Positions 1-64,000 of a stretch of 64,000 nucleotides of DNA are shown in pieces. The translations under genes and the position numbers were made by a program. Positions within the stretch are counted from its first letter, which is position 1; every line of letters begins with the position of its first letter. Origin of the DNA: Hanleya hanleyi (taxonomy: Eukaryota; Mollusca; Polyplacophora; Lepidopleurida; Hanleyidae); NCBI GenBank assembly GCA_036873755.1, contig JAVTVY010036947.1, forward strand, positions 62,001-126,000, read 5' to 3'. The notes beneath the pieces are model-generated. The model worked only from the letters and a program-made list of their open reading frames with translations. It did no database searches and was not told where the DNA came from.

Positions 1-421
1 TGTTTTTTTTTACATTTTCTAGTAGAGTTTTCCCCAAGAATATAGAGTGGTAAGTTTTTAGAAAAGCCTTAGAAAAGAAATAAATGTTGAGGCTGAAATT
101 GCCCCCCTCCCACCCCACCAGGCCTGGACAGGTCCAAAATCGCCCAGGCCAGATAGGTTAAACTGTTAGTAATTGCTTGGCAAGCTAAGATAATATGAAC
201 AATGAAACAAACAGATCACCATGATCACGGAATGAGTAGGGAAATTAGCAAGTTTTCAAGTTTGAAGCTGATTAGGCTTTCTTCCCACAGTTAGATATTT
301 GTAAAATTTAGCATATGAAGTTGAATTTAGATATTTCTTGTGATATTTGAAGTAAAAATAGGGGGTCTTACCTTTTTTAAATAGTAGCAGTAAAAGTGAT
401 AAACGGAGCCTTTTTGGACCT
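1..421. other. Left edge; inverted fragment of the AB repeat
   Basis: No gene seen. Bases 95-165 are the reverse complement of the AB repeat's 5' end (CCTATCTGGCCTGGGC on the minus strand, next to a C-rich run). They face the direct copy starting near 430, so two AB ends sit head to head about 260 bp apart. Confidence 0.5.
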
Positions 422-990
422 ATGTTTACCCTATCTGGCCTGGGCTATTTGATACATGTCCAGGGTAGGGGGGGGGCAATGGCCCAGAATTATTTTTCCT
501 ACCCCTTGAGCTAAGGGGCTGAAACTTACCACACTACACCTACTCATTCCGTCACAGTGACGTCATTTCCAAAAACGGCATTTTTGGATCGATTTTTCGG
601 TTATATTTTTGGAATTTTTCATTTTTGCAATTTCTCCACAAAAGGGCATGATAAATTAGTAAATATTAATGTGGGGTGACATAAAATAGATTTTGACCAC
701 TTTCCATTGCGGAAAAGCATAAATTTTGAAGACAAACGACAGAAACGTCACTTTTCTGGTACCCCACATGGCCACCATCTTGAATTTACCCATGATCCTC
801 CGCTCGGGGGTTATGCAAATAGGCTCAAAATGACCCCAATATGATAAACTATAAACTCACGAAGTGTCAGCTCTCCATTTTTTATTGTTCCGGAGATAGC
901 GCAGAAAGTTTGGTAGGGGGCATTTTGCCTCCCCCCGCCCGCCCTGGTAGGTTTTGGTGAGAACAATGGATGGAGAGAGAGAATATTCTT
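422..990 (+). repeat. AB-family dispersed repeat, intact copy 1
   Basis: About 570 bp shared with 54836-55280 plus 57027-57140. Landmarks in order: CCTATCTGGCCTGG, a G-run, AAACTTACCA, a CRE-like GTGACGTCATTT, CCACCATCTTGAATTTACCC, AATAGGCTCAAAATGACC, and TTTTTATTGTTCCGG. No protein coding. A non-autonomous element is likely, but no terminal duplication was found. Bases 991-1396 to its right show nothing recognisable. Confidence 0.7.
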
Positions 991-1396
991 GGGGTTTCAC
1001 TCCAAGGTATTTAGAAAGCTGTTGCTCGGTTGGAACTGGGTAAAATTGATTTTTGGATATATCACAGGTATAATCCCCTAGATCACCAAGCGCTGTCCGA
1101 CCGTTGAATCTGACAATGTAGAAATGCTAGTAATATGTATAAAGGGTTCTGTTGTGACATATATATATCAATATTTTGTTTACCTTTGTCCTATGCTGAG
1201 GTGTCTTCAACCTGTTCTGAAAAATTTCATGAATTTTATGTTATTCCTCGGTAGGCGCATGGAAATGAACGTAATCTACTTCAACATGGTTCAGTAGAAC
1301 CGGAACTGATTCGATCACGTATAAAACCATATTTATTTTGTTCAATAACTCGGTTATAAAAAGAAGTCCTTTTGTGGAATTCTTGCTACTCTGCAG

Positions 1397-1527
1397 TACA
1401 AATGAATAAACATTATCATTATTTCACTGTCAGTTGGTTTAACAAAAGTACAGCAGCCTCAGATACAGAGAAACACAACGAGACTAAGGCATCCATCCAA
1501 CAGTACTACGCCTTCATGTTGAATGGG
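1397..1527 (+). CDS. Gene 1 exon a: start of the reprolysin (M12B) domain
   Basis: Acceptor TGCAG at 1392-1396 and donor GTGAGT at 1528. The exon enters in phase 1 and leaves in phase 0. It encodes a segment with two aromatic clusters, TVSWFNKSTAAS and IQQYYAFMLNG, matching the start of M12B catalytic domains, where a helix with YY precedes the strand supplied by the next exon. No initiator Met or signal peptide is encoded here, so upstream exons must exist. Confidence 0.7.
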
Positions 1528-4500
1528 GTGAGTTTTTTCGAGCGTTTTACGTTTTCAACTTTGACGTTTTATGGCTCTAATTTGTATGTATGTACTATAC
1601 ATAAGTAGTTGTCAACAGTTTACAGGGACACATCATTAGTTTTATGTCGCCCGGTCGATACTTGGTGTAAGAACGCATTGTTGAGGCTTTTGTTGAGGCT
1701 TTTGTGCAGCTGAAAAGGGTCACGTCCAGACGCATTGTTGAGCTCAGACAGGCTATTGTAGGCTTTGTCTTGTGCGTTCTTACACAAGTATAAACCTGTC
1801 GCCCTTACGGGGTAATACGCGATGAGTTTAGGTTTCTCTCGTCTGATCTTTCCGAGGAGCAGCTGGTGAGAGAAACCAAATCTCATCGCGTGTTACCCCG
1901 AAAGGGCGACATATAGCTAACATGGCGGTGTGGCTAACGTCACAGGACCTACGAAGTAGCTTTTGATATGGGTTAAGTGTGTATCTTGACATTTCCATGG
2001 TCGTAGGAAGCATTCAAACATGTTTTTGCCAATTTCGAGGTTTCTAGGTCACCTAATTAGGTCAGACATTGGGTCAGAAAGTAGGTCACATTGACCTAAC
2101 CCAGTTAAGTCAGGTCACCCTGACATTGACCTAATTAAGCGCATTTTCATGGTCTTAGCATTAGGACACGTTTTTGCCAATTTCGAGGTTTATACATGCA
2201 GGTCACCTAAGTAGGTCAAATTTTCATCAAAAATAGGTCAGCTCAGAACGTGCTGGTAACAGCCCCCTAATGCACGTTTATTCCAAAAATCAAGGTTCTA
2301 ACGTCAACGGTTCTCCTTATTTTTCGTTGATGGGGATGGTTGCACGTGAACACTTGAGACTGGGTAATGCGAGATACATTCGTCAAGCAAATTCCATATT
2401 CTGTCAGCAGATGTGAAATACGACGGTGTCAAACTTTAAGCCTGCCAGCTAATCAAAAGTATAGTATCTTCCCGACATGAGAATATAGACTCTCATTATC
2501 GGGCCTAGATATGATCTTTCATGTGAACTACTCTTCGTTGCTTCCTAACAGACACTCAACAATATAACGTGAGATGAAGCAGAATGTCCTTGTTTAAAAA
2601 TGGTTATCAGTGCACATTTTTCCACATATAGGCATAATATATACACGATATATATACATATATCAATAAGACCGTCCTGACTTTGTATTGTGCTGCATGC
2701 AATTTCAGATCAGCTTTGCTGTATCAACGCGCTAGTCCGGGATTGTATTTTTCTGTTGCATAATTTGTAACCTGGTCCGGGGTTTGGTGAGGAAACAAAC
2801 TCCTCGCGTCGTTTATTCGATTTTTCTGATTATAATGTGGTTTTGTACCTCCGTATCGGTGATTCATGCGTTGCCACTCACCGCCGACGTGTTTTGTGAC
2901 CTCGTCAAACCCCTCGACTCGTTGATGGCACTCCCGACTTTCTCGCCTCCTGTTTGGTTAATGCGTATTAAATGCACGAGGGCAGACACTGAAACAGATG
3001 ATTTTCAAATATATCCAGCTGTGATTAGCTACATTATATTCATGTAAATGGGTTGCTTTTTCCAGATTAGACTGTGTTTTCAACCTCCGTCACGGTCTTA
3101 CACCCCCATGTGCATTCACGTTGCCAGTTTCGAGGTAGTGTCAGTCCCGACCCACCTCTCAAAACATTGCTTATTGTCACAATCAAGATTATGCGAAATC
3201 TTAAAACAAGTTGATGAACCTTCCATTCATGGTTAAATTATATAACGCATTCAATGGTTTTCTTGCGAGATAGACCGATGTAGTCGAGTGTATCGAGTGA
3301 GTGTTCAAATACCACGACCTTCTTTCATGAAAAAAAACAGTGTCGTCGTCTAGCGCTATCGATCAAAGTTTGGATGTTTTGTTTCTGTCATACAATTATC
3401 ATATGGAACTGCGTATATCTCATAAGTTTAATAACTCGAGTGTCACTCAGAAGTCTACCTGCCCCCATGAATGGCCAAACTATTCGTTCCATAGCCCAGG
3501 TTGTTACCCAGGATATAAAATCTGCCTCTCCATATATCACATTTTACTAAATTTGGACAGGCTAATTCCATTTTTTCCCCTATCCTTTCCATGTTAAATT
3601 TACAAATTCTTGCCTGTTCAAATTTGAAATTGCCTGTACAATGCAATGGAGATGTGGGCAGGTCTTAGGAAACAAAAGGTTTTGCGAACGCAGCGTTCAC
3701 TACGCAAATTTGTAACTCGAGTGCCAATTAGCATTGCTTTTCCTTTACCTTTTACTCAGAGATAAAATAAATAAAAGTCCCAGTGATTTAATGTTTTATC
3801 GAGTGAGTATACGCTTATAAGCCATCGAAGATAATTAATTGTCTAATCTGCTTTGTCAGTATGATCAATATGATGAGATGAAGAGATAGTCATGTGACCA
3901 TGTAGACGATTACATTTGTATATATCTGGGCCAAAGGACAAACGAGGCTGAATCGGAACAGGCGATAGTGGGTCAGAACTGACACCTCTCACTAAGAAAT
4001 GTAATCTTATATTCCCTGCAGTTCAGTTCATCACCAGCTAAGTTACTTTGTTAATAAATTATATAGACAATTGTACTGCGATCCTGATAATGATTTTGCT
4101 AATCAAACCCGTTTCGTTTTGAAACAGATGAATATTTCACTTTGGTGGGTCGGAACTGGAACATGGTCTGTAAAATCTTCACCCACCCAAGATATGTTCA
4201 GTGTAAACATGGTAAATGCAGTACAGGAGACAGAGAATGCATACAATGAGAATAGATTCTATTTAGATAGATCGATTCTTATATTCATACTGTTCTAAGA
4301 CGTTTGTATTTCGTTATTTACAGATGGATCTTCGTTATAAGAATATCAACGAGACAGATATTGCATTTGATACACTTTACAGCGGATTATTTATTGTTGA
4401 AGTGAGTTGTTTGCTGAACCATATCCTATTCTCTTTCGATATAGCTCAAAGAGGTCAATTGTGAGTAGCTCGTGATTAGATAGTCAATCAAGAAGTTGAC

Positions 4501-7500
4501 TATTGATTGAAGCGAATTGTGGTCATGAATATTTTAAATCTTGCCAATGATTTAAATCTCAATGGCTCGAATTCGAATACGTCATGGTACACACTAAAAT
4601 TATGTTCTCGGATTTTAGGAGAAATGTCCAACGTGTTCAATATGCCTCTGTATGAACCCATGTATTGCAAGATCCTCATAGAGTTCATACGAACAGTCAC
4701 AATCAAAGTGTGGCTGAGATCCATCATATTCTAGCTAACGACTTTACAACGTATATCATATAAAGATTAAGAATACTGATCAGCGATACGGATTTGATAT
4801 TTTTGGAACATGATGCCTTGCCAGCATTATTGAAAACTGTTGACCGCTTCACTATTGCATGAACTGGCCTATTTTTATGTATACTACGATTTATTCTTTA
4901 ATTTGGTGCTAATGCTATTATATGAATTGGGTTTTTACCCCTCAGCCCATAGGGCTGTGGGGTCTTGTCGTTGCCATGTACGTACGTCCGTCCGTCCGTC
5001 CTGGCGTCCGTCCGTCAACATGTTCTTGTCCGCTGAATATCTGCAGATCTATGAAGTCGGGCCCGACCAAACTTTGGTGATAGCTTCCTGAATGTTGACC
5101 GATGAAATGATTAGATTTTCAGATGGCTATGATGATTTCATGATTTTTTTATTTTTTTTTTTATTATTTATTGATGACTCAGCTTTTGCACTGTTACCTA
5201 TGCCCATCAACATGTTCTTGTCCGCTGAATATCTGCAGATCTATCATTTCGGGCCTGACGAAACTTTGGTGAGAGCTTCCTGAATGTTGACTGATGAAAT
5301 GATTAGATTTTCAGATGGTTATGACGAAGTTCATGATTTTTAATTTTTTTTTTATTATTTATTGATGGCTTAGCTTTTGCACTGTTATCTATGCCTATCG
5401 CGAACCCTTGGTTGCATGTTTCATTGTGAATTTTGGAGGTTCTCTGATACAAGTAAGCCTGGTCCATTCAAGATTCTCATTGAATGAAGGACAACATTTT
5501 TCGTTAATTTTGCTATTAAATCATTCTATTCTACATCATATGTTTTATCCTAAAACTGTTGCATGAACCATATTTGTGTCCACACATTTAACTGGTACAA
5601 CATTTTTGTCAAATTTTGTGGCCAAACATGTTACTGTACCTTGGAAATTATTTAAAACGAGTGATTAGGAGAGCCCATTTTTAGCCTGACAGTCTGGGCA
5701 ATTTTGAACCAGTTTGCATACCTGGAGCTTATGCCCCCCACCCCCCAACAATAATGATAAGGGTGGGCCTGTGTCAATCAGTGTGTTTACTTGTTGTCAT
5801 ATTTGGGCAATGCATAAATTGCCACTGATAAAGCTACACTTTCTTGCATGCTGTAATCCCAGCACACCACTTACGTGAAACCGAAGTCTGTTTTATACGG
5901 CATCCAGGGATTTTTTGCAGGTTCTGATCCCAAACTCCCAGTTCCTTTTCGTAATTCATTCTTGAGGGTCCATTTTTTTTAAGTGAATTTCGTCGCAAAT
6001 AGCCTGTGATCAATCACAAGACATGTATTAACATGAAATTCAATACCCAGCTATGCAATCGGATCGATATTGAGGATCCCAGAGGCTTTTTCCAGTATTT
6101 CCTTCAGAAATCCTTTCAAATTGAACAACAACGACACTTTCATTTTTTGTTTCATTTGAGTTTCGGGCACCCATATGTTTTCCGAAACTAAATTGGCTCT
6201 AGATGCAGCCCTGATCCTACTTGACTAAAAAAAGCAGGCTGAGGGGTCCACGCACCTTTTAGGTGCTTGCCTGCAATTCATGTTGGATTATGGACGCGAA
6301 AATTCTTTAATGGTCGACGGCTGAATATTGAATGCCTGACTAGACGTTTGTATCCACATTAAGTTTGTTTGCGCTGATCTCCCGATTCACCTTTCCCAAC
6401 CTCACTGCATCTTATTTTACCCAGGATCCCTCTGTGTCTACATGGACGGACGGAATTGCCACAACCAACTCTGCTAACCCCAGCAGGCCATTGGTTGATT
6501 CCGCCCAGGCCCTTAGCCTATTCACGACCTGGGTACAGGGGCGTTCGGATCTTCCAGAAAACGACCACGTTATGTTATTTACCTCGTAAGAATTCAACAA
6601 ATACATTGTGATCCTGCCATGGCTAAAGTCCAAATATTTGTCAATTTTATATTATTAGTCGATTTCGTTTTCGGAATTTCGCGCCTCTTTTACTCGTTTA
6701 ACTTTGAAATTACTAGAATACAGAAAACATGTCAGAACGCTTTCATTTAACATACAAAGCTGAGAGTCTCATTTCGACTCATCTATGCTAATTCTAATCT
6801 AATTATTATGACTTCTTTGTACTATATTCCTCCTAGGTATGACTTAAAACGAAGTGGTTCAGCGGCTAATTTAGGTAGGTTTTGCATCGATTTTCAATAC
6901 CGCACAATGATTTTGCTATTTCTCATTGCTTGATCTGTAAGGTAGCGTGTGCATAAATAAGTTAGTTCTGTAAAAATAATATATTCAACGGGGCTGTTGG
7001 GTATAGTCTGCACAAATAAGGTAGTGAACAGGGCTGTAAGATACCGTCTGCACAAGTAATGTAGTCAACGGTGCTGTAAGGTACGGTCTGCATAAGTAAT
7101 GTAGTCAACACGGCTGTAAGGTACGGTCTGCACAAATAAGATAGTGAACAGTGATGTAAGGTACAGTCTGCACAAATAAGCTAGTGAACAGTGATGTAAG
7201 GTACGGTCTGCACAAGTAAGATAGTGAACAGGGTTGTAAGGTACGGTCTGCACAAGTAAGATAATGAACATACTGCAAGATACGGTTTGCACAAGTAAGA
7301 TAGTGAACAGGGTTGTAAGGTACGTTCTGCACAAGTAAGATAGTGAACAGTACTGCAAGATATGGTCTGCACAAGTAAGATAGTGAACAGTACTGCAAGA
7401 TACGGTCTGCACAAGTAAGATAGTGAACATGGCTGTAAGGTACGGTCTGCACAAGCAAGATAGTGATCAGGGCTGTAAGGTACGGCCTGCACAAATAAGA

Positions 7501-10500
7501 TAGTGTACAGTGTTGTAAGGTACGGTCTGCACAAATAAGATAGTGAACATTGATGGGAGATATGGTCTGTACAAATACGATAATAAATAGGGATATAACA
7601 TACGGTCTGCACAAATAATGTATTCAACAGGGTTGCAAGGTACGGTCTGCATAAATAAGATAGTGAACAGTGATGTAAGGTACGGTCTGCACAAGTAAGA
7701 TAGCGAACAGTGCTGTAAGGTACGGTCTGCATAAATAAGATAGTGAACAGTGATGTAAGGTACGGTCTGCACAAGTACGATAGCGAACAGTGCTGTAAGG
7801 TACGGTCTGCATAAATAAGATAGTGAACAGTGATGTAAGGTACGGTCTGCGCAAATAAGATAGTGATCAGGGCTGTAAGGTACGGTCTGCACAAACAAGA
7901 TAATGAACAGTGTTGTAAGGTACGGTCTGCACAAATAAGATAGTGAACATGGATGGGAGATATGGTCTGTACAAATACGATAGTAAATAGGGATGTAAGA
8001 TACGGTCTGCACATATAATCTTTTCAACAGGGCTGTAGTGTACGGTCTCCACAAATAATATAATGAACGAGGCTGTCTCTAATGGTATTGATAGGCTTTC
8101 ACCAATCCACGCATAAATGTCCATGCTAATGGTACTATTTACTCTACCTCAAAATCATTGTAATTCAATGCCAAACTGTTACTGTGGCCATACAAATTAT
8201 AGCCAATCCTAGGCGGTCATGCAAATATACTCAAAATGACCCCAATATGATTGTCCACTAAGTCGCTGAGTCTTGAAGAAGGAATTGAACAGATGGAGGT
8301 TGAGAAATTTGACACTGCTAGGTAAGATCACTGTTATAAAATCACTAGCTCTGTCGAAGCTCATTCACCTCTTCCTTGCTTTACCCAATCCCCCAGAAGA
8401 GTATATAAAAACCATCAATACTGTTCTCTTTAAATTCATTTGGAATGGTGGAAATGATCGAATCAAAAGATCCATCATAACACAGGATTACAAATCGGGA
8501 GGATTACGAATGGTTAACCTACGACTTCAAATAGACTCGCTCAAAATCACTTGGATCAAAAGACTTATCTCTCAAAACAGAAAATGGCGAAAACTCCTAG
8601 ATTCTGATGATTATGAAAAAGTATGTAATGTTGGTGCAGGATTTGTAAGAAATTTAAATACAACCAATCCGTTCTGGAAAGATGTATTAAATGCCTGGTC
8701 AAAATTCCAAAAATCGCTAAAAGTATCAAATATTAGTGACATATATGATGAACCACTGTGGTATAATTCAAACTTCAAATCTTCATATTTGTTGGAAAAT
8801 TGGTATAAAAACAACATTAGATACATCAGAGACCTCATAGACAGTAGCGGAAATATTAAGTCACTATCTGATTTGAAATCTGAATTTAAAGTCAAAGGGA
8901 CATTTTTAGATTACGCTCGAATAATAAAAAATATTCCAAAAATCTGACTTGAGAGAACCAGAAATGAGTTCTCTCCCCTGTGCGTAACTTCGCCAACATT
9001 CCCAGTCTATTTCCAAAGATTGGTAAGGCAGGGAAGAGGTAGTAAAGCGTATTATATTGTATTGAATGCTAATCAGAGTGAAAGTCCAAACTCAATGGAG
9101 ATATGGGAAAGGTATTTACGCTCATCACAGAAAATTAACTGGAAAGACGTTTTTCTAACTAGCTTTTGTTGTACAACATCTACGAAATTGAGAAATTTAC
9201 ATTATCAAATTTTGCATCGAACTTTAGTAACTAATTCCTTTTTACATAAAATAAACATTTCCGATAATGATAAATGTAGTTACTGTGGAAGACAACGGGA
9301 AACACTAGAACATCTGTTTATAGAATGTGAAAAAGTACAAACACTTTGGAAAGAGCTTCGACGGTGGCTACATGATACTACCGGGATGAGAGGGGAGATA
9401 ACAAAGGATAAAATTATTTTAGGGTGCGGAAGAGAACAAAGAAGTCTCAATACACTGATGCTAATAACCAAAAACTATATATACCGTAACAAGTTTACAA
9501 ATTCGCCAATTAATATCAAATCGCTTCTATATGTTTTCTGCAATAATTATTCATCAGAAAAATATACAAATAATACAGAAATATTAGGTGATAAATTTGC
9601 AAAGAAATGGATTTTATTTCGAGACTTCTTTGACTCTAGAGAATACCAAGAATAATGTATTTGTATGTATGTTATTCAGTTGCAATATGTTCTAGATCTG
9701 TACTGTTTGGCGTTATATGTTTGTGATATGCAGACTGTGTAATGTATATATGTTGGTCTTGTATATATATATGTTGGTCCACATATATCTGTGTATTTAT
9801 GTTGAGCACCCTTCCGCCCCCCCCCGCCCGATAATAGTGTCTTTATTGTTAATGTTTTGAAAGGAGGAATATGAGAATGTCTAGTGTTATGTTGGTAATC
9901 TGTATGTATGTCACATGTTATGTCCTGTAAAACGGTTTGTGTATGTCCATGTAACTATATGTATATATGAAAACGAATAAAAATATATATAAAAAAAAAA
10001 AAAAAAAGTCGCTGAGTCTCATCTCTCATTTTTTTGTCGTTCCGGAGATAGGAGTAAAAAAAAGGGAGCGGGGAGCGGAAAGTGCCTCCCCGGCCAGGTT
10101 GGGGTAATGCCGCCTTTGACCACTGCCTTGCCCATGGGTTTGTACTCATCGACTATATTTTTATATTTCTTCTCCAACCTTAGGATTGGCTAACCTAGGA
10201 ACAGTATGCAGCTCGACGAGTACGGCTATTTCTGAGAACTATTTCAACTTCATGGGAATTGCTACTGCTGCTCACGAGCTGGGACATAGGTGTGTAAACT
10301 ATAACTATAATATGACGGGCTGTGTGTTTACTGAGGTTCTCAATTACATTGCCAAATATTGAAATGTTATATAACAATTTGTGGTATGATAGAAGAAAGT
10401 TAAAGAAGGTGTATTATAATAGTATGTAAAAATAACTCTGCAGAAAACATTCTACTGCTTACAGTCTGGGGGCGTATCACGATGGTGAAGATGGAAACTC

Positions 10501-13500
10501 GTGTAATTCAATAGACAGTTATATCATGGCCTCTACGAGTGGATTGTCATCGGAAGCTACTGCGCAGAATCCCTGGTACTTCTCTTCCTGTTCCATTGAC
10601 TACTTCCGGTCTAAGATGAGCGAGCTAAACTCGTACGTATACCAGAAATTTGTACAAATTGATCGATTCACCGGTCGGTAAACTGTTCATCAAGCTTATA
10701 TGACAAATATATCAATCATTTCACCCCGACTTCCCCGAGAAAGAAGGTAAACAAGCGTTTGAAATGGGGCTTTCATCTTTTTTTGTTTTGCTTTTTCGTA
10801 CGCATTTCACCATGGATATATTAATATGTTTAAAATGTGACACCTTTATTTAGTCAAAATAATAGTTGAGAATAATATCACCGCAGATATGGTTACTTTG
10901 AAAATATTATATTCTTGTTGGCTCAAAGTGTCGTAGATATATAAAAAAAATCCAGACTAAAATGTACATGAGCAAGTCAAAGACAGACGAAAGTCCAAAC
11001 GTCTGTGTTACGTCACTTTTGAATCTAATCATTATCGATATCAATCATGAGTATTTTGTTTGTACGAAACACAACCGTTTGTGCAAAATTAAATAAATAT
11101 GTTTTGGACCTTACATGACGTAACTACTTCTTTGTGAAAGAGAAAATCTGACTCACATGAATTTTTCATGTAAATATTTAATTTTTCGACATTTCAGAGG
11201 AGGTAATAACTGCTTATTGACAGAAAGTTCAAGCTATGACCCGACAGCATTGAAAACTTACCTAAACCAATCGCAACCTGGCCAGTACTACAATATAGAC
11301 ACGCAATGTTCCTATGCAATGGGGAACGGATCGTACTTCTGCAGGGTAGGTCGGGAAATAGACAGCAGTACATAATGCGTTAAACAATCTTGAGAATAAT
11401 TATAATTGTTCTCTATATTTTACCTTTTCTGTATAGTTCATCGGGATAGATACTCAGAAGCAACAAACTGTTATTTGAAGTTGTGGAGATTAAGCTTATT
11501 AGAGATAAATAATAAATAGAGATTATTGTATACCCATTTCCATATCGGCTCTGGAATACTGATCAGCAATACGGATTTGATATTTTGGAACATCATGATG
11601 TCTTGCCGGCATCATTGAAAATTGTTGACCGCTTCTCTCTTGCAGGAAACAAGCCTATGTTTATGTATACTTTTGTCTTTTTGAATTTGGTGCTGGTGCT
11701 GTTATGTGGAAATGGAATGGGTCTTCGGATTATGGACGCGGATGTTCTCTAATGGACGACGGCTGGATTGTGAATGACGGGCTAGACGCTTGTAATCAGC
11801 TCGATACCGCCATATCAGCCAGAGTGCCGAAGGCCTGAGGAGGTCGAGAGCTGATGCAAGGGGCAATATGAAAGAGGGTATATCATAATCTATGTATCAC
11901 ATATTTATAGATGAATGGTAGCATTGTAATTGATCGCTTACCGGGTGACTACGCATACCTAAATAAATTAACACGTAGCAAGATCCAGGTGAAAAGCACA
12001 AGGGTGCGCCCTGCCAGACTGCAGAGATAATAGGAGTTCCTCGAAGGGAAACCACTCCTGGGGCTGATAACCGATATCAGGCCCGCGCGTGAGGGCAGAA
12101 ATCCGTATCGTGATATGGAAGGGTGTCCTTCCACAGTACCAACGGGGCTAAATGTCCAGTATCACAAACAAATATGTTTACCTCACGTGCTCCGATGTAT
12201 ATGCGATGTAAGGCGAACACAGCTGTTAAGATCCAAACGCGGACTGGAACATTAGCGTGGACAACAGCTGTTCAGCAGTTAGTGCGGTTTTTCTGTATCC
12301 AATGTATGTCTTTCTGGATACAGGGATTCTACAGGGATGCGGCAACCTATTCTGGTATATGCGGTGGGATGTACTGTAATTTACCAGGAACACACCTGTG
12401 TCAAAAGGTAGAGCCTGGCAGAGGAACGACATGTGGAGACAACCGGGTGAGAGCAAATCTTTAGGCAAGCCTTATTACGGGTCGTAGTGCTATTTAAAAG
12501 GTTATTTCCGTTTATTTTTCAAGATAATGGACCTTTGGGGATGAAACTTGGCATCAGACCCTTGCTACTCAGAACCGAACTCTTGACATATTTCGGTATT
12601 TATAGACAGGTCCCAGCCAAGAAAAAACTAACATTTTTTCCGGTCAAAGTTTTCTCAGTGGTTCCGTCATCCTTGACTTATGCCCTTTCAATCTAGCTGT
12701 GGGGCCACCCTGGATTTGGCCTCAAATCCAATATGGCGGCCAAAATCCAAAACGGCCGCCAATACCCATAGAAGCTCACAATTTCCTGCTCGAAAATCAA
12801 TTTTCTAACCACAAACTAGGTGTTTTTCTAGTCCTACGTAGGCTTGGAACGATTTTTGATTCATCTGAAAATTCAATATGGCCGCCAAAATCCAAAATGG
12901 CGGCCATTGTCCATCGAATCACACATATTCCTGCCCTAATATGTAGAGATGGACCATCCATGGTCCGAATGCGTCCTGTGGGGTGTCATCTTGTAGCTCT
13001 CGGGTGTAGACCCCGATTTGAGGGATATCCATGTCATCTGTGACGTCATCGGTAACGTCATCAGTAGGAGTAGTAGCGAAAGCGGGCATTTTTGGGGTGC
13101 GTGGAGGTGTGTTTGAGGTAAAGATGGACCATCCTTGGTCCGAATGTGTCGTGTGGGGTGTCATGTTGTAGCTCTCGGGGTGTAGACCACGACTTGAGGT
13201 TTTTCCATCTCATCTGTGACGTCATCAGTTTGAGTTGTAGCGAAAGCGGGCGTTTCGGCGGTGCAAGGGAGTGCGTTTGGAGTAGATGACGGCCTTTTTT
13301 CCACCCAGCTACCTGATAGAGTTACCTGTGAGTGTGAGTTTATGCGCGCGCGTGTGTGTGAGTGTGTGAGTGAGTGAGTGAGGCGTGCACAACGCCCTTG
13401 AGGCGTCCCAAACGTCCGTTAACGCATGGACGCGCTAACGACGGTGACTGAGTGAGTGGGATCCGACTGGACTAATGTATCGCCTGCTTTCATCATTTTG

Positions 13501-16500
13501 CGCATGCGCAGTCTGGCTGTAGTATAGAAAGCAGGCATTTTGGGTATTCGTGGAGGTCTGCTGAGTGATTGACGGACCATCCCTGATCAAATGGACCGTG
13601 TGGGGTATCAGTGTGAAGCGCCCGTGTGTCAGACTGGCTTGTTTTCATTGGAAGTCTCGCCAATCTGCGCATTCGCAGTTGGGGTGTAGTAAGTAAAGTG
13701 AACATTTTGTGAGGTGTGTGGGGGTCTGTTGACTGGTGAGGGACCATTCGTGGTCCGAATGCCTCGTGTGAGGTGTCAAAGTAAAGCTTTCGTGATGTAG
13801 ACCATGACTTGAGGGGTGTCCCTGTCATCTGTGACGTCATTTTTGACGTCATAAGTAGGAGTAATAGCCAAAATGGAAATTTTTAGGGTATGAAGTAAGG
13901 TGTTTGGGGTAGAGAGGGACCATGTTTAGTTCAAATGGCCCATTTGGGGTGTCCTAGTGAAGCTTTCGTGGGGTAGAATCAGACTGGCATGTTTTTTATT
14001 GGAAGTTGTGCCAATCTGAACATGCCCAGTTGTTGTATAGCAAGTAAAGTGGTTATTCTGGAGGTGAGTGGGGATGTGTTTGAGCGATTGAGGGACCAAT
14101 CGTGATCCGAATGCGTCGTGTGAGGTGTCAAAGCAAAGCATTCATGGTGTGGAGGAGTGGAGGAGATAATAAAATGATTGACCTGTAATCGTTGATGTTG
14201 TTGTTGCTCTATTTTTGGACAAACCAATCAGAATAGTACTTGTCACGGACTACACCCGTAGAGCTATGTATAGGCGCGCAGGGCTTCAGGGCTAATTCGG
14301 CAGGGCGTTGAAGCATTGAGCTTGTCGTTGGTGGGTGTTGCTACAAGTTGACACCTCACACGACGCATTCGGACCACGGATGGTCCATTTCTACCCCAAA
14401 CACCTTGCTTCACACCCCAAAAATATCCACTTCGTGGCTACAACTCCTACAGAGGACGTCAGCAATGACGTCACAGATGACCCGCATATCCCTCAAGTCG
14501 TGGTCCACACCATGAAAGCTTAGCTTTGACACCTCACACGACGCATTCGGACCAAGAATGGTCTCTCGATCGCTCAAACATATCCCCACGTACCTCCAGA
14601 ATGATCACTTTACTTACTACCCCACAACTGGGCATGATCAGATTGACGCGACTTTCACTAAAAACATGCCAGTCTGACTCTACCCCACGAACGCTCCACA
14701 AGGACACCTCAACCGGGCCATTTGGAGCAAACATGGTTTCTCTCTATCCCAAATGCCACACTTCATACCCTCAAAATTCCCACTTTGGCTACTACTGCTA
14801 CTGATGACGTCAAGAATGACGTCACAGATGACAGGAACACCCCTCAAGTCATGGTCTACACCACGAAAGCTTCACTTTGACACCTCACATGAGGCATTCG
14901 TACCAAAAATGGTCCCTCGTCACTCAACAGACCCCCACGTACCTCCCAAAATGACCACTTTACTTACTACACCCCTACTGGGCATGCGCAGATTGGCGCG
15001 ACTTCCAATGGAAATAAGCCAGGCTGACCCACGAGAGCTTCACACTGATACCCCACACGGTCCATTTGACCAGGGATGGTCCCTCAATCACTCAACAAAC
15101 CTCCACGAACCCCCAGAATGCCTGCTTTCTATACTACGGCCAGACTGCATGTGCAAAATGATGAAAACGGACGATACATTAGTCCAGTCGGATCCCACTC
15201 ACTCACACAATCACTCACTCACTCAGCCACCGTCGTTAGTGCGTCCATGCGTTAAGACGGTCGTTGGGGACGCCTCAAGGGTGTTGTGCACGCCTCACTC
15301 ACTCACTCACTCACTCACTCACACCCACTTCCACACACGCGCGCGCATACACTCAGGTAACTGGAGGGAAAAAAGGTAATCTACTCCAAACGCACTCCAT
15401 TGCACCTCCGAAATGCCCGCTTTCGCTACTACTCGTACTGATGACGTCACCGATGACGTCACAAATGACATGGAAAAACCTCAAGTCGTGGTCTAGACCC
15501 CGAGAGCTACAACATGACACTCCACACGACACATTCGGACCAAGGATGGTCCATCTATACCCCAAACACACCCCAAAACTTCCCGCTTTCGCTACTACTC
15601 GTACTGACTCACTCACACACTCACACCCACCCACACACACGCGCGCGCATACACTCACAGGTAACTGGACGGAAAAAGGTCATCTACTCCAAACGCACTC
15701 CATTGCACCTCCGAAATGCCCGCTTTCGCTACTACTCGTACTGATGACGTCACCGATGACGTCACAGATGACATGGATATGCCTCAAATCGGGGTCTACA
15801 CTCCGAGAGCTACAAGATGACACCCCACAGGACGCATTCGGACCAAGGATGGTCCATCTCTACATATTAGGGAAGGAAAATGTGTGATCCAAAATTAACT
15901 AATTATTCATACCCGACGTAGGACTAGAACATTACCTAGTTTGTGGTTGAAAAACTGATTTTCGAGCAGGAAATTGTGAGTCTCTATGGGTATTGGCGGC
16001 CATTTTGGATTTTGGCCGCCATATTGGATTTGAGGTCAAATCCAGGGTGGCCCCTCAGCTAAATTGAAAGGGCATAAGTCAAGGATGACGGAACCGCTGA
16101 GAAAACTTTGACCGGAAAAAATGTTAGTTTTTTTCTTGGCTGGGACCTGTCTATTATCGGTGATTCGATCTGACATATCAACATAATTAAAATGTTGGCA
16201 GTACCAGTGAAGGTGCTATTTCGGAAACAAATTGCCATATTTTTTGTTTAAATTACGGCTACAATTGATCAGATTAGCCATGAACTAATTGGTTGTTTCA
16301 TTGGTATATTTTTATATAGTTAGAATGATTAGATGATATTCCAGGTACCCCATCTGGCGCTAAAGTGCATTGACATGCATGTGAGCAGGGGCACCCTTAT
16401 TGTAAATTTCGCGTGCACTTAAGTCACGTAGTGCCAATTGCCAAAACGGATACATGAAATTGAAGTCGAGTATCTTTTTTCATAAAAGCAAGGTACTTAC

Positions 16501-19500
16501 TTACGAAGTATTTATGAATTCACCGAGAAACTGAGGTAAAAACAATTTTCGTCAGTAAAAAGGGCTGAAATTTGGAAGAACGATGCGTTTTAACTTCTTT
16601 TAAACATGTATAGAATTGTCCATATCCATTGAATCTGCTCGTGTAACGGCACGAAGTGTAAAAAAAAACGTCCAACAAAGCACTGTGACCCGTAAGGATA
16701 TTCAGCGAATACATAAATGGAAGGGCATGGACTCCGTATTGCCTTCGTGTTGTGTTCAATTTCCCAGATGTATACCACATTTGAGGTTGAAGTCGCTAGG
16801 GTAGATACTGGATCTTTCAGTCTAAATAGAGTATATATTCTGAGCATGGACTGTTGAAATAATTTAACCAAAGTTAAACATTTAGTGGTTATACTCTTTG
16901 TGGGCCAACGTGAGTGTCTCGACTTCCGTAGATTTCCGATGGGAACTTCCGAATGTAGACGAACTCGTTCAGATAGAATTGTCCATACTTCATCTGAGGA
17001 ACACATCCACTAACGAAATCTCGATTAACAATGAATCTAGACACGGGATTTATATGCAGGTGTATACAGGCATGGACAATATATCCTCACATGAAGTACC
17101 GACCGAGACGATATACACTGCATGGTCTCCTTCATAACTATAGGAAACTCATATCTATATTAGGAAATATGAGAATATTCAATGCTCCGCTGATTTGGTT
17201 GGAGGGTCAATGGTGTTTAAATAGACGTGTTTGTAATAAGTTCTTGAGAGAGAGAGAGCGCTGTTTTAAAATATAATTACATTTGTATTCATCAAATGTT
17301 CCTTATTTTGTTTCAGTGGTGCATAGAAGGTGCTTGTGTGGAGGATATTGACGCTCCGTCAGCTTTAGGTACCGTCATCATAACCATATTCAACTTTTCT
17401 AAGGAATTCTTACCTGCATTCTGAATGGTTGGGTGGTATTCCATTCTTCGTCACTATCCAATGAAAATACCAGATTTATTTGGGGAAATTTGTATAGGCC
17501 AACCAAATATTTCAAAACTTGATATCTACTCATTCCACTGGCCTTTCTATAAAAATCAATTAACTAAAACGATCGTCAAAGAAGTACATGTATGTGCCTT
17601 TTTCCGTATTCTCTTTCTTCGTGGAATATTTCAGAATTTATGTGGCAGGAAAGCGTTTTAAACAGCGCTGAATTTCTTCATTTTGTATTTTTATTATTGG
17701 ATGGATTTGCACTCTATATGCTAGCCTCCTGTCCACTGGGAGATCAGCCGGGCGTGGTAGCTGGTAACCTAGCGTGCGCAGAAATGCTTCAACAGTCATA
17801 CCGGTGCTATTTTGAGGCAACTCGACAGAGATGTTGTGAATCGTGCGAATCAATAAGAACGAGCGTGACGGGTAAGTGAGTAAATCAGATCCAACATTGA
17901 ATAGGCAGCTGTCGTCCACAAGGAATTTCGTGCCCCGAAAACACGTGAAGCATTGAGTAACAGAAATAGTCTCTGAATAATAAAATAGAAGAGTCACTCG
18001 GCTGTTTATTTGTCCGACCAGTTTGATCGGACAGTGGGTGCTCACTCAATCTCGGGGTCGTCGTCTAGCAGACTTTGGGAGATTAAAGGGGATGCCCAAT
18101 TATTTGCTGTTCCTCTAATTTGATGACACCCACCGGGTGGGCATGATATCACTCTATATATAGTCTTTGCTATTTTCTATTGTTCACCTAAAAATCTCAA
18201 AATGCATAATCTCTCAGTTTTCTCCGAACTAGGTTGGGACCATCGCATACATATTTAGTCATTCTGTTTTTCATATAGCCTGTGCCTATCTTCCATCATG
18301 GGATCATGGGTACTAAGTCAAATTACAACACATATAAGGGAAGTGGGAAGAGATGCCGACATACTGACAGAGCCACATGACTTCACAGTATAGCTGGTTA
18401 ACCTATTCTAAAGCACACACCAAGAATCTAACGATTCGTGATATGTGTTGTATCTCAGGTACGCTTTTATTGTACCTGTTCATGTGGCAACTTGGATGAC
18501 ATGACCGCACGGCCCCCAGCACCGGCATAAGCGGTATTAGACACAAATCTAGAGAGCTGTGATGGAAATGCTCTGACAACTCGTATATTGGTAATTGGTG
18601 AGCTGTTTAGCTGTGAAAGTTTCGTCTCATGTCGCATGTTTTTGTCTTTGTAGACTGTGAGTATGGCGATAAGCAGCCCTTCTGTTCAACACTTGAAACA
18701 CTCGATTGTTATTTGAATGATGCAGACTGCTGTAAGAAATGTGGAGATATCAGAAACACCTCGATTCCAGGTTAAGGTCCTTCAATTGTTTCTGGTTTTC
18801 AGCGTAGCTTTCTAAAAAAAACATTTTTAAAATATTCATTTTCTTACCGATTCTGGCCAAATGAATGACATAACTTCATCACGTTTATTTATTGCTGATT
18901 CAGAGCTGTGTACTCATATATATCCTCTATGTATATCGTTGATGTACATCGACAACGCATAGCCCATGTGCTATTTTTGTTAAGAAATTTATGTTCTATG
19001 TTTATCCTGCTTGCCAACATTGACATTTATTAGGCGATTGAAATGGGTTTACGTTTAGACAATATATGAACAGCAAATTTGAATAAATAAACAAATTGCT
19101 TATGGATGACAACTTCTAGTTTATTCAGGACGACGTTTCGATACAGGTACTAATATCGTTCTCAAGTCAATTAAAAGCAAATTTGAAATAGATCTAATTT
19201 AAATATATTTGAAATTATACAGAAATATAGGAGGTTAAGCAGGCGTGCTATATAAAGACTATAGACTAAATAACAATTAGAGCCAGAGTGAATAAGAAAG
19301 AGGAAAGCTGCTGCGCTCACGACGACGGGCTCTCTCGCCATACAGTCTTCCATTCTTGGGATTGGTAGTGACATGTTTAAAAAAAAAAAACAATCCATCG
19401 CGCAGTCTTATTTAGTCCGGGGATACATGGGGCTAGATAAAAATGCACATTACCGGTTGGAGTGATTTAGTCAACCTCTGCTGTTCAGCCTGTGCCTATC

Positions 19501-20190
19501 TGCGTCACACCAGCATTGGATCATGGATAAGTCAAAGGTTCGTTTCATGTCAAATGTTTTTGTCTTTGTAGGCTGCGAGTATGGCGATAAGCAGCCCTTC
19601 TGTTCAACACTTGAATCGTTCGAGTGTTATTTGAATGATGCCGAATGCTGTAAGAAATGCGGAGATATCAGAAACACCTCGATTCCAGGTTAAGACCCTG
19701 CAATTTTTCTAGCTTTCAGCCTAGCTTGCTAAAAAAACTTTTTTAAAAGGTTCATTTCCTTACCGATTCGGGCCAAATGAATTATATGACTTCGTCGTGT
19801 TTATTTATTGCGTTGTATTCACATATCTCCTCCATGGTGATCTTTGATGTACACGGACAACGCATAGCCCCTTTGCTATATTTTGTTAAGAAATTGATGT
19901 TCTATGTTTATCCTGCTTGCCAACGATTTCCACGAATTCTGATTCAATACATAACCTACAGATCATGAGTTCTTCTAATACGACGGAAATCAAATCAAAA
20001 TAGACCGCATCAGTGGCAGCATTTATGGTAGATTACGCTTCGGTAAATCTATATTAACTGATGCCGCTGGGGGAGGACGTGGTCTCTATAGTCCCTATTT
20101 TGTCATACGTTGCTACACATTTAATTCAGTTTTGAAGGCGCGGGCCGACATATGGTTTTTATATATGTGTATACGTGTAGTGTCGTTATT

Positions 20191-20229
<39 letters not shown>

Positions 20230-22543
20230 AAGGCAGTTTATACTGTGATCATTATTTGTTTGTTGTTATTGTAGACTGCGAGTACGGCGACAAGGCGGCC
20301 TTCTGTTCAACGCTTGAAGCATATCAGTGCTACGCAAACGACGAACCCTGCTGTAAGACATGTGCAGATATCAAAAACTCCATGAAGCCCGGTGAGAGTT
20401 GTCCTCTGTGTATCCTTCTTGCTATGAGGCGCCGTTTGTCACTTTCTGAATTAATCTATTTATTTATAAATATCGGTTATTTAGCAGTCGGATATATAAA
20501 TCCGTAAAAATGAGCGTAAAATAAACACTGACTTTAGTCAGTTTTAAATCTTATATCAGCGGCTTCGCACACATATTTAGTCCTTCTTGCCTATCTGCGT
20601 CACACCGTCATGGGATCATGGGTAAGTCAAAGGATCGTTTCATGTCACATGTTTTTGTCTTTGTAGACTGCGATAAGCAGCCCTTCTGTTTAACGCTTGA
20701 ATCATTCGATTGTTATTCATTTTCTTACCGATTCGAGCCGAATGAATGATATGACTCCATCACGTTTATTTATTGCTATTTCAGAGCTGTGTACTCATAT
20801 ATCTCCTCCATGGTGATCTTTGATGTACACGGACAACGCATAGCCCCTGTGCTATTTTTTGTTAAGAAATTTATGCTCTATGTTTATCCTGCTTGTCAAC
20901 GATTTCCACGAATTCTGATTCAACATGTAACCTACAGAAAATACTAAAGAGTACAACTTGTTTAATGTGATCGTAAACCCCCAAGCAAAGTTTCCATCAA
21001 ATGAAAGAGCATTGCAAACAGTGTGAAAAAATATTTATTGTAATTTTTTACGATTTTATTACACAGAGTAAACTGCAAATAAAGCATGGTATTCTATGGT
21101 GGTCTGTTGCAATCATATTTAGGTCCAGTGACGTCACACTGCCTTAATATATATATTTCAAACTGTGTATGCACTTTCCAATGCTTGATTCAAGCTTAAG
21201 GTGTGTATAATTTGAGTTTCAACAGACTCACTGTTCCAGTATGCATGTTTCACCAAAATCGGAGAAATTGAATGCAAGATTCAAATTGACCTGACACTTA
21301 TGAGTTACCATCTCCGTGAAACATGCACACTGGAACAGTGAGTCTGTGTTGAAACTCAAAGTATACACACCTTGAACTTGAATCAAGCATTGGAAAGGTC
21401 ATACACAGTTTGAAATATATGTATTAAGGCAGTGTGACGTCATTGGACCTAAATATGATTGCAACAGACCACCATAGAATATCATGCTTTATTGCAATTA
21501 ATTCTGTGTAATAAAATCGTAAAAAATACAATAAATATTTTTCCACACAGTTTGCAAGTCTTTCATTTGAGGGTTTTTGATCACTTTAAATTACGTAATT
21601 GTAGTCATAGTACGACGCATCAGGACTGGGTATTAAATCGCATTGTCTCCCTATTCGAAAATGTTGTGACATTGATTTTAAATTTACGTATGCAGGGTGT
21701 GAATATGGAGACAGGTGGAGTGGTTGTGATGCTCAGAGTTGTCTATCGTATACCGAAAGCGTTCGGTATACTTACTGCTGTGAATCCTGCCCACGCCCAA
21801 CTACGACTGGAGGACCTACAACAATTACGACAATGCGGCTCACAACTACCAAAATACAGTCTGCGTCTACGGAAGCACCTACAACTACCACATCTGAACT
21901 CGCAACGACCACAATAAAACCTACAACAAGAACAATAGTGCCTACAACTACAGCAGTACAACCTGTAACCACCACAGAAGCACCTACAACCATCAGAGCT
22001 GAACCCACAACAACCACAATAAAGCCTGAAATCACCACTTTAGCGCCCACAACTACAACAGTACAGCCTGTAAGCACCACAGTAGCACCGACAACCACCA
22101 GAGCTGAACCCAGAACAACCACAATAAAACCTGAAACCACCACTTTAGCGCCAACAAGTACAGCAGAACTGCCCGTAACCACCACAGTAGCACCTACAAC
22201 CACCAGAGCTGAACCCACAACAACCACAATAAAACCTGAAACCACCACTTTAGCGCCAACTATTACAAAAAAACTGCCCGTAACCACCACAGTACCACCT
22301 ACAACCACCAGAGCTGAACCCACAACAACCACAATAAAACCTGAAATCACCACTTCAGCGCCCACAACTACAACTGTACAGCCTATAACCACCACAGTAG
22401 CACCTACAACCACCAGAGCTGAGCCCACAACGACCCCAATACAATCTACAACCAGCGCAGTGACATCTACAACTACAGCAGCGCGGCCTGTAACCACCAC
22501 CATAATAATAATAATAATAATCCCTTTATTTTGTAAGGGTTGA
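1397..22543 (+). CDS. Gene 1: M12B (ADAM/ADAMTS-like) metalloprotease with ShK-like modules and mucin-like tail, 5' partial
   Basis: Spliced gene for a probably secreted zinc endopeptidase. Exons at 1397-1527, 4324-4401, 6425-6585, 6837-6874, 10184-10289, 10465-10632, 11198-11345, 12324-12446, 17317-17368, 17725-17871, 18654-18770, 19572-19688, 20275-20391 and 21696-22543 are bounded by AG and GT, and every junction keeps phase (about 783 codons in total). Order: start of the reprolysin domain, HExxHxxGxxHD zinc site plus Met-turn, ADAMTS-type cysteine-rich segment, five six-cysteine ShK-like modules, Thr/Pro-rich tail. Signal peptide and propeptide exons would lie left of the window or were not recognised. 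No thrombospondin type 1 motif was seen. Family knowledge: such enzymes cut extracellular matrix or surface proteins. The layout resembles molluscan genes annotated as ADAM family mig-17-like, but orthology is not shown. A LINE fixes the present 3' end. Confidence 0.85.
1644..1913. mobile_element. Compact double-hairpin MITE-like element
   Basis: Ends are ATGTCGCCC and GGGCGACAT. Inside, 1798-1842 and 1866-1911 form a long imperfect stem (GTCGCCCTTaCGGGGTAA against TTACCCCGaAAGGGCGAC, continuing through CGCGATGAG). A second pair near 1656-1676 and 1770-1790 shares TGTAAGAACGCA in inverted orientation. It lies in gene 1's first visible intron. Superfamily unknown. Confidence 0.55.
2040..2245. 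promoter_or_regulatory. Cluster of AGGTCA nuclear-receptor half-sites
   Basis: At least eight AGGTCA/TGACCT hexamers occur in about 200 bp. They include a perfect palindrome with a 3-base spacer at 2083-2097 (AGGTCACATTGACCT), a near-palindrome at 2112-2125, and a direct repeat at 2046-2064. The surrounding phrase TTTGCCAATTTCGAGGTTT occurs twice, so the tract is itself a diverged repeat. Activity is untested. Confidence 0.4.
2250..4323. other. Intron sequence of gene 1, no feature recognised
   Basis: AT-rich, non-coding. Short open frames here (2784-3236, 3340-3597) have no domain, no supporting splice phase and no repeat partner in the window, and are treated as chance. Confidence 0.5.
4324..4401 (+). 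CDS. Gene 1 exon b: M12B domain, early beta strands
   Basis: Acceptor TTTACAG ends at 4323 and donor GTGAGT begins at 4402. The 78 nt give 26 codons in phase 0, starting MDLRYKN and ending GLFIVE. The VNG/MDLRY join to exon a is typical of the reprolysin fold (strand I to strand II). Confidence 0.7.
4646..4931 (+). repeat. Penelope-like 3' terminal region, first part (interrupted)
   Basis: Matches the 3' untranslated region of the Penelope-like copy at 35425-35790: landmarks GAACCCATGTA, CTGATCAGCGATACGG, TTGATATTTTTGGAACAT, TGACCGCTTC and TTTGGTGCTAATGCT. The remainder resumes at 6275-6357 (GGATTATGGACGCG ... CTAGACG), so the 4932-6274 segment is an insertion. Confidence 0.65.
4932..6274. 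mobile_element. 1.34-kb insertion inside a Penelope 3' end
   Basis: Near the ends are 11-bp inverted repeats ACCCCTCAGCC (4937-4947) and GGCTGAGGGGT (6237-6247). Inside the left end are a short hairpin (CAGCCC-ATA-GGGCTG), a (CGTC)n run at about 4981-5017 and a tandem duplication of about 185 bp (about 5014-5395, each copy starting CAACATGTTCTTGTCCGC). The rest, 5400-6236, is non-coding with no recognised gene. A non-autonomous DNA element is likely. Confidence 0.5.
6275..6357 (+). repeat. Penelope-like 3' terminal region, second part
   Basis: Carries GGATTATGGACGCG, a TTCTTTAATGG variant, GACGGCTGAATATTGAATG and CTAGACG, the extreme 3' block of the Penelope family. It completes the fragment that starts at 4646. 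Confidence 0.65.
6425..6585 (+). CDS. Gene 1 exon c: M12B domain middle
   Basis: Acceptor TTTACCCAG ends at 6424 and donor GTAAGA starts at 6586. Phase 0 in, phase 2 out. The product runs from DPSVSTWTDG through ALSLFTTWVQGRSDLPENDH to MLFTS. The F-x2-W and NDHxMLFT elements are hallmarks of ADAM/ADAMTS catalytic domains (the strand before the active-site helix). Confidence 0.8.
6837..6874 (+). CDS. Gene 1 micro-exon d (38 nt)
   Basis: Acceptor TCCTAG ends at 6836 and donor GTAGGT starts at 6875. It encodes YDLKRSGSAANL and links MLFTS (exon c) to GLANLGTVCSS (exon e) with both split codons restored. It was found only by phase matching and domain continuity. Confidence 0.7.
6938..8070. repeat. 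40-bp minisatellite, about 27 copies
   Basis: Unit TAAGGTACGGTCTGCACAAA continuing TAAGATAGTGAACAGTGATG, with few length variants (39-40 bp). Because 40 is not a multiple of 3 and the minus strand of the unit lacks stops, all three minus frames stay open (up to 277 codons), giving repetitive Leu/Tyr/Cys-rich translations. These are not genes. It lies in the intron after micro-exon d. Confidence 0.9.
8180..8273 (+). repeat. AB-family repeat copy 2, left part
   Basis: Contains ACTCAAAATGACCCCAATAT as in 825-845. It is interrupted at 8260-8273 by an L1-like element and continues at 10006-10110. Confidence 0.65.
8274..10005 (+). mobile_element. 5'-truncated L1/Tx1-like LINE with 14-bp target duplication
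   Basis: Only the C-terminal part of ORF2 remains: 8274-9655 is one frame broken by a single TGA at 8945-8947. It covers the region after the reverse transcriptase palm (LTLLGKITVIKSL, FIWNGG) and a zinc knuckle C-x2-C-x8-H-x4-C (CSYCGRQRETLEHLFIEC). A 3' UTR and an A-run at about 9991-10007 follow. AAGTCGCTGAGTCT occurs at 8260-8273 and 10006-10019 as the target-site duplication, so the element inserted by target-primed reverse transcription into an AB repeat within a gene 1 intron. Confidence 0.9.
10020..10110 (+). repeat. AB-family repeat copy 2, right part
   Basis: Resumes with CATCTCTCATTTTTTTGTCG and TTCCGGAGATAG, the same order as 865-900 in the intact copy. Confidence 0.65.
10184..10289 (+). 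CDS. Gene 1 exon e: active-site helix, first half of the zinc motif
   Basis: Acceptor CAACCTTAG ends at 10183 and donor GTGTGT starts at 10290. It encodes GTVCSSTSTAISENY followed by AAHELGH. His and Glu of HExxH lie in the last codons, and the intron falls inside the Ser codon after HELGH. It lies about 180 bp right of the 3' end of an inserted L1-like element. Confidence 0.9.
10465..10632 (+). CDS. Gene 1 exon f: third zinc His, Met-turn, end of catalytic domain
   Basis: Acceptor GCTTACAG ends at 10464 and donor GTACGT starts at 10633. With exon e it completes HELGHSLGAYHD, so all three zinc ligands, the catalytic Glu and the trailing Asp are present. The Met-turn is in YIMAST. The end, FSSCSIDYFRSKMSEL, matches the final helix of the reprolysin domain. 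The enzyme is therefore predicted to be catalytically competent. Confidence 0.92.
10633..11197 (+). other. Intron of gene 1, nothing recognised
   Basis: Non-coding AT-rich sequence between exons f and g; no repeat partner noticed. Confidence 0.5.
11198..11345 (+). CDS. Gene 1 exon g: post-catalytic segment
   Basis: Acceptor CATTTCAG ends at 11197 and donor GTAGGT starts at 11346. The product contains NNCLLTES, then PGQYYNIDTQCSYAMG and YFCR. PGxxYxxxxQC is the conserved start of the disintegrin-like/cysteine-rich region of ADAMTS proteins. Confidence 0.85.
11545..11815 (+). repeat. Penelope-like solo 3' end
   Basis: Well-preserved 3' block: CTGATCAGCAATACGG, a hairpin-capable ATGATGTCTTGCCGGCATCAT region, TGACCGCTTCTCTCTTGCAG, GGATTATGGACGCGGATGTT, and GGACGACGGCTGG to CTAGACGCTTGTAAT. 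No coding part, so it is a strongly 5'-truncated insertion. Bases 11816-12323 show nothing further. Confidence 0.75.
12324..12446 (+). CDS. Gene 1 exon h: ADAMTS-type cysteine-rich region
   Basis: Acceptor GGATACAG ends at 12323 and donor GTGAGA starts at 12447; phase 0 at both ends. It encodes ICGGMYCNLPGTHLC and RGTTCGDNR. The GTxCG element is diagnostic of the ADAMTS cysteine-rich module. A second AG eleven bases inside the exon would break the frame. Confidence 0.85.
12603..16153. mobile_element. 3.55-kb foldback element with tandem-repeat arms, TTA target duplication
   Basis: The ends TAGACAGGTCCCAGCC and GGCTGGGACCTGTCTA are flanked by TTA (12600-12602 and 16154-16156). Outer arms (12603-12870 and 15905-16153) carry a NGGCGGCCAAAATCC motif in inverted order. 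Inner arms (about 12900-14160 and 14340-15890) are inverted arrays of roughly 200-bp units containing ATGGACCATCC, CGAATGCGTC, and CRE motifs TGACGTCA, plus (GTGA)n/(ACTC)n runs at 13340-13385 and 15292-15330. No transposase was found. The 3-bp TTA duplication fits PIF/Harbinger-type targets, but the family is unproven. It lies in the intron between exons h and i. Confidence 0.8.
16157..17316 (+). other. Intron sequence, no feature recognised
   Basis: Between the foldback element and exon i. Several short frames on both strands (16520-17137) have no recognisable domain or repeat partner in the window. Confidence 0.5.
17317..17368 (+). CDS. Gene 1 exon i: WCIEGxC end of cysteine-rich region
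   Basis: Acceptor TGTTTCAG ends at 17316 and donor GTACCG starts at 17369. The 52 nt encode WCIEGACVEDIDAPSAL. WCxxGxC directly follows GTxCG in ADAMTS proteins, which confirms the join to exon h across a 4.9-kb intron holding the foldback element. Confidence 0.85.
17725..17871 (+). CDS. Gene 1 exon j: first ShK-like six-cysteine module
   Basis: Acceptor ATGCTAG ends at 17724 and donor GTAAGT starts at 17872. It is a phase 1-1 exon with six cysteines ending in a CCxxC motif (RCCESCES), the C-terminal signature of ShK-like domains. It is longer and more divergent than the three modules that follow. Confidence 0.75.
18325..18620 (-). repeat. 300-bp dispersed repeat with Penelope 3' UTR motif, minus copy
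   Basis: Reverse complement of 37895-38200. It contains the inverted TAATACCGCTTATGCCGGTG block, which also occurs just after the Penelope-like stop codon at 35392. It sits directly upstream of exon k. Confidence 0.7.
18654..18770 (+). CDS. Gene 1 exon k: ShK-like module 2
   Basis: A 117-nt symmetric phase 1-1 exon (acceptor CTTTGTAG, donor GTTAAG). Cysteines are spaced C-x8-C-x7-C-x6-CC-x2-C, beginning CEYGDKQPFC and ending CCKKCGDIRN. It is nearly identical to module 3 at 19572. ShK-like modules are common in worm and mollusc metalloproteases and are thought to mediate protein binding; no toxin role is implied. Confidence 0.85.
19572..19688 (+). CDS. Gene 1 exon l: ShK-like module 3
   Basis: A 117-nt phase 1-1 exon with the same acceptor (CTTTGTAG) and donor (GTTAAG) contexts as module 2. 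It differs at only a few codons (LESFEC for LETLDC, DAECC for DADCC). The flanking intron DNA is also duplicated, showing segmental tandem duplication rather than convergence. Confidence 0.85.
20193..20226. repeat. (TA)n microsatellite
   Basis: About 16 uninterrupted TA units shortly before the acceptor of exon m. Confidence 0.95.
20275..20391 (+). CDS. Gene 1 exon m: ShK-like module 4
   Basis: A 117-nt phase 1-1 exon; acceptor TATTGTAG follows a (TA)n tract and the donor is GTGAGA. It encodes CEYGDKAAFC through CCKTCADIKNS with the same cysteine spacing as modules 2 and 3 but more substitutions. Its introns do not match theirs, so it is an older copy. Confidence 0.85.
20667..20720 (+). pseudogene. 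Broken ShK-like exon (decayed duplicate of modules 2/3)
   Basis: After an intact-looking acceptor CTTTGTAG the sequence matches modules 2 and 3 but lacks eight bases after the first codon (CEYGDK becomes CDK). It then runs from the third cysteine codon straight into duplicated intron sequence, so the CCKKC half and the donor are gone. Skipping it joins exon m to exon n in phase. Confidence 0.8.
20966..21585. mobile_element. 620-bp palindromic MITE with TTAA flanks
   Basis: Two arms of about 290 bp are inverted around roughly 21270 (GGTCTGTTGCAATCATATTT on the left returns as its complement on the right). Ends TGTGATCGTAAACCC and GGGTTTTTGATCACT are flanked by TTAA at 20962-20965 and 21586-21589. 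Each arm holds a CRE-like TGACGTCA. It lies in the intron before exon n. TTAA targets are typical of piggyBac-type transposases; no coding capacity. Confidence 0.8.
21696..22543 (+). CDS. Gene 1 exon n: ShK-like module 5 plus Thr/Pro-rich mucin-like repeats, ending in LINE sequence
   Basis: Acceptor ACGTATGCAG ends at 21695; phase 1 entry. A last cysteine module (CEYGDRWSGC ... YCCESCPRP) passes directly into Thr-rich repeats of about 35 residues (105 nt) carrying TTTRAEPTTTTIKPE, expected to be heavily O-glycosylated. The frame is open to 22500, where a minus-strand LINE begins. The frame then reads (ATT)n as a run of Ile, followed by PLFCKG and TGA at 22541-22543. The original 3' part of the array lies beyond the LINE at 25966-27366. 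Confidence 0.8.
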
Positions 22544-25500
22544 ACACAATTATCGCCAGGGGAGCTAGTTTACATTGTAGCGTTTTAAACGCATGTACAA
22601 CATTAGTAAGTATGATTAAATGAAATGAAATATAATAAATATGTAATATAAAACTAGTACCATATATTGGTATGTAACACAATATAATAATAAACAATAT
22701 AGCAATAAACTAATTTGGTTATATAAGAAAAAATTAATCAAAGCTAGCGATTTGAATTTAAAAAGTTTGTTATCTGCTTTTAAAAGAGTTAAGACTATTA
22801 GTAGAATTCCCAGATTCTGGAAGATCATAAAACGGAAGCAGAATATACAAAACTTCGTTTAAAGGACTCAGCTCTTGCCTTTCGTACATAAAGGTCGTTG
22901 TTTTCTGCTGATTTTGTATAGCGTTGATTGACGTCCGTTACTCTAATAAAATTATTCAAAGACTCTGGTGCCAAGCCATTTAAAATCTTAAAAGATAAAA
23001 CAGCTCTCTTAAAAACAATTCGATCGTATACTGGCGTACAATTTAGAGTTCTAAAAAGCTGAAAAGATTGAGATAAAATATCCGTCATGCTTAAAATTAC
23101 TCTAGCAGCTCTTTTTTGCAGTCTACAAAGTTTGTTGAGATTTTCTTTATTATTGGTGTTTCCCAAACAGTACAACAGTACAGCACAAATATTCGAAATG
23201 GAGAAAAACTCTGACATTGTAAACCTTGAGTGCAGTACTTCGTGACATACAATAGTGGAGATGTTTTGAAATACCTATTTTTAGTGCAATCTTCGTACAC
23301 AGGTAAATAACATGTTGTTTCCATGATAACGTCTGATCAATGATAATGCCTAATAATTTATTTCAGTTACAGTTTCTATTGCAATGTTATTAGCATAAAT
23401 ACAAAGATTACAAGCTTTACAAAGCTTTTGTGTGCTTCCAATTAATATACTTTTTTGTCTTAAGTACGTTGAGGGTGAGCTTATTTGCTAATAACCAGTT
23501 ACTAACATGTATTGTATCAGTGCTTAATTTTTCTTCTATTTCTTTGACATTTATACCAGAACATGATTGCGAACTGTCGTCATCATACATATCGATTTCT
23601 GTACATGTTAACCATCCAAGAAAGTCTTTGGTATATATTATAAGTAGCAATGGTCCCAAGTTTGTGCCTTGAGGTACATGTACACCTATCTCAACATTTT
23701 TAGAGTTAGACATGGCTGCTTTCCAACAAACTAACTGCTTTCGACCTATCAAGTAAGAACTAATCCAAGAGAGTTTAGTGTCCTGTATTCCATAGAATGA
23801 CAATTTATGTAGCAAAACATCGTACTTGACAGTGTCGAATGCTTTGCATAGATCTAAGAAGATAGTCAGTAAGTAAACCCTTATCTATGTTTTCCAACCA
23901 CCGCTCAATCATACTTGTTAAGGCAGTTTCACATGAGTGTTGTGGTCGGAACCCTGACTGTTTACTGGACAAACAACATGTGTTCTAAATAATTATAAAA
24001 ATGTGTATGAATATGTCTTTCAACTATTTTACTCACAGATGGTAAGACAGACACAGTTTGTAGTTTGAGACATTGAAAGAATCTCTAGATTTAAAAAGGG
24101 AAGTAACTCTTGCCAATTTCCACTCCTCTATAAAAGTATTACTCGACAATGATAGGTTAAAACGGAGTGAAAATGGCAGATACACCGCACCTTAAAAGCT
24201 GGATGGATATTCCATCCAAACCAGTGGTTTTAGTTGAGAACATTTTGAGAATTTCTTCTTCAGCAGAATCTTCCAAGATGGGAGGGATACTAAAAGATAC
24301 ATCATCTGGCACTCACCTTGACATAAATGGTAAAGAAGTGTCAAACTTCTCGTCTATCTTTTGTCCAACGGAAGAGAAATAGCTGTTAAACATGTGAGCA
24401 ATTTCAGCAGTATATGTTATTACTTAGTCTTCCTGTTTGTAAAGTAAGCAGTGTACCCACGGAAAGATTTTTGTAGAAACTGCTTGAGAGGTTCATATTC
24501 CATGTAAGAATCACGAGACAATGCATACAATAGCCTAGTCTGAGGACAACAAAGACCCAGACAATAGCTTCCTACATGAAGTATCGACCGCTTGAGAATA
24601 GTCCACCTTGTTTTTCGGTTATTTCGGTTTTGTTCTACTGCTTCGTCGAAATGGTATCTTTGAGTTTTTCGAATTAGCCCCTGTACTCGATGTCGTTGAG
24701 CTCTGTAGTTACTCCAATCGTCTACGTCATCAGCTCTCACGGCTCTTTTTCAGAAGATGCTCGCGTGTATGCATTTTCGTAAGGATGACGTCATTTGCCC
24801 AGTGCTCAGTTTGGGCTCGAATCCTTCTCTCTCTGAATGGTGCATGGTCATCGACAACGTCCAGGAAAAGGCTCTTGAAGATGCCGCATGCGTCATTTGG
24901 ATCCGTAAAAGCCTCGATAATACTCCCATGCACTAGATTTAAGTCATTAGTAAAACTGTCCTTTTTGAAATTTTCCATATTTCGATATTTAGCCTGGGTC
25001 GGAATTTGCCGACAGTATATACCAAGTGGAGATCACTAAGACCAAGGGGGATAACCCCGGATTGCACGCAATTCCAGGTATCCCAGTAATAAAATCTGAT
25101 AAAGTTTTTGAACGTGCTGTAACTCTCGTTGCTTCCTTTATATTTACCTGGGTGTATCCGGAAATGTCATTATTTGCATAAGCCTGCCAGAAAGAGTTTC
25201 CTGATTCAGCAAATCAACATTGAGGTCACCCAGAATTATTGATAGATTGTTAAGATTTGAGATATTGTCAACAACGTCCTCACAATCCTGATACCATGGG
25301 CCGAGAGAGTCTGGTGGTCTATACACAACACAGTACAGCATAGGTGTGGAATTGGCTTGTTTTATTTTCCCTACCATAGTCTCTATATGCTTGGACTCAA
25401 GTTCAGGTCTCTCTTTAGCATTAATGTATGTTTTTTAATAAGACAATATACCACATCCATGCCAAGTTCTGTCATTCCTGATGGAGTCGCTATATCCTTC

Positions 25501-25965
25501 AAAGCTGATAATTCGCTCGTCTGCGGTCTCGTCGATATGGCTCTCCGTCACATAGAATATGTCCAGCCTGGGAAGTATAATCCTCAGTTGATCCATTGTG
25601 TTTGAAATACATTGAGTGTTTATATGAGCCGGTTTGAGTCATTTAGCAAACGAGTATTTCGATACTTCGTAACTCTCATTATTCGACGGGCCCGTTGGTG
25701 TTAAACTGTCGAAACAGCCATCACAGATCCATTCAATTTTGTTTGTGATGTTAGCATCACAGTGTGAGTCACTTGCTTCAAAACAGGCACACTCAGTCTG
25801 CAGATCTGTTCTGCAGCCAATACATTGTATATACGGCGATTCGGGTGAAATTTGCTAGTTACGATTACATCATAACATGCCGATCGCATCTGGCTCAGGG
25901 TTGACTTCGACATCTCCGGATAATAGCATAAGCCAGGTCAGGCATAGCCGCGCGAAGCTCAATTT
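22501..25965 (-). mobile_element. CR1/L2-like LINE, minus strand, inside the mucin exon
   Basis: Reading the minus strand: an N-terminal Cys-rich region (about 25960-25700), an APE endonuclease piece with VVYRPPDS and LGDLNVDLL (about 25377-25144), a linker, reverse transcriptase with VPQGTNLGPLLLIIY and a degenerate catalytic MYDDDSS (23815-23417), and a C-terminal segment LCRLQKRAARVIL (23217-22825). It ends in an (ATT)n tail at 22501-22521. Multiple frameshifts and stops make it non-autonomous. Target duplication is at most about 5 bp (ACCAT) and uncertain. Confidence 0.85.
22634..22639 (+). promoter_or_regulatory. Candidate poly(A) signal inside the antisense LINE
   Basis: AATAAA lies 91 bases after the new stop codon of gene 1, within LINE DNA read antisense. 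It could provide the present transcript end. AT-rich sequence makes chance occurrences common, so this is only a candidate. Confidence 0.3.
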
Positions 25966-27366
25966 TGACCATGTACAATGTTGTCGTATCTACAACGGCC
26001 ACACATGTACCCACAACGACCACAATACAATCTACAACCAGCACAGTAGCACCGACAACTACAGCAGTACAGCCTGTAGCCACCACAGTAGCACCTACAA
26101 CCATCACAGCCGAATTCACAACGCCCACAATAAGATCTACAACCACCACAGTAGCACCTACAACTACAGTGCATCATGTAACCACCACAGTAGTACCTAC
26201 ACCCACAATAGCTGAATCAACAACGACCACAATAAAACCTGTAAACACCGCAGTAGCACCTACAACTAAGGCAATACAAACGGTAACAACAACGGTAGCA
26301 CCTACAACTCTAGCAGATGAACCCACAACAAATACAATAAAATCTAAAACCACCGCAGCTGACGACCACAATCAGACCTACAACCACCACAGTAGCACAT
26401 ACTACCACCACAGCTGAACGCGCAACTATCACGATAAAATCTGCAACCACAACAGTAACCCTACAACTCCAGTTGTGCAGCCTGTAACCACCACAGCAGC
26501 ACATACAACTGCAAAGGTACAACGTGTGATTAGCACAGATGCACCCACGATCAGCACAACAGCACCCACAACAGTAGCACTTATTACCCCCACTGTATAT
26601 AGTGACCACCACGACAGACCCGAAAACCACCACAGTAGAACGTCCAACTACATCAACATCCACTATAGAATTTGAACGTACAACGACCATGACCGCTAAA
26701 CCTACAAAACCAGGAAATCAGAACATACAATAACCTCTACGTCAGAACCCACAACAGCCACAATAAAACAGCCTATATCCAAAACAGAAAAACCTAGAGA
26801 ACAAGCGACCGTTACAATACAATCTAGAAGGACAACAGTAGAAAGTACACTCACTACGACAGTAGCACATACAATCAACACAGTAACACGTACATCCACC
26901 GCAGTGGCACGTAAAACTGCCACGACAGTAGCACATACATTCATCACAGTAGAACCCACAACCGTCGTTACAGTGGAGCACACAAACATCACAGGAGCAC
27001 CAACAACCGCCGCGACAATAGAACACGCAACCACCCCAGTAACAGAACGTACAACAATCACACCACAACGTATAACAACAAAAACAGAGCGATCAACCTT
27101 TACCGGATAATCTATAATGACCACATTAGAGCCTACAACAACTATTGCAGAACCAGCAATCACCACTACAGCAAAACTCTCAGCCACACCAAAACGCACC
27201 ACTGAAGCGACAGGGCCGGAGGAAGCTACAACGGAAGAAATTACCACCAAAACACTTACTACCACTTCGGAGCCAACTACCTGGACAACAGTAGAAATAG
27301 CTACGTCCACCTCTGTACCCACTATCAGTGATCCGGGTGATTCCAATCCAGCATCTTTTTCAGAAA
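25966..27366 (+). pseudogene. Orphaned, decaying 3' half of the mucin-like array of gene 1
   Basis: The sequence encodes the same Thr/Pro-rich repeats as 21830-22500 (TIQSTTSTVAPTTTAVQPV and relatives) but in at least five frame segments. Shifts are visible near 26355, 26460 and 26600, and stop codons fall near 26730 and at 27109-27111. The last segment ends SNPASFSE before a good GTGAGT donor at 27367. This is the pattern of a coding repeat no longer under selection after the LINE insertion. Long open frames on the opposite strand are by-products of the ACC/ACA codon repeats. Confidence 0.7.
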
Positions 27367-27499
27367 GTGAGTCAAACATATTTATTCCTTCATTACTCCG
27401 ATAGTAACGGTGAATATCTGTTTCCAGTATTTCTATGAAATAGATCGTACAGACAAGTGCATTTGGCTAGAATTGTTTCCTTTGTTTTTACGAATGTTA

Positions 27500-30456
27500 T
27501 CAGGCAACTTGTCAAACATGGCGCAGTCAGGGTATAGAAATGTTGTTATTTTTTGACGACGGAATGATCGTCGGCAAATCTCAATCAGAAACGAATGATA
27601 TAGCACTATCGATCAAAGAGGATATCTTGTTATCAGCTTTCATAGCTAAAGTGGAAAAATCTATATGGTCTCCGAAACAGTCTACTGAATGGCTCAGTTT
27701 TAGTATCGATACACGTGATATGGTTCTGACGATTCCAGGAAGAAAAATATCTAAAGCTGAAAAGGCAATAGGTAAAATGTTAGCACACAGCCGTCAGCGT
27801 GTCAGCGTATTGAGACTGCCTCAATAATCGGGTAAATACTCTCAATGAAATTAGTTATGGGTTCTATTTTACAATTAATGACACGAGCATTAAGCATAGA
27901 TGCAGCAAAAACTCTGAAATGGAAGGAAAAAATTCTGCTATCAAGTGCTAGTATAGAGCAGCTCAGATTCGAGCGAGAAAGTATTCGTCAACACATATCT
28001 AAATCTATATGTAAATGTACTTATACTTCCAGGATTGTATATTCTGACGCAAGTGCGACAGGATTTGGTGGCTATTGTGTCGAAGCAGGCGACACAGTAG
28101 CGCATGGCCAATGGGACGCCATAGAAGCTAGAAGTAGTTCTACATGACGGGAGCTCAGAGCGGTGTATTTAGTTTTGAAAAACTTCACCTCATTTCTACA
28201 GTCAGAAAGAGTGAAATGGTTTACAGACAATGCAAACGTGACATCTATTGTTGAAAAGGGTAGCATGAAAGACGATTTACAGCATATTGCGAGATCTATT
28301 TTTGAAATATGCATCTCCAAACAAATCTATCTAGAAGTACAGTGGATTCCTCGATCAGATTATCTCAGATTAAATTGCAGATTATGATGATTGGGGTGTT
28401 GCTCTTTATATATTTGCCGACCTGGATAAAATGTGGGGCCGCATACCACTGATAGATTTGCTAGTTATTATAACAGGAAGGTCGCACGTTTCAATGCGAG
28501 GTATTGGAATCCTGACTGTGAAAGTATAGATGCATTTACAGTAGACTAGATTTGGGAAAGAAACTGGCTTGTTCTTCCCGTGTATTTGATTAGCAGAGTC
28601 TTAAATCACAAGCGTTATTGTAAGGCACAAGGAACTCTGATTATACCAAATTGGTTTTCGGCTAGTTTTTGGCCTATGTTGTGCAATGGGCAGAATTTTA
28701 TCTCTCAGGTTAAGGATTTGCTATATTAACCCCGGGAAAAGGGTGCCTATGTGACCAGTCGCTTATCTGGGGGTCTATTTGGTGAGAGTGATTTACATTT
28801 CGATATGCTGCCCTGAATATAGATTTCTCGTGCTAACCAAATCATTTTATTATGATTGTAGATATCCTGATGGGTGCACAGACAAATGAGTTACCACCTC
28901 ACCTTCATACTGTTGTTGGTGACATGACAAGATTAATGAAAAAATTCACGAGCAGATTCTACGTGTAAGAAATATATGCGTGGTTTTATGGCCTGGACAG
29001 AATTGGCGTTACATAATGATATATCACCTGATTTGCCCGTTTCGCCACTACATTGTGGTCTCTATTTAACTGCTATAGTAAAGCACTGTGATTGCTTTAG
29101 TACGGTGAACACAGCTGTCAATATTGCTGATGACTCAGCCGAACTTACATTCAGAGGTCTTTCCAAGTATGTAGCTGGCTATAACATACGCCAGGAAGAT
29201 AAACCTCTGTCGTACTCCCGTTTGCGGAAGATATTTATTGAAGTTTTCACACCGTTTGTAGCAAATATTACGTCTTATGGGCTTCATAGTCTGCGGGCAG
29301 GGGCAGCATCTGCAGCCGTTAATAATGGTGTGCCCGACAGAATGTTTGAACGTCATGGACGTTGGAAAAATGAAAGCGTCAAAGACGGCTATGTTAAGGA
29401 TTCTGTTGAGAACAGACTAGTGCACGACGCACTTGCAATCGGTTGTTCCGGTGTTATTATCTGCAGTACGTAGTGCGCATGGAATGCTGCAGAAATATAA
29501 TTTTCTATGTTAGAGTTAGACGAATAAATTGGAAATTTCTTTCTCCACGGCACGTAGTACGAAAGCGGGGAGAAAGATGTTAGAGTGTAAGTGCTCGAGT
29601 GTTAAGCCTCCTTTTTGAAGGGCTTGGGGTACAGAATTCTATTGTGGTAGGCGATATGTATGGTTTAAAATCATGTTTGTAGGCATAGTTGTTTCATTCT
29701 CGTCTGTTCTGTGAGTCAGTGAACAGCTATATTTTGTTTTAAAAATATTTAAAATAATTTTAAAAAAATATTTTCTGAGTGTTTCCAAATATGGCGAGGG
29801 CTTTGGGCCTCTTTTACAGTTGCATTGTGTAAGTGATCTGAATAGGTCTTGTTTAGCACTGTATAAACAGTCTGTCCATAGAAATACTTTTGCATTGTGG
29901 GTGTAGTTTCAATAAGTTCAAAAGTTTACTTCAGCTTAAGCTTTCTGTATGCACAACTAATGAGAACTGCTCATTTGGAATGATGTATGGCCGGCCACTG
30001 TATATATACATAATCCGTGAATGAACTGTGTCATATTCTGTTTGTGTCTATACATTTCTTTGCGGGGTCTCCAAGTATTCATGTTCCTTGAATAATATAT
30101 GTGAATAATATGAATCATAATGAGATATTTTGCTTCGGTGTAAAAATTTTGATCACTTTATAATGCAACTAGAGAGCAGCTACAATGCTATATAGCTTCT
30201 GAGAGCGATATGATATATGTCGTGATGAGATTGAAGAGTTATGGGCTGTAGAGCCTTTATAATACCGCTGGGAGTGACAATCTTGTTAATTTATGGCTGA
30301 AGAGCCTTAAGAATACTGGCGATGGTGATGATGCTCTATGTGATGTTATGTGTAAATGTGTTTACAGTAAAACCGGACTCGTAGTGCACGACGTACTTGC
30401 AATCGGTTGTTCCGATGTTATTATATATAGTGCGTAGTGCGCATGGAATGCTGGAG
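27500..30456 (+). mobile_element. DIRS-like tyrosine-recombinase retrotransposon, 5'-truncated
   Basis: 27540-27827 holds the reverse transcriptase catalytic strand (LFFDDGMIVG) and connection, and 27845-28387 the RNase H-like region (VYSDASATGFGG, WFTDNANV). A degraded linker follows. 28976-29473 is a tyrosine recombinase with HSLRAGAAS, HGRW and a terminal Tyr in KDGYVKDSVENR. Stops and shifts separate the parts. A 75-bp block after the recombinase (29418-29492) recurs at 30382-30456, consistent with the split repeats of this group. 29500-30380 is non-coding. Confidence 0.8.
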
Positions 30457-30459
30457 AAT

Positions 30460-31040
30460 TGCCTTCCACATCTCTCGCTACAACCATGGCTATATCCTTT
30501 GACCCGGATTTCCCTCCGGATTGATCCTCATTTCCCGCCAATTTCCCATATACCTTTAACATTACACCCTCGTCTCATCCCTCATTTCCCATTTTTCCTC
30601 TGGCTTTTCCCCTCAATTCCCTCCGGATATCCCCAGCCACCAAATATCCTTAGAGATTTCGTCTTCCTACACTACCAATGATAGATATTTTAAACATGTT
30701 AAACAGTTATAGGTAAATATATCGTACCAAACCCGACACATTACTGAGGTATGGAAAACATCGAGGCACTGATCTGAAATAGAAAGCCTTCTCCATTGTT
30801 AAATGATGGCAACATGATTCCGAGTTTACTCTCTGTGATTAGGAATTATTCGTATATCACATTCAATATTTCAGGTGTATACGTAAGGAAACTACACATA
30901 CATGGATTAGAGACAAAGCGTATTGCTTCTAAGTTACGTTCGAACACACAGTTTGCAAACCCACTTTGATCAGGTCAGTATTGTGATATAATCGACATAC
31001 GATCATTTGCTGAGATATTTCCTGAGGCCCGTCCTTTGTG
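30460..31040. other. Pyrimidine-rich then unassigned sequence
   Basis: 30520-30650 is C/T-rich with repeated TTTCCC words. The rest has no recognised feature. Confidence 0.5.
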
Positions 31041-31520
31041 CAGGTCATTTGACAGATATGACAAGGTTTATTGCCTTGGTGGGAAATTTGCCGCACGATG
31101 TCGAACATTACAGGTTAGTTTTTCTGAGTATATTTGCATTTACCATGTTTATCCCATATCGAGTGGGGTAAAAAAAGGCGCGACTGAGATACCAAGGCAA
31201 AGTCTTAGAATCCTCCGCATTCTAGTTTAAATGCGAGGTGCCGAGTGAAGCTTACCTGTGGAGTCACACGGTTGCTTTTTCGTCGCCAGACGTCGCCAAC
31301 TGTTCCCGCCTCTTAAATATCTTACATCTGGTATAGTATATAGTAAAAGTGAGCCCGGAAGAGTTAAGCTCGCTCAAGTTTTTTTTCTATTTTAGGTGGT
31401 TTTTATTGGTCGTACGAACGAAAAAGTTCTTTCGATTGACGCGGAGATTTTATCGTGGTGGACGGCTGAATATTGAATATCGGGTCTGTCGATTATGATC
31501 GTATCTAGTCCGGCAGCCGG
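31040..31520 (+). repeat. Dispersed repeat C (also at 51530-51985) plus Penelope-like 3' tag
   Basis: Shares TATTGCCTTGGTGGGAAATTT, TACAGGTTAG, CTTACCTGTGGAGTCA and GTGAGCCCGGAAGAGTTAAG with 51530-51985; part recurs at 36270-36390. It ends in GACGCGGAGATTTTATCG and GGACGGCTGAATATTGAATAT, a diverged Penelope 3' block like 53735-53830. Confidence 0.65.
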
Positions 31521-31595
31521 AGGGGTGACCCTTACGCTAGAGGTCTTACGCTATGGATCATGCAGATAACGAAACCGGAGGGTGCACACCTGGCA

Positions 31596-31870
31596 CCCTT
31601 GAGCATTTTGATAAAACACGTTGTTTCCATGGCAACCGTAGAAAAAATAATTAATATTATAAGAATGTGAATAATTTGATCAATATCTGAATAATTTGCT
31701 TATCCTTAAGTCTAGAGAGGTTAAACTTGCCACACTGTATCTATGAGTCGAGCTCTGCCAGACAACGCAAATATAGCTAAGATGGCCGTCCTGGTAAAGT
31801 CACAGTGACGTCATTTTACAAAAAAAAATGTAATTTTTTGGCGAATTGTTTCGCAAGATTTTGCAATTCT
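31596..31870 (+). repeat. AB-family repeat copy 3, left part
   Basis: Inverted relative to 41460-41705: GTTTCCATGGCAACC, AATAATTTGCTTATCCTTAAG, and GTCACAGTGACGTCATTTT. Interrupted at about 31870 by a Penelope-like element; continues at 35805-36130. Confidence 0.65.
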
Positions 31871-34800
31871 GGATGCTAGAACTTGTGTCAGTGTTTCCGT
31901 TTGGTTTAAATGATAATGCCAGTGGGTTCGGCAATGCTACAAACCGCCGTTCAAATATATCCAACATTACCCAACTATTACGAAACCCCATCAACGGAGA
32001 CATCGCAGCCATGGTTGACGAAAGTTCAATAGTTCGATGATATCACGATCATATCACTTTAAATTACTTAGTGGGTTTACCTAACACACCAAATAGTATA
32101 CATAGCTTACGTAAAGTTCTGTATGCGTTACCTCTGAGAGCTTTAGATCAAATAGCCAGAGATATACAACAATCTGCGTCTTCAGGAAATATAATACCAC
32201 CAAAAATCATTAAAGTATGTAACGATATAGCGTATTTTCGGTTGTATCGTCCAGTGAACATAATCGAAACATCTCAAGTTCTTGAAACTCAACTACTTAG
32301 ATAAAGGACTGGACATCATTAATTTACCCCGAATCCTGAATGATCCAGAGGTACGCAACGCTGTACCAAACTATTTTAAGTTCACAGAACCTCCTTGCAT
32401 TTCATATAAGTACACTAAATCTATAGCCACCAAAATATTCAATTACTCCAATGCTGTCCAGCAGTTTGACTGGAACTTATACACGTCAGGAGGCTATAGT
32501 TGTGATTGTGAATCGTCGAACTTTATCTATACACCATGCAAACATATTGTGACTGGTGACTTTGATGTGGTGAGTGATAAGGATCTGAAATTACTCCTGA
32601 TGAAGGGACCCAAATATAGAGAGCCAAGAAGAATAAATCTGAAGGCCGACCAGAAGATAGTCCTGTCTGCATTGGAACAGTACGTTATTGATTGGTCTAA
32701 GCGAGAAAAAGTTGAACCTACAGTAATCGCTGATTGGCTGGACCTCACCAAGAGCAAGGTCGTTGAAACAATCCGCCATATTGACAGAAGTACTCTTCCC
32801 CAAGTAAAACAAGTACTGAGAAACCTCAATTCGCAAGAAGTTCTAGCAAATCTCCAGAGTAAATTCGTCATAGTCCCAGCAGACAAAGCTTCGAATAATA
32901 TAATATTCATATTGTAAACTTTTTGGTCGTCAAGATGCTGATATTATTGTTCTAACCCGGGCTTTCGTGTAAGATGATAGCCTGGCTTGATTAGGGCGAC
33001 CGGGCAACTTTACCCAGAACTAGCTTGCGAGTTCGCTGCTGGGTCTTTACAGCAGTCTGAAAGAAGTTCATAGCCCTGTATCTTTTGCCTCAAGAAATTC
33101 CATCAAGAAAGTCGTCATCAAGTTGTTACGAAGTTGAAGATTTTATTCCAGACTTCTGACATCAAAGGTGGTACAGACGATGGCCAAATGACAAACAAAG
33201 ACAGCCCCTAAACGTTAAATTTAGACCTAAAGTTTCTGATACATTTCCTCGAGACGGAGTTCCAAAATCGTCTGCTCTAGGTAAATCAGGCTGTATATTT
33301 ATACCATCCACTGACCGATACAACAACATATTTTTCAGTACTGTTTGGACATTTCAAATCATGAACATGCAATTTCGTAAACACAAAAGACAACATTACG
33401 GGAGTATCAAGTACACTCACAGCATGTTAAATGATGAGAACTGCGAAACACAGATTTGTGAACTGGGTCAAAAACATCCCTCCATATTTTTAACGATGCA
33501 AATAGGACACTGGAGTGGCAAACAAATCAAAACATTTACCGGGGTATTACGACCCGCCATAGCTATAATATGCAACGTTATAAACCCATACAGGCAGGCA
33601 TCATATATGACATCAAGACTATGCAATATTTAATATTCCATCAATAACTTGTAGATAACTAATTATCATAAGATGCTGATATCAAGATGCTTATTACAAG
33701 CGTCTAGTCCGTCATTCATAATCCAGCCGTCGTCCATTAGAGAATATCCGCGTCCATAATCCAAAGACCTATTCCATTTCCATATAACAGTATTAGCACC
33801 AAATTCAAAAGACAAAAGTATACATAAACATAGGCTTGTTTCCTGCAAGAGAGAAGCGGTCAACAATTTTCAATGATGCCGGCAAGACATCATGATGTTC
33901 CAAAATATCAAATCCGTATCGCTGATCAGTATTCTTAATCCATAATATTCGTTATAGAGTCGTCATCTAAAAATGATGTACCTCAGTCACGCTTTGATTG
34001 TGACTGTTCATATGAGTACCATGAGGATCTTGAAGTACTAAAGCGTATTTAGTATTTAGTATATCTAAATAACTTGTAGAAAACCAGTTATCATAAGATG
34101 CTGATATCTTACAATATGTAAATATTACTATTACCAGGTGCTGGTTAAAGAATTGAGTGTAGACATATCTTCATCAAATACGTCTACTTACTCCCAAACT
34201 GCATTTACTCTGGAAGATTTATTTAACAACCACAAAAAGTTTCTCAGGGAAAGAGGTATTTGTCTTTCAACCAATCATAACGACATACCAAAACTATACT
34301 GGACTCCCAAAATGCATACATCACCATACAAAGCTAGATTCATAGCTGGTTCTAGAAGCTGCACCACCAAGCTTCTTTCAACCCTATTGACGAGGGCCCT
34401 TCAGGAGGTAAAAGCATTTTGGGAAAGGTATTACGCCATTATTTCTAAGAACTCTGGCGTTGAATGTATGTTGATATTGAAAAACTCAAAATGTCTTACG
34501 GAAGAACTTGATGCTAAAGGTCACATACCGTACAGACATGTATCCACATGGGATTTCTCGACTCTCTATACTACAATCCTCATCAGGACCTTATTGACCG
34601 TCTAAGTTCATTAATAGTATCTGTGTTCAAGAAAACTGATCGTAGATATATTAATGTCGGAAGCCATAAAGCATTCTTTAGCTCTACATACAAGAGATAT
34701 CATTCATGGGATGTTTCTTTGTTTATAGAGTTGCTTGAATTTCTCATTAAAAATATCTATGTGAAATTTGGCAACACAATATATCAGCAGCATATAGGTA

Positions 34801-35800
34801 TTCCAATGGTACTAATTGTGCACCCCTGTTGGCTGACCTGTATCTGTTCTCTTATGAATATGACTATATGCAGGCGCTTTCAAAAACCGATCCATTCAAA
34901 GCCCGTTCCTTCTCATTCACCAAACGCTATATAGACGATCTTCTCGCTGTGGATAATCGCTATATAAATGATGCAGTGAAGGATATATATCCACCATCAC
35001 TGGATTTGAAGGAAACTACAGATAGCCCTGCAGGCACATCATATTTAGATCTATATTTCTATCAAAATGAAGCGGGCATTCTCTCTCGTCGACTTTATGA
35101 CAAAAGAGATGATTACAATTTCGACATCATAAACTATCCCTTTCTGGACAGTAATATTCCAGTGGGACCTGCATATGGCGTATACATATCTCGCTTAGTA
35201 GCATTTGCTGGATCCTGTGTTAAATGTGACGATTTTAATCAACGTCACAAAACATTGGTGCAGAAACTTATAAAACAGGGCTATTCCACCAAGCGCCTAC
35301 ACTCAAAGTTTCTCAAATTTGGCGATACATATCGCATGTTGATAGCAAAATACGAACGTAGCGTGCAAAATCTATGGCGCTACGTTTCGTAACTTGTGTC
35401 TAATTCCGCTTAACCCGGGGCTAGGGGCCGTATGAACCCATGTACTTCAAGATCCTCATGGTACTCATATGAATAGCCACAATCAAAGCGTGACTGAGAT
35501 ACATCATTCTTTAGATGACGACTTTACAACGAATATTATGGAGTAAGAATACTGATCAGCGATACGGATTTGATATTTTTGGAACATCATGATGTCTTGC
35601 CGGCATCATTGAAAACTGTTGACCGCTTCTCTCTTGCAGGAAACAAGCCTATGTTTATGTAAACTATGATTGTCTTTTTGAATTTGGTGCTAATACTGTT
35701 ATATGGAATAGGTCTTTGGATTATGGACGCGGATATTCTCTAATGGACGACGGCTGGATTATGAATGACGGACTAGACGCTTGTAATTTCTATTTCTTTT
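31871..35800 (+). mobile_element. Penelope-like element copy 1 (degraded, itself interrupted)
   Basis: The N-terminal part at 31876-32917 carries CDCESSNFIYTPCKHIVTGD, KGPKYREPRRIN and VIVPADKAS; it has a TGA at 32038-32040 and a shift near 32290. The reverse transcriptase at 34138-35392 has YWTPKMH, GIPM and RYIDDLLAVD, with two one-base deletions near 34575 and 34808 relative to copy 2. A 3' UTR to about 35800 holds the terminal block seen as solo copies elsewhere. The 32918-34105 segment is absent from copy 2 and is an insertion. The Penelope assignment rests on the RT motifs; no GIY-YIG domain was seen. Confidence 0.75.
32918..34105. mobile_element. 1.19-kb insertion in Penelope copy 1, containing an inverted Penelope 3' end
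   Basis: In copy 2, the stretch equivalent to 32917 runs straight into that equivalent to 34106 (ATATGTAAATATTACTATTA). The insert has unassigned sequence (32918-33642) and a minus-strand Penelope 3' block (about 33690-34060). The block is flanked by direct repeats of roughly 38 bp carrying ATAACTTGTAGA and TTATCATAAGATGCTGATAT (33645-33682 and 34068-34106). Confidence 0.65.
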
Positions 35801-35804
35801 TTAT

Positions 35805-36130
35805 GCAAATTCCTCCACATTAACTGATGAATAAATTAGAAAATAATTATATGATTTGAAATATAATACGTTTGACCACTTTTACCTCACAAAATAATAA
35901 ATCTAGAAGGAAAATAGCCAAGATATCATTTTTGTTGGGCCCATACGGCCTCCATCTTGAATTTCCCCATGAAGCTTTGACCTGAAACTTTGGCCTATAG
36001 ACTCATATTGGCAACAACGTGATGAGCTATAAATCCCAGCCAAAGCTCTCAATGTTTCATAGTTCCAGAACCACAAGAGGAAGATCGTTAAAGCGGGGAG
36101 GGGAAGATTCCTCCGTCCCAGATATTCCGG
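35805..36130 (+). repeat. AB-family repeat copy 3, right part
   Basis: Resumes with ATGCAAATTCCTCC, then CCACTTTTACCTCAC, CCTCCATCTTGAATTTCCCC and GACTCATATTGG, parallel to the reverse complement of 41230-41410. Confidence 0.65.
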
Positions 36131-37167
36131 AATCTCATATACATGATACATATGGTATTTTTGGTCCCGTTTAAGGACCCTTTAGACCCCTCGAGAAATT
36201 TGACTAAATATATTCCTGGAACTACAAGTGATATACTGTACGCCCTCTGTACCTTTCATTCGACGAATATATGTAGCTTTATTGTTTTGGTGGGAAGTTT
36301 AAGCCGTACGACGTCGGGCATTACAGGTTTTACAGTTTTTCTGGGTATTCTTGCATTTACCAGCTTTACCGCATGTTAAGGCGTTTACTCCATCAGACGT
36401 TCTCGATGCTCATACATTAACATCAGATGAGTTGTTTGAGCTGATTTATCACAGTTCCCGATCTAGCGTTTCTAATTCCGCTTAAGTCGGTTCTTGGGGT
36501 CGTGTGGATAATTCATGGCCTCCACATGAACACTGCAATGAAAACGCTGCTGAGATACTAAGGTTACGTCCGAGAATCCACCGAAGTCTCGTGTCTGAAT
36601 GTGAACTGCAGAGGGAAGCTTTCCTGTCATATGGTTGCTTTTTATTCGCCAGGCGTCGACAATGTTTTCCCACCTCTTGCATATTGCTCCAATAAACTTA
36701 ACAAAATGACCTTATATTTAAGGAAATATCTTTTCAATGAAGATGTTACCTTGACACCTATTTATGTAAGGGTAATTTTATCTACATGGACTCAGTGAAT
36801 TCAATACTAGACAGAAATGGATCACACTTTGCTTTAAGCAAACATAGGAGTTTTAATAATACTCGTACAAACATGTTTCAGGATTTATTCTTTTATGGAA
36901 TACCAAAATAGGAGTTGGAGCCGCTTTATACCAACTGTGATTCTGTTGATTTCTTATTTTTCCGTGATTTCATCTGTTTGCTTTTTCCCCCTTTTTATTG
37001 TAAATAGTCATTATAAAGATATGTTTTGACCCGAGACGTTTGAAAACAAAAGCAGCATCGAATCACTGACATTTCAACACTTACACTGAACATCAACTAT
37101 ACATGTACGTGTATGTTGCACTAAGCTATTTTTTCCCCAGATGTCAAACACCCTCGCAATTGATTAG
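36131..37167 (+). other. Mosaic of repeat fragments, no gene
   Basis: 36270-36390 matches repeat C. 36475-36690 has the Penelope-type block TCTAATTCCGCTTAAG and GGTTGCTTTTTATTCGCC. 36700-37165 is unassigned. Confidence 0.5.
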
Positions 37168-37396
37168 AGTGAATGAGTAGAATTTTAACGTAGCTTTCAA
37201 CATTTTCCGGTCATATCGCGACATTTTATCCCCACACAGGATCAGCCCGTTCTTGATCTAACCTTTTCCTGCTGAGCACCAAGCGAAGAAGATACAAGCT
37301 CCATTGTTCAAGTCTTTGATATGACTCAACCTGAGATTGAACCTGGAACCTGTCGCATGCCAGGCGCGCGCTCTACCACAAGACCACCACAGTGCA
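37168..37396 (-). mobile_element. tRNA-headed SINE, minus strand
   Basis: On the minus strand the head reads TGGTCTTGTGGTAGAGCGCG (A-box-like) and, about 35 bases on, GGTTCAATCTC (B-box-like). It ends GATATGACCGGAAAATGTTG, GCTACGTTAAAATTCTACTC and ATTCACTC. That tail matches the 5S-headed SINE at 52608. Possible decayed target duplication AAYCAAYTGC at the two sides. Confidence 0.7.
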
Positions 37397-37894
37397 GTTG
37401 GTTCGATCTTGTGATGTGTGATGTTTGGAGATTATTGAAAAAATATGTTTGGCTGGTCGTTATTCCAATGTTATATAATCAAATTTTATAATTGAGATAT
37501 ATCTCTGAAAATGCCAAAAGTGGTCCAGATCTTGATGAAATAATTCCTGAACAAGATAAAGGTCTTCTGGGTATATAATTATTAGCAGAGCGTCATGTGT
37601 CAACAACGAGTTTGCTACCTAGTGAGTGGTTCCCATGGAAGGCCACGCTCTCTGAACATTTGCTAAAATATGTACGGTACTAAATGATAACATGAAATGA
37701 TATGGATATGGACGTTTCGTCCCCGAGGCCCGGCCCCTGTACAGACCTTTTGGTCTTTGATATATGTTGACATTTGTGGGAAGTTGATGCTGGGTCGACA
37801 TCGGCCCTTACAGACTAATACAGACTAATACAGACTTTTGTGTTAAATACCGTCATTTACATCTGACGACGATACAGCTCACCAATCTCCAATG

Positions 37895-38200
37895 TACGAG
37901 TTGTCACAGCGAAACTGCTCACCAATTACCAGTATATGAGTTGTCAGAGCATTTCCATCATAGCTCTCTAGATGTGTATCTAATACCGCTTATGCCGGTG
38001 CTAGGGGCCGTGTGGTCATATCATCCAAGTTGCCACATGAACAGGTAAAATAAAAGCGTACCTGAGATACAACACATATCATGAATCGTTAGATTCTTGG
38101 TATGTGCTTTAGAATAGGTTAACCAGAAGACTATTCTGCGAAGTCATGTGACGCAGTGAGTATGTCGGCACCTCTTCCCACTTCCCTTATATGTGTTGTA
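37895..38200 (+). repeat. 300-bp dispersed repeat with Penelope 3' UTR motif, plus copy
   Basis: Inverted partner of 18325-18620. Contains TAATACCGCTTATGCCGGTG, CTAGGGGCCGTGTGG and CACATGAACAGG. Confidence 0.7.
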
Positions 38201-38204
38201 ATGA

Positions 38205-39044
38205 TAAAATAATAATTCTGGGCCCTCATACACTCGGTTTCTTTGGGTTGGGAAACGGCATAGGTTATCTTCTATTTGGTTGTGGATATTGTTTTAATTT
38301 AACCTGGAAATAATTCGCTCCAAAGTAAGGCGTGATATATATATCTCGTAAGTTTTAATTCTTTATCCTTGTATGAAAATGGAAGACATATTGGGGTTTC
38401 TTAATTGTCAACACGGCCCTATCTTATGTCTGTCGGCCACAAAAACACACAAATGACTAACCCCAGTAGAAGCATATGACTGAGATACGGAAACGCCACA
38501 AGCATCAGAAATTATCTCTTGGTGATGTCTTCGGGGGCAATACCGTCAGAATATCATCGACCTGTGGCGTAATGCCGCTTCTTGACCATTATATGTTACC
38601 GCTTACCACAGGAAAACGGGTTCCTAAACATGTATGTGCGTCTGTGAATATTTCGTTTTGGAAAAAGATTTGAACAATATTTTGCTGTGATTGCCTTATG
38701 AACAAGCAGCTCGAGTGACCCGCATGCATAATAACTGAACCAAAATAACGATTCCGAAATCCATGTAAGTGACTAGGAACCTATTCGAATGGGGAAAATC
38801 TGTCTTCCCGGTGCCTTTTTTTTCTTAGCAATTCTTTCCCGGTCATGGAAACATTGAGAACTAACACTTTGCGAAGATTCGGTTTTTCCTATCAACATCA
38901 TTGCAAACCACTCAGAGCAAAGTATCATGAGTGAAACTGCGATGGCGACTGCATTTTGGCAGTTATCGATCTAGATTATTGGCTTTTCTGGCATAGAAGG
39001 GTCCATTAAACTTTTACTTCAAAAACTTATTTAATTTCTTATAT
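38205..39044. other. No gene or repeat recognised
   Basis: Unassigned AT-rich sequence. A 65-codon frame at 38476 has no recognisable domain. Confidence 0.45.
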
Positions 39045-39066
39045 GCTAACCGGAATTAGACACAAG

Positions 39067-40315
39067 TTACGAAACGTAACGCCATAGATCTTGCACGCTA
39101 CGTTCGTATTTTGCTATCAGCATGTGATATGTATCGCCAAATTTGAGAAACTTTGAGTGGAGGCGCTTGGTGGAATAACCCTGTTTTATAAGTTTCTGCA
39201 ACAGTGTTTTGTGACGTTGATTAAAATCGTCACATTTAACACAGGATCTAGCAAATGCTATTAGGCGAGATATGTATACGCCATATGCAGGTCCCACTGG
39301 AATATTACTGTCCAGAAAGGGATAGTTTACGATGTCGAAATTGTAATCATCTCTTTTGTCATAAAGTCGACAAGAGAGAATGCCCGCTTCATTTTTGTAG
39401 AGATATAGATCTAAATATGATGTGCCTGTAGGGCTATCTGTAGTTTCCTTCAAATCCAGTGAAAGTGGATATATATCCTTCACTGCGTCATTTATATAGC
39501 GATTATCCACAGCGAGAAGATCGTCTATATAGCGTTTGGTGAATGAGAAGGAACGGGCTTTGAATGTATCGGTTTTTGAAAGCGCCTGCATATAGTCATA
39601 TTCATAAGAGAACAGATACAGGTCAGCCAACAGGGGTGCACAATTAGTACCCATTGGAATACCTATATGCTGCTGATATATTGTGTTGCCAAATTTCACA
39701 TAGATATTTTTAATGAGAAAGTCAAGCAACTCTATAAACAAAGAAACATCCCATGAATGATATCTCTTGTATGTAGTAGAGCTAAAGAATGCTTTATGAC
39801 TTCCGACATTAATATATCTACGATCAGTTTTCTTGAACACACATACTATTAATGAACTTAGACGGTCCATGAGGTCCTGATGAGGGATTGTAGTATATAG
39901 AGTCGAGAAATCCCACGTGGATACATGTTTGTACGGTATGTGACCTTTAGCATCAACTTCTTCCGTAAGACATTTTGAGTTTTTCAATATCCACATACAT
40001 TCAACGCCAGAGTTTTTAGAAATAGTGGCGCAATACCTTTCCCGAAATGCTTTTACCTCCTGAAGGACCCTCGTCAATAGGGTTGAAAGAAGCTTGGTGG
40101 TGCAGCTTCTAGAACCAGCTATGAATCTAGATTTGTATGGTGATTTATGCATTTTGGGAGTCCAGTATACTTTTGGTATGTCGTTATGATTGGTTGAAAG
40201 AAAAATACCTCTTTCCCTGAGAAATGTTTTGTGATTGTTAAATAAATATTCCAGAGTAAATGAAGTTAGGGAGTAAGTAGTCGTATTTGGTGATGATATG
40301 TCTACACTCAATTCT
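39067..40315 (-). CDS. Penelope-like reverse transcriptase domain (partial, open)
   Basis: About 416 native codons with fingers-palm motifs: the conserved YWTPKMH entry, DFSTLYT (motif A), GIPMGTNCAPLLADL (motif B) and YIDDLL (motif C, catalytic Asp pair). A C-terminal stretch with LQKLIKQGYSTKRLHSKFLK follows. Its product would copy element RNA at broken DNA ends or telomere-like primers, as known for this class. There is no start codon of its own here because the N-terminus is cut by the MITE. Three further damaged copies in the window show the family was active. Confidence 0.75.
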
Positions 40316-40319
40316 TTAA

Positions 40320-41040
40320 AGTGAACGTAAAGGCTGCGACAACACACGCACTGTGTGGAAGAACTATATTAAAAGTATCATTTGGCAGCAACAAATATTT
40401 TTTGTGATTTTTTCCCTTCCAAAAAAAAAATTCCAAACACGGGAATTATTGACTGATGCAACGAGCGACTGGAGTTGGCCATATCAGTTTATTGATTAGC
40501 CTTGCGCCAATGAAAACGCTTGTACGGAGCACGTGATATTTTCCTGTGACGTAGTATCACTTTGTTTTTGCATCGCTGTAGCACGAATTGTAATTGCGGT
40601 GGTGGAGAGCTCGGCTGTTTCAAGCGTGTGTTGATTGTGTTGCGTGTCTCCAGCAAGTGTTTACTGACCTGAAACGTTCGATGAACTACTCACTACTTTC
40701 GTCGACATCGGAGCGTTTTGGTTCAAACTGGTAACCCTGTAAACCTTCATATGTCTCTTCGTCAGAACTTGAAGTCAGGCTAGCCTCCTCGTGCGTCGCT
40801 ATGTTTACATGCTTTCTGCGCTTTCTAACTCCACGAATAAAGAGCTCCGAAGTGATACAACGTCACTGCTCTGAGTGAGATAGCCAGCATGGCGGCAGCC
40901 GGGGAACAATAATACAACGGAGATAATTTCGTTCGTACTCGGTGCAAAAAAATTCCCAAAAATATTTGTTGCTGCTATTTCAGTATTTCAATGTAGCTCT
41001 TTCCCACAGAGTGCATGTTGCCACAGCCTTTACGTTCACT
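40320..41040. mobile_element. 721-bp MITE with TTAA target duplication inside Penelope copy 2
   Basis: Terminal inverted repeats of about 39 bp begin AGTGAACGTAAAGGCTG. TTAA stands at 40316-40319 and 41041-41044. Copy 1 shows the unoccupied site as one TTAA (GCTGGTTAAAGAATTG at 34141-34156). Sub-terminal CAGCAACAAATATTTTT is also inverted at both ends. No coding capacity. The TTAA target suggests mobilisation by a piggyBac-type transposase. Confidence 0.9.
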
Positions 41041-41217
41041 TTAACTAGCACCTGGTAATAGTAATATTTACATATGGATATTATATTATTTGGAGCTTTG
41101 TCTGCTGGTACTATGACGAATTTACTCTGGAGATCTGCTAGAACTTCTTGTGAATTGAGATTTCTCAGTACTGTTTTGGTTGGGAAAGAGTATTTCTGTC
41201 AATATGGCGGATTGTAG

Positions 41218-41705
41218 CTTCGTAAGTACATTTAAGACGGCGGCCTTATGGGCGCAACAGAAATGGTATCTTGGTCATTTTTCTTTTCGATTTTTTTATT
41301 TATGTGAGGTAAAAGTGGCCAAAGTATTTTATTTGATATCACATAATTAGTCTTTAATTTATTCCTCAGTTAATGCGATAAAAACTACATAAACGAAAAA
41401 TTCGAAAAATCGGTCCAAAAATTCGACCAACTATGCATTTTCCTGACAAAATGACGTCACTGTGACGTCATCAAAGCCGCCGTCTTGGATGTTTTTGCAT
41501 TTTCGGGTATAACTTGACTCGGAGATATACGGTGGCAAATTTAATTACCCTTGATTCAAGGATAAGCAAAATATTCAGATATTGCTCAAATTATTACATT
41601 AATATCATATGAGTTATTTTGTCCTGTGGTTGCCATGGATACAAGGTGTTTTATCAAAATGCACCCTTCGGTGTTGTTATCTGCATGTTCCATAGATGTC
41701 AAAAC
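41218..41705 (-). repeat. AB-family repeat copy 4
   Basis: Reverse complement of the two halves of copy 3 joined (31596-31870 and 35805-35960), including AAAATGACGTCACTGTGACG and TTGCCATGG. It shows copy 3 without the Penelope insertion. Confidence 0.65.
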
Positions 41706-41774
41706 CATTAAAACCTACTGTGGGACCTGTAGCGCAAGGTTCGACCAAAAAACCCTATTTGGATGCCGGATTAA

Positions 41775-42554
41775 TCTGAAGGATGAATAATTGATTGCAG
41801 TAATGATAGACATAGATAAGTTGGCAAACAGATCGTAAACAGATCGTAAACAGCTCGCGGATCGCTTGATTACAAAGAAATAGATTGTATCGGGCCAGTC
41901 ATCTGAAACACCCATCATTAGAGACCTGTTAACAAGTAGAAAGACTCACCGAGCCTTCATCATGCCACCATGAAACAGAATTAACCATACCCATTCACTC
42001 ATTATGATCGGGAATTAATCATACATGATATTTGTATTTGATGTGTATAAGCTACTGTTCGATGCGGATCAAGTAAAGTTGTATAGCTCCAAACTGCTTC
42101 CGCTGTAGAAAGCCATCTCACCCAATTTGATACAGGGGACTAAGTTAGGTGATAATACCAACCAACCAGATCGAAGCGTTGTGCCGTCCCCTACCAACAC
42201 GCGATCACTTTCTGTTTAGGATATATTCTTGGTATGCTCTATGATAGTATCCAGCACAAGAGAGCCCGAGACAGGTAAGCTTGCTCACGTTTTTCTTCTT
42301 TTATCTTATTCGCCAATAATTAATGCACGGAAACAATAGAAATATGTGTACGGGCATACATGCAATTTAGCAAGAGGATATTGCATGTTCTTTGGATGAG
42401 TACCGTGTATATTTCATCGAGTGAGTTCAGAATGTTGTATAACAATCAAAATACCAATTTTCTCACCAAACGAGACAGAGTATTTATGCTATTCATCAAG
42501 AATCAGTACATTTATCTTCATTACCGAACGTACTTTTATTACTGACGACTATTT
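41775..42554 (+). repeat. Dispersed repeat D copy 1, left part
   Basis: About 770 bp matching 53835-54605 (GATTGCAGTAATGATA, AAACAGATCGTAAACAGCTCG, TACCAACCAACCAGATCGAAG, GTGTACGGGCATAC). Interrupted by the 2A-bearing LINE; continues at 48968-49205. Confidence 0.8.
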
Positions 42555-42769
42555 GAAAAAGTAAAAACATGGTGGCTGGTGTGAACTTCTTTGGCTGACC
42601 GGTGGCAAAGACTAGCGGATCTGGTGAGCTCCAATGATCGAAATGTATTGATTGTGCACGGTCAACTCGTATAAGGTACATGACAACCTGTGGACGAATT
42701 ATTTTGTGACGAATATCCAGGTAAAAGCGTGATTTCAAGGAAAATCAGTTTTGTGTTGAGAAACTTACT

Positions 42770-43795
42770 ATGAGCCGGACAACCAACATGGCTAGCAGCG
42801 CTGCAAACAAGGGGGGAGGGGTGTGGGGCTCGAAAGGGGAGTCCACATCAACGGAACTTTTCTCTGGACCTGATGACATCGGAAGTATCGTTGATGTAAC
42901 TGCTGTTGGTGATACTTTATTTACCAGTGGTACTCCCTCGGTCTCACGAAAATCTGATACCTCAACAAGGAGGATATATTCAAAACGTAAACCAAACACC
43001 ACTGTTTTAAACCCCGGCATAAAAACTAGGCGATCTTCGTTACCTGACCTGCCTGCCGCGGTTGTGCAATCACAGCCTGACCTATTTACTGAAGCTCTGA
43101 TTACACCGGCAATTCAATCTCACCTGAATGCTATTGTCCAGCAAGCGGTCGCGGCGGCAATTCAGCCTCTCATGACAGCTATGCATGCAAGTAACCAACA
43201 CATATGTGATTTGTCATCCAAACTCGATGTGATACAGAAACAGAGTGACGAGAAAGATAAAGTACTGGCCAAATATGAAAATAAGGTAGAATCTCTCCTC
43301 GCCGACTTCTCCACAGTGGTACAAAAACTTGATCAATCGAACAAAGACATCGAAAAACTGTGAGAGGAAAATGCACTTTTATATGACAAGAACGAACAAT
43401 ATAGCAGAAGAGAGAGTGTTTGAATTAATGGAATGAAGCTACAGGATGATGAGACGACTGATGATGCAGTTTGCCGACTCGCCAAAAGCATGAACTAGAT
43501 ATCTCAATAAAAGATATATCCCGTTCCCATTTCACCAACGAACACAAGAACCAAATCTTGGTCAAATTTGTTTCTTACCGTACAAGAAAGGACTTTTTCA
43601 AAGGCCGTAAACTACTGAAGGAATCACCTGATCAGGCCGGTATCTATATTAATGAGGATCTAACGCAAAGAAGGCACCAGATGTTTGGATTGCTTCGCCA
43701 GAAAAAAAAGAACAGAAGATCTACAGTGACTGGACATTTGATAGAAATATATTCTATCGTATATCAGAGAACGGCGACGGAAAGCAACTGACGCA
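42770..43795 (+). pseudogene. LINE ORF1 (coiled coil plus RNA-binding-like domain), broken
   Basis: ATG at 42770. A Ser/Thr-rich N-terminus is followed by a predicted coiled coil (about residues 120-198, heptad-like SSKLDVIQKQ ... YENKVESLL). A TGA ends the frame at 43361-43363 just before EENALLYDKNEQYSRRES. The remainder (to about 43790) has ILVKFVSYRTRKDFFKGR and IYINEDLTQRRHQMF, the RRM/C-terminal pattern of LINE ORF1 nucleic-acid chaperones. Several stops and shifts interrupt it. Confidence 0.7.
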
Positions 43796-44104
43796 TGAGT
43801 CCCAACTCCGGGAGATCTGATGTCTTCCTTTCCAACTGTAGATTGGAGCGATGCAAGACATTTGAAGTATCCTTGTAATGCTGAGAATTATGAATCATAT
43901 AATTCAATGATCATGTCTTGAAATTAACACTGTTATGAATGTATATGAACTATATTGGATATGAGTATTTTAAACAATGTAGTAAATAATCAATTATAAT
44001 ATATTCCTTATGATTTAAGCTAAATTTTGCACGATGTACACGCCCAATGTTACTAGAAATAATCACCAACCAATTAAATTGAATCATCTTATCAAAGTGA
44101 CACC

Positions 44105-44940
44105 AATAATAGCATATATATCTGTGACATACTTCCCTGTCGAATAATTGCATACATTCCCAATATAATTTTCTGTGGAACACTTGTAAGCACTCCAAGT
44201 ATGTATCTGTGGGACAATTGTAAACATTTCCAGTATATTTCTGCGGCTTATTTGTCTGTGGAACAATTGTAAACATTCCCTGCATAATCCTTTGTGCCAT
44301 AATTGTAAACATTCCCAGCACATCCCTCTGTGGAACAACTTTGAATACTCCCAGTATATTTCTCCGTCAAACAATTTTAAATGTTGCCAGTAAATTCCTT
44401 AGTCGTTATCCAATCCGTGAAATATACGTGCGTCTGACAATTTAATATTTTTGCATATTAATAGCATATATATGTGTGACATACTTCCCTGTCGAATAAT
44501 TGCATACATTCCCAATATAATTTTCTGTGGAACACTTGTAAGCACTCCAAGTATGTATCTGTGGGACAATTGTAAACATTTTAATTTTAATAGCATATAT
44601 ATCTGTGACATACTTCCCTGTCGAATAATTGCATACATTCCCAATATAATTTTCTGTGGAACACTTGTAAGCACTCCAAGTATGTATCTGTGGGACAATT
44701 GTAAACATTTCCAGTATATTTCTGTGGCATATTTTTCTGTGGAACAATTGTAAACATTCCCTGCATAATACTTTGTGCCATAATTGTAAACATTCCCAGC
44801 ACATCCCTCTGTGGAACAACTTTAAATACTCCCAGTATATTTCTCCATGAAACAATTTTACATATTCCCAGTAAACTTTTCAGTCGCTATCCAATCCGTG
44901 ACATATACTTGCGTCTGACAATTTAATATTTTTGCAGTAC
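44105..44940. repeat. Higher-order tandem repeat in the LINE spacer
   Basis: Three blocks (44108-44450, 44458-44585, 44590-44937) each begin AATAGCATATATATSTGTGA and contain degenerate sub-units of about 28 bp with GGAACAATTGTAAACATTCC. Block 2 is a short version. Minus-strand frames here (up to 137 codons) are repeat artefacts. Confidence 0.8.
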
Positions 44941-45525
44941 TGACAACTACTATAAGCACCTAATATTGATGACTTAGTGTGATGACTTACTTTTGAACAC
45001 AGTTTTGTGGAAATATTTTACTTATTGTTATCCAGTGTGTGGCACACGGTCAGCCTAGCGAGTGATTAGCATTCTGTTGATTACCATAGTAACCGTTTGC
45101 ATATGAGATCGTATTAGTGCGTCTGTTATAAGTAAAACATTGGTAAACAAGATATAAGCAATACATTATATGCCACGACAAAATCTAGAACTCTCTCAAT
45201 CGATTATTACCTAATATGATTACAATCAATAGCAATAACCGTAATAATCTTGTGTGTGTGCACAAATCCTTATCTTATTTTACTCTTCTCGGTAACTGCT
45301 GGAGCCCCATCGTCACGCTGGAGAACCAGTTTATGTTAAGGCTCTCCATAATTAACGCTTTTGAAATTATTTTAGTGATTTATGTTGTAAATATAATTAA
45401 TATCTTTCTCATCAATAACCTTTTCCCTTCCATGGTATGCACATTAAGCCATGCTGAAAACCTATACACGCTCCAGCAAATTGTCCGATTGAATCTTTTC
45501 CTGTATATATCTCTAGTATTCGACA
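44941..45525 (+). other. LINE spacer before ORF2
   Basis: AT-rich. A 105-codon frame (45216-45533) has no recognisable domain. Confidence 0.4.
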
Positions 45526-48500
45526 ATGGGTAATGATTTGACGAACTATCGTATAACAATCGGACACTTTTTCTTAAGGACGCACAGTATCCACGTCATC
45601 AATACCCGTGTGAAAAGAAATTCTCCTTTCTCCAATGATTATTTTGGATGTCTCCAGATCAATGTAAAATGTTCATTAGCGATCGTAAGTCTCTGCTGCC
45701 TTCAAAGTCAATGCCTGGGCACAAATATATTCATGATGGTACTACTACTTCTTATGGTTTGCGGCGACATTGAGTCAAATCCCGGTCCTGACTCCGATAT
45801 TCATGGCCTCAGAATTCTTCTTCTCAATATTCGTAGTATACGTACAAAGCTATCATATGTGGAAGATATCACAGAAGATTTTGATATACTATGCTTCACT
45901 GAAACAAATTTGGACGATTCTGTCACTGACGAACAATTGCTTATAGAAGGCTTTGAAAACCCCTATCGTAAAGACAGGAGCCCTCACATATTATCGCCGT
46001 GGGGCGGATTCCTGATTTATAAATCTATGCAGTTGAAGTGTACTAGACGAGCAGAGCTAGAGATTGGTAATTTCGAAACTATGTTTATAAACATACAACT
46101 CAAAGGAAATAATATCCTTCTAAACGTCTCCTACATAGTACCCAAAGGCCCAATTCGAGTATAGGATTCATTCGGGAATATGATTGAAAATGCCCAAAAT
46201 GCATGCTCACACCTTATAATAACAGGGGACCTACACAACGATCTTTTAAACAATAATTCCCGCTATTTATCCCAAATCTTCCAGAGGTGTAATGTAAATA
46301 ATATCATAACTGAACCAACCCGAGTTACTGCACACTCTGCTACCCTATTAGACCCGATTATCACCAGTGAAGAAATTAAAGTTCAGGATTGCGGTGTTAT
46401 AAATGTTGATCGGGAAATAAGTGATCATAGAGCTACATATGCTGAATTGCTGGTCAGACATAATATCCAACATGCCTACACAAGACAAGTTTGGCTATAT
46501 AAAGCTAGTGACTATGTTAAATTCAATACTTTAATATCGGAAATTGATTGGGAAGCTTTCTTCGATAGATGTGCAAATATTGATGAGACTGGTGTAAGAT
46601 TTACAGACATATTTATTGACATTGCCAGCAAATGTATCCCTAATAAAATTGTAACAATAAGACCAAAAGACAAACCATGGTATGACTCTGACGTAAGGAA
46701 AGAAATGAGAAAACGTGATAGACTAAAGAAGGCAGCCGTGAGATCTGGGAAACTTGCTGACTGGAACAAGTGCAAAACTACAAGAAATAAATTTAACAAT
46801 ATGAAAAAATACGCTCAGCTGAACTACTTTAATAACCTTGAAAACACACTTGAAATGTCCAAAACAAATGACCCAAAATTCTACTGGAAAACATTGAAAA
46901 CCTTCATGAATGGCACATCTGCAGCAGATAAACCACCATTGAAATACCAGAATAGTACAGCGGAAAATGTGATGTGCTTCACTAATTTCGAAAAAGCAAA
47001 TGCAATGAACGATTACTTCTCTTGAAGGGGGTGGGTCGATCAGTTAGCATCCCATTGAAACATTTATTTAATATGTCACTGTCAAGTAAAAAGGTTCCTG
47101 ACTGCTGGAAAAGTGTCAAAGTATTGCCAATTTAAAAAAAAACGATAGACATCAACCAAGTAATTATCGACCAATCTCCTTGCTTAGCTGTGTGGGGAAA
47201 ATAATGGAACGTATTTTGTTCAAAAATTTATATATCCATTTTCACTCGAATAGACTATTCTATAAATTTCAAGCAGGATTTCTTCCTGGTCACTCTACTG
47301 TCTTCCAACTTATCGAATCATATCATTGTCTATGTGAATCAATGGACGAAGGTGCACATTCATGCGTGGTATTTTGTGACATATCAAAGGCATTTGATAC
47401 TGTCTAGCGTAATGGCCTACTCTTTAAACTACAACAAAATGGCATAGAGGGTGCAGTACGGTACTCGAATGGCTTCAAAGTTATCTTAGTGGCAGATCCC
47501 AGAGTGTATCTGTTGGGAATACGTCTTCAAGTATTCGTACTACTAATGCTGGAGTTCCTCAAGGCTCGGTATTAGGCCCCTGTTATTCCTTATATATATT
47601 AATGATATAGCGGACAAAATTACAAGTATCACCCGACTTTTCGCTGATGACTCGTCTTTGCAAATATGTAGACATTACCGAAATTGAACTGACTATGAAT
47701 CATGACATGAAAGTCTTACTCGAATGGTCCAAGCAATGCCCTTAAAACAGTTTTACTCTTATTCAGTAATACAAATTTGCTAATCAAACCTGAATTTTTT
47801 TTTGACGGAACTTTACTACAAGTATCACATTTCCATGGACACCTGGGTGTATTCTTCCAAGATGATTGTAAATGGGCAGCTCATATCGATCATATTATTG
47901 AAACAGCCACTAAGCGAATTGGATTAATGCGAAAACTTAAGCTCAAGCTTAGCAGAAATGCTTTAGCACAGGTCTATCTGAGCTTTGTGAGACCAATCAT
48001 GGAATATGCCTCGGTTGTTTGGGACGGCTGTTCATCAACCGATTCAGAAAAATTAGAAAAAATCCAATTATCCGCCGGGGGAGACGTCACTGGCCTGCCA
48101 ATGTTCGCAAGAAGAGAGGCAATCTATTCCGTAACTGGATGGGAAACATTGAAAGTTAGAAGGGAAATTATGCAAAAATTTATAACGACGAGGCTCCGGA
48201 ATATGTTTGCAATTTGATCACGCCCTTAGTTGGGGAGGTGACGCCTTATAAGCTGAGAAATAATCTTAACTACGTGATCCCCAGAACCAGACTCAATATA
48301 TTTAAAAAGTATTTCATCCCTTCAACTATACAGCTTTGGAACAATACTGATACTGAAACAAGAAATAGAGCTGAAGGTAGACAACTTAAATCTGTACCGA
48401 AATACTATTCTGTGGGAACTAGAAAACTCAATATAATACAAACACAGATAAGACATAACTGCAGCCAATTAAACTCTGACTTGTCCCGCTTTAATATGGT

Positions 48501-48714
48501 CGCTAATGCGGGTTGTGATTGTGGAGACCCCTCAGAGGATGCCCAACATGTTTTCTTCCATTGTCACAAATATCAACAAATTATGGATGTAATGGTTGAT
48601 AACCTACCAACTCCAATTTCCACCCGGGACATCCTTTGGGGGAACGATTCATTGTCGCCTGAAATCAATGTTAAAATTTTCCAAGCAGTTCGAGATAGTG
48701 GAAGATTTGACTGA
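45526..48714 (+). pseudogene. LINE ORF2: 2A motif, APE endonuclease, reverse transcriptase, zinc knuckle (broken)
   Basis: ATG at 45526. Residues 69-80 are hydrophobic (FMMVLLLLMVCG) and run into DIESNPGP (81-88), a 2A ribosome-skipping motif. The endonuclease follows: LLNIRSIRTKL, CFTETNLDDS, then TGDLHNDLL and SDHRATYAEL after an in-frame TAG at 46162-46164. At 47025 part of the linker/RT is deleted. RT motifs are SNYRPISLL, FCDISKAFDTV, AGVPQGSVLGP and LFADDSS (about 47160-47660), in several frames. The C-terminus has CDCGDPSEDAQHVFFHC (48520-48570), a zinc-knuckle-like end. Placement in the CR1/L2/Rex1 group is by overall motif pattern. Confidence 0.8.
45766..45789 (+). promoter_or_regulatory. 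2A-type ribosome-skipping motif (D-x-E-x-N-P-G-P)
   Basis: Codons for DIESNPGP in the ORF2 frame preceded by Gly and a hydrophobic stretch. 2A motifs make ribosomes skip the Gly-Pro bond, releasing an N-terminal peptide of 87 residues. Such motifs are established in non-LTR retrotransposons of several animals. Confidence 0.85.
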
Positions 48715-48977
48715 GTTGATCACGGATACTGGGGTCCAACACATGCTCGAGCGTGTATGGTTATTCTACGGCATCACCCCTTTGATCTCCATTTTTTCTT
48801 CTGCCAGAAACATCATTTATAGTGTAACATGTACCGGTAAACCCTTACACGTCTAATATTATTTATCTATTTATTGCTATGTAAGGAGAGTGGTTCATAA
48901 GTTGCAATAACTTGTCCACAATCTCATTGCCTATTAAGGACAATAAAATAAGTTTAAAACAAAACAAACGACTATTT

Positions 48978-49205
48978 AATTATATGCAATATCTGGACCG
49001 GTGAAAACGACAGGACTGCTATCATAGCAATCGTTTTATATGCTCACCTACCAGCTTATAGGCAGATCAAATTTTCTCAAGGGTGCAAAATTTCAAAACA
49101 AAATATATCACCTAATATGAATCATAATCAACTGCAAAAGTTGATGAAAAGAGTGATAGTAATATCTCTTTATAAATTAAATTAAGCTTTTAAAATAATG
49201 CGTTA
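48978..49205 (+). repeat. Dispersed repeat D copy 1, right part
   Basis: Matches 54604-54836 (AATTATATGCAATATCTG, GGCAGATCAAATTTTCTC, AAGCTTTTAAAATAATGCGT). Bases 49206-49384 to its right are unassigned and hold a short tandem TTGGTCAAGTAA. Confidence 0.75.
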
Positions 49206-49384
49206 AACAAGACGTATAGAGATACCAATTAAGAGCGGGTTACGAACGCTACGGGTGGTTCATCTAAAACATGGCGACCAATTGGTCAAGTAATTTGGTC
49301 AAGTAATTTATTTCGTTATTCTTTTACAAATGATATTGAAATTCAGTTAATTCACACTGGGCTATGATTCTTTAGCTCTGCTAT

Positions 49385-50440
49385 ATACAATGTATATAAT
49401 TCATGGGATGTTTCTTTGTTTAAAGAGTTGCTTGAATTTCTTATTAATATCGTTGTGAAATTGGGCAACACAATATAGCAAAAGTATATAGGTATTTCAA
49501 TGAGTACTAATTGTTCATCCCCTTTGGCTGACCTGTATCTATTCTCTTATGAATTCGAATATATACAGGCGCTTCCAACAATTGATCAGTTCATTTCCTT
49601 CTGATTCACCAAACTCTACATACACGATATTCTCCCCCTGTGGATAATCGCTATAAAAATGACGCAGCGAAGGATATATATTCACCTTCACTGGATTTGA
49701 AGGAAACTACAGATAGCAATAATGGAACGTCGTATTTAGGCCTGTATCCCTATAAAAATGAAGCGGCCCTTCTGTCTCGTCGAATTTACGATCAAGGAGA
49801 TGATTATTAATGCTTTCTGGAGAGCAATATTATAATGGGACATGCGCATGGCGTATGCATATTTCGCCTAGTAGCGTTTGCTAGATCCTTGTTAAATGTG
49901 ACGATTTTAATCTATTTCCCAATACATTATTGCAGAAACTTATAAAACAGGGCCAAACCACCGAGCTCCTCGACTCAAAAGTTTCTCAAATTTTACGATA
50001 CATATCGCATGCTGATAGCAAAATACGAGCGTGACGTGCAAGATCTATGGTGTTACGTTTCCTATCTTTTGTTTAGTTTCGCTTTAATCTGGGCTATGGG
50101 CCGTAAGATCCCATGCATTTCAATATCCTCTTATGAACATTCACAATGAAAGCGTGACTGAGATGCATCATACTCTAGATATCGAATTTAGAACGAAAAA
50201 CATATGAATTAAGAATCCTATTCAGCGATAGGGATTTGATGTTTTTGGAACGTCGTGATGTCTTCCCGGCATCATTGAAAACTGTTCAACGCTTCTCCTT
50301 TGCAGGAAGCTAGCCTATTTTATGTATACTATGATTATTTTTTGGAATTTTGTGCTAATGCTGTTATATGAATTAGGTATTTGGTTTATGAACGCGTAAA
50401 TTCTTCAGTGGACAAGGGCTGAATATGGAATGACGGACTA
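49385..50440 (+). mobile_element. Penelope-like element copy 3 (degraded)
   Basis: Matches the RT region from TCATGGGATGTTTCTTTG onward with many stops, through the C-terminal LQKLIKQG segment (about 49930) and the 3' UTR to GAATGACGGACTA at 50440. Confidence 0.75.
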
Positions 50441-51209
50441 AATGACGAGACTTTCTTGAGGATGCCAATTCATCAGTATCAAAACTAAATAGAGCTGCTG
50501 TCATCCTCAAGAAAGTTTCGCCATTTATTCCTATCAAAACGCGTCAAACCCTATACACACACGCTCGTATTGCCCCATCTCGATTATTGCTCTAATGTAT
50601 GGGGACATATACCTATCACTCATATTCGCAGATTACCACGAATCCAGACTAGGGTAATACGTGTTATTCTTAACAGTCACCCCCGGAGTCCTGCTCATGA
50701 CTTGCTTTCTGAGCTCAAATGTCCAAGTGTACATCGACGTATAATATTCAATAGATGTATACTTATGTGGAAAGTTGTGAACAACCTGGCGCCTCCACAT
50801 TTAACAGAAGGTTTTCCATCGTTAACAAATATGACCCGGCATTTTACAAGATCCAGTGCCAAATTGAATATATATGTCGGCAAATGTCACAAGAATACTT
50901 TTAAATTTCATGCAACCAGGGCATATAATGAGCTGCCTGGTGATATCCAGTTCTCAAAAAACATGCACTACTTTTAAATTCAAATGCCGTAAATTTGTAA
51001 TGGCTCAGGTACCAAAGTTTGTTTAAACTTATGATATTCTGTGATAAAACCACTGTACTGTAAGTGATACAACTGCGATATGCACATTTATATTGTGTGT
51101 TTGTTCTTTCATGTAAATATGTTTGGTTTGCTATATTTTTAATGTTATTGGTTTCAATGTAAAACAGTTTATATAACTGACATGGATTCCTAATAAAACT
51201 GAAACTGAA
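50441..51209 (+). mobile_element. CR1/L2-like LINE 3' fragment inserted at a Penelope junction
   Basis: The frame 50570-50977 encodes the C-terminal tail typical of CR1/L2-type ORF2 (PHLDYCSNVWG, RIQTRVIRVIL, AYNELPGDIQ). It ends with tandem TGAAAC units at about 51190-51209. ACTA flanks both sides (50437-50440, 51210-51213), and the unoccupied junction is seen at about 58010-58040. At the 5' end, ACTTTCTTGAGGATG (50450-50464) is an inverted copy of element sequence at 50502-50516. Confidence 0.8.
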
Positions 51210-51213
51210 ACTA

Positions 51214-51532
51214 GACACTTGTATTATGAGTCATTTATCTTGGTAGAAGAAACCGAGCTGAAGAAAATCCATCATCAAGTTTCTACAATAATGTTCTGTG
51301 GCGTTCATTGAAATCGGCACATTTTGCACGGTCTCTGGCAAATGCTACATTGCAAGATATGTATACGCCGAATGCAGGTTCTTCGAGAATATTGCTACAC
51401 AAAAATGCTGTAGAGTAATCTGTGTAATGTAGTCACATTTCACTGAACATTTCACACTTTGGGACATTAATGCTATACCAGTCAGGAAATCCTGAACGCT
51501 CACCATGCTGACGTTAGAATATAGATAAAAAT
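51214..51532 (-). mobile_element. Penelope-like RT fragment, minus strand
   Basis: Matches the region of copy 2 around 39150-39330 (GCAAATGCTA, GATATGTATACGCC). The same fragment follows copy 4 at 58028-58332, so the plus-3'end/minus-fragment junction was duplicated. Confidence 0.7.
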
Positions 51533-51985
51533 GGTTTATTGCCTTGGTGGGAAATTTACCGTACGACGTCGGACATTACAGGTTAGCTTTTGTGATTTTT
51601 TTTGGCATTGACCATATTTATCCCATACCAAGTTGGGCAATGAAAGCACGACTGAGATACCAAGGCAACGTCTTGTAGTCCTCCGCATACTAGTGAGTGA
51701 ATAGAATTTAACGTGGCTTTCAACAATTTTCAGCTATATCGCGACGAACCAACTAAGCACTACCCAGCCAAGTTGCGCTCCTGCTACTTCAAAGAAGAAA
51801 TCTTTGAAGGGTGCCGAGAGAAGACATCTTTGAAGGTGTCGAGGGAGCTTACCTGTGGAGTCATACGGTTGCTTTTTCGTCGGCAGACGTCACCAACTGT
51901 TCCGACTTCTTACATATCTTACCAATCTATCATAGTATATAGTAAAAGTGAGCCCGGAAGAGTTAAGCTCGCTCAAGTTTTATTT
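51530..51985 (+). repeat. Dispersed repeat C, second copy
   Basis: Partner of 31040-31390: TATTGCCTTGGTGGGAAATTT, CTTACCTGTGGAGTCAT, GTGAGCCCGGAAGAGTTAAG. Confidence 0.7.
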
Positions 51986-52599
51986 TTATCTATATTAGGA
52001 CACGACAATAAACGGATATGCGGACATACAAATAACATAAAAATAAGCAGATCATATTTACTATTCCTTCGACGAATACCATGAATATTTCACTGAGAGG
52101 GATGAGAAATTTGCAAGAAATATAGACATTCATGTTCAGTATATTACTTGAGAATATGTTTTGTTGGATCTGCCTATTGGTACCACCCCTGATGACCATT
52201 TGAACAGTTTATTTAGAATAACTTCAGATAATCTTCCCACACTCAAGTATCTAATCACGCACTGTCACACAATTTGTTATCGTTACAAATGCAATATCTT
52301 CCTTTCCTTCGACTAAGAAAAGTTTGGGATTAATAGTCACGGATGAGCTAAATCAAGTTCAGCGAACGATTTTTATACATATAATCCAGAGCCGAACTTG
52401 TATCACTGCCATTTTAAATTTCCATTAATACTGATCACGTTAGAGCGATCGCCCTCCCTCAAAAAAAGGTAAAAAAGGTCGTTTTTGCTCAATAACTTTT
52501 AATTCCCAATTAACCAATGCTTCAAAACTTCAGGCGCATTAATTTTTCCATTGTTCCATGCCTTAAAATTAATTTGTCATTTGAAGTATCAGCCAATGT
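51986..52599. other. No gene recognised
   Basis: Unassigned AT-rich sequence left of the 5S SINE. Confidence 0.4.
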
Positions 52600-52607
52600 T
52601 GTTTAAA

Positions 52608-52841
52608 GGTACGGCACATCACGTTGGGCACACCGGTTCTCGTCAGATCACCGAAGTTAAGCAGCGTTGAGCTCGGTCAATACTTGGATGGGTGACCGGG
52701 TGCTGTACTGGCTGGGCTGATCAGTGTCCAGAATAATAGGAACTGTGGACACTCTCGTGTTCTGGCACATGTAGGCACCGTCGTGATATGACTGAAACAA
52801 TGTTGAAAACGACGTTAAATCCTACTCACTCACTCACTCAC
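52608..52841 (+). mobile_element. 5S rRNA-derived SINE with 8-bp target duplication
   Basis: The first about 95 bp follow animal 5S rRNA (ATCACGTTG, GATCACCGAAGTTAAGCAGCG as box A, CTTGGATGGGTGACCGG as box C), then depart before the 5S 3' strand. The body ends GATATGACTGAAACAATGTTG, ACGACGTTAAATCCTACTC and (ACTC)n. TGTTTAAA is present at 52600-52607 and 52842-52849. The internal pol III promoter looks intact. It is not a functional 5S gene. Confidence 0.9.
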
Positions 52842-52849
52842 TGTTTAAA

Positions 52850-53730
52850 CAGCGCAACAGATGTTTGTCCTATTATTCTGCAAATTAGACAGATGACGAA
52901 TTATTTGCTACTACCATTTGATGCGGATATATATGTCTGTGTGCGCCTCAAGAGGATTTTGCTGAATTCATTATGTGAACTGATTTATTGGGCAAAAACG
53001 GCTCGTTTTACCACCATTTCAGAGAACAAGATTGCCCTTATCTGCTGAATACTGGTAGGATCATCGCATTCGATGCGTCCAAATCCTCATCTACAACATC
53101 ACGAACATTTTGAAAGTGTAGAAGTAAACAAAACCTTTGAAATCTCGGATATTCCAAAATTGAACGACTAACCTGTTATAGTGGGAATACAAGACGTACA
53201 ATGGGAACTCCGTCATGACTGTATTAAAGGAAGAGATATGGCTAGAATATTCTCATATCCTCTACTTTCTCTCCCTCTTGTATGCAACAAAGCGATGAAT
53301 ATTATTAATTTCTGGAAATGGGCTGGTCTGGAAAATGATGACGCCTGTTCCATGTAAACCGACGTACCAACCCAAACACGTTTTATTGTAAACCGATGTT
53401 CCAGTTGAAGGTTGTGGTTAGATGCATACTCCAAGATGAAATTTTACATTTGGTGATAAAGAAACAAAAGCATTTTCTAAACAAGATCATGGTGTGTGAT
53501 ATCAATTTACGTAGCTACGGTCGTTCGTGCTTCTTGAAGCATGTATCTATTTCTGCATTTCTGCTCTCCGTAATATCGCTAAAAGGCAGTCCGTGTGTTT
53601 TTGCAAGAGTTTTTATACGTTTCCGGACATTTTACCTGAAATCAATACTCGAATTACTGATACGGAACAGCAGTAACCTTTGTCAATTTGAGTGTAACAA
53701 TCAGTGACCTTCCTTCCCACGTTTTGACTT
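52850..53730. other. No gene recognised
   Basis: Short frames (52788-53048, 53396-53707) lack recognisable domains. Confidence 0.45.
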
Positions 53731-53832
53731 TGTTGGTCGTTCGAACGAAAAAGGTTTTTCCATTGACGCGGAGATTTTCTATTCTGGAGGACGGCTGAAT
53801 ATTGAATATGATGTCTGTCGCCTATGACCACA
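53731..53832 (+). repeat. Penelope-like diverged 3' block
   Basis: TTGGTCGTTCGAACGAAAAAG, GACGCGGAGATTTTCTATTC and GGACGGCTGAATATTGAATAT, as at 31405-31515. Confidence 0.6.
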
Positions 53833-53834
53833 TC

Positions 53835-54836
53835 TGTAAGATTAATAGTTGATTGCAGTAATGATATATATAGATAAGTTGGTAAACAGATCGTAAACAG
53901 CTCGTGGACCGCTTGATCACAAAGAAATAGATTGTATCGAGGCAGTCATCTGAAACACCAATCATCAGAGACTTGAAAACAAGTACAAAGACTCACCAAG
54001 CCTTCGTTATGCCAATATGAAACAGAATCAACGATACCGATTCACTCATTATGATTGGGAATTAATCATACATGATATTCGTATTTGATGTGCATAAGCT
54101 AATAGTCGTTGCAGATCAAGCACAGTTGTATGGCTATAAAACTGCTTCCGCTGTAGAAAGTCATCACACCCAATTTGATACAGGGACCTAAGTTAGGCGA
54201 TAATACCAGCCAACCAGATCGAAGCGTTGTGCCGTCCCTTACCAAAATGCGATCACTTTCTGTTTAGAATATACTCTTGATATGCTCTATGATAGCATCG
54301 AGTATAAGAGAGTCCGAGACAGGTAAGCTTGCTCACGTTTTTCTTCTTTTTTTATTCGCCAATAATTAGTGCACGGAAACAATAGAAATATGTGTACGGG
54401 CATACTAACATGCAATTTAGCAAGTGGATACTGCATGTTCTTTGGATGACTACCGTGAATATTTCATCGAGTGAGTTCAGAACGTTGTATTACATAAAAA
54501 AAATACAAATTTTCTCACCATACGAGACAGAGTATTTATGCTATTCATCAAGAATCATTACATCTCTCTTCATTACCGAACATACTTTTATTACTGACAA
54601 ATATTTAATTATATGCGATATCTGCACCGGTGTAAACGACAGGAGTGCTATCATAGCAATCGGTGTATATGCTCTCCTAGCAGCATATAGGCAGATCAAA
54701 TTTTCTCGAGGGTCCAAAATTTCAAAACAAAATATATCACCTAATACAAATTCATAATCAACTGCAAAAGTTGATGAAAAGAGTGATAGTAATAGCTCTT
54801 TGTACATTACATCAAGCTTTTAAAATAATGCGTTAA
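53835..54836 (+). repeat. Dispersed repeat D copy 2 (uninterrupted, about 1 kb)
   Basis: Continuous counterpart of 41775-42554 plus 48978-49205. It supplies the unoccupied site for the 6.4-kb LINE (TTACTGACAAATATTTAATT). It abuts an AB repeat at 54836. Confidence 0.8.
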
Positions 54837-55280
54837 CCCTATCTGGCCTGGACTTTTTGGGACCTGTCCAATGCTTAGGCGGGGGGGGGGATGTGGGAAG
54901 AAATGCCACCCCGCCCCCACTAATTTTTTTTTTGTCCCTTGAGGTAGTGAGCTGAAACTTACCATATTATACCATTGGGTCAAGCTCTATCAGAAAATGT
55001 TTTAAAATCCAAAATGGTCGTTATGATGACGTCACAGTAACGTCATTTTCAAAAACGGCATCGATTTTTCGGTCGGATTTTCCGAATATTTTCTTTATGC
55101 AATTTCTTTGCAAAAACTGCATGATAAATTAGAAAATATCAATTTGATGGGAAATAAAATAGCTTTTGTCTACTTTTCATCGTGGAAAAGCAGAAATTTT
55201 GAAGAAATATGACAAAAGCATCACTTTTATGGTACCCCACGTGGCCACCATCTTGAATTTACCCATGATCCTCTGCTCAG
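54836..55280 (+). repeat. AB-family repeat copy 5, left part
   Basis: CCTATCTGGCCTGGAC, G-run, AAACTTACCATATTATACC, GTCACAGTAACGTCATTTTC, CCACCATCTTGAATTTACCC. Interrupted by an L1-like element; continues at 57027-57138. Confidence 0.75.
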
Positions 55281-57010
55281 ATCCATTATCACCGTACATT
55301 TTTCTCATTTGTGCCGAAATATTAGCAGCAATGCTCAGCGGCAATGCAAATATTTAGGGTATCAAGATTGGAAATGAGGAATTCCTTCTGTCCCAATTAT
55401 GCTGACGATACTACAATTTTTCTAGACGGATTCCTCAAGAGTTTAAATTCATGTCTGGAAACATTGAAACATTTTGCTAATTTTTAAGGTATAAAAATGA
55501 ATGTAGACAAAACAAAAATTGTTCGAATAGGTTCTCTTAATACATCCAACATAGTGCTGAAAAACAAAATGGCATTTGAATTGGTCACAAGACGATTTCC
55601 AATTACTTGGACTGGTTTTCACACAAAACCTAGCTGGAATGGTGGAGAGAAACTATAAAGACAAACTAAAGGATATTTCTTCTGCCATGAGAATATAGCC
55701 AAGACGTGGACTGACTGCAATGGGTAGGGTTGTTATTCTGAAAAGCTTACACAACCAACCAAAGCATGATGGCAGTCGGTTTTGCTTTCTTAAGAAAAAC
55801 CGTCATCCCATATATTGACAATCTTTTCTGGAAAGACGCTCTTGTAGCATGGGCCGATTTTCAAGCAAAACTAGATTACAAAACGAGCCATGTATTTTCC
55901 AGTGAAATAATATGGTATAAGGGGAAAGTTACCATAGATAACAAATCGTTTTATTTACCCGATTGGGATAGAAAAGGTGTCCGCTGCGTTAATGATCTTT
56001 TGCAAGATGGAACATTCCTACAATTTGATACATTCAGGAAAAACTTTCTATGCAGATCAAACTATGTGTCGAATAACAAAAGGATTTTTTTCTTTACAGA
56101 AACAAACAATAACACCGCTGATTCCACTCCATGTTTCGTCTTTATTGAGCGTCCGAAACGGTTGCAAAATTTACTATAGAACCTTACTAGACACAAAGTT
56201 CACTAAATCGACTGCTCGTTTAAAACGGGGAAAAATCTTTTACTGAAAGGGAATGACGAACTTTTAATATCCATGTATCTAAGTACCGAGACGTAAAGCT
56301 CAAATGGTTTCAATATAGAATATTGAATATAATTTTAACAACCAATATTGATCCTATACTGTTAGTAGTAGGTGTACTTTTTGTAATAAAAACCCCGAGA
56401 CAACCCTCCACTTATTATGGAAATGTGAACATATAAAACCTATTTGGCAACACACAGAGCAGTGGTTCGCCTCTGTGGGTATTCACATTTCATTCATGCC
56501 AAAGAAAGTAATTTTTGGACTTTTAGAAGCGCGAAATAAACCATTTATCTATGCTATGTCAGTGATAAAGTTTTCAGTCTACAGGATGAAAGCAGCTAAG
56601 AAATTACCAACTTAAGAAAGTATTCAAAAAGATCTTAAATCAGCATATGAATTAGACAGATATATCAGATATAAAAATTGTGAAAGGCACAATTTTTATC
56701 AATACTGGTCGACACTACATTTATTAATGCAATCCTAGGGTATTTCGCAAGAATATGCATACAGATATATATCAATATGACTGCTTTCAACAATTTTAAA
56801 TCAAGGAATTGATGACAAATCTGGAAAAAACTAGTACATTGTACAATTAATTGATGCTATTGTAAAAATGCGTTCCTCAAATTTGTGATGTTATCAATGT
56901 TTTGGCAGAAGAAATCTAAGCTGTGTATGTGTGTTGCCTGTATGCTGTATATATGCTGTATATGTCCTGTCCATTATATGAAAAGCCAAATAAAATATCA
57001 ATTATAAAAA
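55281..57010 (+). mobile_element. Second 5'-truncated L1/Tx1-like LINE with 16-bp target duplication
   Basis: Starts inside the RT palm (DPLSPYIFLICAEILA) and has YADDTTIFLDG at about 55395-55430. It continues with many frameshifts (55766-56179 is the best piece) to a zinc knuckle CTFCNKNPETTLHLLWKC near 56380-56440. A 3' UTR and short A-rich tail follow. ATGATCCTCTGCTCAG at 55265-55280 and 57011-57026 is the target duplication. It is in the same superfamily as 8274-10005 but clearly diverged. Confidence 0.88.
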
Positions 57011-57026
57011 ATGATCCTCTGCTCAG

Positions 57027-57138
57027 GAGGTTACGCAAATAGGCTCAAAATGACCCAAATATAATAAAATATAAAGCCAAGGAATTTCAGCTCTCCATTT
57101 TTTATCGTTCCGGTGATAAAACAGAAAGATTGGTAGGG
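57027..57138 (+). repeat. AB-family repeat copy 5, right part
   Basis: GAGGTTACGCAAATAGGCTC, TTTTTATCGTTCCGG; cut at about 57138 by Penelope copy 4. Confidence 0.7.
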
Positions 57139-58027
57139 TCAGTTGATCTGATCAGTTCATAGCCCGTTCCTTATAATTCACCAAACTCTGCATAGACGAT
57201 CTTCTCGCTGTGGATAATCGCTATATAAATGACGCAATGAAGGATATATATTCACCTTCACTGGATTTGAAGGAAACTACAGATAGCAATAATGGAACAT
57301 CATATTCAGGACTGTATCCCTGTAAAAACGAAGCGGGCCTTCTATCTCGTCGACTTTACAACAAAGGAGATGATTGCAATTTCGAAATCGTAAACTGTCC
57401 CTTTCTGGAGAGCAATATTATAGTGGGGCATGCACATGGCGTATACATATTCGCCCAGTAGCATTTGCTAGATCATGTGTTAAATGTGGCGATTTTAATC
57501 TATTTCGCAATACATTGTTGCAAAAACTTATAGAACAGGGCCAAAGCACCGAGCGCCTCGACTCAAAAGTTTCTCAAATTTGACGATACATATCGCATGC
57601 TGATATCAAAATACGAGCGTGATGTGCACGATCTATTGTGGTACGTTTCCTATCTCTTGTCTAGTTTCGCTTTACTCTGGGCTATGGGCCGTAAGATCCC
57701 ATGCATTTCAAGATCCTCTTGGTGGTCATATGAACATTCACAATGAAAGCGTGACTGAGATACATCATACTCTAGATAACGAATTTAGAACGAAAATCAT
57801 ATGAATTAAGAATCCTATTCAGCGATACTGATTTGATATTTTTGGAACGTCGTGATGTCTTCCCGGCATCACTGAAAACTGTTCATCGCTTATTTTATGT
57901 ATATTATGATTATTTTTTGGAATTTGTGATAATGCTATTATATGAATTAGGTATTTGGTTTATGAACGCGTAAATGTTTAAATGGACGAAGGCTGAATAT
58001 TGAATGACGGACCAGACATTTGTATTA
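57139..58027 (+). mobile_element. Penelope-like element copy 4 (degraded, 5'-truncated)
   Basis: Starts near motif C (GATCTTCTCGCTGTGGATAA). The frame 57210-57461 encodes NRYINDAMKDIYSPSLDLKE. Frameshifts follow, then the 3' UTR to GAATGACGGACCAGACATTT. Confidence 0.75.
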
Positions 58028-58332
58028 TGAGCCATTTAACTTGGTAGAAGAAACTGAGCTGACGATAATCCATCATCAAGTTTCTACAATAATGTTCTGT
58101 GGCGTGCATTGAAACCGGCACATTTTGCACTGGCTCTAGCAAATGCTACATTGCAAGATATGTATACGCCGTATGCAGATCCTTCGAGAATATTGCTACA
58201 CAAAAATGCTGTACAGTAATCTGTGTACTGTAGTCCCATTTCACTGAAGATTTCACACTTTGCAACAGTAATGGTATACCAGTCAGGACATCCTGAACGT
58301 TCACCATACTGACATTAAAATATAGACAAAAA
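58028..58332 (-). mobile_element. Penelope-like RT fragment, minus strand, second copy
   Basis: Same fragment and same join as 51214-51532. Bases 58333-58741 to the right are unassigned and would include the gene 2 promoter. Confidence 0.7.
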
Positions 58333-58741
58333 TGAATTTATACCTACAAGGATGAAATTCCTGTATGAAAGCAACTCTCCCGTTTGCATCACCTTGTGAT
58401 AACGCAACGCCAAAAAAACCTTGCCGTGCTTTCTGTTTGTGACGAATATATAACACAGTGATCCAATACAGAATCAGTTACACAATTGATACAAGTTTTG
58501 TTCCTATGGTCACGCCTAAAAATATAGTAGCAAAGCTGAGATTGGGAAATAATCCAACCTAACTTTCCTGGACGACTCACACATGAACGGTTGATCGGTG
58601 GGGTGGAAGAGGGAGGGGTCGATTTTCAAAATAAATTGTTCTAATCCTTCATCATTGTTTTGAATTTCGAACATTTTACATTTCAGTACTTGATACCATC
58701 ACCGTCCAATATCTGAGGCCTGCAGTGAAGAGATAGCAAAG

Positions 58742-61700
58742 ATGATTGTCCTACATGCCATTGTAGCTGTGTTCGGACTATTTGTGCCGAGGACCTGTAC
58801 AGTCTTCGGCGATATAACCAACCTCAGCAACACGAGTGGAGTAATAAGCCATTGGTTTAGTGATCGGTATAATAATGACTTGGATCTGGAATGGCGGCTG
58901 GATCTTCCTACATTGATGGGGTTTATACTGAAGATAAACAAACTTTGGCTGGAAGAATCCGTCACGTGCAAAGCGGACAAACTAATCATCTTGTTTGGGG
59001 AGGATAGCGAGCGCTTCTTGGGTCCATTTTGTGGCAGGATTGCAGACGCCGGCGGTCCCGAAAATTCTTTTATGGATTACGGCTTCAGAGTACAGTTTCA
59101 TACGGATTCATCTGTCAGATTGTACGGATTTAAACTGACGTATACGAGTTTCCGCCCTGAAACAAAGCAGATTTGCGACATGATGCACAGTGTTGATTCG
59201 AGAGAGATTGGGACGAAAGTTCTTGGCAAATCAGACAAATATCCCCTAGAATTGAACTGCTCTTGGATTATCGATTCGAAGGATGATGGGTTTCTCAGAT
59301 TTCTTGTCAGGGACTTCGATATTGAATTTTCGGGCGATGATTGCATCTACGACAATCTGGAGATCTGGGAAATCCTAGAGGACGAGTCTGACAAAGGTCA
59401 TAAGAGGCTAGGACGGTTCTGTGGTCGCCGCTATAGCTGGACAGTGTTTGTTTATTCTAAAAAGGCCAGAATAACATTTGTCTCAGACCATGCCGACAAT
59501 GCTCGTGGTTTTCTAATAAGCTATTCAGAATACATCGATCTCTGTTATCGAGAAATCCGATTAGATCCAATCAAGGTTACACCAAATTTGGTGAGGACGA
59601 TTTTCCCGGCACAAGGAGTCATTCTTGAACACTCGTGTTCTATCGTTCAGCACTTTCGGACGAATCCAGGCTTTTACATTCGAGTCGATTTCAATGATAC
59701 GATCACTGATCCGAACTTGGTTGCCTACGATGGACCAGATTCACTGTTCCCCATAATGCAAACATATGGGAGAAGAAGTGTAAATTCGAACGGGTTTCAT
59801 TTGTTGATTGAAACAGTCTTAACCAATGAGACAAGTTCTCTATTCTGGGAACTAAGTGTTCAGTCCGTTAAGGCATTCACACAAGAGAACACCATTGTGA
59901 TTTACAATGAATTCGGCTCGGTGCATGGGTATTTTCCGCCTGAGCCCTCACATCTCTGCATGTATCTAAAGGAAATAGGTCCTGCATTCAAAACACTGAA
60001 ACTTCTGTATCTGACAGATTTTGATCAGTTTTGGCTGGCGCCCAATATTGATACCTGTGCTTATTACGGAATTGCCATTTTTGATGGAGAAGTGACATTT
60101 GAAAACATGATCGGACCCTTTTGCGACGTGCTACCATACTACACTAAGGCGATACTGGAGAATTTTATCAGTACTTCCTCCGTAGTACACCTGGTTTTAT
60201 ATGATTACAGGATAGATGAGCCCAACCGATGGTATTATAGCTCTATAGAATTTATGTCATCATCATGCGAAGGATACCACTTGATCAACCCAGCGGTAGA
60301 GGAATTGATTCAAGGAGATAAATTCTCAGTGGAAATCAGAATCACCAATAGAACAATGATCGTTGAATTATGGTATGTGGAGCGCTCAGACGACTGTGTT
60401 ATTATAAATATCTTACCACACGCAGCCTCAAACATAGATAGATTACGAATACATTCGCCGTCGGGATATTTCAATTACCGTCTTTGTAGACAGTTTGGCC
60501 CGCTGCAAAGTTTGCCTTCAGCAAAAACACGGGTTTCTAAATTCGACCTGAAATCGCGATGCGGTTATTCACGCCACACATGGCAAGATCAGACTCTGTT
60601 CGATGAAGGCTTTGTCGAAGATATTTCATGGACGACGGAATACCTACGCTTAGAGCTAGGAGGAGTGTACGAAAACACGTGTCATGTAATCAACACATGT
60701 CCAGAAGTCCAGACACTGAACCTAAATCTTGACTGCAGCTTTATCGAATATATTTACCCAGAATGCTCTTGGCTGTTGACTCCACGACATGAGCAGCGAA
60801 ATAACGACCCTAGGTGGGTTATGGAAATCCGTTTTCTTCATGGCAGCACGTTTCCGCCTTATGGATATCTGGAAATCGAGGAATACGTTTTTTCTTATGG
60901 ATGGAGTTTGAAGACTCACTTATTTCCCCATGAAATAGGACACATGCGCATTTTCCGCTACAGAGCACTTCCATCACAGTATATTTACATTCGTCCAAAA
61001 TATATCGAGTTTATCCAAGTGCAATTCCGGATTACGTCGAACAATTCATACAGGCCACCCTCCAGGGCAGAGTTGAACACTGGACGCTATGCGTTTAACG
61101 ATCATACCTATGAGTTTGTAAGGTTCGGCTCTTTGACTTCATGGACCGATGCGATAAATCACTGTCGCTTGTCAGGGGGATATCTACTGAGTATTAACAC
61201 TTTAGCGGAGCTGGAATTCATAAAGGATTCTCTTGCTACTGTGTGGATACGGTACTTGTATGGTAGCAATTATGGCATCATATTCATTGGCCTGTCTGAC
61301 CTAGGCAAGGTAAGGATGATTATATGTCTTTACTTTAGAAACTGTAGAATGTAGAAACTGCAGGACGATATCTTTTTGGAAAATTGAATCCCACCTGTTG
61401 GCTAGAGGAAATAAAATTCTCATTCGTAAGACAAAGAAGACTTATCCATAATTTAGAAAAGTGTACCGTGGATAATTCAGCCTTTATAGCTCGAATGCAT
61501 TGAAATGAATCATAAGATGATTTTACCCCCTTAAAACATATAGCTAGCTACCCAATTACTTTAGGATTAATTGTGTTCTTTTCTGGTTCATAATCGCCAT
61601 CACGAAAATACGGGGGTCGAGTCAAAGCTGTATTGGACCGAGATAACCGAATATGATCTCATTCAATGTGTCCACGTGATCTGTTAAAGCGTGAGTGAGC

Positions 61701-64000
61701 TACAAAAAAACACCATTGCATCAGGGAACTCAGTCTCATTATCCTCAAAATTGGTTGATAAGACGTTGTATCAATGACATTATCTGAGGTTTCACGTCTA
61801 TCGAAGACAAAATAAATGACGTCTAAATAAAACGTTGATTCCACGTCACTGTCATGATACTTCAGTCAGCTGACGTTGATGTCTGACATTTTGAATCATT
61901 TTTTTTGTGGAGTCAACTTTGACCGCCTCTCTCTTTTACAAAACCTACTTGTGTTTTCATTAGTCAATTCTTACACATTTGGAATTGTTGTAACCATGGT
62001 AACTGTCATTCGCAATAGGTCCTCCGATTATTCACGTGGAATTTTTTTACGGACGACGGTTGAATATTGAATGTCGGGTCTGACGCTCAAGGTTGATATT
62101 AAGTTGCACGACAGAAAAGAACCGACGGCCAGCGTCGTATTAATGTCACTAGCCAGATGGGCAGCCTATGAAGTCATGCCCGCACCCATGAATGATATTG
62201 CTACTGGCGTTCACAGATGGCGGATAAAATTGACACATCTCATAACTTCTTGACCTGATTCCAGAAAAATGATTATATTCCAGTTCATGTTTATTTAAGA
62301 AAATGCCCAATCCACAACGGTATGATATATGATTTAGAATATGACTTATGTAATGTATTACTATTTATGTTATTACTGTAAGGAAGTCGCCATCTTACTG
62401 TTTCAGCCAGATGATTACAGATGGGAAGATGGGAGTCCATTGACGGTATCCGATTGGTATTACCCGTTCGATAGCTTCAACAATATCTTGCCGGTTAACC
62501 CGAAACCAGCCTTGGATAGAGACAAGATCCAACCTGTGTATGATAAAAGGTTACGTTGCGTAGCAATGAATGTCGGAAACCCTTCCTTCTCGTCAAACTG
62601 GATGAAACTTAACTGCGAGACGATGCATTCCAGTCCTACGAATGCAATTTGTGAGTACGGAACCACCCCAACTGTGGAAATGCGAAATGCAAGTGTTATT
62701 TCCGGTCAATCAATGTGGGCTGAATTTGAATGTCCAGATGGTTGGGTCTTCATCCGGGGTACTTGTATTGCAATTCTTACGACGGATAGATCGTTAAGCA
62801 CTTCAATGAAAGCTGGGGAGGCAATAGACCTGTGTAGATGGTACGGAGGGGAATTAGCGGTAATAGATCAGTTTACCCAAGATCAGATAAGAAATTGCAT
62901 ATTTTCGCAAGGATTGCTTCTTGGAGCTGGCGACATATGGGTTAAATTCAACGCTTCCAGAATTGGATGCATTTCTTTGTCGTTGTTGCAGGACACCCCT
63001 GGCTACAATCACCACATTAACATGGATAGCACGGAAGCATGTCTTATAACGGAAGGTCGCGCTGCCCATACCATGTGTGAGCGGGAGGTACAGTCTAGGC
63101 ACCTGAGTTGTCCGTCTTATCTGTTCGCATGTAACGATGGAACTTGCCTGAGTCCGGATAGCGTTTGTAATGGACGTGATGATTGCGCCAATGGCGATGA
63201 TGAGACTAATTGTAAAGGCTTATATGGCACCCATGTTTGCCAAGATGGGCAGACTATATCCATATCTAAGTACTGTGACTTTCTCCGGGATTGCAAAGAC
63301 GGCAGTGACGAGAAGAATTGTATTCATCCCGATTGTCTCGATAACAGTTATCGGTGTAAAAACAGCCAATGTATCTCGAAATCACAAAGATGTGATCACA
63401 AGCGGGACTGTATCGATGGCTCCGATGAGGAGTCGTGTGATTGGGGTTTGTTCTGTCAGGGGTTCAGGTGCCCCGCCGTGGGATGTCTACCTCCTAGCAG
63501 ATGGCAAGATCTTCAGCCAGACTGTCCCGATGCTAGTCAAGCCGACGAAGACCGAAGCAGTGCTAGTCATCAACGATATATTTACTTCGTTGAAGAAAAT
63601 GGCGAAATGATAGTGCACGAAAATGATAATAGCGAGTGTCCAGGGCACTCTGATCATCAGAGATGTCATCCAGAACACATTAAATGCTACCCTCGTCATA
63701 AATCATGCGTGTATGATCACGACCAGTACGGTCAGGTGCGGTATTGCCGCAATGGCGCTCATCTTAGACACTGTGAGTTTTTCGAATGCCCTGGTATGTT
63801 TAAATGCCCTAAATCGTACTGCGTACCGAATCACAAAGTATGCGATGGCAACATTGACTGTACAGATGGTTCTGACGAGTTTAATTGTACAAGTCAGGTT
63901 TGTCCTGGAAAATTTCGATGTGGCGATACTTCGCAGTGCCTCTCCCTAGAAGAACTGTGTGATGGAAGAGTGCACTGTCAGTCCAACTGGATGGACGAAC
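58742..64000 (+). CDS. Gene 2: CUB / C-type lectin / LDLa receptor, GRL101-like, 3' partial
   Basis: Exon 1 is 58742-61309 (856 codons) and exon 2 runs from 62407 to beyond 64000. The join is GTAAGG donor to TTTCAG acceptor in phase 0. Met1 is followed by a hydrophobic signal-like stretch (IVLHAIVAVFGLFV). Two CUB-like domains occupy about residues 20-265, then diverged CUB-like sequence to about 780. A C-type lectin-like domain spans the intron (YAFNDHTYEFV ... WEDGSPL ... LNCETMH), and a second begins CPDGWVFIRGTC. LDLa repeats follow with DGSDE-type calcium motifs. The layout matches the ectodomain of molluscan GRL101-type leucine-rich-repeat GPCRs. The LRR and 7TM parts are not in the window, so the receptor class is inferred. 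Confidence 0.85.
61310..62406 (+). other. Gene 2 intron 1 with a diverged Penelope 3' block
   Basis: Bases 61905-62095 carry TTGACCGCCTCTCTCTTTTAC and GGACGACGGTTGAATATTG, a Penelope-like 3' block. The rest is unassigned. Confidence 0.55.
62407..64000 (+). CDS. Gene 2 exon 2: end of lectin domain 1, lectin domain 2, LDLa repeats
   Basis: Open throughout in phase 0 from CCAGATGATTAC. LDLa repeats: VCNGRDDCANGDDETNC (about 63165-63214), YCDFLRDCKDGSDEKNC (to 63319), RCDHKRDCIDGSDEESC (to 63439), a degenerate one at 63450-63552 (CPDASQADED), VCDGNIDCTDGSDEFNC (to 63889) and LCDGRVHC at the edge. Between them YCRNGAHLRHCEFFECPG looks like the linker block of GRL101-type proteins. Frames in the other phases here are shadows. 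Confidence 0.85.

What the first reader, a model, noticed from the sequence alone, without database searches (positions are those of the whole stretch)
21696..27366. A LINE has cut a mucin-tailed protease: new stop and possible new poly(A) site upstream, decay downstream
The Thr/Pro array of gene 1 is in one open frame up to 22500. It then reads the (ATT)n tail of an antisense CR1/L2-like LINE as poly-Ile, PLFCKG and TGA, with AATAAA 91 bases on. Past the LINE the same array continues but has several frameshifts and stops. This asymmetry is what truncation followed by relaxed selection predicts. The protein would gain a short hydrophobic C-terminus.
Basis: partly seen in the sequence, partly recalled or inferred. 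Interest (0 to 1): 0.75.

Follow-up and report, generated by a model that had tools for sequence, protein, structure and literature searches.

The report
Old LINE truncates a mollusc protease
In a mollusc, probably a chiton, an old jumping gene sits inside the sugar-stalk exon of a membrane-type protease gene; what lies before it is still intact and what lies after it is decaying, so the gene seems to have lived on as a shortened protein, an ordinary kind of event but with a useful built-in clock.

Summary
Exon 21696-27366 of an M12B (ADAMTS-like) protease gene is split by an antisense APE-type LINE (about 22502-25975). The frame left of it is open, then reads seven Ile, PLFCKG and TGA (22541-22543). 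The array right of it has 4 frameshifts and 1 stop.

A better test uses the LINE as a clock. It differs 7.3-7.9% from seven copies that differ 0.1-2.1% from each other, and carries 17 frame breaks in 2964 bp. At that rate the 2271 bp of coding sequence before it should hold 13; it holds none. The right array decays at about the LINE's rate. Seven arrays without this LINE hold 4 breaks in 23,285 bp, against assembly error as the whole cause.

A paralogue and a chiton homologue continue this exon into a transmembrane exon; none was found here. Best reading: a once membrane-tethered protease long kept as a LINE-truncated form. No transcripts could be examined.

The parts
1434..20391 (+). 13 exons of gene 1 in the window before the split exon: 1434-1527, 4324-4401, 6425-6585, 6837-6874, 10184-10289, 10465-10632, 11198-11345, 12324-12446, 17317-17368, 17725-17871, 18654-18770, 19572-19688, 20275-20391; protease with HELGHSLGAYHD, ADAMTS_CR_2, then CEYGDK-type Cys-rich repeats
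   Evidence: GT/AG model without a frame break; Pfam Reprolysin and ADAMTS_CR_2; homologues P0047-P0050
21696..27366 (+). original stalk exon, now split by the LINE; phase 1 at both ends; last Cys-rich repeat plus Thr/Pro array
21787..22501 (+). left part of the Thr/Pro array, open frame; TRF: 5.4 units of 105 bp at 21874-22441
22502..22543 (+). new C-terminus read from the LINE's 3' end: IIIIIIIPLFCKG, stop TGA 22541-22543
22634..22639 (+). AATAAA after the new stop (others at 22689 and 22704); chance level
22502..25975 (-). antisense APE-type LINE, broken (17 breaks in 2964 bp); right boundary approximate
24490..24586 (.). about 97 bp of this LINE copy that are missing from the 8 other copies with matches on both sides, which overlap by about 11 bp there: small nested insertion (inference)
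25986..27366 (+). right part of the Thr/Pro array, 4 frameshifts and 1 stop
27367..27372 (+). GTGAGT, original 5' splice site of the stalk exon, at the place homologous to that of paralogue C44903
20667..20760 (+). decayed extra copy of a Cys-rich exon, not used in the model

Best explanation
An APE-type LINE inserted long ago, antisense, into the Thr/Pro stalk exon of a gene for a stalked, membrane-anchored M12B protease. Translation now ends about 40 bases into the LINE (shown by sequence). The gene 5' of the LINE has stayed under selection as a shortened gene, while the stalk 3' of the LINE decayed with the LINE and the transmembrane exon can no longer be found (the state of the DNA is shown; selection and the former anchor are inferred). 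The product is most likely a catalytically competent protease with a short stalk and no membrane anchor, made from transcripts that end in or just after the LINE (inferred; no transcript seen).
For: 1) Whole upstream coding sequence in the window: 2271 bp, 14 exon pieces, no break; motif HExxHxxGxxHD kept. 2) Internal clock: the LINE has 17 breaks in 2964 bp against P0151 (19 in 2788 and 18 in 2998 against P0152 and P0155). At that rate 13.0 breaks are expected upstream, 0 seen, Poisson P 2e-6, conditional P 6e-5; without the array 8.9 expected, 0 seen, P 1e-4; left array alone 4.1 expected, 0 seen, P 0.017; the right array has 5 where 8.0 are expected, P 0.19, so LINE-like. 3) Age: 7.3-7.9% from each of 7 copies that are 0.1-2.1% from each other; at 7% neutral change 6.1 nonsense changes are expected upstream, 0 seen, P 0.002. 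4) Assembly error: 7 arrays without this LINE, 4 breaks in 23,285 bp; 5 in 1388 bp has P 5e-6. 5) Ancestral anchor: Liolophura P0048 and P0012 and own-genome C44903 run stalk, TM, cytoplasmic tail; C44903's stalk exon ends PDPASFLE|gtgagt, here SNPASFSE|gtgagt, same phase. 6) No TM exon in 66.6 kb 3' of the exon: best model match there E 1.2; a model made without C44903 still finds C44903's TM exon at E 1.2e-6.
Against: No RNA evidence. The left array itself shows no purifying signature, and left versus right array alone gives P 0.125. C44903, the paralogue that still has its TM exon, carries 2 frameshifts in its own array, so such breaks need not mean decay, or some are assembly errors; its protease exons are not on its contig, so it is not known to be a working gene. 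Some LINE breaks may be alignment artefacts, the homologue being 33% identical by BLASTP; 2 of the 17 lie in the small nested insertion; whether the LINE's source was unbroken was not tested. Part of the 7% may be a subfamily difference rather than age. A weak TM-like match with a stop lies at L012:5140-5274, about 52 kb 3' (E 0.07-0.09). Other members of the family lack a membrane segment (P0047, P0050), so an anchor in this very gene is inferred from the exon end. The AATAAA is at chance level.
Confidence: 0.6

Rival explanations
1. The anchor was lost first: a rearrangement severed the transmembrane and cytoplasmic exons, the stalk became dispensable, and the LINE landed later in DNA that no longer mattered.
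For: A cytoplasmic-tail exon with two in-frame stops lies on the same contig, C32302:3688-3948, on the opposite strand, about 80 kb from the split exon; no protease, stalk or TM exon of its own was found in 2-42 kb of the contig. Tails on C34308, C44552 and C44903 have no stop before the end of their match.
Against: If the stalk had decayed before the LINE came, it should have more breaks per kb than the LINE; it has 3.6 against 5.7, though the difference is not significant (P 0.19). The tail segment belongs to a set of three duplicates 85-88% identical, and none of the 40 gene-body matches outside gene 1 is that close, so its link to gene 1 is doubtful.
Confidence: 0.15
2. The whole gene is a dying pseudogene and its upstream part has simply not been hit yet.
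For: Transposon-rich neighbourhood; an extra Cys-rich exon copy at 20667 is decayed; no transcript evidence.
Against: 0 breaks in 2271 bp where the LINE's rate predicts 13.0 and nonsense alone predicts 6.1; all splice sites of the model are GT/AG; two duplicated Cys-rich exons are 92.3% identical against 82.1% for the intron 3' of them, P 0.011 (the 5' side, 58% over 93 columns, was not used since it looks only partly homologous).
Confidence: 0.1
3. The LINE is removed from the mRNA: it is spliced out as a new intron, or the whole symmetric (phase 1-1) stalk exon is skipped to restore a membrane-anchored form.
For: The exon is phase 1 at both ends, so skipping keeps the frame; antisense LINE 1 elements in mouse carry working splice sites (PMC2176070, abstract and passages).
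Against: With a site model made from 19 donors and 20 acceptors of this family (scored on themselves, so flattering), the best donor in the left array scores 3.3 (true ones 3.8-12.0) and the best acceptor in the right array 2.9 (true ones 7.2-18.9); the right array is broken and no TM exon was found to splice to. The LINE does hold acceptor-like sites (25380, score 13.1).
Confidence: 0.1
4. Assembly error: the frameshifts right of the LINE, or the LINE junction itself, are artefacts of a long-read assembly.
For: If the genome is Hanleya hanleyi, it was built from Nanopore plus Illumina reads (PMC9366239, abstract and passages), and 2 of the 7 control arrays carry 2 frameshifts each.
Against: The 7 control arrays, several visibly more repetitive, have 4 breaks in 23,285 bp and no stop; 5 in 1388 bp has P 5e-6. 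By eye, one break is a plain nonsense change and one an 8 bp deletion against the neighbouring units, not homopolymer slips. The LINE copy differs by about 7% from others over the roughly 1 kb compared, so it is a real, old copy.
Confidence: 0.05

Closest known systems
Mouse GBP-5 transcripts with a C-terminus read from an exonised antisense LINE 1 (PMC2176070, passages)
   Same: An antisense LINE supplies a new C-terminus and stop codon to a host gene
   Different: There an intronic LINE 1 is spliced into alternative transcripts, shown by cDNA; here the LINE sits inside a coding exon, is read directly, and the 3' part of the gene is decaying
P0048 'mucin-2-like' of Liolophura sinensis, and own-genome paralogue C44903
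   Same: P0048: same protease, Cys-rich repeats and Thr/Pro stalk. C44903: same Cys-rich and stalk exons, same exon end and phase
   Different: Both go on into a transmembrane segment and a cytoplasmic tail; no LINE seen. C44903's protease exons are not on its contig
P0050 of Liolophura sinensis
   Same: Protease with a Thr-rich tail and no recognisable membrane segment in its predicted protein
   Different: Not the closest homologue; no LINE-derived end seen
Intronic polyadenylation that makes shortened proteins (PMC5928244, start of abstract in search listing)
   Same: Shortened protein from an early transcript end
   Different: Isoforms in human cells, not an insertion in the genome

Membership tests
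M12B (reprolysin/ADAM-type) metalloprotease | Zinc motif HExxHxxGxxHD and Reprolysin profile match | tested here: met
   HELGHSLGAYHD across exons 10184-10289/10465-10632; PF01421 E 5.6e-8
ADAMTS proper | ADAMTS_CR_2 cysteine-rich domain | tested here: met
   PF17771 E 3e-14
ADAMTS proper | Thrombospondin type 1 repeats (defining feature recalled) | tested here: not met
   No such Pfam match in the 407 residues given; so called ADAMTS-like only
ShK-domain proteins | ShK profile match in the Cys-rich repeats | tested here: not met
   No such match at E 0.001; 'ShK-like' in my notes is by eye
Membrane-anchored stalked protease subgroup | Stalk exon followed by transmembrane and cytoplasmic exons | tested here: not met
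   Exon end homologous to that of C44903, but no TM exon in 66.6 kb; a former member by inference
APE-type LINE | Reverse transcriptase | tested here: met
   RVT_1 E 3.1e-12 on 23417-23884 minus
APE-type LINE | AP-like endonuclease upstream of the reverse transcriptase | tested here: met
   Alignment to P0151, listed with PF14529, PF03372 and PF00078, over 25791-22828
APE-type LINE | Target site duplication | tested here: inconclusive
   None seen by eye at the two edges; right edge approximate
CR1/L2 clade | Placement in an RT tree | not tested
   No tree made
Gene truncated by an exonised LINE | Stop codon inside the element in the host frame | tested here: met
   TGA 22541-22543
Gene truncated by an exonised LINE | Transcripts that end in the element | not testable with these tools
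   No RNA data

The most novel reading that the evidence does not exclude
A single LINE insertion turned a membrane-tethered stalked protease into a soluble one, and selection has kept the shortened gene, with its microsatellite-coded poly-Ile end, for as long as it took the LINE to diverge by up to about 7% and the anchor exons to be lost: a retained switch of localisation made by a transposon.
Probability: 0.35. Interest if true: 0.55.

Novelty: new member of a known kind. Interest (0 to 1): 0.42.

Why it matters
Transposon insertions in coding exons are expected to be harmful and lost (general knowledge). Here the insert carries its own clock, so one can ask how long the shortened gene has been kept, which half decays, and whether losing a membrane anchor was tolerated or useful. 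A paralogue that still has the anchor exons, in the same genome, is a ready comparison.

Tried and rejected
Purifying selection in the left array from unit-to-unit changes: not seen. AATAAA as evidence: chance level. Splicing the LINE out through array sites: no good sites (searches used some exon edges off by one and are superseded for the site scores). TM exon 3' of the gene: no convincing match. A full 5' gene model with start codon: my chain search found none. Other copies of the LINE in 240,077 bp of fetched loci: only itself and one 51 bp match; copies were found by whole-genome search. A LINE-free allele: none in the list, where the best match after the query itself is its own right array at 77%. 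The orphan tail exon on the same contig was followed and left as ambiguous. u5 and v0 as uniquely closest units across the LINE: not so, v0 is about as close to u0. Literature: searches; judged by titles and starts of abstracts, no listed paper describes this insertion; 'Polyplacophora' with 'ADAMTS' gave no paper, and one search gave none.

Species: inferred only. The closest proteins are from the chiton Liolophura, and the assembly's size and contig count (2.481 Gb, 52,793) are near those of Hanleya hanleyi (2.52 Gb, 57,495 scaffolds; PMC9366239, abstract and passages).

Rows dropped and bias: the 23,285 bp of controls are 7 arrays; two more (L028, L029) were read later and look open but are not counted. 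Control segments other than L019's were picked as best-scoring stretches, which favours open ones. The frame model was trained on the left array and on the first part of L019's. Of 93 LINE matches (40 of 1827 candidates scored) 7 copies were compared, about 1 kb each. The right-array segment scored (25980-27367) includes one base beyond the exon.

Full report
What is there. Gene 1 is an M12B metalloprotease gene on the + strand. My model uses 13 exons from 1434 to 20391 plus the stalk exon starting at 21696, all with GT/AG edges and no frame break. Four further open coding stretches that match homologues lie upstream of the window; a full 5' model with a start codon was not reached. Pfam finds Reprolysin and ADAMTS_CR_2 but no thrombospondin or ShK match. 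The Cys-rich exons (CEYGDK type) meet in phase 1. The stalk exon runs 21696-27366, phase 1 at both ends, and ends AAA|GTGAGT.

The insert. From 22502 to about 25975 lies a minus-strand LINE. Its ATT microsatellite is at the left, so the host frame reads ATA six times and ATC (seven Ile), then PLFCKG and TGA at 22541-22543. Because the microsatellite unit is 3 bases, whole-unit changes in its length leave the frame and the stop as they are (inference). The LINE aligns with the uninterrupted protein P0151 over 25791-22828 with 12 frameshifts and 5 stops. Near its right end one frame reads GDVEVNPEPD, close to the 2A motif known from LINE proteins (motif recalled).

Array halves. A frame-following model gives 0 breaks in 715 bp to the left, and 4 frameshifts plus 1 stop in 1388 bp to the right, at all three penalties tried. 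Seven Thr/Pro arrays of the same assembly without this LINE have 4 frameshifts and no stop in 23,285 bp: 2 each in L019 and L021, none in the other 5. So breaks on the right exceed the assembly's own level at P 5e-6. The contrast of the two halves alone is weak: P 0.125. The left units u1-u4 are 10% apart, with 18 synonymous and 36 non-synonymous single-change codons, the neutral share of synonymous changes being 0.30; for the left array only 0.86 nonsense changes are expected at 7% divergence.

The LINE as clock. Seven other copies from the same genome differ by 0.1-2.1% from each other and by 7.3-7.9% from this one, so this copy is old relative to those. At its break rate, 13.0 breaks are expected in the 2271 bp of upstream coding sequence; none is seen (Poisson P 2e-6; conditional P 6e-5). 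Without the array part, 8.9 expected, none seen (P 1e-4); left array alone, 4.1 expected, none seen (P 0.017). In the right array, 8.0 expected, 5 seen (P 0.19). With 7% neutral change, 6.1 nonsense changes are expected upstream, none seen (P 0.002). Two duplicated Cys-rich exons are 92.3% identical and the intron 3' of them 82.1% (P 0.011). The simplest reading is that the gene before the LINE stayed useful and the part after it did not.

What was lost. In Liolophura sinensis, P0048 and P0012 run stalk, transmembrane helix, cytoplasmic tail. In the genome of the window, C44903 has the same Cys-rich and stalk exons, then a TM exon (L019:7904-8025) and a tail exon (L019:9163-9435); its protease exons are not on that contig, and its array has 2 frameshifts. 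Its stalk exon ends PDPASFLE|gtgagt; here SNPASFSE|gtgagt. Of 150 homologues, 55 have a TM-like stretch after the protease, 48 a Ser/Thr/Pro-rich stretch, 28 both (a hydropathy cut, and some stretches sit at the very C-terminus). In the 66.6 kb from the exon end to within 60 bases of the contig end the best TM model match has E 1.2; a model made without C44903 finds C44903's exon at E 1.2e-6, so sensitivity was adequate at that distance. A weak match with a stop at L012:5140-5274 (E 0.07-0.09) may be chance or a remnant.

A loose end. A cytoplasmic-tail exon with two in-frame stops lies on the same contig at C32302:3688-3948, minus strand. It is one of three duplicates 85-88% identical, and no gene-body match outside gene 1 is that close. 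It could be the severed tail of gene 1 after an inversion, or an unrelated duplicate. The order 'anchor lost first' remains possible; the right array has fewer breaks per kb than the LINE, not more, but not significantly so.

Fate of the transcript. If the transcript ends in the LINE, the stop is in the last exon and the mRNA should escape decay; if it runs on to 27366 and splices, the stop lies far upstream of a junction and decay is likely (general knowledge). AATAAA at 22634, with a GT-rich stretch soon after (by eye), is usable but at chance level. Splicing the LINE out within the array is not supported by site scores. No RNA could be examined.

Known and new. LINE-made stops and C-termini are known, for example mouse GBP-5 (PMC2176070, passages). 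This case adds an insert inside a coding exon with a readable clock. I rate it a new member of a known kind.

On re-reading the calls I mended the LINE's left edge (22502), named the nested insertion's span and the 8 copies behind it, added the frameshifts of C44903 and its missing protease exons as points against, noted that the rate difference between array and LINE is not significant, and told the early repeats of busy calls.

Noticed in passing
C32302:3688-3948 (minus), L017:1688-1947: Orphan cytoplasmic-tail exon of this protease family with two in-frame stops, on the contig of the window but opposite strand; two more such segments (C34308, C44552), 85-88% identical.
   Followed up: partly
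window 20667-20760: Third, decayed copy of a Cys-rich exon within a set of duplicated exon-intron segments at 18.6, 19.5 and 20.6 kb.
   Followed up: partly
window 24490-24586: About 97 bp in this LINE copy that 8 other copies lack, with about 11 bp overlap in their coordinates: a small nested insertion.
   Followed up: no
window 45517-46164: Another LINE-like ORF reads GDIESNPGPD, like a 2A peptide (motif recalled); the split-exon LINE has the altered form GDVEVNPEPD.
   Followed up: no
window 28943-29470: ORF with a weak tyrosine-recombinase (Phage_integrase) match, E 0.011; a DIRS-like element is possible just 3' of the stalk exon.
   Followed up: partly
window 6967-8076: 40 bp tandem repeat, 27.8 copies, in an intron of gene 1.
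   Followed up: no
window 58694-61354: Open frame of 886 codons with CUB domains, probably the next gene on the + strand.
   Followed up: no
window 52607-52711: 5S rRNA match above Rfam's gathering score, the only Rfam match in the window at that threshold.
   Followed up: no
L027 (C6254:121001-131000): A Thr-rich array of 9,558 bp in one open frame without a break.
   Followed up: no
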